The notes under the pieces are model-generated. The model saw only the letters and a list, made by a program, of their open reading frames with translations. It did not search any database and had not been told where the DNA came from. Below, one piece after another: positions 1-64,000 of a stretch of 64,000 nucleotides of DNA; the first letter of the stretch is position 1; the number at the start of each line of letters is the position of its first letter. The DNA comes from Symbiodinium sp. CCMP2592 (lineage: Eukaryota > Sar > Dinophyceae > Suessiales > Symbiodiniaceae): NCBI GenBank assembly GCA_905221615.1, contig CAJNDT010000320.1:1-64000 (forward strand), given 5' to 3'. Both the position numbers and the translations under genes were made by a program.

Positions 1-1247
1 GCCAGGTTTAGCGTTGAGAACTGAACAGTGTCCCTGTTGGAACGACTGTTTTCATTCACGAGAGCTTGGAAATCTGGTGCTGTAACCACCTGCGCTAGGA
101 GGTTTGATGGTACCAGACCGTGCCTCAGGATTGAGGATAATGCCTGTAGGTCCGGGGCATGCATGATGTAACAAGGGTTGTTCTGTCGAACAAAATCCTC
201 CATGCCGACGGGCCTCGGCGCGTTAGTGGAGAGACGCTGTGCATGGGACTGCACTGGATTGCTCCCCGTTGCCATGAAGTCTGAGATGGTCATGTGTGAC
301 CTTGGTCTCTCTTCTTCAGGATCTGGTTCTTCAGCTCTTGGTAGAGTTCTTCGTGAACCGTGTCCTCCCACTGCCGAAAGGAAAATTTTGCTCATGGTCA
401 ACACATTTGCATCCGGTGGGATGTTGACGGCGGCATCTGTGGTTTCGGCCTTGCCATCTTTGTTATAAACCATGGTGACCACAAACCTAGACTTAGTGTT
501 GAGGAGGACACCAAGCGCGATCTCTTGTGGTGTATACTGTGCTAGCTCTGCATCGGCCAACTTGAACATGTCCAGAAGATAATTGTGTTGGCCAGCAAAG
601 AGATCTGGGCGCTGGTTCTGAAGGTGTCTTGTTGAGTGTGCCAACCACCTTCCGACTCTGTTGGTCTTGGAAAGAATGTGGAAGCACATCTCTGGTGAAA
701 GACCTGTTACATCTGCCAGCTTTGGCACTGAGGAGGAGTAGTCATATTCTCCGGATCCATCAAGGCTCACACATTGTTCTACCTCCGGTGGGAGGCCTGT
801 CTGAAGGTGATGTGCAAGCATCGTACAGAACTGGCGTGGATCACGAGCGTGGTTACCGACGTTGTTATCCCAGTATACAAGGGGACTGTTGTCCCATGGT
901 CCTTGAAAGACTCCTTCGTAGAGCCTGACTCCATGTCTGGAGTTTAGATGTCTGGAGTTTAGAGTGAGCCTTGCTCCACTCGCATGGCCATATCGTGAGA
1001 TCAATTGAGCAAGATCTCTTGGATGCGGATTGAACCCCTGTTGGTGACCCATGATGATGAATTGAGGCTCGTGATTTTTCTCACGTTTGTGAATTCGGTG
1101 TCCACCGTGTTCGGTGTTTCGACGTGATGCTTCCCGACGAGACTCGGGGTACGAGCTATCCATGTGTGGATGTCGCTCATGGTACGCCGGCACTGCCCTG
1201 GGTAGGGCGTGTCCATCACGGCTACGGAAGTTTGATCGTGTGCTCAT
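1..1247 (-). CDS. Tpt1/KptA-like RNA 2'-phosphotransferase, second ORF of left element (3' end cut by window)
   Basis: Open from the ATG at 1247-1245 to the window edge (415 codons) with no stop or frameshift. The start matches the aligned start in the other copy (MSTRSNF versus MATRSNF). The order of motifs fits the Tpt1/KptA family, which removes a 2'-phosphate from RNA by NAD+-dependent ADP-ribosyl transfer: an LRH-like motif (STRHL, R207-H208), K-x-RF (KSRFVV, R254), a GGH motif in place of QGHS, a YHGT-like motif (YIMHAP) followed by ILRHGLVPS, and NRDTVQF (R405), which I align with the RxHVHL motif. If that alignment holds, the Arg-His-Arg-Arg catalytic set is complete. The first ~195 residues are Arg/His-rich and unrecognised. 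It lies 224 bases after the polyprotein stop. Homology is by eye; biochemical activity and role in the element are inference. Confidence 0.75.
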   Translation of the reverse strand, partial: MSTRSNFRSRDGHALPRAVPAYHERHPHMDSSYPESRREASRRNTEHGGHRIHKREKNHEPQFIIMGHQQGFNPHPRDLAQLISRYGHASGARLTLNSRHLNSRHGVRLYEGVFQGPWDNSPLVYWDNNVGNHARDPRQFCTMLAHHLQTGLPPEVEQCVSLDGSGEYDYSSSVPKLADVTGLSPEMCFHILSKTNRVGRWLAHSTRHLQNQRPDLFAGQHNYLLDMFKLADAELAQYTPQEIALGVLLNTKSRFVVTMVYNKDGKAETTDAAVNIPPDANVLTMSKIFLSAVGGHGSRRTLPRAEEPDPEEERPRSHMTISDFMATGSNPVQSHAQRLSTNAPRPVGMEDFVRQNNPCYIMHAPDLQALSSILRHGLVPSNLLAQVVTAPDFQALVNENSRSNRDTVQFSTLNL

Positions 1248-1409
1248 TACGGCACAATGACCAAACAGGATCAGGAACGCTTGGTTAGCCCGAAAGGCTG
1301 ATTGCTGTGAGGCTCGAGGATGAAAGCGGCTGCGGATGATACAGAACATATAATTCTCATGAACATGTCCGATCTTAATGAAAACGCAGCTCGCAGACAC
1401 AAATTTTCT

Positions 1410-1431
1410 TTTAGACGGAAAACAGTCTAAA
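1410..1431 (-). promoter_or_regulatory. Conserved stem-loop between polyprotein and second ORF (left copy)
   Basis: A 7-bp perfect stem (tttagac/gtctaaa) closes an 8-base loop in the gap between the polyprotein stop and the next ORF. The plus-strand copy has the same stem at 18025-18050, extended to 9 bp, with a different loop. The stem is kept while the loop changes, which suggests an RNA structure. Its role (processing, translation of the downstream ORF, packaging) is unknown. Confidence 0.45.
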
Positions 1432-1471
1432 TAGAAAATCCAGCACATGGTTGTGCTACCAGCAAACGAGA

Positions 1472-4400
1472 CTACCACCATATTCCTTGGCAGTAAAATA
1501 ATCGGTAAATCTCTGTTGAGATATCAATTCCAAGGAAGGCTACCGCTGTGGCGGCATTCTTGAGATTGTCTATGATCCACCGAACAGTGAAAGCTTTATG
1601 TTGAAGAAGTTCACGGAAGGGTGGATGAATGTCTGTTTCTGGTAAATTCCCTGTTTCCAGAGCCTTGATAAGCTCATCAGGTTGCGCCGAGTGCTTTGTT
1701 AATGCATCAGCTAGGCAGTACTTCGAGCTTACATGAGCTAGGTCATCTAAAGATCCAGAGTTGGATTCCTTACGAAGCATCTGAATGAGGTGGTGAGTTT
1801 CCTTCTGCTCTGGAAGGTGTGTCGTGCCTGCTGTTGTCACAAGATTGTTCGCATCTGTTCTGATATGTATGGGTACGGTCTCTGATGAGAGATCTGCCCA
1901 AAGTCCCTTGAGGAACAGGCAAGTACCAAAGCAACGCATCAGTGCGTTAAGCTCTGCCACTGTTGTGGACATTGTGGTTGTCGTAATCTTGTGAGACTCA
2001 TAATCCACCAGGCTACCTCTCGAGGATGTTTCCTTAATAGAGGATTCAGAGAAATCGTTCTTCTTGGAAGAAGCAGCTGCTGCTGATTGTTTCATTCCCT
2101 TTAGCTTTGGATTTCGATCTTCAGCAAGGAAAATAACATGTGCTCTCTGAGATGATTTGTCATCATTGTTCCTGTAGGAAGCATCAGGGTAACCGAGGAT
2201 TCTGAGATTTCCTTTCAGCGGCCAAAAACGCAGTTCTACTTCAGTAGACTTCAAAATCCTAACAAGCTTGTTCAATTCTCGAATATCACCGATAGTAGGC
2301 TTGGCAGCCTTACTCGCACACCGACTGAAGCGAGAACAGATGTGAGCTTGAGTCCGGCTTTGTAGCCAGTTGATCTGTCCTAAAACACTTCTGTAAGCAG
2401 TGTGCTGCTGTGGTGTGCATTGTTGCTCATTGTTGAGCTTCTTATCAAAAACAATTTTCTCTAGAGCTTCAACAGCTAGGTTCTGATTTACTGAGATATG
2501 TGCTGGTACCGATGCTGTAGCATCCTTCCAGACTAATCTCTGTCCTACAAACATAATATCGTTCGTGTCTTCAGAACCGACTGCAAAATCCTTTTTGATC
2601 GATTCAATCACGGCCTTACGAAAGGTGTCATCACCGGCCATGCACAGGTCATCTACATGTAAACAGACTACTCCATGTACCTGTCTACCCTTGGCATTGT
2701 TGCCTGCGATGGGATCTAGGAGATAGTCAATCGCTGATTCCATGGTCTTTGGCTGAGACTTCTTGATCTCAGCATCTGCTGTTGCAGACTTCTTACCATA
2801 CAGAACATATGTACAGCGATCCGCACGGGTTGGCACCAGGCCGTAAGACAGGAGTGCCTTATCAACGATGTTCCACCATCTTCGAGGAGCATCGTTAAGT
2901 CCATAAGCGGGTTTCTTCATCCTCGCTGCAATGTAGGGAGGATAACCTGCTTCAGGAGGAATCTGACAGATTATGTCTCTCGACTCATCATAGGCTTCAC
3001 CCTGCAGAAAAGCAGTCTTTAGGTCGATGTGTGTCAGATTCCACAGCTTGTTAGCTGCTAGTTGAATCGCCAAGCGGAAACCTGGGCGACTCGCAGCAGG
3101 ACTATCAGTTTGCTGTATGGCCTTTTGTCGATCCTGGAAACCTCTTAGGACCCATCGGGCCTTGCACTTAAGGAAGTTTCCGTCCTTATCTCTTTTTAGA
3201 GTCAGGACCCATCGACCAGTGACATAATTTCGGATGTTTCCGAGTTTCCGTGTATCGACGAGCTCAAAGACATCATTGTCTAGCCAGCTCTGAGATTCTG
3301 CTGCTTTCGCTTCATCAAACTGTTTCTTCATCTCACGCTTTTCTTTGGCGGTTGCCTCCTTCCGTTGTGCCTTCTGGGTCAGATTTGCTGAGTTCCTGGG
3401 GGAACTTAGGGATAAGGCCTTGTCATCTTCCGTGAGAAGATCATACTCTTCACGGATGTCAGATCGGAACCTTTTGGTGGGTTTATACCGTGTTCGGTCT
3501 GACCTCACTCTTGATGTTACCTCTCTGATGTCTACGGGTCCGCCATGCATGTACCGAGGCATGGAGAAAGAACCTGTGTTACTGCACAGTTTCTGTTCTT
3601 CTGTGAGAAGGATCCAGTCCTTCTCATCTACGACCAGGTCACCTTCCTCATCAGAGTAATACCTTGTGTCTTCTGACTCGGCATCGCTCTCCGGTTCTGG
3701 TGAACCAGAGGTGTGAGGAGGAGCGGACGGTTGTCCGGGGTCGTCCGGGACCAGTTCTTCTTCAGAATCTTCTTCATCTTGTTGTAACGGAAGAATGGGT
3801 CCCTGTGGATGTGCCTTCGGTTTAGGTTTTGGTGTCGGCACCTGTGAAGGTGATTTCTGTTTGTGCGGCGAAACTTTCCTTTCCGATGAAGACCTTGGCG
3901 ACACATCACCCCCCAGACGCCGAGGAGACGGAACGCGAGGAGGCGGATGCACGCGAGGCTTAGCCCGAGCAGGAGCCACGGGCTCATCGGAGGAAACGGC
4001 CGGTAGTCGCGGTGGAGGTATGGGAGGAGGAGGACGCGACGGCGGCGTGCCGGGAGGCATCGGCTGATCTGGTTCCGGCATAGAGACATCGTCAGATGTG
4101 ATCCGTGAGCGATTAGTGCTCATGGGTTCTGACGGGTCTGACGGCGAAACCTCTTCGTCCGACATGATAACATCCGGCGGTGTTCGCACGGACGGTGAAG
4201 TCTTGCCGCCTGTCATCTGGAAGAGCACCCCCGAGAAGGTTGATGGGTGTACTTTATTCCAGGAAACCTGGTGCGGCAAGCAACACGTCATAGTCGAATT
4301 GGGCTTCTTCTTGTTCCAGAAGACAAGAACGCCATCAGTTACACTGGTGAGTGCTTTAACTGTTCCAAATGTACCTCTGTATAGAGTACACTGTTCGAAA

Positions 4401-7400
4401 CCAGACCCTGGTAAGAGTCTTGATCTAAGGCGAGTAATGTCTGACACCAAGGCATCAAGGGACGGTGATGGTTTGGAATGATGCAATGGTAATTCAGTTT
4501 TACTCGATAAGGAATTTACTCTAGCAACAAGTGATCTGATTTTCGGATCTTGCAGGAGTTTGGAATCCTTGAGAGGATTTGCTGTCAAAAGTGAATACTC
4601 TTGGTCAAGAAGTTCCGAAAGTCCCTGGAGGCATTCATCTCCAGAGTATCCTAGTATGTCTGTGACTAAAGAAAGATGAGATGCATATGTATCTCTCTTC
4701 AGGAATCTTGCCAAACACGAGGCAAAGGTCTCACAGAATTCATAAGGATACACTTGTGCGAGTTTCGTTTTAAGACCGTAGCCTTGAATACCCTTTTCGT
4801 CTCCTGGTGGAGATGTTGGAGATTTCGTTTTGGCAGAATGCCTCTGGAGAGGAGTTAGAACCTGCGGTGGCAGGTTGTGCATGAAAATCGAGGATTTCGA
4901 TTCATAGTATCCTTTTGGATCTTTCATGCCATAGGCTTGTAGGTTACAGACCTCATAGCTGATCTTGCGGTTGGAAAACAGGCGTTTTGCTTCTGGTGAA
5001 GACCAGAGCCTGCTGTAGTATGGGTTCTCAAGAACAAAGTAACGTCCGAGCTTCATTTGGTGGTCTGCGACCGATTCACAGAATTTTAAAACAGAAAGTC
5101 TCTTGGCAGAGCCTTTCTTCCACTGTGAGTACCAGCTAGACCACTGAGAGTGATCGGGTGACATAACAATAATAGTAGGTTCTTGTTCCTTGATGATCCT
5201 AAGAAGATTGGAGCGACCTTGCGGTTGCTCAAGATCTAGACCACTACGCAAGTCGACTGGCTGACCTACTCGCAGACCTGACAGGGCAGCCTTGTGACTC
5301 ATACGGGGAGATCCACCGTAGAGTTCTAGGAAGTCAATCTTCCCAGTGCTGGTGACCTGCCAGTGACACTCTTGATGCGGAACCGTTAGGTCTGTCGACT
5401 GCAGGGAAGCATCAAAGGTGACCATGCAACTTGCGTGGTCAGAACCTTCTGACGTCAGAGTTTCCTCATCAGGCGCGAGAGGAATCTCCACATCAGATGT
5501 TATGTCATAATTTTTCCTCAGTTTTGAGATATTAACGCGGACGATGCGTGTTCCAAGATCCACACCTACCATGGATCCTCCGAGTTCGGAGATCACCTTT
5601 CCTTTTAGCCAAGATCCATGTTTGGACCCAGTTGATCCAATCTTAGACTTATCCTCTGACCAGTAGAAAACCTTATCTCCCAAAGAGAAAGGTCCTTCGG
5701 TCATTGACAGTCTGGCCGCAAGATCTCTGCGCAGATCATCAGATTGGCGTGCCTCTTGGTAAGCCCTGTTGGCAAGCTCCTTAATGGCTCTCGCAGTGAC
5801 TTCCGTATCAGTTGGATTACCTGTCAACTGATTGGGATCAGCGTTCTCTGGTGTTATAACATCTCGAGGACGCCTACCAAAGGCCATTTCTAAAGGAGTA
5901 ACTCCTCCATAGGTAATCGAAGAGTTTCTTGCCAAACATGCTTGTCGAACGAGGTTGCCATACTTCATGGTGATTCCGTTATACTGCGGGTCACCATCCT
6001 TCAGGATCTGAAGTATGATCTTAATCTGATGCTTCAGCAATCTTACAGCAGCTTCGGCCCTGTTGGGCCATGGTGTTCCAGGTCCTGTTGCTACAGGCTT
6101 GATATTCTGCCGATTGTAATAAGCCTCCATTTTTGGAGTCATGAATGCTTGATCTCCAACTACAACCCTTGGGTTGATCTGAAATTTCTCAAAATAGTCA
6201 TTCATAATCGACATTGTAGTATGCTCTTCCTTATCCTGGACTACTTCGGAAGTCAACAGGTTTGTTGCTCCGTCATAGAGAATAAGAAATATCAAGCGAC
6301 TATTTTTGCCGGGAATTGGAAGCTCACCGTGATCTACGAAGGTGAGATCACCGAAAGTCTCTGATCTTAAACCGGAAATCTTCGCTCTTGAAGGAGCTCT
6401 CACGTGTTCCTGACAGGCTGAACACTTTTTGACCAGTTGGTCATATAGCTCATATATCTCCTTTGGGATCTGTAAGGCTTTCGTGCGTCGCTTGAACTGA
6501 TCCGTACTCATATGACGGTGCTTAAGGTGAAGCTTATAGAGTTCTACAGGGTCCTTAAGCTTCTCATGAATCCTGCGAAGAGCAATGGGAAGAGATGGCG
6601 ATGGTTCTGCGACAATCTCTTCACCTGTAGGTGAGTCTGTACCAGGAGCCGGGTATTCTCTTGACTCAAGTGGTCTTACCTCCGTCCCGTCATCAGCTCC
6701 TGGGACCATAGACTTCTCCTCAACAGGAGGTTTGACCGCATATTTGCGGGTTTTCTTCAGAAGGTTTTTAAGACCCTTTGGAGTCTTTGTCTTCGCAGGT
6801 GGAACCTCAAGTCTTTCTTCTTCTGGAGGTTCGTGCGGTGCAGATGATTCTGCAGGTTTGTCTCTAGAGCCTGATGATGGTTCCGATGGTTCGGAAGGCT
6901 CAGGAGCATCACCAGATGGTTCTGGTGGATCAGGTTTCTTGGCAGATGATTCTGCCGGATCAGATGGAAGAGGCTTCTTCTTACCTGGAATGCCCTTCGG
7001 TGGTGGATCAGCTGCTCCTTCAGGTGCTTTGTCGCAACCTTTGAGGAACGTATGAGGCTTTTTCTGTCCTGCGCAGGCTGGACAGCGACCTTCCGGGATC
7101 TTAGTATAAGATCTTCTTTCTTCCTTTGGCTTCTTAGCTCCTAGAGCAGTCTCCGTCGCACTGAACGACGTACCTGACTTAGGGAGATACTTCCTGGTGG
7201 AAGTGAAGCCTAGAAGGTCCAATACCAAATGGTTATTGGTACTAATCGGAAGGGGGGTTTTGTACAAACCGAAAGCTTCACACGTTGCTAGGTCAGCTGT
7301 GGGACTACACTCGAGGGTCATTCTTAGATTCCTCATCTGTTCGATGGAGAACAAAATGGGAACTCTCCCCTGATCCAGAACCTCGATGGTTGTATCTCTT

Positions 7401-9358
7401 CTTGGAGTTGTGTTGAACCATAGAGTTACACGCTCCTTGATAAGAGCTGTTTCACTATCTGCGAAAGAGAACTTCGTGTTCGAAGGTGAGAAAGTGAAAT
7501 CAATCATGCCTGGGGCACGTTGCTTCACGGCCTTGATAAGCCTGTTCACCGCATAGCGGGAACCCATAGCCCTAGTACAACCTGAGTCAAGTATGACAAA
7601 GGTAGGGTTCTTATCAAGATTGATCCGCTCTGTGAGAGCAGATAGGACGGTGTGCTGCAACGGAAACACCGCTGTTGCAGTTTCAACACCTTGCCCCTCG
7701 GATGGTTCAAAGACCTGGGGCACGTAACTCACTGATGAGTTGAACACGGGTTCTTGGTGCGCGCTCGGATCTGTGCCTCTACCTGATGATCCTGCTTGAT
7801 TTCTTCTCTTCTTTCTCCGTGTTTTTCTTCGTGAGGCTTGTGATGCATAGTATGTATAAGACGTTTGATCGTCATAAGCGGCATAATTCCAACTGGAGTC
7901 AGTATAATAACTGTCCTCATACCATGAATCCCAGCTCGGTGCGGTGGAACTCTCATAGGCCTGTGGAGATCCAGTTTGGTCTCCTTGTAAGGAGGCAGAC
8001 TTAGCTGTATCCTTACCTTTGCCTTTTGCCTTTGCGCCTTTGAAGGAGCTTCCTTTATCTCCTTTGTCCTTTCCTTTTCCTTTGCCTTTTCCACCTTTTC
8101 CTTTTTCCTTTCCTTTACCTTTACCGAAATAGCTGGAATCAGTTGGATCATGTTCTGCCTGGTTGGCTCTCCCTTTTCCGCGGTATGACCTAAAACGGCC
8201 ACGTCCTTTTCGCTTGCCACCCTTTGCTCTTCCCGGTGATCCGGGACGCATTCTTGGTCTTCTTCCCTTTTTGAATCTCCTTGCAACGAAGGCCTCATGG
8301 TCATCAACTGTCCAGAAGACAGCTTCTTCATCCTCGGCGGCAAGAAAGCCTTCCTCAAGGGTGTCTTCGTCTTGGAGCCAGAATCCATCGACTCCATCGT
8401 ATTCACCCTGATCGAGGATGAGGAAGTTTCGACCTCCGCGTTTACGGCGTTGGTCTCTCCTTCCATGGCGGTCCTTCTTGTGAGAAGAGTGCCGAATGTT
8501 GGGATCCTGCAGACCAGTTCTGGTCGTTGAGAACTGATCGAACATGGTCTGCCGTACCACAGGGTACGTGTAGGTCTCAATTCGGTGACCTTGGTTGGTC
8601 AATGCTGTTACCAACCTCTCACGTTGCATCTCATTTAGGTCGGACTGCACTAGGAAGAGGAGAGCTAGGAGATTATCGTTCAGAGGAAACGCTCTTCGAT
8701 GATTGTCAAGGCGTTCCTTGTTCCATGTTTCGAAATAGCGTGCGGCATATGTGTCTCTCTCGGCTGCATCCTGCATGCGCAAGAAGGTTTGGTCTGCCTG
8801 CACAGCTTGCATGAAATCTGGATGGGCATCCTCCAGAGCTATCTCTGGTAAGAGATCCATCCATGAGTTTTTCACGCGCTGTAGCACGATCTCAAACTTG
8901 GCAATCCAAGTCACAAAGTCTTGGTTGCCCTTCCATGCCTTGAATAGGCCGAGGAAACGCCACAGGAAAACGTACTGTTCTCCTTTCACGAAAAATGGAC
9001 GCATCTTCTTCTTGAAGTAATCTACTCCATCTGGGGCTGCAAGCCTTTCTCGGTTCAGTGATTCCTTTTGTACTGCGGCCAATCCGGAGAGCCTCGTCTT
9101 GAGAGACGGACCTCTTTTGGTGTCATCCAGCGTTGTTATGTCGCACCAGTCGTCAATCAACTGTTCATACTCAAACCACGAGGTGGTGCCATCATAGGCA
9201 GGCGCGATCTTGGGCGTTATGCCTAATGATGCAAGCATGCGGTCAGATGTTGCATATGACTGTGCGACATAAGTGGCTGGACCTTGGGAGGTCTCTTCGT
9301 TCTCATATCCCCCGGAGGATTGGGAACTGTCGTCGGCTTCGCTATGCGAGCTCGACAT
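1472..9358 (-). CDS. Copia-type Gag-Pol polyprotein with methyltransferase-like domain (2628 aa, intact)
   Basis: A single open frame. Residues 1-300: gag-like helical region. About 380-460: Arg-rich, then Gly-Lys-repeat basic tail instead of the usual CCHC knuckle. Protease: D591-S-G-C. C759-x2-C...H...C is a zinc-knuckle-like motif. 775-905: Pro/Ser/Glu-rich linker. GAG-pre-integrase HHCC-type zinc site ends at C979/C982. Integrase core: D1009, D1069, E1102 (D-x32-E), followed by an SH3-like C-terminal segment. 1340-1450: class I methyltransferase-like fold (DFLELYGG, SPDHSQW at 1400, LENPYY at 1444) lacking the PC catalytic cysteine of C5-cytosine methyltransferases. 1750-1855: Pro-rich. 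Reverse transcriptase (RVT_2): D2112 and HVDDL D2236/D2237. RNase H: D2392, E2469, D2502, D2551. All retroelement catalytic residues are present. The start is the first ATG after the LTR and PBS and is shared with the other copy. Confidence 0.95.
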   Translation of the reverse strand: MSSSHSEADDSSQSSGGYENEETSQGPATYVAQSYATSDRMLASLGITPKIAPAYDGTTSWFEYEQLIDDWCDITTLDDTKRGPSLKTRLSGLAAVQKESLNRERLAAPDGVDYFKKKMRPFFVKGEQYVFLWRFLGLFKAWKGNQDFVTWIAKFEIVLQRVKNSWMDLLPEIALEDAHPDFMQAVQADQTFLRMQDAAERDTYAARYFETWNKERLDNHRRAFPLNDNLLALLFLVQSDLNEMQRERLVTALTNQGHRIETYTYPVVRQTMFDQFSTTRTGLQDPNIRHSSHKKDRHGRRDQRRKRGGRNFLILDQGEYDGVDGFWLQDEDTLEEGFLAAEDEEAVFWTVDDHEAFVARRFKKGRRPRMRPGSPGRAKGGKRKGRGRFRSYRGKGRANQAEHDPTDSSYFGKGKGKEKGKGGKGKGKGKDKGDKGSSFKGAKAKGKGKDTAKSASLQGDQTGSPQAYESSTAPSWDSWYEDSYYTDSSWNYAAYDDQTSYTYYASQASRRKTRRKKRRNQAGSSGRGTDPSAHQEPVFNSSVSYVPQVFEPSEGQGVETATAVFPLQHTVLSALTERINLDKNPTFVILDSGCTRAMGSRYAVNRLIKAVKQRAPGMIDFTFSPSNTKFSFADSETALIKERVTLWFNTTPRRDTTIEVLDQGRVPILFSIEQMRNLRMTLECSPTADLATCEAFGLYKTPLPISTNNHLVLDLLGFTSTRKYLPKSGTSFSATETALGAKKPKEERRSYTKIPEGRCPACAGQKKPHTFLKGCDKAPEGAADPPPKGIPGKKKPLPSDPAESSAKKPDPPEPSGDAPEPSEPSEPSSGSRDKPAESSAPHEPPEEERLEVPPAKTKTPKGLKNLLKKTRKYAVKPPVEEKSMVPGADDGTEVRPLESREYPAPGTDSPTGEEIVAEPSPSLPIALRRIHEKLKDPVELYKLHLKHRHMSTDQFKRRTKALQIPKEIYELYDQLVKKCSACQEHVRAPSRAKISGLRSETFGDLTFVDHGELPIPGKNSRLIFLILYDGATNLLTSEVVQDKEEHTTMSIMNDYFEKFQINPRVVVGDQAFMTPKMEAYYNRQNIKPVATGPGTPWPNRAEAAVRLLKHQIKIILQILKDGDPQYNGITMKYGNLVRQACLARNSSITYGGVTPLEMAFGRRPRDVITPENADPNQLTGNPTDTEVTARAIKELANRAYQEARQSDDLRRDLAARLSMTEGPFSLGDKVFYWSEDKSKIGSTGSKHGSWLKGKVISELGGSMVGVDLGTRIVRVNISKLRKNYDITSDVEIPLAPDEETLTSEGSDHASCMVTFDASLQSTDLTVPHQECHWQVTSTGKIDFLELYGGSPRMSHKAALSGLRVGQPVDLRSGLDLEQPQGRSNLLRIIKEQEPTIIVMSPDHSQWSSWYSQWKKGSAKRLSVLKFCESVADHQMKLGRYFVLENPYYSRLWSSPEAKRLFSNRKISYEVCNLQAYGMKDPKGYYESKSSIFMHNLPPQVLTPLQRHSAKTKSPTSPPGDEKGIQGYGLKTKLAQVYPYEFCETFASCLARFLKRDTYASHLSLVTDILGYSGDECLQGLSELLDQEYSLLTANPLKDSKLLQDPKIRSLVARVNSLSSKTELPLHHSKPSPSLDALVSDITRLRSRLLPGSGFEQCTLYRGTFGTVKALTSVTDGVLVFWNKKKPNSTMTCCLPHQVSWNKVHPSTFSGVLFQMTGGKTSPSVRTPPDVIMSDEEVSPSDPSEPMSTNRSRITSDDVSMPEPDQPMPPGTPPSRPPPPIPPPRLPAVSSDEPVAPARAKPRVHPPPRVPSPRRLGGDVSPRSSSERKVSPHKQKSPSQVPTPKPKPKAHPQGPILPLQQDEEDSEEELVPDDPGQPSAPPHTSGSPEPESDAESEDTRYYSDEEGDLVVDEKDWILLTEEQKLCSNTGSFSMPRYMHGGPVDIREVTSRVRSDRTRYKPTKRFRSDIREEYDLLTEDDKALSLSSPRNSANLTQKAQRKEATAKEKREMKKQFDEAKAAESQSWLDNDVFELVDTRKLGNIRNYVTGRWVLTLKRDKDGNFLKCKARWVLRGFQDRQKAIQQTDSPAASRPGFRLAIQLAANKLWNLTHIDLKTAFLQGEAYDESRDIICQIPPEAGYPPYIAARMKKPAYGLNDAPRRWWNIVDKALLSYGLVPTRADRCTYVLYGKKSATADAEIKKSQPKTMESAIDYLLDPIAGNNAKGRQVHGVVCLHVDDLCMAGDDTFRKAVIESIKKDFAVGSEDTNDIMFVGQRLVWKDATASVPAHISVNQNLAVEALEKIVFDKKLNNEQQCTPQQHTAYRSVLGQINWLQSRTQAHICSRFSRCASKAAKPTIGDIRELNKLVRILKSTEVELRFWPLKGNLRILGYPDASYRNNDDKSSQRAHVIFLAEDRNPKLKGMKQSAAAASSKKNDFSESSIKETSSRGSLVDYESHKITTTTMSTTVAELNALMRCFGTCLFLKGLWADLSSETVPIHIRTDANNLVTTAGTTHLPEQKETHHLIQMLRKESNSGSLDDLAHVSSKYCLADALTKHSAQPDELIKALETGNLPETDIHPPFRELLQHKAFTVRWIIDNLKNAATAVAFLGIDISTEIYRLFYCQGIWW

Positions 9359-9441
9359 TGTGCTGCCTCTTATCCGCTTGGTTAAGCGTTCGGCGAGGCC
9401 GACCGCTGTAGCGGACTTTGGGAGGCGGGCGGCCCTTTCCG

Positions 9442-9454
9442 GGCTCCGCTACCA
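9442..9454 (-). promoter_or_regulatory. Primer binding site, left element
   Basis: On the minus strand TGGTAGCGGAGCC begins six bases after the LTR's terminal CA. It has the form expected for a sequence complementary to a tRNA 3' end (...TACCA), like the initiator-Met PBS of many copia elements. The exact tRNA cannot be assigned here. The same motif is at 9992-10004 in the other element. Confidence 0.7.
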
Positions 9455-9460
9455 GAAAAC

Positions 9461-9657
9461 TGAGCCGATACACCCACAAGGAAATGCTCCTTGTTAGGAG
9501 GTGTATGACCAGTTTATTCCCTAAGGATCAAAGGGCAGCGCCCTGCACACGGACAGTAGTTGTTTTGTCTTGCTACGCAAGGAGAGCTTGTCTTGTCTCA
9601 ATATGGTAAAACCACTGTGAGCCAATGGGCAGCGGAATGTATATGTATGAGCACGCA
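9461..9657 (-). repeat. 5' LTR of left element (197 bp)
   Basis: On the minus strand it begins TGCGTGCTCAT and ends GTGTATCGGCTCA, with TG...CA termini. It aligns along most of its length with the plus-strand LTRs at 9794-9985 and 23002-23158 (shared blocks include ACATTCCGCTGC, GTGGTTTTACC and GGTGTATCGGCTCA). Its partner 3' LTR is outside the window. Confidence 0.85.
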
Positions 9658-9660
9658 GCC

Positions 9661-9789
9661 ATTGCTGTAGGTACCTGTTAGAGCTACCCCTTTAGAGGTT
9701 TACGCAAACAGGGGGCTTAAAGGCTTCGACCCTTTGCCCCCCCTCCCCCTGTTTACTTAAACCTCTAAAGGGGTAGTACCTACAGCAAT
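9661..9789. repeat. Inverted repeat at the head-to-head junction of the two elements
   Basis: The arms are 9661-9715 and 9745-9789 with a 29-base spacer. Aligned as reverse complements they differ by two substitutions and one 10-base indel. The arms directly abut the outward 5' LTR ends, so the whole 9.6-kb left element and the first 9 kb of the right one form one long imperfect inverted repeat. The spacer shares TTAAAGG/CTTCGA-type words with the low-complexity block after 23160. The arms do not occur before the 3' LTR at 23002, which argues against their being part of the LTR. Confidence 0.85.
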
Positions 9790-9793
9790 GGCT

Positions 9794-9985
9794 TGGTCGC
9801 ATGCTCACATATATACATTCCGCTGCTCACTGGTTCAAGTGGTTTTACCGACTTGTAGCAAGCTCTCTCTGCGTAGCAGAACAAAACAATCGCTGTCCGT
9901 GTGCTGGGCGTTGCCTTAGATCCCACGGGACTCAAACTGGTCATACACTCCCACAGGAGTAATCCTAAAGGGGTGTATCGGCTCA
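9794..9985 (+). repeat. 5' LTR of right element (192 bp)
   Basis: Starts TGGTCGCATGCTCACATATA and ends GTGTATCGGCTCA. The copy at 23002-23158 has the same ends but lacks about 35 internal bases (the GGTTCAAGTGGTTTTACC block). No convincing TATA box or polyadenylation signal was identified inside. Confidence 0.9.
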
Positions 9986-9991
9986 GTTTTC

Positions 9992-10004
9992 TGGTAGCGG
10001 AGCC
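9992..10004 (+). promoter_or_regulatory. Primer binding site, right element
   Basis: TGGTAGCGGAGCC lies six bases after the LTR end. It is identical to the left element's site, so the same tRNA primer is implied for both. Confidence 0.7.
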
Positions 10005-10086
10005 CGGAAGGGCCGCCCGCCTCACAAAGCACCGCAACAGCGGTCGGCCTAGCCGATCGCTTAGCAAAGCGGGCTGAGGCAGCACC

Positions 10087-11709
10087 ATGTCGAGCTCGCA
10101 CAGCGAAGCCGACGGCAGCTCCCAATCCTCCGGGGGATATGAGAACGAGGAGACCTCACAAGGTCCAGCCACTTATGTCGCGCAGTCATATGCAACATCT
10201 GACCGTATGCTTGCATCATTAGGCATAACGCCCAAGATCGCGCCTGCCTATGATGGCACCACTTCGTGGTTTGAGTATGAACAGTTGATTGACGACTGGT
10301 GCGACATAACAACGCTGGATGACACCAAAAGAGGTCCGTCTCTCAAGACGAGGCTCTCCGGATTGGCCGCAGTACAAAAGGAATCACTCAACCGAGAAAG
10401 GCTTGCAGCCCCAGATGGAGTAGATTACTTCAAGAAGAAGATGCGTCCATTTTTCGTAAAAGGAGAACAATATGTTTTCCTGCGGCGGTTCCTTGGCAGG
10501 TTCAAGGCGTGGAAAGGCAACCAAGACTTTGTCACTTGGATTGCCAAGTTTGAGATCGTGCTCAATAGACTGCGAAACTCTTGGATGGATCTCTTACCAG
10601 AGATAAACCTGGAAGATGCCAATCAGGAGTTTGTAACGGCAGTGCAGCAAGATCAAACTTTCACTCGCCTGCAGGATGCCCATGAGAGGGACCAGTATGC
10701 CGCACGATTCTTTGAGACATGGAACAGGGAACGCCATGATAATCATCGTAGAGCGTTTCCACTGAATGACAATCTCCTAGCTCTCCTGTTCCTAGTGCAG
10801 TCCGACCTGAATGAGATACAACGTGAGAGGTTGGTATCAGCATTGACCAACCAAGGTTACCGAATTGAGACCTACACGTACCCTGTGGTACGGCAAACTA
10901 TGTTCGATCAGTTTTCAACGACCAGAACTGGTTTGCAGGATCCCAACATTCGGCATACTTCTCACAAGAAGGACCGCCATGGAAGGAGAGACCAACGCCG
11001 CAAACGCGGAGGTCGGAACTTTCTCATCCTCGATCAGGGTGAATACGACGGAGTCGATGGATTCTGGCTCCAAGATGAAGACACCCTTGAGGAAGGCTTT
11101 CTTGCCGCTGAAGATGAGGAAGCTGTCTTCTGGACAGTGGATGACCATGAGGCTTTCGTTGCAAGGAGATTCAAGAAGGGAAGAAGACCAAGAATGCGTC
11201 CCGGATCACCGGGAAGAGCAAAGGGTGGCAAGCGAAAGGGACGTGGCCGTTTTAGGTCATACCGCGGAAAAGGGAGAGCCAACCAGGCAGAACATGATCC
11301 AGCCGATTCCAGTTATTTCGGTAAAGGAAAAGGAAAGGACATAGGAAAAGGTGGAAAAGGCAAATGGAAAGGAAAAGGAAAGGAAGACAAAGGAAGCTCT
11401 TTCAAAGGCACCAAAGGAAAGGGCAAAGGTAAGGATACAGCTAAGTCTGCCTCCTTACAAGGAGATCAAACTGCATCTCCACATGCCTATGAAGGTTCCA
11501 CCACACCGAGCTGGGATTCATGGTACGAGGACAGTTACTACACTGACTCCGGTTGGAATTATGCCGCTTATGACGAAAATACGTCTTACACGTACTATGC
11601 ACAAGCCTCAAAACGTAAAGCACGGAGAAAGAAGAGAAGGAACAACAAAGGATCATCAGGTAGAGCACAGATCCGAGCGCGCACCATGATACCGTGTACA
11701 ACTCCTTAG
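10087..11709 (+). pseudogene. Gag-like part of right copia polyprotein, frameshifted at its 3' end
   Basis: Aligns from its first residue (MSSSHSEAD) to the gag region of the intact minus-strand polyprotein: conserved helical region, Arg-rich stretch (KKGRRPRMRPG) and Gly-Lys repeats. The true frame is lost near 11666, where the intact copy has one more G. After that the ORF reads an unrelated tail of about 14 residues before its stop at 11709. In an intact element this frame would run straight into the protease. Gag would form the cytoplasmic particle and the basic tail would bind RNA. No CCHC knuckle is present. Confidence 0.9.
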
Positions 11710-14700
11710 AGAGTTATTTGCCTTTGGCGCATGATGAACGTCAGGGGCCAGGTGTGGAGACTGCAACAGCAGTGTTTCCGTTGCAGCACACCGTCCTGTC
11801 TGCTCTCACAGAGCGGATCAATCTTGATCGAAGCCCTACCTTTGTCATTCTTGACTCAGGTTGTACAAGGGCCATGGGATCCCGCTATGCGGTGAATCGG
11901 CTTATCAAGGCCGTCAAGCAACATGCTCCAGGCATGATTGATTTTACTTTCTCACCTTCGAACACGAAGTTCTCCTTTGCAGATAGTGAAACAGCTCTTA
12001 TCAAGGAGCGTGTAACCTTGTGGTTTAACACAACTCCCAGACGGGATACTACCATAGAGGTGCTCGATCAACGCAAGGTTCCCATTCTATTTTCCATTGA
12101 ACAGATGAGGAATCTCAGAATGACCCTTGAGTGCAGTCCGACCGCGGATCTTGCAACGTGTGAAGCTTTTGGTCTTTACAAGACCCCCCTTCCGATTAGT
12201 ACCAATAATCACTTGGTGCTTGACCTCCTAAGCTTCACTTCCACCAGGAAGTATAGTCTTAAGGACGGTTCTTCCTTTCAAGCAACAGAAACTGCCTTAG
12301 GAGCCAAGAAGCCGAAGGAAGACAGGCGATCTTATACAAAGATTCCGGAAGGTCGTTGTCCAGCCTGTGCAGGACAAAAGAAGCCTCACACTTTCCTGAA
12401 GGGGTGTGACAAGGCACCGGAAGGTGCAGCGGATCCTCCGCCCAAGGGCATTCCAGGCAAAAAGAAGACACCTCCACCAGACCCCGCAGAATCCTCTGCT
12501 AGAAGGTCTGATCCACCAGAACCATCTGGTGAACCACCTGAGCCTGCCGAATCATCGGAACCAGCATCAGGCTCAAGAGACAAACCTCCAGAAGTTTCGG
12601 AACCACCCGAACTTCCTTCTGAAGAGAAGCCTGAGCTTCCACCAGGAAGGGTAAAGACTCCAAGAGGTCTCAAAAATCTTCTCAAAAAGAAGAAATATGC
12701 AGTTAAACCTCCAGTGGAGGAGAGATCTGTTGTCCCAGGAGCTGATCACGGGACGGAGGTAGAACCACTTGAGTCAAGAGAATACCCTGCTCCTAGGACA
12801 GACTCACCAACAGGTGAGAGAGACCACGGAGAGGAAATTGTGCCTGAACCGGCACCCTCTCTTCCTATTGCCCTTCGTAGGATTCACGAGAAGCTCAAGG
12901 ATCCAGTTGAACTCTACAAGCTTCATCTGAAGCATCGTCACATGAACATAGACCAGTTCAAAAGAAGGACAAAGGCTCTTCAGATTCCGAAGGAAATTTA
13001 TGAGCTCTATGACCAACTGGTCAAGAAGTGCTCAGCTTGTCAGGAACACAAACGAGCCCCTTCGCGGGCGAAAATATCAGGTCTAAGATCCGAAACCTTC
13101 GGGGGTCTAACTTTCGTAGACCATGGTGAATTGCCAATTCCTGGCAAGGCTAGTCGACTTATATTTCTCATACTTTATGATGGAGCGACAAACCTCCTGA
13201 CATCTGAAGTTGTTCAGGACAAGGAGGAACATACTACCATGTCCATCATGAATGACTATTTTGAGAAATACCAGATCAACCCAAAGGTTGTTGTTGGAGA
13301 TCAAGCCTTCATGACTCCAAAAATGGAGGCCTATTATAATCGGCAGAATATCAAACCTGTAGCCACAGGCCCAGGTACACCATGGCCTAACAGGGCCGAG
13401 GCAGCTGTACGATTGCTGAAACATCAGATTAAGATCATACTTCAGATTCTCAAGGATGGTGATCCGGAATATAATGGTATCACTATGAAGTATGGTAACT
13501 TAGTGCGTCAGGCATGTTTGGCAAGAAACTCCTCAATTACATACGGGGGAGTAACTCCTCTAGAGATGGCCTTTGGTAGACGTCCTCGAGACGTTATAAC
13601 GCCCGAGAATGCAGACCCCAATCAGTTGACCGGTAATCCTACCGACACTGAGGTTACTGCAAGAGCCATTAAGGAACTTGCCAACAAAGCCTACCAAGAG
13701 GCACGCCAATCTGATGACCTCAGGAGAGATCTCGCATCGAGGCTCTCGATGACCGAAGGACCTTTCTCTCTAGGAGATAAGGTCTATTATTGGTCAGAAG
13801 ACAAATCAAAAATCGGATCAACCGGATCCAAACATGGATCCTGGCTAAAAGGAAAGGTAATCTCCGAACTCGGAGGTTCCATGGTAGGTGTTGATCTAGG
13901 CACTCGTATTGTGCGAGTGAATATCTCCAAACTGAGAAAGAACTATGACATCACATCTGATGTAGAGATTCCCTTAGCACCTGATGAAGAAACTCTTACA
14001 TCAGAAGGTTCAGACCATGCCAGCTGTATGGTCACCTTTGATGCGTCCCTGATTTCATCAGATCTGACAATACCTCATCATGAGTGTCACTGGCAGGTCA
14101 CCAGTTCAGGAAAGATCGACTTCCTGGAGCTCTACGGAGGATCACCTCGTATGAGTCACAAGGCTGCCTTATCAGGATTGAGAGTAGGACAGCCGATAGA
14201 CCTGCGCAGTGGATTAGATCTTGAACAGCCACAAGGCCGTTCAAAGCTTCTAAGGATAATCAAGGAACAAGAACCTACCATTATTGTGATGTCTCCGCAC
14301 CACTCCCAATGGTCCAGTTGGTATTCTCAGTGGAAGAAAGGCTCTAGCAAGAAACTTTCGACTCTCAAGTTTTGTGAATCTATTGCAGATCACCAAATGA
14401 AACTTGGGCGATATTTCGTCCTAGAAAATCCTTACTACAGCAAGCTTTGGTCAACACCAGAAGCAAAACGATTGTTCTCTAACCCAAAGGTTAGCTATGA
14501 GGTATGCAATCTCCAGGCCTATGGTATGCAAGATCCAAAAGGATACTATGAGTCTAGATCTTCGATCTTCATGCATAACCTGCCACAGCAGGTGCTGACT
14601 CCTATTCATAGGAATATCCCAAGGCCAAAATCTCCAACCTCTTCACCCAAAGGTGAAACGGGTATTCAAGGCTACGGTCTCAAGACTAAACTGGCGCAAG

Positions 14701-15941
14701 TATATCCGTACGAATTCTGTGAGACCTTTGCCTCATGCATGGCAAGGTTTCTGCGCCGAGATTCGTATGCATCGCATCTCTCCTTGTTGACCGATATCTT
14801 GCAGTATTCAGGAGACGAATGTCTCCATGGATTGTGCGATCTGCTCGATCAAGAGTATTCTCTTCTCACAATCAATCCTCTCAAGGATTCTAAGTTGCTG
14901 CAAGATCCAAAAATCCGATCACTTGTGACCAGAGTCAATTCTCTACCGAGTAAGACAGAGTTACCATTGCATCATTCCAAACCATCACCGTCCCTGGATG
15001 CGTTGGTATCGGATATTACTCATTTGAGATCCAGACTTTTGCCAGGATCTGGCTTTGAGCAGTGTACTCTTTACAGAGGCACTTTTGGCACAATGAAAAC
15101 ACTCACAAGTGTTACTGATGGCGTTCTTGTATTCTGGAACAAGAAACGACCCAATCAGACCATGACCTGTTGTCTTCCGCATCAGGTGTCCTGGAACACA
15201 ATGCACCCTACAACATTCTCGGGGGTGCTGTTCCAAATGACTGGTGGCAAATCTTCACCGTCTGTCCGGCCGCCACCAGATGTCATTATGTCTGACGAGG
15301 AGGTCTCGCCATCGGACCCGTCGGAACCAATGAGCACCAACCGGTCTCGCGTCACGTCTGACGATGCCTCTACGCCTGAGCCAGATCAACTTATGTCTCC
15401 TGGCGTTCCTCCGTCGCGTCCTCCTCCTCCCTTGCCTCCACCGCGACTTCCGGCCGTGTCATCCGATGAGCCCGTGGCTCCTGCTCGGGCTAAGCCTCGC
15501 CTACATCCGCCTCCTCGCGCGCCGTCTCCTCGGCGTCTGGGGGGTGATGTGTCGCCCAGGTCTTCATCGGAAAGGAAGGCTTCGCCGCACAAACAGAAGT
15601 CACCTCCACAGGTGCCTCTCCAAAGCCTAAGCCGAAGGCGGCACCGCAACAGTCAGGACCGATTCTCCCTTTACAACAGGATGATGGAGAATCCTCGGAA
15701 GAGATGGTCCCCGATGATCCCGGACAACCGTCCGTTCTTCCTCATACGTCAGGTTCTCCTGAACCAGAGAGTGATGCTGAGTCTGATGACACAAGGTATT
15801 ACTCCGACGAGGAAGGTGATCTTGTTGTGGACGAGAAGGACTGGATCCTTCTATCTGAAGAACAGAAACTGTGTAGCAACACAGGATCCTTCTCAATGCC
15901 GCGCTACATGCACGGCGGCCCTGTGGACATCCGAGAGGTAA
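11694..15941 (+). pseudogene. Protease-integrase-methyltransferase-like part of right copia polyprotein
   Basis: Real homology begins at about 11667, upstream of the first ATG in this frame. In order: protease (ILDSGCTRAMG), a CPAC...H...C knuckle-like motif, a Pro/Glu-rich linker (three residues plus RDH longer than in the left copy), GAG-pre-integrase with CSACQEH, integrase core (FVDHGE, GDQAF, NRAEAAV), SH3-like segment, and the methyltransferase-like domain (DFLELYGGSP, MSPHHSQWSSW, VLENPYY). The catalytic residues of protease and integrase are intact. The methyltransferase-like domain has no Cys in the P-x-H position here either. A 1-base deletion near 15615 shifts the frame inside the Pro-rich region; the remaining ~110 codons to 15941 are out of frame and meaningless. 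Confidence 0.9.
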
Positions 15942-17986
15942 CCTCAAGAGTGAGATCGGACCGAACACGGTACAGACCTTCCAAGAAGATTCGATCCGAT
16001 ATCCGTGAGGAGTATGATCTACTAACGGAAGAGGACAAGGCCTTATCTGTGAGTCCCCATAGGAATTCATCCAATCTTACCCAGAAGGCACAACGGAAGG
16101 AAGCAACCGCTAAGGAGAGGCGGGAAATGAAGAAGCAGTTCGACGAGGCAAAGGCAGCCGAGTATCAAAGCTGGTTGGACAATGATGTGTTTGAGCTTGT
16201 AGATACACGCAAGCTCGGAAACATCCGAAATTATGTGACAGGTCGATGGGTCCTAACTCTAAAAAGAGATAAGGATGGAAACTTCTTGAAATGTAAGGCC
16301 CGTTGGGTTTTACGAGGTTTCCAAGATCGACAGAAAGATATCCAGCAAACTGATAGTCCTGCCGCCAGTCGTCCAGGCTTCCGTTTGGCGATTCAATTAG
16401 CAGCTAACAAGCTGTGGAATCTGACTCACATTGATCTTAAGACCGCCTTTCTGCAAGGTGAGGCATACGATGAGTCTCGTGACATAATCTGCCAGATTCC
16501 TCCTGAAGCAGGTTATCCTCCTTATATAGCTGCGAGGATGAAGAAGCCCGCCTACGGACTCAACGATGCACCTCGCAGGTGGTGGAACATTGTAGACAAG
16601 GCCCTTCTATCCTATGGCCTCGTTCCGACTCGTGCGGACCGTTGTACATATGTTCTGTACGGTAAGAAGTCTGCAACAGCAGAGGCGGAACTTAAGAAGT
16701 CTCAGCCGAAGTCAATGGAGTCAGCGATCGACTATCTCCTTGATCCCATAGCAGGCAATAATGCCAAGGGTAGAGAAGTTCATGGAGTAGTCTGTTTACA
16801 TGTAGATGATTTGTGCATGGCCGGTGATGACACCTTTCGTAAGGCCGTGATCGATTCGATCAAAAGGGAGTTTGCAGTAGGTTCTGAGGACACAAACGAT
16901 ATTATGTTTGTAGGACAAAGACTAGTCTGGAAAGATGCAACAGCATCTGTACCAGCTCACATTTCTGTGAATCAGAACCTTGCAGTTGAGGCCTTAGAAG
17001 AAATTGTGTTTGACAAGAAGCTCAACAATGAGCAGCCATGTACACCACAACAGCACACTGCATATCGAAGTGTTCTTGGTCAGATTAATTGGCTACAAAG
17101 CCGGACCCAAGCTCACATTTGTTACCGTTTCAGCAGGTGTGCAAGCAAGGCTGCCAAGCCAACAATAGGTGACATCAGAGAATTGAACAAACTTGTTCGA
17201 ATCCTTAAGGCCACTGAAGTAGAATTGCGTTTTTGGCCGCTGAAAGGAAACCTTCGTATTCTAGGCTATCCGGATGCTTCCTATAGGAACAATGATGACA
17301 AGTCATCGCAGAGAGCGCATGTCATTTTTCTTGCTGAAGAACGCAATCCAAAACTGAAAGGCGTGAAACAGTCCGCCGCAGCAACTTCTTCCAAGAAGAA
17401 TGATTTCTCTGAGTCCTCCATTAAGGAAACATCCTCACGAGGTAGCCTGGTAGACTATGAATCTCACAAGATTACTACGACGACAATGTCCACTACGGTG
17501 GCAGAGTTAAATGCACTCATGCGTTGTTTTGGTACCTGTTTGTTTCTTAAGGGACTCTGGGCAGATCTCTCATCAGAGACAGTGCCCATACACATAAGAA
17601 CTGATGCAAACAATTTGGTCACTACAGCAGGCACAACTCATCTTCCGGAACAGAAGGAAACTCATCATCTTATTCAGATGCTCCGAAAGGAGTCTAACTC
17701 TGGTTCCCTGGATGATTTGGCTCACGTCAGTTCGAAATATTGCCTGGCAGATGCCCTTACGAAACATTCAGCACAGCCAGATGAGCTTATCAAGGCTCTA
17801 GAAACAGGGAATCTTCCCGAAACTGACATACATCCTCCATTTCGGGAGATGTTACAACACAAGGCTTTTACTGTTCGATGGATCATTGATCACCTAAAGA
17901 ATGCCGCATCAGCGGTAGCTTTCCTTGGAGTTGATATCTCAACAGAGATCTACAAAATATTTTACTGTCAAGGAGTCTGGTGGTAA
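15704..17986 (+). pseudogene. Reverse transcriptase/RNase H part of right copia polyprotein
   Basis: Continues the polyprotein after the frameshift near 15615. The ATG at 15704 is merely the first methionine in the restored frame, not a true start. It contains the RVT_2 domain (WLDNDVFELVD, THIDLKTAFLQGEAYDE, CLHVDDLCMAGDD) and RNase H (YPDASYRNND, VAELNALM, RTDANN, CLADALTKH) and ends CQGVWW, as in the intact copy (CQGIWW). All catalytic aspartates are retained, so loss of function comes from the upstream deletions rather than from this part. It would copy element RNA into cDNA inside particles. Confidence 0.92.
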
Positions 17987-18024
17987 CCAAGGCAATTTAC
18001 CGCACAAACATGTGCTGGATTTTC

Positions 18025-18050
18025 CTTTTAGACTATCTTTTGTCTAAAAG
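18025..18050 (+). promoter_or_regulatory. Conserved stem-loop between polyprotein and second ORF (right copy)
   Basis: Perfect 9-bp stem cttttagac/gtctaaaag with an 8-base loop, 39 bases after the polyprotein stop. The left element keeps seven of the stem pairs and changes the loop sequence. Confidence 0.45.
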
Positions 18051-18194
18051 AAATTTGTGTCTGCATGCTGCATTCTCTGTTGCGCATACATGTGCATGAG
18101 TGATCCACGTTCTCTTTATTCCGCAGCCGCTTTCAGCTTACAGCTTTCAAGGCATACTTTGCCTTTGTGCAACACCTTCGACCCCAGGGCCCGT

Positions 18195-20898
18195 ATGGCT
18201 ACGAGGTCAAACTTCAACAGTCGTCAGGGACACGCCTTACCAGGCGCAGTAGCAGCACATCATGGCCGACATCCACACATGGATATGCCATTTCCTGAGT
18301 CACGCCAACAGGCGTCAAGATACACCGACCACGGTGGACAACGGATGCACAGGAGTGAGAAACCACGCATGGTCATCTTTATTGGCCAGGTTCGCGTTGA
18401 GAATCCGTCTCCAAGGGAATTATCAACCATGATATCCCACGGCGGACATACAAGAGGAGCAAGGCTCAATCTATATCCCAAGCATGGAATTGAAATGTAC
18501 CAGGGAGTCCTCCGTGGACCCTGGGACTGTAGTCCACTTATCTATTGGAGCCAGAATACGCGCAACCATGCGCAAGACCCAAGAGACTTCTCACTGATGT
18601 GCGCCCATCACTTCCAGACAGGCCTTCCACAGGAGGTGCTGGACAGCGTCGTACTCACTGGCTCCGGAGAGTACCACTACGAACAGTCAGTACCAAACCT
18701 GGTAAACTCGACTGGACTCTCCAGAGAGATGTGCCTCCACATTCTGGCTAAGGTCAATCAGATCGGCAAGTGGATGGCGCATCTAACCCGACACCTCTCC
18801 AAAGATCGGCCAGATTTATTTGTAGGTAAACACAATTACCTGCTACCTCTGGACTTACTTGCCGAGAATCATCTCGCAAAATACTCGCCTCAAGAAATGG
18901 CACTTGCCGTCATTCTAAACACGAAGCAGAGGTTCGTGGTCGTGATGGACTATATCAAGAATGATCGTTCTGTTTCGACCGAACCCAGCTCTACTATTCC
19001 CCGAGATGCTGATGTGTCAAAAATGACACGGATCTACCTAGCTGCAGTTGGGGGACACAGTGAAAGACATTCTCTAACCAGAGAAGAAGAACCAGATCCA
19101 GAGGAACATAGGCCACGGTCACAGATGACCGTAGGTGATTTCATGGCATCGGGGACAAATCCAGTGCAATCCCTTGCACAGCGACAGTCCACGAATGCAT
19201 CAATACCTGTCGGAATGAAGGATTACGTCCAACAGGACGAACGGTGTTACATCATGCATGCCACAGACCTAGAGGCCCTCGCGCCGATTCTGAGGCATGG
19301 TCTCGTTCCCTCTTCTCTCTTGAAGCAAGTGGTCACATCAGAGAGCTATCAAGCTCTTGTGACGGAGAACGGACGTCCCAACAGGGACACAGTTCAGTTC
19401 GCTCTACTGAACCTCGTCCGTCCAACCGCCATAGGACTAAGGCGAAATAAGCCACTGCTACTCGTTTTTGATGCCACAAACGTGGCTAATGCTGTAACAA
19501 ACTTGTGGCGTTCGGAAGGCGGCATGTTCGCCACTCCTGAAGTGGTGCAAGCCCACACCATCAGCGCTATGTTTGCACCTACAGAGCAACTCTGGGTGTC
19601 TGAACAATATGAGGAACTTAAAAAGGTTCGAGCCTGGTGGAGTGACTATTGCAACGAAGAAATGCCTTCATTGACACACATGTCAAGGAAGTGGTGTGAG
19701 AATCATGGGAGAACTCTCGAAGAAGAATTGCTAAAAATGGCAAAGAAGCGCCAACCTCCTGAGCCTCCAAAGGCCAGATCTTCTCACAAGAAGTCCTTCC
19801 CTCTTCCACAGTCTGAAAACCTGAGAACTCCGAACACGGAGCATCCTTTCTCTGCAAGCGAGGTACCTCCGAAAACGGAGACCACAGTAGAGGAGGCTTC
19901 TGCATCAACGGGAGTGCATCCAAGGTCGAAACTTGCAAGAAAGGCAGAGGCTGAACAGAATCCAGACAGCCTTATGGGCAGACTCTGGAACGCAGATGGC
20001 ACTGCGAGTGCTGAAGAGGTTCTCACAACTACGACTTCTCACAAACCACCAGATCCTATCCAGGATACTGCTGAGAATGTCATTCCTCCCAAGGAAGAAT
20101 CATCTTCCGGAGAGACAGAGCCCGAAGAACCAGATCCTAACCAGGATGATGATGATGGCTCAGAATCCAGCTCTGCCTCATCCTCTTCAGAACTTAGGGT
20201 AGATGTCAATCCGACATCACCCGGGATACCTTTTCTTCGGAGCCTGCAACTTCTTCCAAGAAGAGCAAGACGAAGACACCATCTGAGGAACTCGAAGAAG
20301 GAATGAGAAAGGTCAATCTTGACTCTCTGATGTCAGAAACCGAGTTCATTCCGAGTTCGGACGAAGAGCCACCTAAACCTAAAACTCCTAAAAAGGAGAA
20401 GGACAAGTTCGTGGTTATCTTCGATCCCGAGACAGGGGGTCACTACCGAGTAAACTGAACCTCGATTACGAGGAACCGGCAGACGATGAAGATCTCCTCG
20501 AAGAGCGAGAGCGTATCAACGCTAGGCTCAAGGAAAATAAGAAACACGTCAACGCTCAATCAAGGCTGAATGCAGCCGCGAAAGAGGAGGTAAAAGAAAG
20601 GATCCACGTCTGTCGATGGAATCGAAAGAGGCAGAAGCCTCTTATGATCAAGGATTCCGAGGCCCCAGACGACGAGGAGTGGGACCAGCCTCATGAGAGC
20701 GCTGCATCCTCCTCTGAACCTTCTAAAAAGGAGAGAGTTGTAAGAATCCGGAAAACAACCATGAGCCTTAATCAGAAAATAAGACTGCTTCCGCGTCCGG
20801 AAGTCACACGCTGTCACCTGTGTAATCAAACAACAGGTTACTTCTGCTACCAATGTGGAAGTATCGTGTGTACAGACTGTCGCTTACCCACAGGGTAA
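18195..20898 (+). pseudogene. Tpt1/KptA-like RNA 2'-phosphotransferase ORF with C-terminal zinc motif, two frameshifts
   Basis: The start MATRSNF at 18195 is chosen by alignment with the other copy; the frame is open further upstream. In order: Arg/His-rich N-terminus; LTRH (R199-H200); DLLAENH; KQRFVVVMDY (R246); AVGGHS (H288, equivalent to QGHS); YIMHATD (H355, HAT for HGT) and ILRHGLVPS; NRDTVQF (R397). This series matches Tpt1/KptA enzymes, which ADP-ribosylate and then remove an RNA 2'-phosphate. From ~19740 comes a Lys/Pro/Ser/Glu-rich tail. The first frame closes at 20306, but coding resemblance moves to a second frame (about 20215-20458, containing FVVIFDPETGG) and then a third (to 20898). 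This last part ends in C-x2-C-x7-C-x2-C-x4-C-x2-C, a probable zinc-binding module. The two shifts are in the same direction. Programmed shifting is possible but decay is likelier. Confidence 0.72.
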
Positions 20899-21001
20899 AC
20901 AGTCTAGTGCTCATGTGTTTTACCTGTTGATTGCCTCGAAAGAAATTTGATTATCGAGGCATGCTGATCCACACACCGGCTAACGAGCCGAGGCACCATC
21001 C

Positions 21002-21495
21002 ATGTACTTGGGCGTAAAAGGAGATCCGACCACGGATATCGCCCTGATACATCATTTTTACAGGCACCGAACGGTGCGACCCAAGGATGGTGGAGCGCGC
21101 CAGATATAGGCCGACACGGTGCGGTATGCCGGCTAACGTTTGGCTATCATTCGGCCATTCCCGAGGCAAGAGAATGGGTACACCCGAACACGGGTCAACG
21201 CATGACTCAACGAGAGTACATGGAGCTCATCGGGACAGACCCTCTCAAGGGTAGAGATCCTGATGCCGATGGACATAGCCCACTAGGGTTCACAATCCAA
21301 CCTATGATCACCAAAGGGAATGACAATAGGTCCAACGAGCAAGTGCAGAAAATCGATTTAAGCAAACAAACAGACAACAATCTTTTACTGAAAGCATGGC
21401 CGCGTGTTCAGACATACACGAACAAAGTGCTAACCGTATTCAGTGTTGCGGAGTGTGGAATTATGAAAAGGTTAAAATCTCAGATATTCCATTGA
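21002..21495 (+). pseudogene. Unrecognised small ORF downstream of Tpt1-like ORF
   Basis: The ATG at 21002 opens a 35-codon frame (MYLGVKGDPTTD...). Near 21106 an adjoining frame takes over (RHGAVCRLTFGYHSAIPEA...) and runs to a stop at 21495. The second frame contains EWVHPNTGQRM and MELIGTDPLKG. I do not recognise a family. The join is inferred from continuity and composition; no second copy is in the window to test it. It lies inside the element, 100 bases after the zinc-motif ORF, so it is probably element cargo or a host fragment picked up by it. Confidence 0.35.
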
Positions 21496-21507
21496 TACAG
21501 AGCACAC

Positions 21508-22998
21508 TCACTCAATTTTGAGTTTACAAGCATGAGTCGTGTCAAAGAGAAATCTTCTGCACATGATCAAGTCTTGTTGAGTTGAAGATGCTTGTGGCAT
21601 GGTTACCGTCATGTCGTCGTCATTTATGACGATTACTCCATCGCGTGATGCTTCGTCGGAGTACTTTGATGGGAATAAACTCTGTGCTAAAGACTTCTTC
21701 CTTGTCGAAGCCTTCGATATGTTGTCCTTGAGTGTGGTGTGTGTCTCGCTTTTTTCAGCCATTTGTGCATGAAGATCTTGAAACAAACTTCTTATTTTTG
21801 GAATGTTGCCGCGGTCAATGTCTCTTTCGGTGTCGTTTCTTCGAATCTCCGCCGTTGGTATGGAAGCATGTTTTGCAGAGAAGAGGAAAGGAGCACTTTG
21901 TGTGCTGCTTCGGTGGGTGCTCCATACACTGAACTGGAAGCTCTCGTCAATTGCTTCCACATCCACCTTAGCCCCATCAGCAAGAGGAAAACATTCCATG
22001 CAATGCTGAAGAAAAACTCATCACTTGTTAGTGATTCTGGCAGCAAAGAAATGATCTCTCCATTGGTTCTGCATTTGCTCCCCCACGGTCCGAACCATCC
22101 TGATAGTCCAGCTGCTGTCGCAGCAGTTTTGACTGTGGTGCTGACGGTGGACGCGAAGATTTCTTCTCCTCCTGCCTGAGGATTCATCTTCTTCTTTCTC
22201 TTTGCGCATCCATCAGATTTGATGGCGCTCATGCTTTGTGTTGGTCGGATGAAGAGGATGCCCGCTCTCTTCCTGGTGGAGGATTTGGACGTTCGGGTTG
22301 TGGCCTCTCCCACCGAGACGACCTAATGGTCGTGGTTTACTATGACTGCTACTTCTACTTCGAATTATGCAACGGATCACTGAATTCTTGTTAGAGCTTT
22401 GGCTTTCCTTTTGTTGCTGCTGCTGAGAGTTATTCACCTTTGTGCCCGATCCAGGTTTGGATCATAGGATCTGCTGAGAGCGTTCGGATGAGACTCATCC
22501 GGATCCGAATGGTCTTTCTCACTACAGTGACCAAGAATTCTTAGCTCTGGTAAAAGCAACATCTGGAATGCCATATTTGTGATCGGATGTTTCTGACACT
22601 GTCTTAGCTTTTAGCGCAGCTTGTAAGCTGGTTGCCTTGGAATAACCTTGAAAACATGCTGGCTGTTTCGTCTTTGCTTTCGCTTTTGCCTTTTGGCGGT
22701 CTTGTCCATCGGAGGATGGCTAGTGCTCTGACTCGTCCCCTGATGGAGATAAAGCATCAGCATGTCTGCTATCCAATGATGGTGTGTTGATGGTGAAGGT
22801 GGGCCGTCATCTTCCTCTTCCTCTTCTTCTGAGTCATTCTCAGAACTAGGATCGTCGAAGAGGTTCTCCAGAACATTCCGGAGATTATTGTGTCTTCTCT
22901 CGATTTCAAGAGAGTTATGTAGCAGTTGGTTGAAGATCGTCCTTGCATTTTGTAATGCAGTGACAAGGATCTGTACTCTGGACAGAGTATCGACATGC
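21508..22998 (-). pseudogene. Antisense coding block inside right element, next to 3' LTR
   Basis: On the minus strand several overlapping frames look coding but need frameshifts to join. From about 22995 to 22610 there is a frame without a start codon, with a coiled-coil-like stretch (heptad Leu/Ile, QILVTALQNA...), an acidic run of Glu/Asp and a Lys/Arg-rich end. 22437-22213 is Gln/Ser-rich. 22313-21792 contains a hydrophobic stretch (FFFSIAWNVFLLLMGL). 21999-21508 contains VIVINDDDMTVTMP. I recognise no family. Gln/Ser/acidic low complexity and opposite orientation suggest an antisense accessory gene or a host gene captured in reverse. No polypurine tract is evident before the 3' LTR. Confidence 0.35.
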
Positions 22999-23001
22999 TT
23001 C

Positions 23002-23158
23002 TGGTCGCATGCTCACATATATACATTCCGCTGCTCACTTAGCAAGTAGCAGAACAAAACAATCACTGTCTGTGTGCTGGGCGTTGCCTTAGATCCCACA
23101 GGACTCAAACTGGTTATACACTCCCACAGGAGTAATCCTAAAGGGGTGTATCGGCTCA
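23002..23158 (+). repeat. 3' LTR of right element (157 bp, internally shortened)
   Basis: Same TG...CA ends as the 5' LTR at 9794-9985, with a block of about 35 bases missing after CCGCTGCTCACT. Identity is otherwise high, with scattered transitions (AATCGCTG/AATCACTG, TGGTCATAC/TGGTTATAC). Confidence 0.88.
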
Positions 23159-23159
23159 C

Positions 23160-23825
23160 CCCCGCCTTAGGGAAAACCCCTTTAAAGGGAGCTTTAAAAG
23201 GGACTTAAAGGGGGGCTTAAGTCCCCCTTTGTCAAAGAGAGTGGCCCATCCTCCCTTCACGAAGGGGGACTTCAGTTCACCGAAGGCTTTGAAGCCTTCG
23301 AAGGTAAAGGTTGAAGGGGAGCTTCGAAGTCCCTTCGCGCCAAAGAGTCCAAAGCCCCTTCAGCTTCTTCGCAAAGACGAAGGGTTTCGAAGGCTTCGAA
23401 GCCCTTTTTCCCTTCGTTCTTCCCTTCAAAGCCTTCGAAATCGTCCTTGCCCTTCAAAGGCTTCGAAGCCTTTGTTCTTGCCTTGAAAGGTTTCAAAGCC
23501 TTCGCTTTGCGTTTTCTTTTCGTGTGGCTTCTTTTTTTTTTTTCGTTTTGATTGCGTTTTGCTTTGATAACTCTTCTTTTTCTTATTTTATTTTCTTCGC
23601 AAAAGCTACCATAAAGCGATTTTGCGTGGCTTCTTCTTCTTTTGTGTTTGTGATTGCGTTTTGCTTCATCAATTCTTCTTTTTCTCATTTTATTTTCTTT
23701 GCAAAAGCCACCATAAAGCGATTTCGTGTGGCCCTTCGAAGCCTTCGAAGCCTTCATCTTTCCCTTCAAAGCCTTTCTCCCTTGGCGTCCCCCGCGCTTC
23801 AAAGGCTTCGAAGCCCCCTTTGCCG
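23160..23825. repeat. CTTCGAAG-rich low-complexity and tandem-repeat block
   Basis: 23163-23240 contains nested CCCCTTTAAAGGGG-like palindromes. 23270-23480 and 23730-23815 are dense in the palindrome CTTCGAAG and its extension CCTTCGAAGGC. 23580-23725 holds two tandem copies of a ~110-base T-rich unit (GCAAAAGCYACCATAAAGCGATTT...). A 176-codon minus-strand frame (Lys/Arg-rich) spans it, but it is a by-product of the repeat composition. Confidence 0.7.
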
Positions 23826-25067
23826 AAGAGTCGCTGGATGCAACCCCGTCTGGGTGGTGCGGGCCCGCATAACAGAAAGAAAAACGAAACCGCAGACCTG
23901 ATACACTACACTACAGCCCGCCAAGTCTCAATCTGAAGCAAACCATGCCATTGTTGTTAAGAAGGGGATGGTAAGCTTGGAAACACGAATTTTCATTCTG
24001 CGAAACTGCGCAGAAACTCCAAAAAGTTTTGTAAGCGGGGTGTTAAAAAAGATTCTGTCTTTCTAGCATCCATTCTTGCGTCATGTGGTTCGTTGTTTTA
24101 AGTGTTATCTATGGCACTTATGTGTTTTCACGTTTGACATGCGCATACTCCACACGCATCTTCACCGATTCAATCGAATTTCACTTACAGTTGCTGTTTG
24201 TTCAGGTTGTGGAATAACCGATCTTGCCGGAGGACGGCCGCTGCGCATCCCGATGCGGATTTGTGGTTCTGCATTTAAACATTTAGAATTTTTTCAACAA
24301 TGTTAGGACGACAGAAGAAGTTGTGATTTTTTGGGGTGCTAGATGTACGTATTGTTGTGTACCAGCCGGCTGTGCGCCTCATCAAGCAAATTGGTGTTTT
24401 GATGCGCTAGGTAACACGGCGTGACTGCTTGATTGAAGTGGAACATGTTCATTTGAGAGAAAGTTTGATGATTCATGATGCAGCACCAACTTGCTGGCAT
24501 AATTACCAAAGTTCCAACCTACCCAAAACATGGTTTGAGTTTGAACGTCGAGTGAAACAGCTGTCCACGTGTGCCTGTGACTGCCAAGTTAACCGTGGTC
24601 CTGATCTCGGCAGATTTTACTTTTCGTTTTTTGCATGTAGAGCTCCCTTTTTCTGAAATGTAAGTAACTCGAGATCCATCACTGCAGATGTGTTTGGCTT
24701 ACGTGGTGATAGTGCCTCGCAGTCATTCCAACTTGAGCCTCCACCATCGCAGCTGCCGTTTGAGCAGTGTGGATGTTTGAAGAATGCCTCCGCCAGGAGT
24801 CCTCGCATAGATCACAATGGTGGGCACGGGTCAACTGTGCCCCGGTATCCACACACACACACACCACAGTCATCGTGAAAGCCTTTCATTCAAACGTTTC
24901 CAACACCAAAGCCTGGACCTTGATGTGCCTGAACCTTGATGTGGCCTGCGCCCATTGAACATTGACCTGATACGCCCATGTCGGTCTCAGGCTCAACTTG
25001 CTGGAAGTATGGAGAGCCTTTGAATGGCTGGCAATCGCACAGAATGTGCTCCTAGGTGGATGAATCA
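23826..25067. other. No supported gene
   Basis: Only short frames without recognisable motifs and a short CA run at about 24850-24865. Composition shifts from AT-rich to more GC-rich towards the host genes. Confidence 0.5.
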
Positions 25068-27640
25068 GCGGCCCGGGACTTCGCTAGTGGTACCGCGCGG
25101 AGCCCGACAAATCGGCACGAGTTTTGCTGTTGTTCCCGTTGTGCAGATCGGCGGGATGGTGGCCATCTTGGCCGGGCATCCTTTGGACACGGCCGGGCCA
25201 GAGTCAGCTGGAGGACATGTGAGGGGATCGGACCACATGGCTGTCAGTTTGTGAGGCGAAAACACGGATCCAGGCGATGCCGCGTTTCGACGGCTACGGC
25301 ACCTGGCGCGTGCCGGATTCCCAGCTCAATGTCTGCTGAAACATGCCTAGTGAGGAAAATTGGAGAAAAGATTTCAAGAACTTCCGCCGGCAAAGCTTGT
25401 CAGGCTCGCGGAGACCGCACGGCTGGAAGGCGAGAACTCTGCAGGGGGACTGACATAAGTGAAGTGCAATTGCGCATGAACACATGCCGCGATAGACTAC
25501 GGATGGAAAGCTCTGGCTTGGTGTGAGTTCGGGTGTCGTGTGCTTTGCAGCAAGTTGGCAAGTGTCAGGCTCTTTTTGTGACACTTTGGTAGTTTATTTT
25601 ACAACTCATAGCTGCGATCATATACAGGATGAAGCTCCAGTTGAGCAGCCTTCCGGTTGCTGTGATTTGCATCTGTTTTCGCAGGTTTAACTCAAGCCAG
25701 TGCTGCAGTTCTACCAACCGTGTGCTACCAGTGGAAATGTCGGAATTCCAGGGTTGTTCCGTGTGGCTGGCGACCGAGCCAACACTGTCTTGGCAACCAG
25801 CGTGTAAATGCGTATTGCACCCGACGCCCCAATGTGGGGCTCTGCACTCTAGAGCTCCATGTATGTCACGAGTTCACATTTCACATGCACGGCTTCGGTA
25901 TTCTCAAGGCATACCCGAGGCTCGGAGATCCTATGCCCCGTCCTGATTTCTTGTATCCTTGTGGCAACTTGGCGCGTTTTTAGATTCTAGTCGTCACGAT
26001 CATGCACTTGGTTGCCGACTTGATTCGTCATCAATGCGATAGATCGTGTAGAGCTGTTCTGAGCCTTGAGCCTGAAACAGGCCCAGTGGCGCTGTACAAG
26101 GGCATGTCCTTCCCGTTTTACAGCACGCCGAAGACTCAAGAATGCTAGTCTGTTGTCGTGCCTGTCGATGAAGCTGTCCAGGGCGCTCTTGACTGCCGTG
26201 GTCTTCGGTGTTCAAGGGGTCTCTGACCGCTTACTGCAGGTGAGTGGTTTTGTTGATTTGCACTCCCTTTCACAGCTTCCTCCTTTCTGTTCTTGGTGGC
26301 AGGAAGCTTTGGGGCAGCACGGGGCCCAGAGCGCACCGGTCACGCCCTCCACTTGCAGGGTCATTGTCGAAGCAGGGAGCGGCCGCAACTCACCGGCTTC
26401 CTTGGTGGCTGCATTGCCGGATTGGCCGGATGCCAAGTATGCCCAAGCTTCCTTGCCACTCGTACACCGGCTTTGCCGGAAGTTCTTCTGCTTCAGGCTC
26501 AGAGCCCCCTTGTCTGCATTGTGCTGCTCTCATCGCCGCACGAAGCAAAAGCCATCGGAGCTCGGGGCGAGCTCAGGTTGATCTGGTGAAGACCCAAAGA
26601 CAGGTCCAGTTCACACCCCGGAGCTCCGCAAGCCAAGGGCCAACGCCGGCGGGGGCCACGGAGGAGAGAGGGGCACGAACTCTGTAAAGGGGCAAGCTGA
26701 TGGATCTGCCTATAGATCCTCTGTCTGCCGGCGGTTGTCCTTGCAAATGAAGCGGTACCTGAGGTGAGGTTACTCCTGCAGCGAGTGAAGGCCCTGGGGC
26801 TTGGCCAAGGCTGCCTCCAAGGCAGGGCAGACTCTGACTGCGGTCAAACTTCCGCGGAAAGAGGCTGATGTGTCTGCCTCTGAACTCGTGGTTGCATTGT
26901 TCAGGCTTGGGGCCCACAGCCCTCAAGGAATGCCCATCGCATCTCCGCCAGCAAGCCACCTCGCGCGATCCTGCAAGGCTTCTCAACCGAAACCCGAAGT
27001 GCTGCTTTTGGCCGAGGTATGGCGTGTACTTCCTGGTCTATGAGGAATCCAAGCGTTTGCTGGATCCCCGAGTCCCAGCGCGGTGCTCAAGGGGCGGAGG
27101 GAGGAAAGAACCGAAGAACAGCCTGTGCCTAGGCTGTGCTGTCAACACTCTTCTCGGGCGGCATGGCGGGCTGCTTTGCCCTCGGCCCGGGCCCCGCACT
27201 CTGGGCCCTGCGCCCTGGGCCCTGGGCGGCCTCGGGCTTGTCGCGGCTCTCTGCACGACTCAGAGCTCAGAGCTCAGCGCGGAGGCATGATCCACCCCGT
27301 GGATGTCGTGAAGGCCCGTGTTCAAAGCCTTCCAGCCCAGGCACGTCGACATGTCCACGTTCGGCAGAGCTGAATCCTCGCCGGTCGATCTTCAGAGAGC
27401 ATTGAGCATTGAGGCTACTGCGGAGCAGCACAGCACGCGCCACATCATCAAAGAAGGACGGGAAGGGGAAGAATGCATGTTCTCATTGACGGTGGAAGAT
27501 GGAATCGGCGAGGCCTGCGGTACGAGGGTGCGGCCTTTTTCCTGCGCGGCTTCAGTGCCTTGGCAGAAGGACCAAAAAGAATGAGGTGCAGCAACCAGTC
27601 ACGTCCAGGCCAGTCTTTCAGATCCGGCTGCAAGTCGACA
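25068..27640 (+). pseudogene. Mitochondrial carrier (SLC25) family gene, many exons or decayed
   Basis: Conserved pieces of the three-fold carrier repeat appear in order in different plus-strand frames: IGGMVAILAGHPLDT at 25147; ETGPVALYKGMSFPFY at about 26074; RALLTAVVFGVQG near 26180; LTGFLGGCIAGLAG near 26390; VDLVKTQRQVQ at 26577, just after an AG|G acceptor; YGVYFLVYEESKRLL at 27018; TLFSGGMAGCFA near 27145; HPVDVVKARVQ at 27293; EGAAFFLRGFSAL near 27525. These match the P-x-D-x-x-K/R signatures and helix patterns of inner-membrane metabolite carriers, nearest by eye to the acylcarnitine/ornithine type. Frame changes at several junctions (for example LGPTALKECPS near 26910) do not resolve cleanly, so I cannot tell a functional multi-intron gene from a pseudogene. 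Start and end are approximate and the substrate is unknown. Confidence 0.6.
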
Positions 27641-28437
27641 GTTCAGGAACTTATTGCGCTTAAAACGGAAGTCTTGTGCACACATGTGCACCCTGACCTA
27701 GTTGGTTGTTATGCGTGTTCGGTTGATGTGCACTGGCTTTTCCGAAACCATGCACTACGACTTTCCTGGAGTGTTGTGTTTTCCAGGCTTCTTAATCTCT
27801 CGTGACGACAGTCTAAGGAGCCCCAAGTGGGCCAAACGCATCATGTGTAGCGCCGAGTGACGACACAGGGTATCAACTCCGTGACTTGAGTGTGTAAGGT
27901 AACAAATTGAGTTGCCTTTGACGCGTGGTCAATGTTCTCGTCGCCTCTTGCAGGTGCTGCAATGCAGCGGGCCTTCGTCGTGAATGCCGCGACCTTCGGC
28001 GGCGTGGAGCTGGGAGTGGTTGCCCGAGCAAAACAGAAATGAGGTTGCTGAAATGAGCTGAACCTTGTGCGTCAAGTTGCAGATTGGCGGAATCATCTTG
28101 CCAGGTGGCTCTGTGGGACCGCATGTCAGCAAAGAAGGGAACTGCGGCATGACAAAATGTGCGGCAAGCCCATGCCTTGTAACATCTTGTAGTTCAGCTT
28201 CAGGCAGTTCATGTTGCTTTGTCGCCAGCGGTTGCGCTGTTCTGTGGCCGGTGTCACAGGAGGATTTTGGCAGTGAGAGGGTTTCGTCGACGGTCAAATC
28301 AGAATCTTCTCGTGCTAGGCCTATTCCCGAGGCTGGACGACAATCATCGCCGTGGGGTCGGATCGGGAATGATGCAAGCCTGATTCTGCAAGCTGCGTGG
28401 CTCAAATCAAGGTTTTTTCTTCTCCCGGCTCCGACAG
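27641..28437. other. Intergenic region, no supported gene
   Basis: No motif-bearing frame. It separates the carrier fragments from the signal-peptide ATG at 28438 and should hold the promoter or trans-splice acceptor of the next gene; no specific site was identified. Confidence 0.4.
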
Positions 28438-31400
28438 ATGCTCGCTCTTAAGCTAGCGCTGTGGACTTTGCTCGCGCCTGTCGCAGCGGAGTACCGAATC
28501 AGAGGCTACGAACCAACGCCGCTGTCAAGCACTAATCCCAAGCGTCGTAGGATTCCTGAACATGGGTTTGTGCCCTGCATGCATTGAGGTCCAATGTTGC
28601 AAGCTTTGCTCGCATAGATATGGATGTCTTGGAAATGGCCGACCACATGGCGGGCTACGTCCAGGACGCCAAACAGCTCGCTGCCAGTTCTTAGCTTGCA
28701 GTGACATGGGTAAGCTGCAGTTTGCATCAGGATGGGCGCCGGCGCACTGATCCCTCGGACCCCAATCGGCGTCGGGACCCCTCAGACCCGAACCGTCGGC
28801 GCACCGATCCGTCGGACCCCGACCGGCGGCGAGATCCCTCGGACCCGAACCGGCGCCGCCGTGCGTCAGACATGAATGAGACGGAGGACGACAGCAGCCG
28901 TCGACGCACCGATCCCTCGGACCCCAATCGGCGTCGAGACCCCTCAGACCCGAACCGTCGGCGCACCGATCCGTCGGACCCCGACCGCCGGCGAGATCCC
29001 TCGGACCCTGACCGTCGTCGCCGTGCCACTGCCGATGAGAGCGAAGCGCGCCGACGCACCGATCCCTCGGACCCCAATCGGCGTCGAGACCCCTCAGACC
29101 CGAACCGTCGGCGCACCGATCCGTCGGACCCCGACCGGCGGCGAGATCCCTCGGACCCGAACCGGCGCCGCCGTGCGTCAGACATGAACGAGACGGAGGA
29201 CGACAGCAGCCGCCGACGCACCGATCCCTCGGACCCCAATCGGCGTCGAGACCCCTCAGACCCGAACCGTCGGCGCACCGATCCGTCGGACCCCGACCGG
29301 CGGCGAGATCCCTCGGACCCGAACCGGCGCCGCCGTGCGTCAGACATGAATGAGACGGAGGACGACAGCAGCCGTCGACGCACCGATCCCTCGGACCCCA
29401 ATCGGCGTCGGGACCCCTCAGACCCGAACCGTCGGCGCACCGATCCGTCGGACCCCGACCGCCGGCGAGATCCCTCGGACCCTGACCGTCGTCGCCGTGC
29501 CACTGCCGATGAGAGCGAAGCGCGCCGACGCACCGATCCCTCGGACCCCAATCGGCGTCGAGACCCCTCAGACCCGAACCGTCGGCGCACCGATCCGTCG
29601 GACCCCGACCGTCGGCGAGATCCCTCGGACCCGAACCGGCGCCGCCGTGCGTCAGACATGAACGAGACGGAGGACGACAGCAGCCGCCGACGCACCGATC
29701 CCTCGGACCCCAATCGGCGTCGAGACCCCTCAGACCCGAACCGTCGGCGCACCGATCCGTCGGACCCCGACCGTCGGCGAGATCCCTCGGACCCGAACCG
29801 GCGCCGGCGTGCATCAGACATGAACGAGACGGAGGACGACAGCAGCCGCCGACGCACCGATCCCTCGGACCCCAATCGGCGTCGAGACCCCTCAGACCCG
29901 AACCGTCGGCGCACCGATCCGTCGGACCCCGACCGCCGGCGAGATCCCTCGGACCCTGACCGGCGCCGCCGAGCCACTGTGGATGAGAGTGAAGCGCGCC
30001 GACGCACGGATCCCTCGGATCCCAATCGGCGTCGAGACCCCTCAGACCCGAATCGCCGGCGCACGGATGATTCGGACCCCAACCGGCGTCGGGACCCCGC
30101 AGACCCCAACCGACGTCGGGATCCGACAGACCCAAACAGACGCCGCTCGAGTGCTGGAGCAGTGGATCGTGTTTGGCTCTGAGGTCATTGAAATTCTTTG
30201 CATCTGGTGTACGTTGGTTCATGTGCTGTTGCATCAAACCGCATTCCCGTGATCGTGACTTGAGGCCAAACTGATCTATGAGCAAGGAGGTCATGCCGTT
30301 GTGCGAGCTGAGCTCACGATGCCGGCTTTGCCTGCAAATGTGAACTCTGGAGTCTTTGCAGTCAAGTTCAGGCTAAAACTGTATTGCTCGGTCCTATGTA
30401 TGTACCAACCATGTACGTAGGTTATATTGTTATGTGACTGTTGTGATTGAGGTGACGTGCATGTCTGAGAGATGGGCCTGAGGTGATGTGGTCTCACAGT
30501 CTCGAGAGGGAGACTGGCCACGCACCGTGGTGGTTGCAACGGATGCTCTGCAGGGCTCCACCACGTTGGACGTTCGCTACACATCCCTTTGGAGACCATG
30601 CTTCGGAGGTGGTTCGAGCAAAGATGGTGTCACAGGAGCTTACGGAGAGGAGCGGGTGCCTCCAGAACACAGACAGATTTTGTTTCCAACGCGTGCGCCA
30701 TGCTCAGACCATGTTCTGACCATGCTGACTAGCTGATAGATGTTGCAAGATGTTGTGCTTGGAGGAACTGCCGCTGTCCGCGCACTGCCTTGACACCAAC
30801 ACTCCCCTGGTCGTGAACGAGATTCAGTTGGGAAGGCCTGTGGCGATTCAACACGACTTCCTTTCTCTTGCTGGTTTCTCATTGCAAAGTGCTTCCCGGA
30901 TGGCCGGGACACCTGAGTACGATATCCGCCGCAACTTCTACAACATGGGAGACTATGCGCATCAGTTCATACTAAACATGTGGGATGCAGATGACGGAAC
31001 GCCGATGTTTTCCGAAAGCTTCGGGTGGGAGTATGACATCATCCAAAAGACCGTCTTATTCATGTCTGCACCTGGGTTTTGACAGAAGTAAGCAAAGTGC
31101 GAGAAAATAGGAGACAACGTTTGCGCAGATGCTTTTATGCAGGCTCCAGTGTGCCCTTGAGGAAGACATCACGAATGTGATGCTGTCATTGCAATCCGAG
31201 GTTTGGATGGAAGTCGTTCACGAAATGGAACAAGCAGTTGGGATGTGTGGAGCTGGGCAGGACAAGCAGTCTTTCAGATAGTGAGCTGCTCGAGCAAACT
31301 CACTGGAATCTCCGTGACATTGAGGACAGCAGCCGCCGACGCACCGATGCCTCGGACCCCAACCGGCGTCGAGACCCCTCAGACCCGAACCGTCGGCGCA

Positions 31401-33169
31401 CGGATACGTCGGACCCCGACCGGCGGCGAGATCCCTCGGACCCGAACCGGCGCCGTGCCACTGTGGATGGGAGCGAAGCGCGCCGACGCACCGATCCCTC
31501 GGACCCCAATCGGCGTCGCGACCCCTCAGACCCGAACCGTCGGCGCACCGATCCGTCGGACCCCGACCGCCGGCGAGATCCCTCGGACCCGAACCGGCGC
31601 CGCCGTGCGTCAGACATGAACGAGACGGAGGACGACAGCAGCCGTCGACGCACCGATCCCTCGGACCCCAATCGGCGTCGAGACCCCTCAGACCCGAACC
31701 GTCGGCGCACCGATCCGTCGGACCCCGACCGTCGGCGAGATCCCTCGGACCCGAACCGGCGTCGCCGCGCCACTGTGGACGAGAGCGAAGCGCGGCGGCG
31801 CACCGATCCTGCAGACCCAAATCGGCGACGAGATCCTGCGGATCCTAATCGTCGGCGCACCGATGCCTGGGACCCTGACCGGCGCCGGGATCCAGCGGAT
31901 GCTAACAGGCGGCGCTCTTCGACAAACCTCCTGCTTAACGAGGGGACGGCCCAACAAGCTTGGGACAAGGCTGTTGCATTTTATGCAGGCTCAAGATGGG
32001 ATTCGCGCGCCGACGCTGTTATGCTGGATGCAGAAGCCAACATGTTGTGCTCCTTGTTCGGCACATGTGATGAGGAGGATGAAGGAGTCTCCATGGCCAG
32101 CGACAAAATTTTCCGTCACTTCGAATCTGGACAGACCGCTTTGATGCAGGATGAGTGTGGTAACCTCACCACTGATCGGGATCGGATTATCTCCTTAATG
32201 TATGTGCCACTGATTCAGAACCTGCTGTATGCTTCATACAAGCTGGCAACGAAGATGAGTAACGAGGAGCCTCTCATTCAGCGCGACCGTGGCCATGGTA
32301 TCTTTTTTGCCAAAGCCATGCAGCCAAAGCTGGCCAGCTGTGCCCAAGATGTTGTGGACATTGTGGCCCGAAATCTGCTCGTGCCTTTCCTGGCAAGAGA
32401 GATGCTGTTGTGGCATGTCTGCCCTCGAGCAACATTGTGTGTTTGCTGTATCGTCGGGTTCTAATGTGTGCAGGTGCCACAGAGCGAGGAGCCTATGCAA
32501 GGCGGATATGCAGAGGCACTTTTGGGCACCCTGTGTGATTTCAGAACGGAAGCTGCCCCCAGAACAACAGGTGAAGCTCGCATTGGAGCGAACCTACGAC
32601 TGCCTGGGCCTGCAGTGTTGGGGCCTTAGCAGTCCCAGCATCTTACTTCGACTTAGGGTAGGTTTCGGCACATCAAGCAACGAGCATCTGTAGTTCGTCG
32701 GTTACGAAGTTCACCCCTGCAGTCCCAGCTGTGCGAGGCGAGGACATCGGTGGGATTTTGGAGGATCCTCTGTCCCAAGCCAATGTGAAGTATGCTCCGG
32801 GAGCTGAGCCCTGCGGTTTCGCCGTCTTCGATGCCTCAGCACCGGAACCACAAGCTGGTGTCGATGCCGGCGTTGTCGTGGCCGTCGTGCTGAGCGTGCT
32901 GGCTTTTGCTGCTGTTGTTGTACTTCTGGCCTGGAGGGTTGCTTATGCCCGGGGGGCCGAACGGGCGCGCTTCATCATGAGGACGCCCTTGGGTGTTGTT
33001 TGGTTTGTGGTGAAATCGCGCTTTGTGCGCTGTCCTGCCCTGCAGGACACCTGAAGCCTCACCGTCGTCGACCTCGCCTCCCGGTGGTGAGACGGTCATC
33101 GGCAGTGTCATTGGGACCAGAACCGAGGAGGTCCCTGTCCCTGATGACGGAACAACTCTGAAGATCTGA
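28438..33169 (+). CDS. FEA1-like secreted/type I membrane protein with charged RRR-DPSDPN repeats (multi-exon gene)
   Basis: Exon 1 starts with a signal peptide (MLALKLALWTLLAPVAAEYR). An exon from 28589 (AG|G) holds ARIDMDVLEMADHMAGY. Repeat array 1 runs from 28731. Further candidate exons lie at about 30490-30730, 30750-31080 and 31142-31277 (LQCALEEDITNVML). Array 2 runs from 31325 and continues into a conserved segment at 31921-32386: AWDKAVAFYAGS, KIFRHFESGQTALM, RIISLMYVPLIQNLLYASYK, HGIFFAKAMQPKLASC. This order matches my recollection of the FEA1/H43 family (low-iron-inducible periplasmic proteins of algae). Small exons at ~32475 and 32573 (ALERTYDCLGLQC) follow. The exon from 32731 has a transmembrane helix (VVVAVVLSVLAFAAVVVLLAW) with basic flank, and a last exon from ~33048 ends at TGA 33167-33169. 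Likely role: cell-surface or vacuolar iron handling. Internal boundaries are approximate. Confidence 0.6.
28731..30165 (+). repeat. Coding tandem array 1: RRRTDPSDPN/RRRDPSDPN units
   Basis: Each unit has four charged modules (RRRTDPSDPN, RRRDPSDPN, RRRTDPSDPD, RRRDPSDPN/D) plus one of two spacers. Unit A (54 codons) ends RRASDMNETEDDSS; unit B (50 codons) ends RRATADESEA. Order: A-B-A-A-B-A-A-B and a degenerate last unit ending NRRRSSAGA. Most differences between units are third-base changes in the plus frame (CGT/CGC/CGG for Arg, AAT/AAC for Asn), which marks this frame as the coding one even though other frames are also open. Confidence 0.9.
31325..31920 (+). repeat. Coding tandem array 2: RRR-DPSDPN units
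   Basis: Begins exactly after an AG|G acceptor with the end of an A spacer (EDSS). It then holds four units with spacers ATVDGSEA, ASDMNETEDDSS, ATVDESEA and a terminal degenerate unit (RRRDPADANRRRSS) that runs directly into the FEA1-like segment. Its end resembles the end of array 1, so the arrays are duplicates with different lengths. Confidence 0.88.
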
Positions 33170-35347
33170 GGACCGCGGTGCGGCAATTTACCCTGTAGCA
33201 CTGCAAGTAAATGCAGTACATGCGTTGCAAGTGCAGGAGCTGTGCAGAAGTGAGCCACACATGCTTGAGATTTTTCTTTGCATCGAGTTTTCATGAGTTC
33301 CACAAACCACTCTTGACCGCTTCATGATGTGCTACAACAGTTCACTGAAAGAAGACCTTAAATCACGAATGACATTGTAGTCTGGCGTATCATCGTGCAC
33401 AGCGCGAGGCATCATCATGCTACATAGAAGAATGCCTTGGAGCGGAGTTATGACTGCGGAGTCACGTTGTGGGCTCTCGGCTGTCGAAGCCGGCGATTTT
33501 GCAAGCGTGCGCCGCCAATGCGTCGCAGCTTGATTTTCGGCGGTGCACTACGCACGCCGATTGGGAGTGGCGTTCTGCGATAGTTGTGGAGGAATGTTTG
33601 ATGTATATATGTTCTGCAGGATGAGACTTCGGAACCTAGCCCGCTTATGTCCAAAGCCACGGCTTGGCAGTCCGCATGCTTCATGAATTTTAGAGAGTTC
33701 CAGCTGACGACTTGTAAAGGCGTGCTGCTTACGGGTACCTAGGTATGACAGTTTTCTGAGCTAGGTCGTAGTTCCAACTTCCAAGATAAGGATCGTTTGT
33801 AGAAGTACCTGAAATATGGGAGACAGTGACATGCTACATCATGCTACACAGAGTGCCCGGAAGTAAGCCATGCCCGTTCCAGAGTTGTAAGGGTCTTGTA
33901 CAGAGTTGTAAGGAGTGTATAGATCCCTGAACATTTTGGTCGTGAGTGCGACCTTTGCCAAAGGAGCGATTCGCCTCCAACCGCGGTCACATGCTGCCGC
34001 ATACCCTTTCGACTCAGCAGCCAGCAAAATGTGACTGAGAATCGATCATCCCAGCCGCTTCGCGAGTACAGGTTGCAGAGCAGCCACGTCATGCGCGCTT
34101 TTCTCCAAGCCCTGATGTAAGTGTGTGCCCTGAGGCGTACAGGTCACATTGCACAACGCGACATGCCACTCCAGCCATCGAAGTGCATGCATACGCAATC
34201 GTCACCTTGCATGATAGTGATGGGCATACCTTGGTACGCTGAATGTCGCACAAAAGTGAGCTACGGTGCAGTAACAGGATCCTGGCAGCCACGTGGCCCG
34301 TCAGTTGAATTGAGCTGTGTTGGTTCCGTGTCGCCGGCTGGTCGAGCCCAGCGATGCCGGCCGGAGCGGGGAGCTGATGTCGCAAGCAAGACGTGTGATG
34401 TTGGCGGACACAACTGCAGCCAACAATTTGCTATGTTGTTGAAAGCACAAGTCCAGGTGTATCTCTGCACGAATTTCTTTCAGCGATTTGAGGAGTTGCG
34501 TGATGGATTCGGCAGCAATTAGGCATGAGACTACTTGTAGCGGGGATCGGGGTTGCGGTTGAATCCAATTTCGCATCATCACAAAGCTTCGAACAATCTC
34601 GCTCAACTTGGTGGCTCGACCTGCTGCTGACAACTCGAGACCTCTGCCATTCCATGAGCTTCAACAGGTTTGCGGATGTTTTTCAGAAAATCAACGAAGT
34701 GCCATGCCGCTTCTGGGAGCCTGAGATAGGCAGCTTCATCCTGGCAGGGAGCATTCCGCAATCTGTTTTGATGGAAGTGTGTGATGTAGTAAAGTTCAGA
34801 TTCGCGGGCGCGGGTGCATATTCTCAGAAGAATGCTGGCCTAATCGCTCAGAGACATGTCGGGTCATGGTGCTCCGCAAGGCTGGGCTGTTGCACTTCTG
34901 CCGTTCATCTTTTGGCAGCAATGTTCTTCATACAGGCTTCCGTCCGTGTGCTCTGGCAGGCGAAAGCTGCGCCAAAACGGCATCCAGGTGCAGGCAAAGC
35001 AAGTGCTGTAATTTTGGATTGACCATCATGTTCATAGTTCAACTTGGTCGTGGTCTGCGGCGTACACATCTGATTCGTGAAGTCATGCTTCCAGAGCAAG
35101 ACGACTCGGTGACGGATAATTTTCCGACAGAGGTTGGTGCGAGCTTGAGCCAGGAGAAGCGAAGCAGGACAGCAACATCTTGTTGCCAAAGCATGCAGCG
35201 GCCCCGGGCCGAGGGACACTTGGGCTTCCGCCGCGCTGTTCACCTACTCTGTCTTGGTACTGTATTGAGACCTGCTGAGGAATCTCACACTCTTTCGGCT
35301 CCAGCCGTTGTTGTCCCCAGCCCACTCCCCTGTGGAATTACGACAAG
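33170..35347. other. Intergenic or intronic region, no supported gene
   Basis: Several frames of 100-170 codons occur (for example 34525-35022), but none carries a motif I recognise and their ends do not coincide with good splice sites. Part may be upstream exons of the EF-hand gene. Confidence 0.35.
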
Positions 35348-38300
35348 ATGTCGATGGATGACGCAATGGCGTTGTTTCGCAGATTCGATGTAAATGGCAA
35401 CGGCACGCTCGGATTCGATGAGCTGCGTGAGCCGCCATGATGCACACAAGAAGCTCTTTTCTTGTTCTGGTTCAGGATTCGTCGTAGTGCAGAGAGATCC
35501 CAGTGCTAGCTTGCAAGGTTGTTGCTGATCGTTGGGGTGCCACCTGCCGACATTCCCGGACTTTTTGGCATCATTGACACCAATGCCGATGGTTCCCTAT
35601 CCTGAAGGGATCAGCAGCACATGTTCATGTATAGAGCATGGGGTGGCTTCCGTGTACATGTTGCAAACGGGGACAAGCCTACCGGCTTTCTGGACTCAAG
35701 TCAGGAAATTCCTGTTGAACTCGCGGCGCCTAGACGTGTCACTGCGCCGCAGGCGGATTGGGCAAAGCGAGGTACACTGAATGATGCCGGTATGCCGATA
35801 GAATTTCCGTTGTGTGGATACGTTTTCTTAGCAGGAAACCCACAGACATCACAGAAATTGAGCACGAGTCTCTGCCGTCAAAATGTATGGCTAATTCCAA
35901 ACGCACGCTGTGCTCGATGGAGAGTTGACTTTGTGGGAACCTGTTCGAGACAAAAGCAGTGCTGGTTCTTCTCGGCTTTCGGCTTTGCGTGTTGGATTTC
36001 CCACGGTGAGGGCCCAGGGTTAATCGCTGTCGCGGAAGGAGATGAACACGCGTTGTTGGGAGCCATCCGTTAAAGTCGGCGCAGCAATACGTCACTCCTC
36101 TGGATGTCGAAGCCTCGACGGATGTATCCATGTCACGAAAGCTCCCCGTGTGGGAGCTTCGTTCAATACCTCACGAAGTGAGCTTGGGGTTATCGGGGGG
36201 GGTGCGGGGGGGGGGAGGGGGTGGCTTTTTTTCGTTGTTTTTTCGGCTATCCACCGTCTGGAGCTGGGAAAACCGTCGTTGCCAAGGGGGCCTGTTTTGG
36301 GCCACATTTGGGTTTGTTTGGTAAGTGGATTTTGGAGATGTTCGCAGGAGAAGTGGGGCTCCTCTGATGCTGCTGATGCTGGCCTGGGTGTGCTTCCTGA
36401 TGCTGCTGATGCTCACCGTATCGTGTCATGTGCGGCAAGAACGAAACTACTGATGCTGCTGATGCTGGCCGTATCGTGTCATGTGCGACAGGAACAGAAC
36501 TACTGGAAGTACTGCGCTGGGCATGCTGCAACATGTTTGTCCGTTTATGGTTAGCCAAGGTGTCTGTCTGTTTGCTTTCTGCATCTTCCGGGCTGAGATC
36601 AGACATTTGTAAGTGTCGTTACTTGCCTCGACGGGCCTGGACCCGCCTTTTGTTTTTTTCGGCTCGATTGGCTCCGCAGTTGCTGCCACGAGCTTCGCTA
36701 GGGCCTCTCTATTCCTGTAAGCTCCGTGTCGCCGTCCTACCCCTACTAGAGCTTTCGTCCCAGCCCGTGGCTCTCAAGTTTTGTGGCTTGGAGTTTCGGG
36801 ACTCCGATTCGGGTTTCGGGCTCCAAGATCATGGGTTTTATAAGTCAAGTTCGCAGCATCGGGAGCATATTATGAACACCCGACGTGCTTCAGCGGTATC
36901 GTGCCAAGAAGCCTCACCTGGACCTGTCATGTCGCTGTGTGGTGCCCAGAGTGCCGAACATGCAACCTTTCTGGGACACAGCATCGGGCCGTGAAAGGGC
37001 GTTATTGAGTGTTGAACGGCGACCGTTTCCAAACTGAAAAGTTCGGCACCATCCCGCACGGAACGCAATCAAGCCGGCGAAGACCCAGCAAGCTGGATGT
37101 AATACAGACCCGTAAGCTTGATTTCTTCTGCATGAGCTCCGCCGCTCCGTTCCTTTGGAAGGATACCCGACAAGTGCTGTACAAGAAAAGGGTGGGTGCA
37201 ACACAAACAGCATGGTGCTTCACATATGATACGGTAGGATTTTGATATATGATGTGATATGACACGAAGCATAGTGCACTGTAGGAAATGTCGACTTCGA
37301 CGAGTTTGTTCGATGGATGTGGATGCAGCCCGTCGATGCCAAGGTCAGTGCATGTGTTAGACAGCAACATGATTGTGGCCTGCCAGTCATTGACAGCCGG
37401 ATTGACAGGAGAAGATGGTGGGCAGCACAGCAGTTGCTCGACAGCTCTTGCGGGAAATCGCCGACAGGCTGGATGCCGACCATGTGCCATATGTTGCCTG
37501 TCTGCACTTCGAATCATGTCGAACGTTGTCGAAAAAGCATCTCCAAGGCAACCCTGTTTTCACCGGACAAAGAGGGACAAAGAGGGAGTGCACTCTAGAC
37601 AGCAGAGAGGCCGTTACAGGGCGGAGACATGCCGGAGTCAATGTGCTTGCATGATGAAGCATCATGCTCTTCAAGTTCTTGGCACCAGTCTTTCCCACCA
37701 CGCTTCCGCTTCCGATAGGGGTCCTGGATGAGCTCAGAGAGGATGTAGACTGTTATGCCCAGCAGGAAGACAAACAGTTATAGTTGGGAGAGCCAGAGCC
37801 TTGCAGAGCAACCAACGAAACACAGCAGGACAGGGACAGTGAGAGAGATAGGCAGGCAGGCAGGAGGCGAAGGCTAGGAGGGTCAGGGCCAGTTCCGTTC
37901 AGGCGGGCGTGACAGGTGTTGGGCAGTGTGTAGTCGGTGGAACCGAAGCCGCTCTGCGTTGTCTGGTGGCTTTGTGTTGCTTCGGGGAGCCCGCGCTTGT
38001 CGTTTCACGCAGGGGGCCGTGGTCGGCAAAGACCCGTGCCGGCGGCCAGACAAGGAACCCATGGCCGTCACCAAGCAAGAGTCTTCCTCCTAGCCTGAGA
38101 GAGAAAACGTGCAGGGGAGGGTGGGGAACTGGCCTCGCCTGGCTGTGTGGAAGAAGGAAGCGCGAGTGAGAGAGAGAGGGGCTCCAACAACGTGACCCCC
38201 AAGCCCGGCAGAAAGACAGAAGAGGAGCCCCTATGCCTTCTACCCTTGCGAAAGAAAAGAGAGAAAGATGGATCAACGACACCCATCGCAAACTGAGTGT

Positions 38301-39840
38301 GCTGGAGAACAATGGCCAGGCGGTGGGACGAGGAACACGGTTGGTCAGACTGCTAAGAAGTGCCGCTCCAGAACTTGCGCTGCACACTCCTGCTGGACTC
38401 GGACTTCTCGTCCCAGAGCAAACACTAGCCGGCAATGCGCAAAATCATGAAGACCGAGTCTTGAGCGGATACAATATGAGTTGCATGTGAGCTGATGGGG
38501 ACCATCCCACAATGAAGTTGGACGTCCTTCACAACACACCACCCTACGATTGGTGAGCCCAATCCTAAACCTTCAGTTGAGCCTTGCTTCTTTGGCATTC
38601 GCACTTCGAAAGCCGCATGGCGAACCGAAGTGGGAGCCAGGTTAACGCTGCTTTGAGACTGAATGCGGGGGAGAGGCTATAATTAACTATGCTGAGACAC
38701 TGGAGTTAGTAAGCTGGAGTCGGAGAACGGCTCTCCCACCAGCGGTGTCGCGGGGCGGGGTGGCATGTGCGAATTTTTGCCTCGAACCCGGAGCCTCACT
38801 CGAGTTGGAGAGCCGGTAATGGGGTCGGAATGTTGTCATGTAGAGGCGGGCAGTCTTTCGGTGTACCTTTGTCGGGTAAATTTTCAGATTAGCTCCTGAT
38901 GAGCTACGTGGCTGAATGGGGCCGCGAGCTCAGGCTCAGAGTCAGCAACCCACCACCGGTAGTAGGGGGGTCTGACCCTTAGACTACGAGGCAGTAGAAG
39001 TTCGAGTGTTGTGGTCGGGGAGCCGATGACTTAAATCATTTTCGACCAGCTGTGCCACTCTGCACAAAAATTCTCCAGTGCGCGACAACGCGCAGGGGGT
39101 CAGCGCACGCGGACCTCCGTGGCTGTGCTGAAGAAGAAAGCGAGGCAGAGAGAGACCGACAGTCGGACAGACACAAGGACGGACGGATGAAGAGAGACAC
39201 AGCCGGCGTTGCATCACATGCAAGTGCAAGGACACACTTTTCTCGCCTCCTGGATGCATAAGCTTCCTAACTGCGAGGAAGCAGCGAGGTGCAGCAACTT
39301 CTTTACACATGATGTTAGCCGGAATAAACAACATCGTCTAACAAGGGGTCGGTACCTGCTACAGGCCCACAGGAAGACTCCTGGCTGCAATTGTGTGCCA
39401 TCGTTTCGCGAACCGGTGATTTCCAGAGGAATGCAGACGTGTCGCGAGATGGTCTTCTTTCCCGTGTCTCGTCCAGCCATGTGAAGTTGTCAGCAATCTT
39501 TTTCCGTTGGAGGGCAGCGAATGGAAAAAACATACAGTCTGCTCATCGCTCAGGTGACGAGCTGTCACGGATTTTGATGGCTTATCTGCCAGATGTTACA
39601 TCATCAGTGCTGACAGAGGCTTTCAACCTCTGCGATTGGGACAACAGCGGATGGATATTTGCCAGAGCACGATAGCAGCACATTTTGACTTGGCTGCTAG
39701 ATTTTGCAGCTGCCTAAAGACTGGTCGAGTTGATGTTCCTTGTGAGCTTTGCGTTTGAGACCATCCTGACATGGCGTTTAAGGATTAACGTGCAAGAGTT
39801 TGTCGCAGCATTGCGCCGCGAGGCCCCGGCAGTGCCGTAG
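35348..39840 (+). CDS. EF-hand calcium-binding protein (multi-exon, calmodulin-like)
   Basis: Proposed start MSMDDAMALFRRFD at 35348; an in-frame exon extending upstream from an AG at ~35330 is also possible. EF-hand 1: loop DVNGNGTLGFDE. EF-hand 2: IIDTNADG, ending at 35591, joins across an intron (GT...AG, 35592-37284) to exon 37285-37343 (NVDFDEFVRWMWMQPVDAK), giving the complete loop DTNADGNVDFDE. The exon ends at a good donor (AAG|GTCAGT). Exon 39554-39653 (DELSRILMAYLPDV, LTEAFNLCDWDNSG) joins exon 39783-39840 to complete a further loop, DWDNSGWINVQE, then FVAALRREAPAVP and stop. Loop positions 1, 3, 5, 9 and 12 carry ligand residues in the first two. A middle exon between 37344 and 39553 was not found, and the link between EF-hands 1 and 2 is unresolved. 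Function: calcium sensing or buffering. Confidence 0.65.
36190..36520. repeat. Poly-G tract and short GATGCTGCT repeats in intron
   Basis: 36196-36231 is a nearly pure G run (31 of 36 bases G). 36365-36510 holds three imperfect copies of a 35-55-base unit containing GATGCTGCTGATGCT, the last two also sharing CCGTATCGTGTCATGTGCG. Both lie inside the 1.7-kb intron proposed for the EF-hand gene. Confidence 0.6.
39654..39782 (+). other. Non-canonical GA...AG intron in EF-hand gene
   Basis: Removing exactly 39654-39782 (GATATTTG...TTTAAG) restores codon TGG across the junction and completes a textbook EF-hand loop. No GT or GC donor gives this frame at that site. The next exon begins with G, the AG|G acceptor pattern reported for dinoflagellates. 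Confidence 0.6.
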
Positions 39841-42800
39841 CCAGCAAATCCAGTTTCATTTTGTCATTTCATGCGCCAGGCAAGCAGTTTGAAGGCCAGC
39901 AGAGGGCGAGATGGGTGGACACCTCCGGGACCAGAGTCCAAAGTTCCCGTGGGACCTTAGCCTTGTCAAGTCGTGTGAAAAACACAGCATGTCACGTCTT
40001 TTCTTCGCAGTAAGAATATTCGACCAGGAGGGGCGCCCGGCTGCCTAGCAACCAGTTGTTCGTGGAAACCGCCAAGAAAGACCGACATCCAATAAGCGAC
40101 CACGTGATGTAGAATTTGGCTGCCAGCAACGATTGCAGGTACGTTTTCAGCCTCTCTCCAAGCCCTCTGCAGTCATTGCTTAGCATAGTGCGAAGGAGTG
40201 CCCACCTGAAAACACTGTGAAACCTCAATTGGTCTCATTGCATTCCCGGTGGTGAGGTGTTGGATTCCGCCCGCCCGTCCCCCGATTTATCCTGTCCGAA
40301 CACGTCCCGCTGCCCATACCTTTTGCTTCTGTCATTTTGCACATGACCGGTTCAAGAAGCCACTCTGCGGATTTTTCGGCAATCGGAGTTCTGTGTAAAG
40401 GCTGAGGTGCAAGCTCTCCACATTGGGAGAGGACGATAACGGACGATGCTTAAACCGATCATTCAAGGCTCGGACTGCAAACCTTCAGCCATGCATCGAT
40501 TTTACGAGGCACTTTAAGGAGCACAAAAGGGAACCTTCGACCCCTGCAGAGGTGGACCGGGTCCTTGCGACCCAGCTATGTCAAAGTGTTTGGGATGTCT
40601 CGGTCTGCGCACGTCCCGACACTGGATTTCGACATCGCCATGTTCGCCCCTTTCCTTTTCCATCTCCCGAATTGCATGATAGTGCATGCCTGCAACTTGC
40701 CCAGACCTCGGATTCGTTTGGACAGTAGAAGCTGTGTAGTGGCAATGCATGTTGATTCATGATGTGTTCCGGTTGCTCCAGGTTCGTGTCATGAGTTGCT
40801 GCATCTTCATGTTTGCAAAATCCGAACCTACAGAGGTGTGCACTTTATTTTGCTGCGCAGGAGTGCCGTCCAAATGCCGAATGGCCATGAACCACGTCGT
40901 CTTGTTTGCTACACCTGTCGTGTCGTGCTTTCGTGGTTTGGCGGGCCAGGTCGAGCACCCAACTGCAGGAATGCACATTCAAAGATCTCAGTCAATCAGC
41001 TTAAAGAGTCTTCTGCCGAAACGGAAGACCGGGGAGCTGCCCAGAGGAAGGACAGACGGTTATCTGACGATTGTGTTGAGAGCTTCTATTACCTGTTCAC
41101 CTAATCGAAGCCAAAGTGCCCCATGGTTGAGTCGTGGCTGTATGACCTCTGCTCCACAGCAAAGTCCAAACAAGTGCAGGTGGCTGCTCATGCGGTCACC
41201 CCAGCCCCTTTACTACCTTGTTCAACTCAAGCATGTGCATGCTCGGGTTGACTGGGGCAGCTGCCGCTGTTGTCAATTGGCATTGGCCCTTCGTCGTCCC
41301 ATTCCTTTCACCGACCATGGTGCTACCATGCAATCCAAATCGTCAGTCTTTGTCAAACCGCGAAGGCTGCTGTGCCATCCACGGTGGATGTCGAAGTGTC
41401 AATACCGCCTGGCTGGCGGTATGGGATGCAGTTACCGGCAACCAGCTTGCACATGCACAGGTAAACATGCTTCAATGCTATGTGTATCGAGCTATGCGTT
41501 TCTGTGTGGCTGGTCAACGTGCAGACGGACCAAGGTGACATACGATGGTCACATGTACTATGTGGATGCAGCATGACTGGCATTATGTAATTTGTGTTCG
41601 ACTTGTGTGGATGCCCACAGGCATTGATATTCTGCACATGCTGTCTGCGAGGTGCCTGCAGGTTGTACAGTTGGCAGCGCATTCACCACTACTTTGCAGC
41701 GAGCTGCGTGAATAGCTGTAGTCGCATGACTGGTAAGTCTGCCTTCGGTCAAGCCGTGCGGCAGCTGCTGTTCAAAGCTCTGGCAAAATATCGTCGTTTC
41801 GGCTTGGAGGACGGCGTGCGCGTTCGCATGTGGCATTCTCGTGTGATGGAGGTTTATCAAGGCAAGAGTGAATGTTTTCGGTTTTGCGGTCGTCGGATTC
41901 ACTTGGCTCCATCGGCGAATCGCGTTTTGAAGCCACCTAAACTGTTGAAGACTGCCCGATTGGTGAGTCGCCATCCGCTTTGAATGGCGTTTGTTGTATT
42001 GCTACGTCCCGCAAACGGCCTCAGCTCTACCCACCACGCAAAGCGGACATGTGGGTGGCGAGCCAAAGTAGCGGAGGACGTAATCGAAAAAGGGCTCGGT
42101 TCCGCAGCAGTTCTGCATTGCAGGAGATCTGCTGCCTTTCTGGCACTGGCGTCATCAAGCCTTTTAAGACGGAGTTGAACTGTCAATGCTGCGTGCAGGT
42201 CCGGCAGATCAGCGACTTGACCGACTTGGATGAGCCTGAGGTCGCGCTGGGGACTTGCAAGGTTATCGTTTACGTTCTCGACGTTCGTATGCAGTCCAAC
42301 TATCAACCCACGCCGAGCGAATCTGGAACGTTTATCCTTTTTACATGCAGGTGCTGCCGCGTAGCACCGTGTATGATTAAGTTCAGGTAGGTCGTGATAG
42401 CGCCGCCAACGCGCGGAGCTAGAGCTTAGTGGCGTCAATCATGCAATGCGTGGCTAAGGGTAGGGTGCCTGAGTCACAATCGTTTCGCGTGCTCTCGTCG
42501 ACCATGTGATCAAGTGCAGTGCTGTGCGCTTTGAGTTCTGCTTTAGACAGACTTGGATGCACGGGCTGTTGTGCGATCTGTTTTGCTGCGCCCCGGCGCG
42601 GTCTGTCGCTGCCTTCACGGAATAGTATTTGTTTGGTTCGGGCATTTCTTTCAATGCTGGTGTGAAAGGCTTCGTATGTTCCGCTTCAGCTGTCGTAATC
42701 GGTGTCTTCGCCAGTAGTGAGCCGTAAGGCTCCTCCGATTATATGCATCGTTGATCTGCGTGCATCCCGTAAACACGTTGTAACTGGAATTCCACAGCCC

Positions 42801-45032
42801 GAGTTCTGAATCCCGGAAACCAATGCCTACGGCGCATATGGCGACAAGGCACCATAAGATTTTAAACGATCTTGCTCTCCCATGCCCATCTCCAGAGACC
42901 GGCCAGGAGACTTCGAGTTCTCAGCCCAACGTCCAGCAGGAGAAGGAGGTGAACCCCGGTCCCGTGGCGAGCTGAGTGAGGTGTGCAGAGCATTTGCAGC
43001 ATTTGCTGTTTGGCATAAAGATGGCCCGATCCTTTTAGCACTCTGAATCTAAGACAAGGCAAATCCTGTTTTTCCACGATTGTGATTGGAAATGGGGCGT
43101 GCAACAAGTCAAACGCGACTGGGATGTCCTTCTGTGATCTGTTTGATAGGTTTAGATTTTGTGCTACCATTTTATCCTCTTATTCGCAGATTCCAGTATA
43201 CAGATCTGAAATCCAAAAATTTGCAGCCCCCCCGAAGTGCTTTAAAGCACACGGAATATACATGGGGAATACTGGAAGACAATGAAAAGTTAATTGAAGT
43301 TAGTTGTGAAACCACGGAACACGACTGCATGTAATGATCTGCCTGTTTCTCTTCGTTTACCCTGAGACTTGCGGTTTGTTGAGTTGTATACCACGCACTT
43401 CGAATTTCTTCTGGTCACATCCTTGGGTTTCTGATTTTGTCTTGGTGTTGTTCCCATACTGCTTTCATAGAGTTTACGCACGATGGGGCACCGCTGAGGC
43501 CGCCGGGGCCGCTGTTGCCACGGGCCCTGAAGGCCCTGAAGCCCGAGCTTGGGCTTCAAGCGGCGCGGGCGCCGTTCGCTGTCAGGGACCGACGTGCCCC
43601 AGAGGGAAATGTATCGTTACGATGCGCCGGAGCAAGACACGGCAGAAGCTGACCTCTTCAGAACGGGTTCATCTACGACATTTTGCGACCACTGGTTGCC
43701 TGGGCCTAGCCCGCCTTCACAATACGGCCAACGCATGCAAATCACCTCCACTTGTCATCCTCGCGGGGAGCAGTTCTGCCTTGGCCGTCAGAGATTCGGA
43801 TGCGAGGAGGGGCAGGGCAGAAGCTTCAAAACCAGAGACCTAGTGTGTGCTGGAGGTAGATCACTCTTGGCTGTTTTCTAGCAGAACTGACCTAAATGCA
43901 CTGTGGATACATGCTTTTTCTTAAACTCGGTGCCGCACCTGGGTCCTGTGTCTGTGGGTGCGCTCCTCTTGCAGACGTTGCTGTAATATGGATTTCGGCT
44001 TGCTTCTCTGTGAACTACCAACATGCGAGGGTTGTCCAGCCAGACATTTTGCAAGTTCGGACTTGGCTAAAGCGTCCAGGGCGGCTATTGCACAAGACCT
44101 CGCAACAAGACCAACCACACAGACAACCAGCTGTTGCTATGGCCCTGCTTAAGGGCAAGATCTGGTACAACGAAGCTTTCTCCGTTTCTTCGCATGTCGG
44201 TGCGCTTTCCAGTCGCTGTGAAGTCTTCACTCCTGTCCCATCAGCAGGTACTCCCAGGCTCTTACGTCGCCGTCGCTACAAGTGGTAGATGGGAGGCCGT
44301 CGCATCCGTTGCAACTCACTGAGGCGATTTTGGGCTTTGCTAATGTAGGTGGTCTCGGCACGCAGAGAAGTGAGTCAGTCGTCTTACAGTCTTTGTGTCA
44401 TCAGCAGCTTGTGCTGTCGCCTCTTTCCTGGAATTGGCTCAAAGACCTTGCCTTGGCTGATGGCTTCGTGATCCTCCTGTCGCGCTGCAAGCGCGCAGCG
44501 TGTGCGAACCCTGGTTCTCCATGTCCTAAGGCTGCAGACCGAACTCTCAGTGGTCTGTCTGAGGCATCCAAGACGTTGAACACACTTCTATGCAGGCAGG
44601 GGCATGGCCAAGATGGGTTTCGATCTTGGTTGCTTAGTCGTCAGGCAACAAATCGACGCTGCTGGCCGACTTGATGGCATTGATGGTGTGGTGGCTGCCC
44701 CTTGGCTGAGCAGGTTCCCCCGAACGACGACCAGTCTTGGACCTGCTCCGATACTGCGACACTGCCCTGCTAGCTGTCACGGCTCCAGGTTGCTGCTCTT
44801 CCCCGTCCCCACGCTGCAGAAGGCATCCGGGTTCTAGCTTACTTAGTCTTACTTGTGATTCAGCGCAGGGAGAGGATTCCGTGCCTGCGAGCCCTTTAGG
44901 TGTGGTATCCATCAGTGGATGATCAGATCGAAGGTTGCTATACAGCCACACGGCGGTTTTCAATGAAGTTCAGGCTGAACGTGGAGTACGGCCTGCGTCA
45001 CGTGCGCGCACGTGGGTTCAGTGTCCTCTGCA
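39841..45032. other. No supported gene
   Basis: Frames of 60-275 codons occur on both strands (longest 40749-41576), but no domain, signal peptide or coherent exon series was recognised. Short exons of host genes may be hidden here. Confidence 0.35.
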
Positions 45033-46480
45033 ATGCCAGCCAAGGGGATGTTTTATCTCAGGTTTCTGCCGATCTTGCTGATGATCACAGTGCTGCTAGC
45101 TGCGGTGGGAAGCTGCCTGCTCAGCGGCGTTGATTGATGCCACAGTGAACAGCTCCCTGCTCGGAACTGGTTTTGCAAGTCTCTCAGGCAATGTCCAAAT
45201 TGCTACCAGCTCGACACATCCTCCAACGCAGCCCAAGCATGTTTCTTTTTTGATTTGTGATCGTGTCCTGGAAAGAGTCCTCTGTGCAGGCAGTCACCTT
45301 AACCATCACCAACTGCCACTTCGTGAATGGTGTGGCTCTGACCGGCCAGGCAAGCTTCGGTTGCTAGTGGCGCAGCGTCATCGCTGTATCGTGCGAGGCT
45401 GTTTTCATGTACACCTTCTACAACACAGGTGCTGTTCGGGGTGGGGTCTCACCTGGACCGCCTGTTCACAGTACCTGAAGGTACTCGCTCGGCCTTTGTC
45501 AAAGATGGCAGTGGTGCTGGCGCACGGGAGTATTTCATCAGGCACTCCTTTGTCTCAAACTGTGCTACAGATGCCACGTTGTTGTGCGCTTCTGCGCATT
45601 GGGTCCCGTTTCTTCAAGTCTTGTTGAGTATCCAATTTGCCGTCGGTCTGCTACGTCTTCCAGGCCCATGGGCCAGGGCGATGCGGGTACAACTTGCATG
45701 TGCAAGGCACGGCACGGCGAAAAGCAGCGACAGGCGACAAGCAACGGTTTCTTTACTAAGCGGCCTTGCGAGGATGGCGAGTTGGCCTGCAGCGCCGACA
45801 CTCCCGAAGTGCTGAAGGTGACTGCCAGTGGCGGTTCACCCGGTAACCTTCGAGAGTGTGTGGACCCTTCCTACTCAAGAGTTGCAAGGCTCAACAGAGC
45901 CCAGCACGGAGTGCACAACTTTGTCGGGCACGCCGCTGACGACCTCATCTCAGAATCTTCAGCAGGGTCGCTCTGTATATGAGTAGTTGGTGAGCGAGCT
46001 CTCTGAGGCTGGACCTAAGCACAACCGCCTGCAACTCACGGTACTGTCCCACATGCTCCACGGCCATGTTAAGAACCTAGCATGGTTGTTCGCTGAGCTT
46101 GGCAGATTCAAACGCCCCTGCTTCATTGACAGGCTTTACCATGGACACGACTGCAACCGGTTCCGACATGACGCTCACACTTTCGTGCAATCCCCGGATC
46201 GATAGGTTCAGATGCCGCTCGAGAGAGCGTCATCGTAACACAGTACACCATAGTACACCGAGGAACTGCGACTACTACATGGGCCACCATCTATCCTCAA
46301 ACTACGTCATCAAGTGAGCCGTTCTCGCATTGAGCGGTTTGATAAGGAGATGCATTTTTTTCTGGAGAGATTACTTCTGACGAGGTACGACTTCTACAAC
46401 TTCGGCACTCATTCAGCCACACCAGCTTGTGACTGCAAATTCTATAGCTGTTGTGTTGCAGCTCGAGCCAGGTCACCCTG
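45033..46480 (+). CDS. Possible secreted beta-helix-like protein, fragments only
   Basis: The ATG at 45033 gives a 34-codon frame whose core is a signal peptide or anchor (LRFLPILLMITVLLAAVG). Downstream, in different frames, are short pieces of the N-C-x-F-x-N type seen in parallel beta-helix surface proteins: TLTITNCHFVNGVALTG near 45300, RHSFVSNCATDAT near 45540, DFYNFGTHSATPACDCKFYSC near 46390. Exon joins could not be worked out, so the gene model is speculative. Confidence 0.2.
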
Positions 46481-49400
46481 GGTGACGGGTCGGTGGACTA
46501 TCAAATGTCGCGTGGGCCTTGGGAGGAAAAGTTTGCAGCGTCACCGCCGGACAGCTACAGCTGCAATTTCTGCCCAATCGAGGTTTGGCAGTTTCGGCGC
46601 ATCCGCAACCCACTGCGCCTGCCTTGCTGGAACGCTTTGGCCTCAGCAGCTGCTGTCAGCTGCTTCTGCACTCGCCGACTCTCTCCTGTGATCCAAGGCT
46701 GAGATGCGATGCAGGTGGATCATCTGGAAGCATTCTGGGAAACCTCGAAGTTTCCGGCCGCCGCCTCAAACTTCGAACAGGCCGAGTTAGTCCAGTCTCG
46801 GTCTTTTCTATTGCCCCGCTTAGGCTATGTGTCCGTCTTGAGCCTGCTGCTCAGAGCCAGGATGCATGAGCCCAGCTGTTTGCATTGGTCGACATGCTGC
46901 CCAGGCTATTCGAGGGTCGGCAAATCTCCACCCGTCTCAGACTTCTCTGCGCTCGGTGCATCTCTCTTTGTGCAAAGCTTTGCAAGGCAAGCCCATCACT
47001 GTTGGACTGCTTGAAAGGGCTCTGCCGCCAATCCTTGAGCCTTTGCCTCTCTTTGAGGTCGGAAACTTCCCCTCCTGCCTCCAGTGCTGCCAATGCCCAA
47101 GACTAGAAGCCTGGGGTGTCTGAGAATCGCTTCGGCCGCCTCGAGACCCAAGGCCACTTCGGAGCCTTCCTCGCCGGTGCACAGCCGAAACCTGAGTGGC
47201 TCAGGCACTCCTACCACTGACACAGCTGAGAGCACGTCGAGCTCAGGTTTAAGCAAATTTGCACCCTCGCCTTCGGCGCGGTCTCTTGCACGCCTTGACC
47301 CTGCTGCTTCGCTCCTGGGGATCGTGCAGCTGGATCCCTCGCTGCTAGCTTAGACCAGAGCCTGAATTGTGGGCAGCTTGAGCCTGGTAGTCTGTCGGCT
47401 AGCAGTGGCTAGTGTCGTTACCAGGTTGCCAGCTCCTAACCCTGTGGATGCCGGGTCGACTTCATCCCTGCGAAGTTTTTCCTGCACAGGCCTAAGGGGA
47501 AAGCCCCGCCGTGATGCTTTTTGGGGCCGTGATGCATTCAGTTGAGCTGTGTCTGGTTCCTCTGTGACGCACGTATCCCCAAGGAATAGGAACGTTCGTG
47601 GAGCGGCGTCTTGTAGAGAGAACCTAGGCCTTGGACTTTCAGCCTCGGTGCCTTCTGGCGCATCTGCGGAATCCTCGCTGATGCTGCAAAGTGCTGCCCG
47701 TGCTGCCCCGAGCTTGCGCGACACCGGTCCAGCGACCCCGTGAAGTCCCTCTAAGGTGCTGGGTCAGCTTTGGCGACGTTCGGCTCCATGGGATTAGGCT
47801 GGCTGACACTGCTTGCAAGAAGTAGCATGGCGATGACTTGAATACGTGGTTGTTAAATGCCGGAGCATATGCAGGCTTTTTGCCTCTGGTGGCGGATTTT
47901 GTCCAGCGTGGCCCTCAGATCTTGAGTGCGATGCAGTTTATAATCAGGTGTATGAGCAGCTCATGCCCTTCAGACTTCCATTCAAGCTTCTGGAATTTCT
48001 TGGTCTAATTCTGCAAGTGCAGGGGCACACCAATATGTACCATGTGAAGGCCAAACGTTTTGAATCCCGGTGACACCCGACTAAACTGTTTCGCCAAGTC
48101 GTCTGTCTCGCATCGTAGAACCTGCTGCAATATCCGACATAGGCTGTAAGTCCAGTCAGAGTCAGGGAGGATGTACAGTAACTGGATGCTGATCCAAGGT
48201 AGGTCCATGATCGTGGTTGACATAGTGAACTCTGAATGACTAGCAGAATTCCTCCCGACGGCTTGGCCTTGCCGGTTGGTGGGAAGGTCCACGCTGGTGT
48301 GGGCCTTCGAGATGCAAAAGGTGGCATGAGTGAAACGAATACCTCAAGAAGGTTACATGAGCAAAGGATCTTACGTTGGGGGCTTTGGGAGCCTCCTGCC
48401 TGTGTTCCGGAAGAGCTTTCTTGTGAGATCCTTGCACTTGCTCTGGCCTTGTGGGCATTAGAAACGTGAGAACCCTCCGAAAGCGAAAGGAGGCCGGCTC
48501 TTATCTTCAATCCTTAAGCAGGAAGACACCAAAAGGGTTCCTGAAAATGTGTTGCACTGCTGTCTCCCGTGTCTCGTGCACTAGTCTGGTCGTGCTCACG
48601 TAGGCGAACCCAAGCAGAGCACGAGAAGCAAGCTGGTATACGGCAGAGTCAAGGAGGCTTTGAAGTGGCGTGGAGGCACAAGGTTTCGATGCTGGAGCTT
48701 GAAGAAAATCGACAGGTTCCGGAGTGAGGTCAAAGAGTGCTCCTCTTGGTGGCGGATTCGGCTTATGTTTTCGTTTTGGGTTCCAATGCTGACCAGGATG
48801 TTTGCATTGTGTTTTTTTTGAGTTTCCTGTTTCCAATCTGCGAGGGCCGAGCAAGCAGGCAAGCAAACAAGCAACTAACGCCGAAATCTGAAACCCTATG
48901 CGGACCAAGCCTCAAACCCTCCGTTCGGGCTAGCAGCCCGGAGCGATCCAGAGTGAGACTTTTGATTTTTAGACCTAGCTTGGGCTGGTAGAGTAGCAGC
49001 ATTTCGCACTAAATCAATACATTCCCGGAACCCACACCAAAACGTTGCAGCCTAAAACCCCGTGATGCCAGCGTACATCCCCAACAGTGATAGAGCACCA
49101 TGTCGACAACGACGCCCACAACGACCAAAACGACTACAAAGACCATAGCGACCACAACCGAAACGCCCAAAACGACCTCAACAACCACGACCACGCCACA
49201 AAGTTTTGCCGCTTTGTCTGCAGAGATTTCAGTGTTTACAGGGGATCATTCTGCACCGGTTCCCCTCATGTACTGGCGGCATTGAACGTTGCACAAGTAC
49301 CTTTGCCGCAATGTTTCCGCACCGTATAGGTCAGCCGCAATGTTTTCGCACCGTACAGGTCAGTTCAAGCATGTTCAGGACACCGCGAAAAGACTGCTCG

Positions 49401-49900
49401 ATGTACTGGCCTTTCGCGGCCAGTACAAGGCGAATCTATCGGCTTTGGCAGTGTATCGCGCTTTCCGAAGGACGCGTTCGCAGCAGAATTGTGTAATAAA
49501 TGGGACATGAACGCAGATTGTGCAGCATACCACCGCTGGAAAGGGATATAGTTGCAACTGGCAAGGCAACGGATAATCAACAGCAAAACGCACCAATAAA
49601 CATAATCTCGCGACACATGTTTTGCTCATGAAAGGTTGGAGCTTCTTTTGCTATCGCGCAGTTTCGCGCAAGCAGGTGCCGGAAGAGTTCCAGCATTCCA
49701 TTCACTACCCAAAGTGTCTTGCGCATCTTTGTTTGCCTGTCCAGGCTTCCCTGCATCAGCGCCGCGATTTTTCCATCCAGATGCTCTGATGCTGCTGCAT
49801 GGGATGCTCGGCTTTGAGATCCTCTGCGGTGTGCTCCGTACAGCCATTTGTTTATGTGGGGCCATTTGCGATTGGCAAAACTTGCCATCAAGGATGAATT
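46481..49900. other. No supported gene; Thr-rich repeat at 49100-49200
   Basis: Low-complexity Ser/Leu-rich frames. 49100-49200 is an ACC/ACA-rich stretch that reads as a Thr-rich, mucin-like peptide (MSTTTPTTTKTTTK...) in one frame; this may be a simple-sequence effect. No recognised domains. Confidence 0.35.
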
Positions 49901-52900
49901 GATGTGGTACATCAGTACCTGCCTCTGGGTGCCAGTGCATGGGCTTTTCTGTTATGGTTCTGGATTCTTTAAAGTGGAAGCCTCAGAGATCGAAGCATCG
50001 AAATCGTTGAACGACTGGCGAATGCTTCTGCAATCAGATTGGGCTTCCCGCCTGTGTTGCAAGCATTTGGGCGGCTGGGCGTGGCTTTTGCAGTGCCAGG
50101 CCAGATTGAGGACCTCGGTGCCTGCATTGCAAGCCTGCGCGAGAGTGCAGTGCAGGTCTCACCAGCCTCGATTTGCCAACTTCCTCGCAGAGCTTTGCGG
50201 GGCTTGGATTGCTGCCACTTCTATCTGGAGCTGCACGGTCGGACCCTTGCAGAATGAGACACGGCATTCATTGCAGCAATTCTCTGATCTCAGGCTTGGA
50301 TCTCCCGTGCTTGCTTTGGGTGTGACTTGGCTCGGTCTGCCAACGCTCCTTCGGAGCCTTGCTCGAATCGGCAAGGGCCCCGGCACCGAAAACACCGAAG
50401 GAACTGTTCGAGTTCGTCGGTTCGTTGGATGTCCTTTGAATGTGGTTGTGAGGTCTTCCATTATTAGCCTGCCAATCTTCACAGCCGCTGACTTTGCAAC
50501 ACAGGTCTTTGTAATCATTCCTGACGCTTCATTTACTTCTTGTGAGTCCATCGGTCATGCTGCAGCATCGCCTTTCTAAGTCTCGAATTCGTCATGCTTT
50601 TACGGTCACTTGCCAAACCTGATGCAGCATCGTTGGTCCGCGGCTCAGGGCAGCTCTGTGTGTCTGATGCTTGTCTTCGCATCTCGCTTGGCTTGTATTG
50701 TAATCCAGGTCCTGGGATGCGCGCATCTTGGCTCCTCGCTGCTGCTCCGCAGTCTGTTGCATCCTGGGCCGGTATCTCAACACTTTCTTTCGAGGAAGTG
50801 GCCAGCTTCAGACATGTCTGCACAGCGTGCTTAATCAGGCCGTTTTTGCTGCTTGTCGGCTGCGGTCGACCAGGTGTTTACTTATTGGCACCTTGGTGAT
50901 TCATAGTTCCATGCTGACCATGCAATGCAAGCACCGGTCTGGTTGTTTCGAGGTCTTCGGCGATGTCAAGCTCGACTCGTCACCTCTTTTGCGAAGCTTT
51001 GCTCGAGTTGGCTCTGCACTTCTCGTGCGCTGACCTTACGGTTGCTGTGAAATTTATAAGGTTGCAGATGGAGAGGTAGTTGCACGCATCAGATTGGAGG
51101 CTTGATCTCCTCCATCCCGGGCTTCCTATGCTGCCGCATAGCTCCGTCAAAACCGAAGCACCTTCGCCAGTGCCAGAGCCCTGGACAGGAGAGCGTCTGA
51201 GGTGCAACCCGAGAGTAGCCTCGTCTCGCCAGGTCCAGTGCCACGCGAATGGGGACCTTGCCGCCGGCCCTTGACTTCGTCCATTCAGGCACAGGGGCCC
51301 GGCGGGGTCTCATCGTAAGCCCTTGCTGCCACAAACCCACGTCATGCTACTCGTAGCGTCGTAGCGCTGGCTGCAGGTTCTTCTCTGCCGATCCACGGGG
51401 CGGTGAAGCAAGGCGGTGCCCGCCTTGGCCAACATCTCTTTGTGAAGAAGTGAATCATGACCGAAGCGAAATGATGTGTTTTGGGGTCTTGGTGTTTCGA
51501 TAAATGTATCAGTTCTGGATTCATGCTTATGATGTTTCGGGACCGTCTCGATTGCTATCCGGAGACTCAGAAATCATTGGTTTTTGGCTTCTAGGGGGCG
51601 TCTCGTGGAATATGTTCATTCTCGATTTCTGGTGTTTCTGTTTGGGAATTGTCTTGGCAACGCTTTGTGCAGAGTCTGGAAGCCAAGAAGTGGCTGTCTG
51701 AAGAATTTGGAATCTTGTCATTTTTCAGTGGCAATCTCGAGAGATGGCTCTCTGACAACTATGGAGAATCACCAGAACTTGTTCCATTCTGAGTTTCTTT
51801 GTTTTGGGACTGTCTCTCGCAAGCTTTGTTCTTGTTTGAGTTTCTTTCCAGTATCTCGCGAAAGGTCTTCACTCTGTGCCCGTTGAATTTGTTGCAAGGG
51901 TTATCTCATAAGCGGTTCCAATCTGGGCTTGTGGATTCGCTTAGGTTTTGGGATTGTGCCGTGACAATGTGGGTTGTTTGATGCTACTAGGAGGTGTTTA
52001 GTGGAATAGTTCCAGTCTGAATCATGGGTGTTGGATTTTTCGGAATATGCTTTCCGAGGAGATTATGCAGCGATCGGTACGTGATAGCTGAATCTAAATG
52101 GGCTTATGGCCCTGGGCATTGTGTTTGAACAGATTTGTTCTTTACTGTATGTGCTTCTCTGCGTGATGTACTTATTGTTATATGTTCTCACTATTAGAAG
52201 GGCTCTCCGGCTTTCTCCTTAAAGCTGCAGGACACAGGAGCAGCTTCTTAGCTTTCCACAGATAGACAAGCTTTCTAAGTCCAGTTGGTAAGACACAGAG
52301 CCAGTGGTATTTGAAGTATTAAGATGTTCCAGCTCTTCAACTTTCCTCACATTTAGAGCTGACCTTGTTTTCGATTTTGGGGAGTTTCAGGTTGTATTTC
52401 TTATGCTGGCACAATCGACATTTGCCGCATGAGGCTTCACATGCTTTTCACGTCGCAAGTGAATAAAGACAAGTGTGTGTGTGTGTGCCTCAGCTCACCG
52501 TAAATACCTTAGAACGTGAAGTTCGTGCTTGCAGTCGCAAGGCACGCATCGTTGGAGAGCGGTGTGTGTGTGTGTGTGAACCTCCCTAGCACATGGGAGC
52601 AGAGGGTCACTCCCATATCTGCTGTCGCCAACATGACATGCTTTTTGACTGTTGGTATTTCCAACAATTGCAGAAACATGGTTTTCTGGCAGAATTTGAT
52701 GCAGAGGGACACAGCATGTCACTGGGACTGTGTCCAACGAAGCACCAGTGACATGGGAAGAGAGGACTGATCACCCTCTTGTACCTGCATAGCTGGGGCC
52801 AATGTGCCAGCAAGATTAGAGGGCCTTGTGCCAAGATTAGAGATTTACTTTGCCACAGTTGTCGGTTGAAATTACAGTCAGCATTTGCAACGTGCCTCAC

Positions 52901-53900
52901 TCTTCTTCTCTCTCGCCTGTGCTCTTGCCCTTGGCCGAATCTATCAGTGTGTGTGTGTATGTCAGAAACATGCTCATGCACATATACATACGTAATCATA
53001 TGTCATATGTATGTATATGAACATGCACAGGCAGATGTAGATGTAGATGTCGATGTACACGTATATGCCGTATATGTATATGTTTGCGGTCCCAAAGCTG
53101 CGAACAGCTGGCAGCACTGAGGAGCGGTGCAGAGCCAAGATCTGGCAATCGTCGGCTTTGGCACCATAGGCAGCTATCCCCCTGTGACAGGCCTGGCCTC
53201 TTAGGGTTTCAGGGGAGGCGTGACCTTAGTGTCTAAAACTCGCATTTCGCTTCTTTAAGCTCTGGCAGAGTACGGGGGTGGCCTGACTGAGTTCAGTTCA
53301 AAGGGTAGTTGAGGGTTTCCGCGATTCGAAATCAGGTGAAGACTTCCGGGATCTGGGGTATAGACTTCAGTAACAAAGCCCGGACTGCTGACGTTTCGCG
53401 CGCAGCGTTTTTGCATATTTTGTCAAGCAGTTACTGCTGGAGAAGTTCATGCCACAAGAGATGGAGGCTATACGCAATTGGCATCGTCCCTGTCCGTGAA
53501 GTCTTTTGCCAGGCCGGCCGGGACCTTCGGCAATGCTTGGGTGGTGTTTTGTGCGTCCTGGCAAGGCTTGGGCTGCCGTTGCTGGCTCTCGGCTTTTCAA
53601 GTGCTGAGTTGCCACCAGCACTCCAAAGCAAAGCGCTCAGCACATAGATTCTCACGTGCTTTTGCCCGACCTGCTGAATACGACTTCGAGGCATGGCACG
53701 CTCAAGCTCGCCTTCTTCAGCGTTTCGACGAGCCTTTCTGACACACTTTTCATTGAACTTGTCAGATCTTCCGCCGAGGCTTGCATGTTGGCAGGCATAC
53801 CTGGGGGCATCATTGCTTGCCCCTGACAGCACCCGTGCTGGCATGTTGCCGCTGCTTAAAACTTTTAGCAGGCCCGGCTTTGCACAGCGCGGATCTTGAG
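49900..53900 (+). repeat. Degenerate LRSxARxGS-type repeats and diverged array exons
   Basis: Translated pieces share a loose pattern of LLRSxARxGSxLxV and LGSSLLLRS: TLLRSLARIGKG near 50350, LRSLAKPDAASLV near 50600, LGSSLLLRSLLHPG near 50730, PLLRSFARVGSALLV near 50990, SVKSFARPAGTFG near 53500. From memory, similar repeats are common in predicted symbiodiniacean proteins. 51380-51460 contains an exon-like stretch (LPIHGAVKQGG) and 53128-53210 a stretch (QSQDLAIVGFGTIGSY) that are diverged copies of parts of the tandem units at 54783-64000. This looks like an older, decayed member of the same family. 51500-52060 also has loose repeats of GTTCCATTCTGAG...TTTTGGGA. Confidence 0.45.
52466..53075. 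repeat. Microsatellites (GT/TG and TATG/GATGTA)
   Basis: TG runs at about 52473-52486 and 52563-52579. 52945-53080 has a TG run followed by TATGTATATG and GATGTAGATGTAGATGTCGATG motifs. The Asp-Val and Tyr-Val repeats in one frame follow from the simple sequence. Confidence 0.8.
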
Positions 53901-54142
53901 ATGTGAGCTGTCACACGGCTTGCAGATGTGGTGCTTCAGTGGCTGTTCCGGCAGCCGCCTCAGTGCGTGGCCTCCTGCAGGCTGAAACGATTGCTTGTGA
54001 TATGTGCTCGGAGAGGGGGCATATCGAAACGGTTGACATGCCTAAGTTGACAAGCCTTGTTGCTATAATTTCTACTGGTACACTCAAAGATGACGATTCT
54101 GAGTTTATGATGACGAAGCTGATAATGATGTTGCTGCTGATG

Positions 54143-54500
54143 CTATGCTGCTGTTTTTGATGATGATGATGATGACGACGACTCTCGTCATGGCTACAGT
54201 ATTGCAATCACCACCGCACCTCTCCAATTCTCTGCCACTGTCATCGCCACTGCGATGTGCAAGGCATGGCTGAATGTTCGGCGGCTCCCTTGGCATCGAG
54301 CCTCTTCCCGCTTTTTTTGCATGATAACGCTTTCTGACCTGGGGGGGCGCATGGCGACTTGGCATACCGGAGCTGGCCGGAGGCATGGGCCAAAGACAGA
54401 GCTACCCCATGCTCCCTCACCGCAGTCAACACCACCACCACTGCACCCGCCACCGCCACCGCCACCGAAACCACCACCACCTCCACCACCATCATGAACA
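54143..54500. repeat. GAT and CCA/CCG trinucleotide repeats
   Basis: 54158-54183 is a GAT/GAC run. 54420-54495 is a CCA/CCG-rich run that reads as Pro-, Thr- or His-rich in the three plus frames and as Gly/Val-rich on the minus strand. No gene is supported around them. Confidence 0.8.
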
Positions 54501-54782
54501 ATCCGAAAAGGCTCACGGAGTGGCGGTGCAACCCAACAAAAACGTGCACGCACCTAATTTGCCAAGGAGCTGACGAGGACGACAGCAGAGCCAACCCGAA
54601 GAGCCTTAAGGTGCTGTGATCGTGGGTGATGAGTGACACGGCTTGGCGACGGAGAATGCCAAAATTAAGCTGGTGCTGCCGAGAACGGGCGTGAAGCCAT
54701 GATTCTCCTGAGTAAGGCCACGAGTTACAGGACAGTTAGTGGATATATAATGCTCTAGTGACCACACTGGCCTAGGACTCGA

Positions 54783-57369
54783 CACAGATGGGCCCTCCGC
54801 TGTCTGCTCGAAGCTCCACCAGGCTCGCGGCAAGCTTCCTTCCATGCTCTCCGACTAGTTGCGATGATGTCTGGCGGGAGGCCTGAGACTTCAGCTACAG
54901 CTTTGGTGGGAAGCTCAGTTTCGAGCGTTCCCTGATGCATGGACGAGATTTTGTATGTCTGGTATGTGGGATGGCCGAGGATGCTGCTCACACTGGGTCA
55001 CTACTTCCGGTGAAGTCCACGTGTCGCTTGGACGTCTCTGCCTCCTCGTCGCTTCCTCGGTGCCTTTGGTCTCAGCAGGCGTGAGCAGGGAGCAGAGCCG
55101 GCACCTCAGGTGTGGCCTTTCTCGGCTCGGGTCTCTTCCACCAGCTTGCGACGCCTCACATCTAGGGCGCGCGAGCTGAGCTGGCACCGTGAATTTTCTT
55201 TCGGCGCCTGCTTGAAGCGCTTGCGAGGCCTCCACTCGTGCTGAGAAGCTCTGCAAGGCCGGAGGTCCTTGTGTCCGTGGCCTCCTCGGAGCAGCAGCTG
55301 CCACAGCTGCTTTTGCCGTTTACCTGACACCTAGGTATTCCTCTCTGCAGCGCCTGATCCACCCCCGTCTTCGAGAGGTTTCAGTTAGCCTGGCTCCCGG
55401 ATGAAACGAAACTTGGAACCTTGGAACGTGCTTGCATTCCAGGCTTGCTCCGGCTGCGTCAGTACGGGGTGCGGCGCGCTATGGCTCTTCGCTGGCCGTA
55501 GTGGACCCTTTGCAGCCTGGGCCCCAACAATCATGCGCAGAGTCCTTGAGCCGTGCTTGCTGCGCGATCTCAGGCCTGGCTCCTCGCCGTTGTTACGGTC
55601 CTCCGCGCGCTGTGGTGCAGCCCCTCCCGTCTAAAACCCGGCAAGCTGTAGCCACACCTTGGAGTGGGCAATGTTTATGACGCCCAGGCACTGAGCTCTG
55701 CGCATGTGGACTCCTCGCCACCCCCGCGCAGACTCGTTCAAGCAGAGTGCGAGCCTCAAGCAGAGAATCCGTGCTACCCAAACTGACCCATACATCCTTG
55801 CCATTTGGCCGAGGCTTTCGTTGTTTGTCTGCGGCGTGGGTCGGCTCGGCCTGGCTGTGACGGCACGCAGCCCGGTGGTGGAGATCAGCAGAGCTGTGCA
55901 GCTGCCTGTCATTTTCAGGTCGTGGACTTTGCAAGCCTGGGTTTCTCTCTGTCTTTGCACAGCTGTCTGCACTTGGACTTGGTGCTGGCTGTGCCGCTGT
56001 CCCAGTGACCCAGAGAGGTAAGGCGCAGATGATCCGAGACCGAGAGTGTGCGCGAATGCGACGGCGCCCGAGGCCAGATTCTTTGCACTCGGGGCCGGTG
56101 CCGCCTCCTCGCAGCCTCTCGCGGCTCGGGGCGCCTGCGTTGCTGCCGCGGGCCCATGGCACGATGCTGTGCAAGGCGCCAATGTCGTGCCTCCACTCAG
56201 GTTGAAATCTGGATCCTCGGGCAGTTTCTTGCTCGTGCTGGACCATGTTAGCTCAGGCCTGCAACTTTAAACAGCAAGGAGCAAGGATGGGACAGCCGGC
56301 AGACCGTAAGGCCCGCCATCGTCCATCCGTGGCACCGTGAAGCAAGGAGGCCAGGTGTTCGTCTCAGTGCCTTGCAGAATGCCCATTGCAGCTCCTCTGC
56401 GAGACACCAGGTGCAGTGCAAAGCCAAGACTTGGCCATCGTTGGCTTCGGCACCGTCGGGAGCTACTTCTTGGTGACAGGCACAGCCCTTCTGGGCATGG
56501 CCTCATTTCGTTGTGTCCATGTGCGTGTGTTGCTCCAACCGCTTTTCCTTACTTGTCTGGGTAGCCCCGTACAACACAGAACATGCGGAGAGGCTACACC
56601 CAGCTGGCATCATCGTTGCCAGCGCAGTCCCCTTCAAGGCGGGACTTCCTCACGTGACTTGCGATAAGAAGACAGGAGTTGTTTCTTGCGCCATGTGCAT
56701 GATCAACGCAGTCGAGACAGGAAGCTCCGTGAGGAGAGCCGCATTAGAGCTAGCCTAAAACCTCGCGGACGCATGCGTGGGGTTGAGATCGTGTTTCGCT
56801 CATTCCGGGCAGGCTTGGCCTCTTCTTGTTTGCGCCGGGATCTTCAAAAACAGAGCCGCTGCTGTTTCCACGAGGCGATGGGATGCAGAGTGTGTCTGAT
56901 GCAAGTTGGCCGGATGGTGTTGGATGCCTCTACATTGCTGCAACCAAAAAGCTCGTGCTCCTGAGCGTGCAGGTTTGGCACAACCTAACTTCTCAGTGTC
57001 GACATCGGGCAAAGCGACACTGGCTGGATTTACTCGTGTAAATCCAGCTTGCAACCGCAGCAAGTTCTGTTTGTCTCGGCCCTTTGCCAGGTGCAGCTTG
57101 GTGTTTCGCTCACGGTTCTGAACCTTGCTAGCTTGGGCTCACCGGCAACAGCGAGAAGTTTTTCCAGGCATCATCAAGCCAACTTGAAGTCGCCGATAGC
57201 CAGAAACGGCAATTGAACGCCTGCTGCAGGTGTGGTGCTGCGGCGGCTGCCTTGGCGGAAGCCCTGGAAATTACAGTCGTGGATATCCGTGGTTGGCGAC
57301 AGCTTGCTGCGTCGCTCACTGCTGTTGATCCTGGCAGTGAGAAGTGCAACATGCTGTCCAAGGCCTTTG
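54783..57369 (+). repeat. Tandem array unit 1 (about 2587 bp, cassette A)
   Basis: First unit of a head-to-tail array. It begins abruptly at CACAGATGGGCCC inside what is a 255-bp open frame in the later units, so the left edge is a breakpoint rather than a gene start. Plus-strand exon-like pieces include GSSPLLRSSARCGA near 55580, a cassette A exon (RGTVKQGGQVFVSVPC, from an AG|G site near 56313 to CCAG|GTGCAG), QSQDLAIVGFGTVGSYFLV near 56420, and VTCDKKTGVVSCAMCMINAV near 56650. The product is not recognised. Confidence 0.9.
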
Positions 57370-59953
57370 CACAGATGGGCCCTCCGCTGTCTGCTCGAAG
57401 CTCCACCAGGCTCGCGGCAAGCTTCCTTCCATGCTCTCCGACTAGTTGCGATGATGTCTGGCGGGAGGCCTGAGACTTCAGCTACAGCTTTGGTGGGAAG
57501 CTCAGTTTCGAGCGTTCCCTGATGCATGGACGAGATTTTGTATGTCTGGTATGTGGGATGGCCGAGGATGCTGCTCACACTGGGTCACTACTTCCGGTGA
57601 AGTTCACGTGTCGCTTGGACGTCTCTGCCTCCTCGTCGCTTCCTCGGTGCCTTTGGTCTCAGCAGGCGTGAGCAGGGAGCAGAGCCGGCACCTCAGGTGT
57701 GGCCTTTCTCGGCTCGGGTCTCTTCCACCAGCTTGCGACGCCTCACATCTAGGGCGCGCGAGCTGAGCTGGCACCGTGAATTTTCTTTCGGCGCCTGCTT
57801 GAAGCGCTTGCGAGGCCTCCACTCGTGCTGAGAAGCTCTGCAAGGCCGGAGGTCCTTGTGTCCGTGGCCTCCTCGGAGCAGCAGCTGCCACAGCTGCTTT
57901 TGCCGTTTACCTGACACCTAGGTATTCCTCTCTGCAGCGCCTGATCCACCCCCGTCTTCGAGAGGTTTCAGTTAGCCTGGCTCCCGGATGAAACGAAACT
58001 TGGAACCTTGGAACGTGCTTGCATTCCAGGCTTGCTCCGGCTGCGTCAGTGCGGGGTGCGGCGCGCTATGGCTCTTCGCTGGCCGTAGTGGACCCTTTGC
58101 AGCCTGGGCCCCAACAATCATGCGCAGAGTCCTTGAGCCGTGCTTGCTGCGCGATCTCAGGCCTGGCTCCTCGCCGTTGTTACGGTCCTCCGCGCGCTGT
58201 GGTGCAGCCCCTCCCGTCTAAAACCCGGCAAGCTGTAGCCACACCTTGGAGTGGGCACGACCACGTCATGCCCAGGCATTGAGCTCTGCGCATGTGGACT
58301 CCTCGCCACCCCCACGCAGACTCGTTCAAGCAGAGTGCGAGCCTCAAGCAGAGAATCCGTGCTACCCAAACTGACCCATACATCCTTGCCATTTGGCCGA
58401 GGCTTTCGTTGTTTGTCTGCGGCGTGGGTCGGCTCGGCCTGGCTGTGACGGCACGCAGCCCGGTAGTGGAGATCAGCAGAGCTGTGCAGCTGCCTGTCGT
58501 TTTCAGGTCGTGGACTTTGCAAGCCTGGGTTTCTTTCTGTCTCTGCACAGCTGTCTGCACTTGGACTTGGTGCTGGCTGTGCCGCTGTCCCAGTGACCCA
58601 GAGAGGTAAGGCGCAGATGATCCGAGACCGAGAGTGTGCGCGAATGCGACGGCGCCCGAGGCCAGATTCTTTGCACTCGGGGCCGGTGCCGCCTCCTCGC
58701 AGCCTCTCGCGGCTCGGGGCGCCTGCGTTGCTGCCGCGGGCCCATGGCACGATGCTGTGCAAGGCGCCAATGTCGTGCCTCCACTCAGGTTGAAATCTGG
58801 ATCCTCGGGCAGTTTCTTGCTCGTGCTGGACCATGTTAGCTCAGGCCTGCAACTTTAAACAGCAAGGAGCAAGGATGGGACAGCCGGCAGACCGTAAGGC
58901 CCGCCATCGTCCATCCGTGGCACCGTGAAGCAAGGAGGCCAGGTGTTCGTCTCAGTGCCTTGCAGAATGCCCATTGCAGCTCCTCTGCGAGACACCAGGT
59001 GCAGTGCAAAGCCAAGACTTGGCCATCGTTGGCTTCGGCACCGTCGGGAGCTACTTCTTGGTGACAGGCACAGCCCTTCTGGGCATGGCCTCATTTCGTT
59101 GTGTCCATGTGTGTTGCTCCAACCGCTTTTCCTTACTTGTCTGGGTAGCCCCGTACAACACAGAACATGCGGAGAGGCTACACCCAGCTGGCATCATCGT
59201 TGCCAGCGCAGTCCCCTTCAAGGCGGGACTTCCTCACGTGACTTGCGATAAGAAGACAGGAGTTGTTTCTTGCGCCATGTGCATGATCAACGCAGTCGAG
59301 ACAGGAAGCTCCGTGAGGAGAGCCGCATTAGAGCTAGCCTAAAACCTCGCGGACGCACGCGTGGGGTTGAGATCGTGTTTCGCTCATTCCGGGCAGGCTT
59401 GGCCTCTTCTTGTTTGCGCCGGGATCTTCAAAAACAGAGCCGCTGCTGTTTCCACGAGGCGATGGGATGCAGAGTGTGTCTGATGCAAGTTGGCCGGATG
59501 GTGTTGGATGCCTCTACACTGCTGCAACCAAAAAGCTCGTGCTCCTGAGCGTGCAGGTTTGTCACAACCTAACTTCTCAGTGTCGACATCGGGCAAAGCG
59601 ACACTGGCTGGATTTACTCGTGTAAATCCATCTTGCAACCGCAGCAAGTTCTGTTTGTCTCGGCCCTTTGCCAGGTGCAGCTTGGTGTTTCGCTCACGGT
59701 TCTGAACCTTGCTAGCTTGGGCTCACCGGCAACAGCGAGAAGTTTTTCCAGGCATCATCAAGCCAACTTGAAGTCGCCGATAGCCAGAAACGGCAATTGA
59801 ACGCCTGCTGCAGGTGTGGTGCTGCGGCGGCTGCCTTGGCGGAAGCCCTGGAAATTACAGTCGTGGATATCCGTGGTTGGCGACAGCTTGCTGCGTCGCT
59901 CACTGCTGTTGATCCTGGCAGTGAGAAGTGCAACATGCTGTCCAAGGCCTTTG
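57370..59953 (+). repeat. Tandem array unit 2 (2584 bp, cassette A)
   Basis: Nearly identical to unit 1. It differs by single substitutions, replacement of a few bases near 58258 (CACGACCACGTCATGCC for AATGTTTATGACGCC), and loss of GTGC in the CCATGTGCGTGTGTTG stretch at 59107. Cassette A at 58740-58994. The upstream boundary lies inside a frame at 57219-57473 (CGAAAAALAEALEITVVDI..., stop TGA) that follows a CAG|G acceptor and may be the last exon of the unit's gene. Confidence 0.92.
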
Positions 59954-62564
59954 CACAGATGGGCCCTCCGCTGTCTGCTCGAAGCTCCACCAGGCTCGCG
60001 GCAAGCTTCCTTCCATGCTCTCCGACTAGTTGCGATGATGTCTGGCGGGAGGCCTGAGACTTCAGCTACAGCTTTGGTGGGAAGCTCAGTTTCGAGCGTT
60101 CCCTGATGCATGGACGAGATTTTGTATGTCTGGTATGTGGGATGGCCGAGGATGCTGCTCACACTGGGTCACTACTTCCGGTGAAGTTCACGTGTCGCTT
60201 GGACGTCTCTGCCTCCTCGTCGCTTCCTCGGTGCCTTTGGTCTCAGCAGGCGTGAGCAGGGAGCAGAGCCGGCACCTCAGGTGTGGCCTTTCTCGGCTCG
60301 GGTCTCTTCCACCAGCTTGCGACGCCTCACATCTAGGGCGCGCGAGCTGAGCTGGCACCGTGAATTTTCTTTCGGCGCCTGCTTGAAGCGCTTGCGAGGC
60401 CTCCACTCGTGCTGAGAAGCTCTGCAAGGCCGGAGGTCCTTGTGTCCGTGGCCTCCTCGGAGCAGCAGCTGCCACAGCTGCTTTTGCCGTTTACCTGACA
60501 CCTAGGTATTCCTCTCTGCAGCGCCTGATCCACCCCCGTCTTCGAGAGGTTTCAGTTAGCCTGGCTCCCGGATGAAACGAAACTTGGAACCTTGGAACGT
60601 GCTTGCATTCCAGGCTTGCTCCGGCTGCGTCAGTGCGGGGTGCGGCGCGCTATGGCTCTTCGCTGGCCGTGGTGGACCCTTTGCAGCCTGGGCCCCAACA
60701 ATCATGCGCAGAGTCCTTGAGCCGTGCTTGCTGCGCGATCTCAGGCCTGGCTCCTCGCCGTTGTTACGGTCCTCCGCGCGCTGTGGTGCAGCCCCTCCCG
60801 TCTAAAACCCGGCAAGCTGTAGCCACACCTTGGAGTGGGCACGACCACGTCATGCCCAGGCATTGAGCTCTGCGCATGTGGACTCCTCGCCACCCCCACG
60901 CAGACTCGTTCAAGCAGAGTGCGAGCCTCAAGCAGAGAATCCGTGCTACCCAAACTGACCCATACATCCTTGCCATTTGGCCGAGGCTTTCGTTGTTTGT
61001 CTGCGGCGTGGGTCGGCTCGGCCTGGCTGTGACGGCACGCAGCCCGGTAGTGGAGATCAGCAGAGCTGTGCAGCTGCCTGTCGTTTTCAGGTCGTGGACT
61101 TTGCAAGCCTGGGTTTCTTTCTGTCTCTGCACAGCTGTCTGCACTTGGACTTGGTGCTGGCTGTGCCGCTGTCCCAGTGACCCAGAGAGGTAAGGCGCAG
61201 ATGACCCGAGACCGAGAGTGTGCGCGAATGCGACGGCGCCCGAGGCCAGATTCTTTGCACTCGGGGCCAGTGCCGCCTCCTCGCAGCCTCTCGCGGCTCG
61301 GGGCGCCTGCGTTGCTGCCGCGGACATAAGGTTTTCGTCTGTCGGTTCCATGGCCATCTGGTGTGACCAGCGAGTTCATGTGAGCCGCTTGAGGTCCAAA
61401 ATCGCTCGCTTGGAGAGTTCTTTGTTGGTGTTGGATTCTGTCCACCCTGGCCATGTCCCCATTCTGGCCTTGTATCTTGGACACCGATGCGGGACATGGG
61501 CACGACCAAAGGCCCCCTCCCGTTCACTCGCGGCGCCGTGAAACAGGGCGGCCGAGAGCTCAGCGGCGCGCTGCCTGTGGACTGGACATGGCGACATGCT
61601 GCTCGCCAGGTGCAGTGCAAAGCCAAGACTTGGCCATCGTTGGCTTCGGCACCGTCGGGAGCTACTTCTTGGTGACAGGCACAGCCCTTCTGGGCATGGC
61701 CTCATTTCGTTGTGTCCATGTGTGTTGCTCCAGCCGCTTTTCCTTACTTGTCTGGGTAGCCCCGTACAACACAGAACATGCGGAGAGGCTACACCCAGCT
61801 GGCATCATCGTTGCCAGCGCAGTCCCCTTCAAGGCGGGACTTCCTCACGTGACTTGCGATAAGAAGACAGGAGTTGTTTCTTGCGCCATGTGCATGATCA
61901 ACGCAGTCGAGACAGGAAGCTCCGTGAGGAGAGCCGCATTAGAGCTAGCCTAAAACCTCGCGGACGCACGCGTGGGGTTGAGATCGTGTTTCGCTCATTC
62001 CGGGCAGGCTTGGCCTCTTCTTGTTTGCGCCGGGATCTTCAAAAACAGAGCCGCTGCTGTTTCCACGAGGCGATGGGATGCAGAGTGTGTCTGATGCAAG
62101 TTGGCCGGATGGTGTTGGATGCCTCTACACTGCTGCAACCAAAAAGCTCGTGCTCCTGAGCGTGCAGGTTTGTCACAACCTAACTTCTCAGTGTCGACAT
62201 CGGGCAAAGCGACACTGGCTGGATTTACTCGTGTAAATCCATCTTGCAACCGCAGCAAGTTCTGTTTGTCTCGGCCCTTTGCCAGGTGCAGCTTGGTGTT
62301 TCGCTCACGGTTCTGAACCTTGCTAGCTTGGGCTCACCGGCAACAGCGAGAAGTTTTTCCAGGCATCATCAAGCCAACTTGAAGTCGCCGATAGCCAGAA
62401 ACGGCAATTGAACGCCTGCTGCAGGTGTGGTGCTGCGGCGGCTGCCTTGGCGGAAGCCCTGGAAATTACAGTCGTGGATATCCGTGGTTGGCGACAGCTT
62501 GCTGCGTCGCTCACTGCTGTTGATCCTGGCAGTGAGAAGTGCAACATGCTTTCCAAGGCCTTTG
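59954..62564 (+). repeat. Tandem array unit 3 (2611 bp, cassette B)
   Basis: As unit 2 except that 61324-61605 (282 bp) replaces the 255-bp cassette A, which fully explains the 27-bp longer period. Flanks on both sides (GCTGCCGCGG and CCAGGTGCAGTGCAAAGCC) are unchanged. Cassette B carries an exon-like piece PLPFTRGAVKQGGREL starting after an AAAG|G site, and LRSKIARLESSLLVLDSVHPG upstream of it. Confidence 0.92.
61324..61605 (+). other. Cassette B, alternative internal segment of array units
   Basis: Replaces cassette A (56152-56406 and 58740-58994). The 5' parts are not alignable, but both cassettes end with related exon-like sequence: PPSSIRGTVKQGGQ in A, PLPFTRGAVKQGGR in B, in the same phase after an AG|G acceptor. 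A third relative, SSLPIHGAVKQGGA, is at about 51380. Confidence 0.75.
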
Positions 62565-64000
62565 CACAGATGGGCCCTCCGCTGTCTGCTCGAAGCTCCA
62601 CCAGGCTCGCGGCAAGCTTCCTTCCATGCTCTCCGACTAGTTGCGATGATGTCTGGCGGGAGGCCTGAGACTTCAGCTACAGCTTTGGTGGGAAGCTCAG
62701 TTTCGAGCGTTCCCTGATGCATGGACGAGATTTTGTATGTCTGGTATGTGGGATGGCCGAGGATGCTGCTCACACTGGGTCACTACTTCCGGTGAAGTCC
62801 ACGTGTCGCTTGGACGTCTCTGCCTCCTCGTCGCTTCCTCGGTGCCTTTGGTCTCAGCAGGCGTGAGCAGGGAGCAGAGCCGGCACCTCAGGTGTGGCCT
62901 TTCTCGGCTCGGGTCTCTTCCACCAGCTTGCGACGCCTCACATCTAGGGCGCGCGAGCTGAGCTGGCACCGTGAATTTTCTTTCGGCGCCTGCTTGAAGC
63001 GCTTGCGAGGCCTCCACTCGTGCTGAGAAGCTCTGCAAGGCCGGAGGTCCTTGTGTCCGTGGCCTCCTCGGAGCAGCAGCTGCCACAGCTGCTTTTGCCG
63101 TTTACCTGACACCTAGGTATTCCTCTCTGCAGCGCCTGATCCACCCCCGTCTTCGAGAGGTTTCAGTTAGCCTGGCTCCCGGATGAAACGAAACTTGGAA
63201 CCTTGGAACGTGCTTGCATTCCAGGCTTGCTCCGGCTGCGTCAGTGCGGGGTGCGGCGCGCTATGGCTCTTCGCTGGCCGTGGTGGACCCTTTGCAGCCT
63301 GGGCCCCAACAATCATGCGCAGAGTCCTTGAGCCGTGCTTGCTGCGCGATCTCAGGCCTGGCTCCTCGCCGTTGTTACGGTCCTCCGCGCGCTGTGGTGC
63401 AGCCCCTCCCGTCTAAAACCCGGCAAGCTGTAGCCACACCTTGGAGTGGGCACGACCACGTCATGCCCAGGCATTGAGCTCTGCGCATGTGGACTCCTCG
63501 CCACCCCCGCGCAGACTCGTTCAAGCAGAGTGCGAGCCTCAAGCAGAGAATCCGTGCTACCCAAACTGACCCATACATCCTTGCCATTTGGCCGAGGCTT
63601 TCGTTGTTTGTCTGCGGCGCGGGTCGGCCCGGCCTGGCTGTGACGGCACGCAGCCCGGTAGTGGAGATCAGCAGAGCTGTGCAGCTGCCTGTCGTTTTCA
63701 GGTCGTGGACTTTGCAAGCCTGGGTTTCTTTCTGTCTCTGCACAGCTGTCTGCACTTGGACTTGGTGCTGGCTGTGCCGCTGTCCCAGTGACCCAGAGAG
63801 GTAAGGCGCAGATGACCCGAGACTGAGAGTGTGCGCGAATGCGACGGCGCCCGAGGCCAGATTCTTTGCACTCGGGGCCGGTGCCGCCTCCTCGCAGCCT
63901 CTCGCGGCTCGGGGCGCCTGCGTTGCTGCCGCGGACATAAGGTTTTCGTCTGTCGGTTCCATGGCCATCTGGTGTGACCAGCGAGTTCATGTGAGCCGCT
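62565..64000 (+). repeat. Tandem array unit 4 (partial, cassette B begins at 63935)
   Basis: Follows unit 3 without a gap and is cut by the window end. The cassette starts ACATAAGGTTTTCG as in unit 3. It has private substitutions (CGCGGGTCGGCCCGG near 63615), so the units are still diverging despite homogenisation. Confidence 0.92.

Follow-up and report, generated by a model that had tools for sequence, protein, structure and literature searches.

A domain that is almost certainly homologous to the RNA-modifying enzyme Tpt1/KptA is located between the long terminal repeats (LTRs), behind the polyprotein, of a high-copy Ty1/copia-type retrotransposon of Symbiodinium sp. CCMP2592. The findings suggest that the second open reading frame (ORF2) of this element encodes a much-altered Tpt1 that has kept its catalytic tetrad, and that the element spreads using RNA repair or modification. 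The genome assembly searched comprises 1.1 Gb in 5383 contigs; the stretch of DNA analyzed covers the opening 64 kb of contig C320 and is referred to below as the window.

Two copia-type elements are present in the window, arranged head to head, with the left element running leftward and the right element rightward. On the minus strand, the left element begins with a 5' LTR of 250 bp (9461..9710) that is bounded by TG...CA and has 99.6% identity over 250 nt to the LTR of a copy on contig C204. It is followed by a primer binding site, TGGTAGCGGAGCCCGG (9439..9454), complementary to the 3' end of tRNA-Met, a polyprotein of 2628 aa with an RVT_2 profile match encoded in a single open frame (ORF1, 1472..9358), and an internal polypurine-type tract, TAAAAGAAAATTTGTGTCTGC (1393..1413), that separates ORF1 from ORF2. 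The left ORF2 (1..1247) starts with the Met of MSTRSNF at 1247 and runs off the contig at base 1, with its Tpt1/KptA-like domain extending from approximately 686 down to 3; it cannot be completed because the start of the window is the start of the contig. On the plus strand, the right element comprises a 5' LTR (9750..9985) preceded by CCCCC, the primer binding site TGGTAGCGGAGCCCGG (9992..10007), an ORF1 split over three overlapping open frames (10087..17986), and an internal polypurine-type tract (18044..18064) with 4 mismatches to the left tract in that register. Over the C-terminus of the polyprotein, 722 of 760 residues are identical to those of the left copy. The N-terminal part of the right ORF2 (18195..20306) extends from the Met of MATRSNF to a stop ending at 20306, and contains the Tpt1/KptA-like domain (18732..19619; ORF2 residues 180-475), with R199-H200 and K244-x-R246 in the RNA lobe and H355-A-T357, R397, and R416 in the NAD lobe. 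Farther along the plus strand, the remainder of ORF2 was recovered out of frame by tblastn with the C204 ORF2 as query (20449..20979, including a B-box-like Cys cluster), and tblastn also returned shortened remnants of the later ORF2 (21031..21369). An inverted piece on the minus strand (22449..22991; tblastn) corresponds to residues 2215-2398 at the ORF2 C-terminus, indicating that this copy is rearranged. A shortened LTR piece on the plus strand (23002..23158), ending in CGGCTCA and followed by CCCCC, is the candidate 3' LTR remnant; it matches pieces of 9794-9985 with 96% identity over 113 nt and 100% over 38 nt.

The two elements form a palindrome (1321-18135, 84%), for which a single old inverted duplication was considered as the origin and not adopted; it is at least equally probable that one C-rich repeat received two insertions, because the copy on contig C975 also has a head-to-head partner in a C-rich repeat. 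Elements were seen head to head within C-rich CCCCCTTTAAAG-type repeats both in the window (9700-9760) and in C975 (L049 760-1765), and this location and pairing suggest a target preference. TTTAGAC...GTCTAAA forms a short inverted repeat overlapping the first part of the internal tract in both window copies (18040-18064 and 1393-1430). Elsewhere in the window, tandem copies of approximately 2.6 kb that are 98.5-99.7% alike occupy 54783-64000, and a dense satellite-like array with long open frames on either strand occupies 28736-31915. An Rfam search of window positions 1-24000 gave no match at the gathering threshold.

Assignment of the element to the Ty1/copia group follows from several of its features. 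The ORF1 polyprotein matches RVT_2 (Pfam PF07727; E 7.4e-16) and its integrase-like region matches rve below the cut-off (E 0.007); a protease-like DSG motif was recognized by eye, giving the motif order protease, integrase, reverse transcriptase (RT), which is the Ty1/copia order. Between the integrase and RT, a stretch on the minus strand of the window (4682-5347) gave no Pfam or PDB sequence match; by eye (FLELYGG..., MSPDHS..., VLENP), we take it to resemble a degenerate C5-methyltransferase. In the C975 copy, the two LTRs are identical over 251 bp, ORF2 lies inside them, and CCCCT is present on both flanks. Flanking repeats were examined in two copies, C975 (CCCCT) and the right window copy (CCCCC), and the 5-bp repeat is weaker evidence than usual because the flank is itself a C-rich repeat. 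The primer site pairs at 15 of 16 positions with the 3' end, CCA added, of the genome's own tRNA-Met, which was found by ARAGORN in two of the three genome stretches taken and which is presumably the initiator tRNA. These features (RVT_2, motif order, LTRs, tRNA-Met primer site, and 5-bp flanking repeat) are shared with Ty1/copia LTR retrotransposons (PF07727), from which the element differs by its very long ORF2, which places an enzyme domain downstream of the polyprotein, and by its inner polypurine-type tract.

The tract, TAAAAGAAAATT(T/A)GTGTCTG(C/T), is found between ORF1 and ORF2 and, in C975, also directly before the 3' LTR, where it equals the left internal tract of the window with 2 mismatches. 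Within the 19 kb of C975 read, only these two matches were found at up to 4 mismatches, and 20 shuffles of a 10-kb stretch yielded none. In C204, a second tract lies behind ORF2 and is followed by non-LTR sequence, while a third precedes the LTR of a neighboring element. On our reading, the outer tract is the putative polypurine tract and the inner one is a twin of it. Either a simple copia element may have gained ORF2 downstream of what was once its 3' end, or plus-strand synthesis may begin a second time at the inner tract, as is known from Ty1. Among dinoflagellates, heat-activated Ty1-copia elements are mentioned for S. microadriaticum in an excerpt of an earlier report (PMC11453091).

Kinship of the ORF2 domain with Tpt1/KptA was proposed in a first-pass annotation from the order of motifs in the ORF behind the polyprotein, and these motifs are present as it quoted them, with the candidate catalytic residues R207, H208, R254, and R405 (left) and R199, H200, R246, and R397 (right) at the positions it gave. 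By profile, the outcome varied with the sequence used: the whole right frame scored just under the cut-off of 26 for PF01885 (E 2e-5, 25.1 bits) and the trimmed frame just above this gathering score (E 6.1e-6, 26.8 bits), whereas the left ORF2, which ends inside the NAD lobe, gave no match by itself. Of the other family members compared with PF01885, the C204 ORF2 and the database protein P0012 gave no match, P0011 gave E 0.025, and P0013 gave E 0.15. Copies of the copia family were likewise absent among the listed matches of a genome search with PF01885 in which the best 150 of 1550 candidates were scored. A PDB sequence search with the right frame returned no relevant match, and NCBIfam gave one weak, unrelated match for the two window frames. 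Profile-profile comparison with Tpt1 by hhalign gave scores of 41.4 (local) and 40.5 (global) vs at most 20.4 and 4.9, respectively, for the controls, one reversed and 15 column-shuffled; the resemblance to Tpt1 thus exceeds chance. None of the three outcomes that the first-pass annotation had named as refuting it came about: a significant Tpt1 profile match exists, the predicted fold contains an NAD lobe, and the aligned Arg and His residues recur in further copies. A structure predicted, at middling confidence (pLDDT 64), with true Tpt1 rows in the alignment has a Tpt1-like fold, including the NAD lobe anticipated by the first-pass annotation, which is a weak test of the fold given that the alignment includes five Tpt1 proteins; a model from the two window copies alone had no usable fold (pLDDT 34).

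Compared with Tpt1/KptA proteins (PF01885; PDB 7yw2, 7yw3, 6e3a, and 8tfz), the copia domain has the same two-lobe order, the Arg-His-Arg-Arg tetrad, K-x-R-F, the His and Thr of HGT, the Arg of SGMR, and the predicted fold. It differs in being contained within a retrotransposon protein of approximately 2,300 residues, in forming a separate clade on a long branch, in spacing its GGH and MHA motifs approximately 40 residues farther apart, and in having AxxGGH in place of RATQGH and HAT in place of HGT.

In the Clostridium enzyme, the tetrad consists of Arg18, His19, Arg68, and Arg121, HGT holds the adenosine ribose through its His and Thr, and the phosphate cage includes Arg139, as described in the portion of that study used here (PMC6333775). 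The aligned equivalents in the right copy are R199, H200, R246, and R397 for the tetrad, H355 and T357 for HGT, and R416 for the cage. As the first-pass annotation expected, the catalytic Arg and His residues are kept across more copies: among 26 sequences, R199, H200, and R397 are present in 26/26 and R246 in 25/26, the sole exception being L032, a copy with two stops. H355 is invariant (26/26), T357 is replaced only in the left window copy, by Pro (25/26), and the cage Arg R416 is present in all 25 sequences that reach it. Variation was observed at the His of GGH (20/26), at the Gly of HGT (Ala in 25/26 and Ser in 1/26), and at the second cage Arg, R417 (Arg in 12/25). The same portion of the study describes the double Ala change of the His and Thr as lethal in yeast and the Ala change of the cage Arg as barely viable (PMC6333775); taken with the conservation counts, the residues shown to matter are therefore kept.

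A genome search with the right ORF2 piece yielded 996 candidates, the best 84 of which were scored and were all strong matches. The matched part was free of stops in 77 of these copies and contained stops in the other 7; a frame of at least 2,360 codons was found in 27, and 34 tied at 723.0 bits with 61% identity, a shared score such as would be left after a recent burst. The co-occurrence of RVT_2 and the Tpt1-like domain within one element, which the first-pass annotation had raised, recurs in this genome: at least 26 of 59 RT places have the Tpt1-like frame 212-382 nt behind the RT in the same orientation. With the RT search scoring the best 59 of 3706 candidates and the Tpt1-like search the best 84 of 996, this linkage is a lower bound and the 33 RT places with no listed partner say little, because only the best places were scored.

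Young copies of ORF2 comprise approximately 2,300 codons; in C204, the frame has 2402 codons, 2310 of them from the Met of MSTRSNF. The order in the C204 protein is the Tpt1-like domain, an acidic low-complexity linker, a B-box-like finger (PF00643; E 2.7e-4, 21.5 bits, cut-off 24.1), a conserved stretch of approximately 570 residues in which three copies are 73-75% identical to C204, and a long tail. An EEP/DNase I-like domain was considered for the later ORF2 and set aside on finding no Pfam or PDB match and no hhalign match to the EEP domains of LINEs. Motif-like segments recognized by eye (CNWGNMD, LVLEAG, VHFNS, GDLNN, and DWHSPLGF) are kept with single changes among the seven sequences reaching them, and their residues, which we take as EEP/DNase I-like, serve as a lead only.

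With a 515-residue piece as query, none of the 7995 candidates scored in a homolog search had E ≤0.01; conceivably, the length limit excluded relatives. With the long C204 ORF2 (7835 candidates), four proteins were obtained. P0011 and P0012 (ENA) have 57% identity to the C204 ORF2 over 79% and 65% of its length, while P0013 and P0014, both of Symbiodinium sp. CCMP2592, have 87% and 91% identity over 28% and 22%; the Tpt1-like part is carried by P0011-P0013, with P0014 containing later parts only. At least one further, more distant putative carrier beyond a Symbiodinium-like host is pointed to by these relatives. The gene model of P0013, named BSL3, combines a retroelement polyprotein (by eye), the Tpt1-like part, and a calcineurin-type phosphatase domain (E 1.1e-24), and it is probably an annotation across an insertion. 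One scan of viral contigs for relatives gave one pattern match, with none confirmed.

Selection was assessed as dN/dS by the NG86 method in 15 pairs of copies. For the Tpt1 lobes, values of 0.08-0.18 were obtained in 13 of the 15 pairs; dS was saturated in one pair, and one pair of near-copies gave 0.31. With dS above 1.5 in several pairs, single dN/dS values are rough, and the pairs with dS of 0.08-0.4 agree (0.11-0.14). The N-terminal part preceding the Tpt1 lobes gave 0.11-0.29 in 14 pairs and 0.49 in the near-copies. Between the two window copies, dN was 0.028 and dN/dS 0.023 for the C-terminus of the polymerase, compared with 0.278 and 0.178 for the Tpt1 lobes; the cargo therefore evolves faster than the engine, yet under constraint. 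The comparison between copies, a further suggestion of the first-pass annotation, thus found the Tpt1-like domain to be under purifying selection.

KptA is also carried by LINE-type elements of the same genome. In the PF01885 search of the best 150 candidates noted above, the listed matches scored 92-178 bits, the top one at 178 bits. Same-strand frames for a LINE-type endonuclease or RVT_1 accompany KptA at L009-L012, L014 to L018, L023, and L024; no such frame appeared in the sequence sampled at L013, L019-L022, and L025. At L009-L011, a 665-aa frame joins a PARP-like stretch (E 2.8e-4, below the cut-off) to KptA (137 bits in L010), a short frame separates the KptA frame from the RVT_1 frame (E 2.7e-22), and the unit recurs every 10.1 kb. 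The whole unit (G000:C890:310000-339999) consists of a ubiquitin-hydrolase-like frame (UCH E 6.5e-11), a 304-aa frame, the 665-aa PARP-like/KptA frame, a 212-213-aa frame, and a frame with RVT_1 and a BED-type zinc finger; smaller frames in the order of L009-L011 were seen in L020 and L022. A LINE with deubiquitinase and KptA cargo would, if true, be a separate finding. At L017 (4263-8867), KptA (152 bits) and an Exo_endo_phos endonuclease domain share a single open frame of 1535 codons. At L019 (G000:C1724:480000-489999), a different RVT_2 polyprotein (1853 codons, with a zinc knuckle) follows a 665-aa KptA frame on the same strand, with a 271-codon frame between the two; this is either a nested insertion or another copia element with KptA.

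The LINE-type elements (L009-L011, L017, and others) resemble the copia family in being retroelements that carry KptA; they differ from it in that their KptA gives strong PF01885 matches (137 bits in L010 and 152 bits in L017) and falls outside the copia clade. In a tree of 18 rows, a branch with 100/100 support separates the seven copia rows from the 11 others, and the distance from the copia domain to other Tpt1 amounts to approximately 5.4 changes per column (3.69 + 1.67). The tree took 7 of the 26 copia sequences, omitting P0009 and P0010, and its 15 inner branches include 10 that are open, leaving the exact placement unsure. Within this 18-row tree, the copia domain does not look like a recent acquisition from the LINE-borne KptA, the copia rows standing on a separate side of the long 100/100 branch. 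The presence of KptA in LINEs of the same genome as well suggests a shared need.

Given these observations, the explanation best suited overall is that the Tpt1 domain of ORF2 acts as an RNA 2'-phosphate remover for the element, a view held with slightly more belief than doubt. The ORF2 protein would be made from the element's transcript, its B-box-like finger and long tail holding it in the element's RNP, and its Tpt1-like domain would bind NAD+ and RNA and convert 2'-phosphorylated RNA and NAD+ to 2'-OH RNA and ADP-ribose cyclic phosphate. The substrate would be the element's own RNA or its tRNA, after cleavage and religation, and removal of the 2'-phosphate would allow the reverse transcriptase to meet clean RNA. 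That the domain is an active NAD+-dependent RNA-phosphate enzyme is fairly probable, and Tpt1 chemistry, i.e., removal of the 2'-phosphate, is its most likely activity because both second-step arginines are kept. A role in healing the RNA of the element or of its primer is advanced more tentatively; the primer site matches an intact tRNA-Met 3' end, which does not particularly favor the repair of a cut primer.

Other roles have to be weighed against this proposal. The domain could instead ADP-ribosylate phosphorylated RNA ends, with the ADP-ribose cap protecting the RNA of the element or hiding it from host sensors. Tpt1 enzymes are reported, in excerpts of two studies, to ADP-ribosylate RNA (PMC6582358; PMC9458441), and Ala changes at the cage Arg and its neighbor in RslTpt1 leave some ADP-ribosylated intermediate, according to the portion of the work used (PMC6333775); this neighbor, R417, is one of the positions that vary here (Arg in 12/25). 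The two tetrad arginines that the same study ties to the second step (PMC6333775) are both kept in the copia domain, and nothing therefore indicates a loss of step 2 alone; capping is considered unlikely. In a role of counter-defense, the enzyme would repair host RNAs or tRNAs cut by an RNase or splicing-type host defense aimed at the element. The faster change of the Tpt1 lobes relative to the polymerase (dN 0.278 vs 0.028 in the window copies) would fit such a conflict, but dN/dS is well below 1, indicating no positive selection on average, and Pfam scans of ORF1 and ORF2 gave no RNA ligase or kinase. We know of no RNA-cutting defense of this type in this host. Counter-defense is the interpretation given to phage KptA and to the KptA of two RNA viruses in the sections consulted of one study (PMC9503650), and an animal pathway that excises transposons from mRNA and religates it is described in part of another (PMC13247085); for the element, such a role is rated quite unlikely.

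A comparably small probability is attached to an inactive Tpt1 fold that is retained to bind RNA or to serve as a structural component of the particle, in a gag-like or chaperone use. Strong divergence and the altered GGH and HGT motifs would be in keeping with a lost activity; against this, the tetrad, H355, T357, and R416 are kept in all sequences or all but one, including proteins from outside this assembly, while some positions beside these residues vary. Least probable by far is a passenger, that is, a host Tpt1 captured by chance and of no benefit, or a mere neighbor of the element. Stops in 7 of the 84 scored copies and the rearranged right window copy could be taken to indicate this, but dN/dS is low, 26 or more of the 59 RT places have the domain in the same position after the polymerase, it lies inside the C975 LTRs with their CCCCT flanks, and relatives occur in other sources. 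A passenger or neighboring gene is hence disfavored by LTR borders, spacing, and dN/dS alike.

Retroelements are known to acquire enzymes. A search of open-license papers, which is weak evidence of absence, found no description of a retrotransposon with Tpt1/KptA. Close comparators include viruses: KptA has been described in the polyproteins of animal RNA viruses (Beihai picorna-like virus and Botrylloides leachii nidovirus) and in sawfly nucleopolyhedrosis viruses and Bodo saltans virus, in the sections of the study drawn upon (PMC9503650). These likewise represent KptA used by a selfish element, differing in that they are viruses and not a retrotransposon; retrotransposon, retroelement, and transposon are not mentioned in the main text of that study (PMC9503650). 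Symbiodinium retrotransposons carrying DNA methyltransferase cargo provide a second parallel, that of a dinoflagellate retroelement with an enzyme cargo, which there is a cytosine methyltransferase; in the part of the report available, Copia is without any DNMT domain (PMC5890265).

On a broader and rather doubtful reading, 2'-phosphate handling would be a bottleneck of retrotransposition in dinoflagellates, unrelated retroelements, here the copia family and one or more kinds of LINE, would each have captured Tpt1/KptA, and ORF2 would constitute a self-contained RNA-repair module of the RNP composed of Tpt1, the zinc finger, and possibly an EEP-like domain. An active Tpt1-like domain would equip a mobile element to heal RNA ends or to ADP-ribosylate RNA, and whether retrotransposition meets damaged or religated RNA would be directly testable, with the many near-identical copies providing natural variation for comparison.
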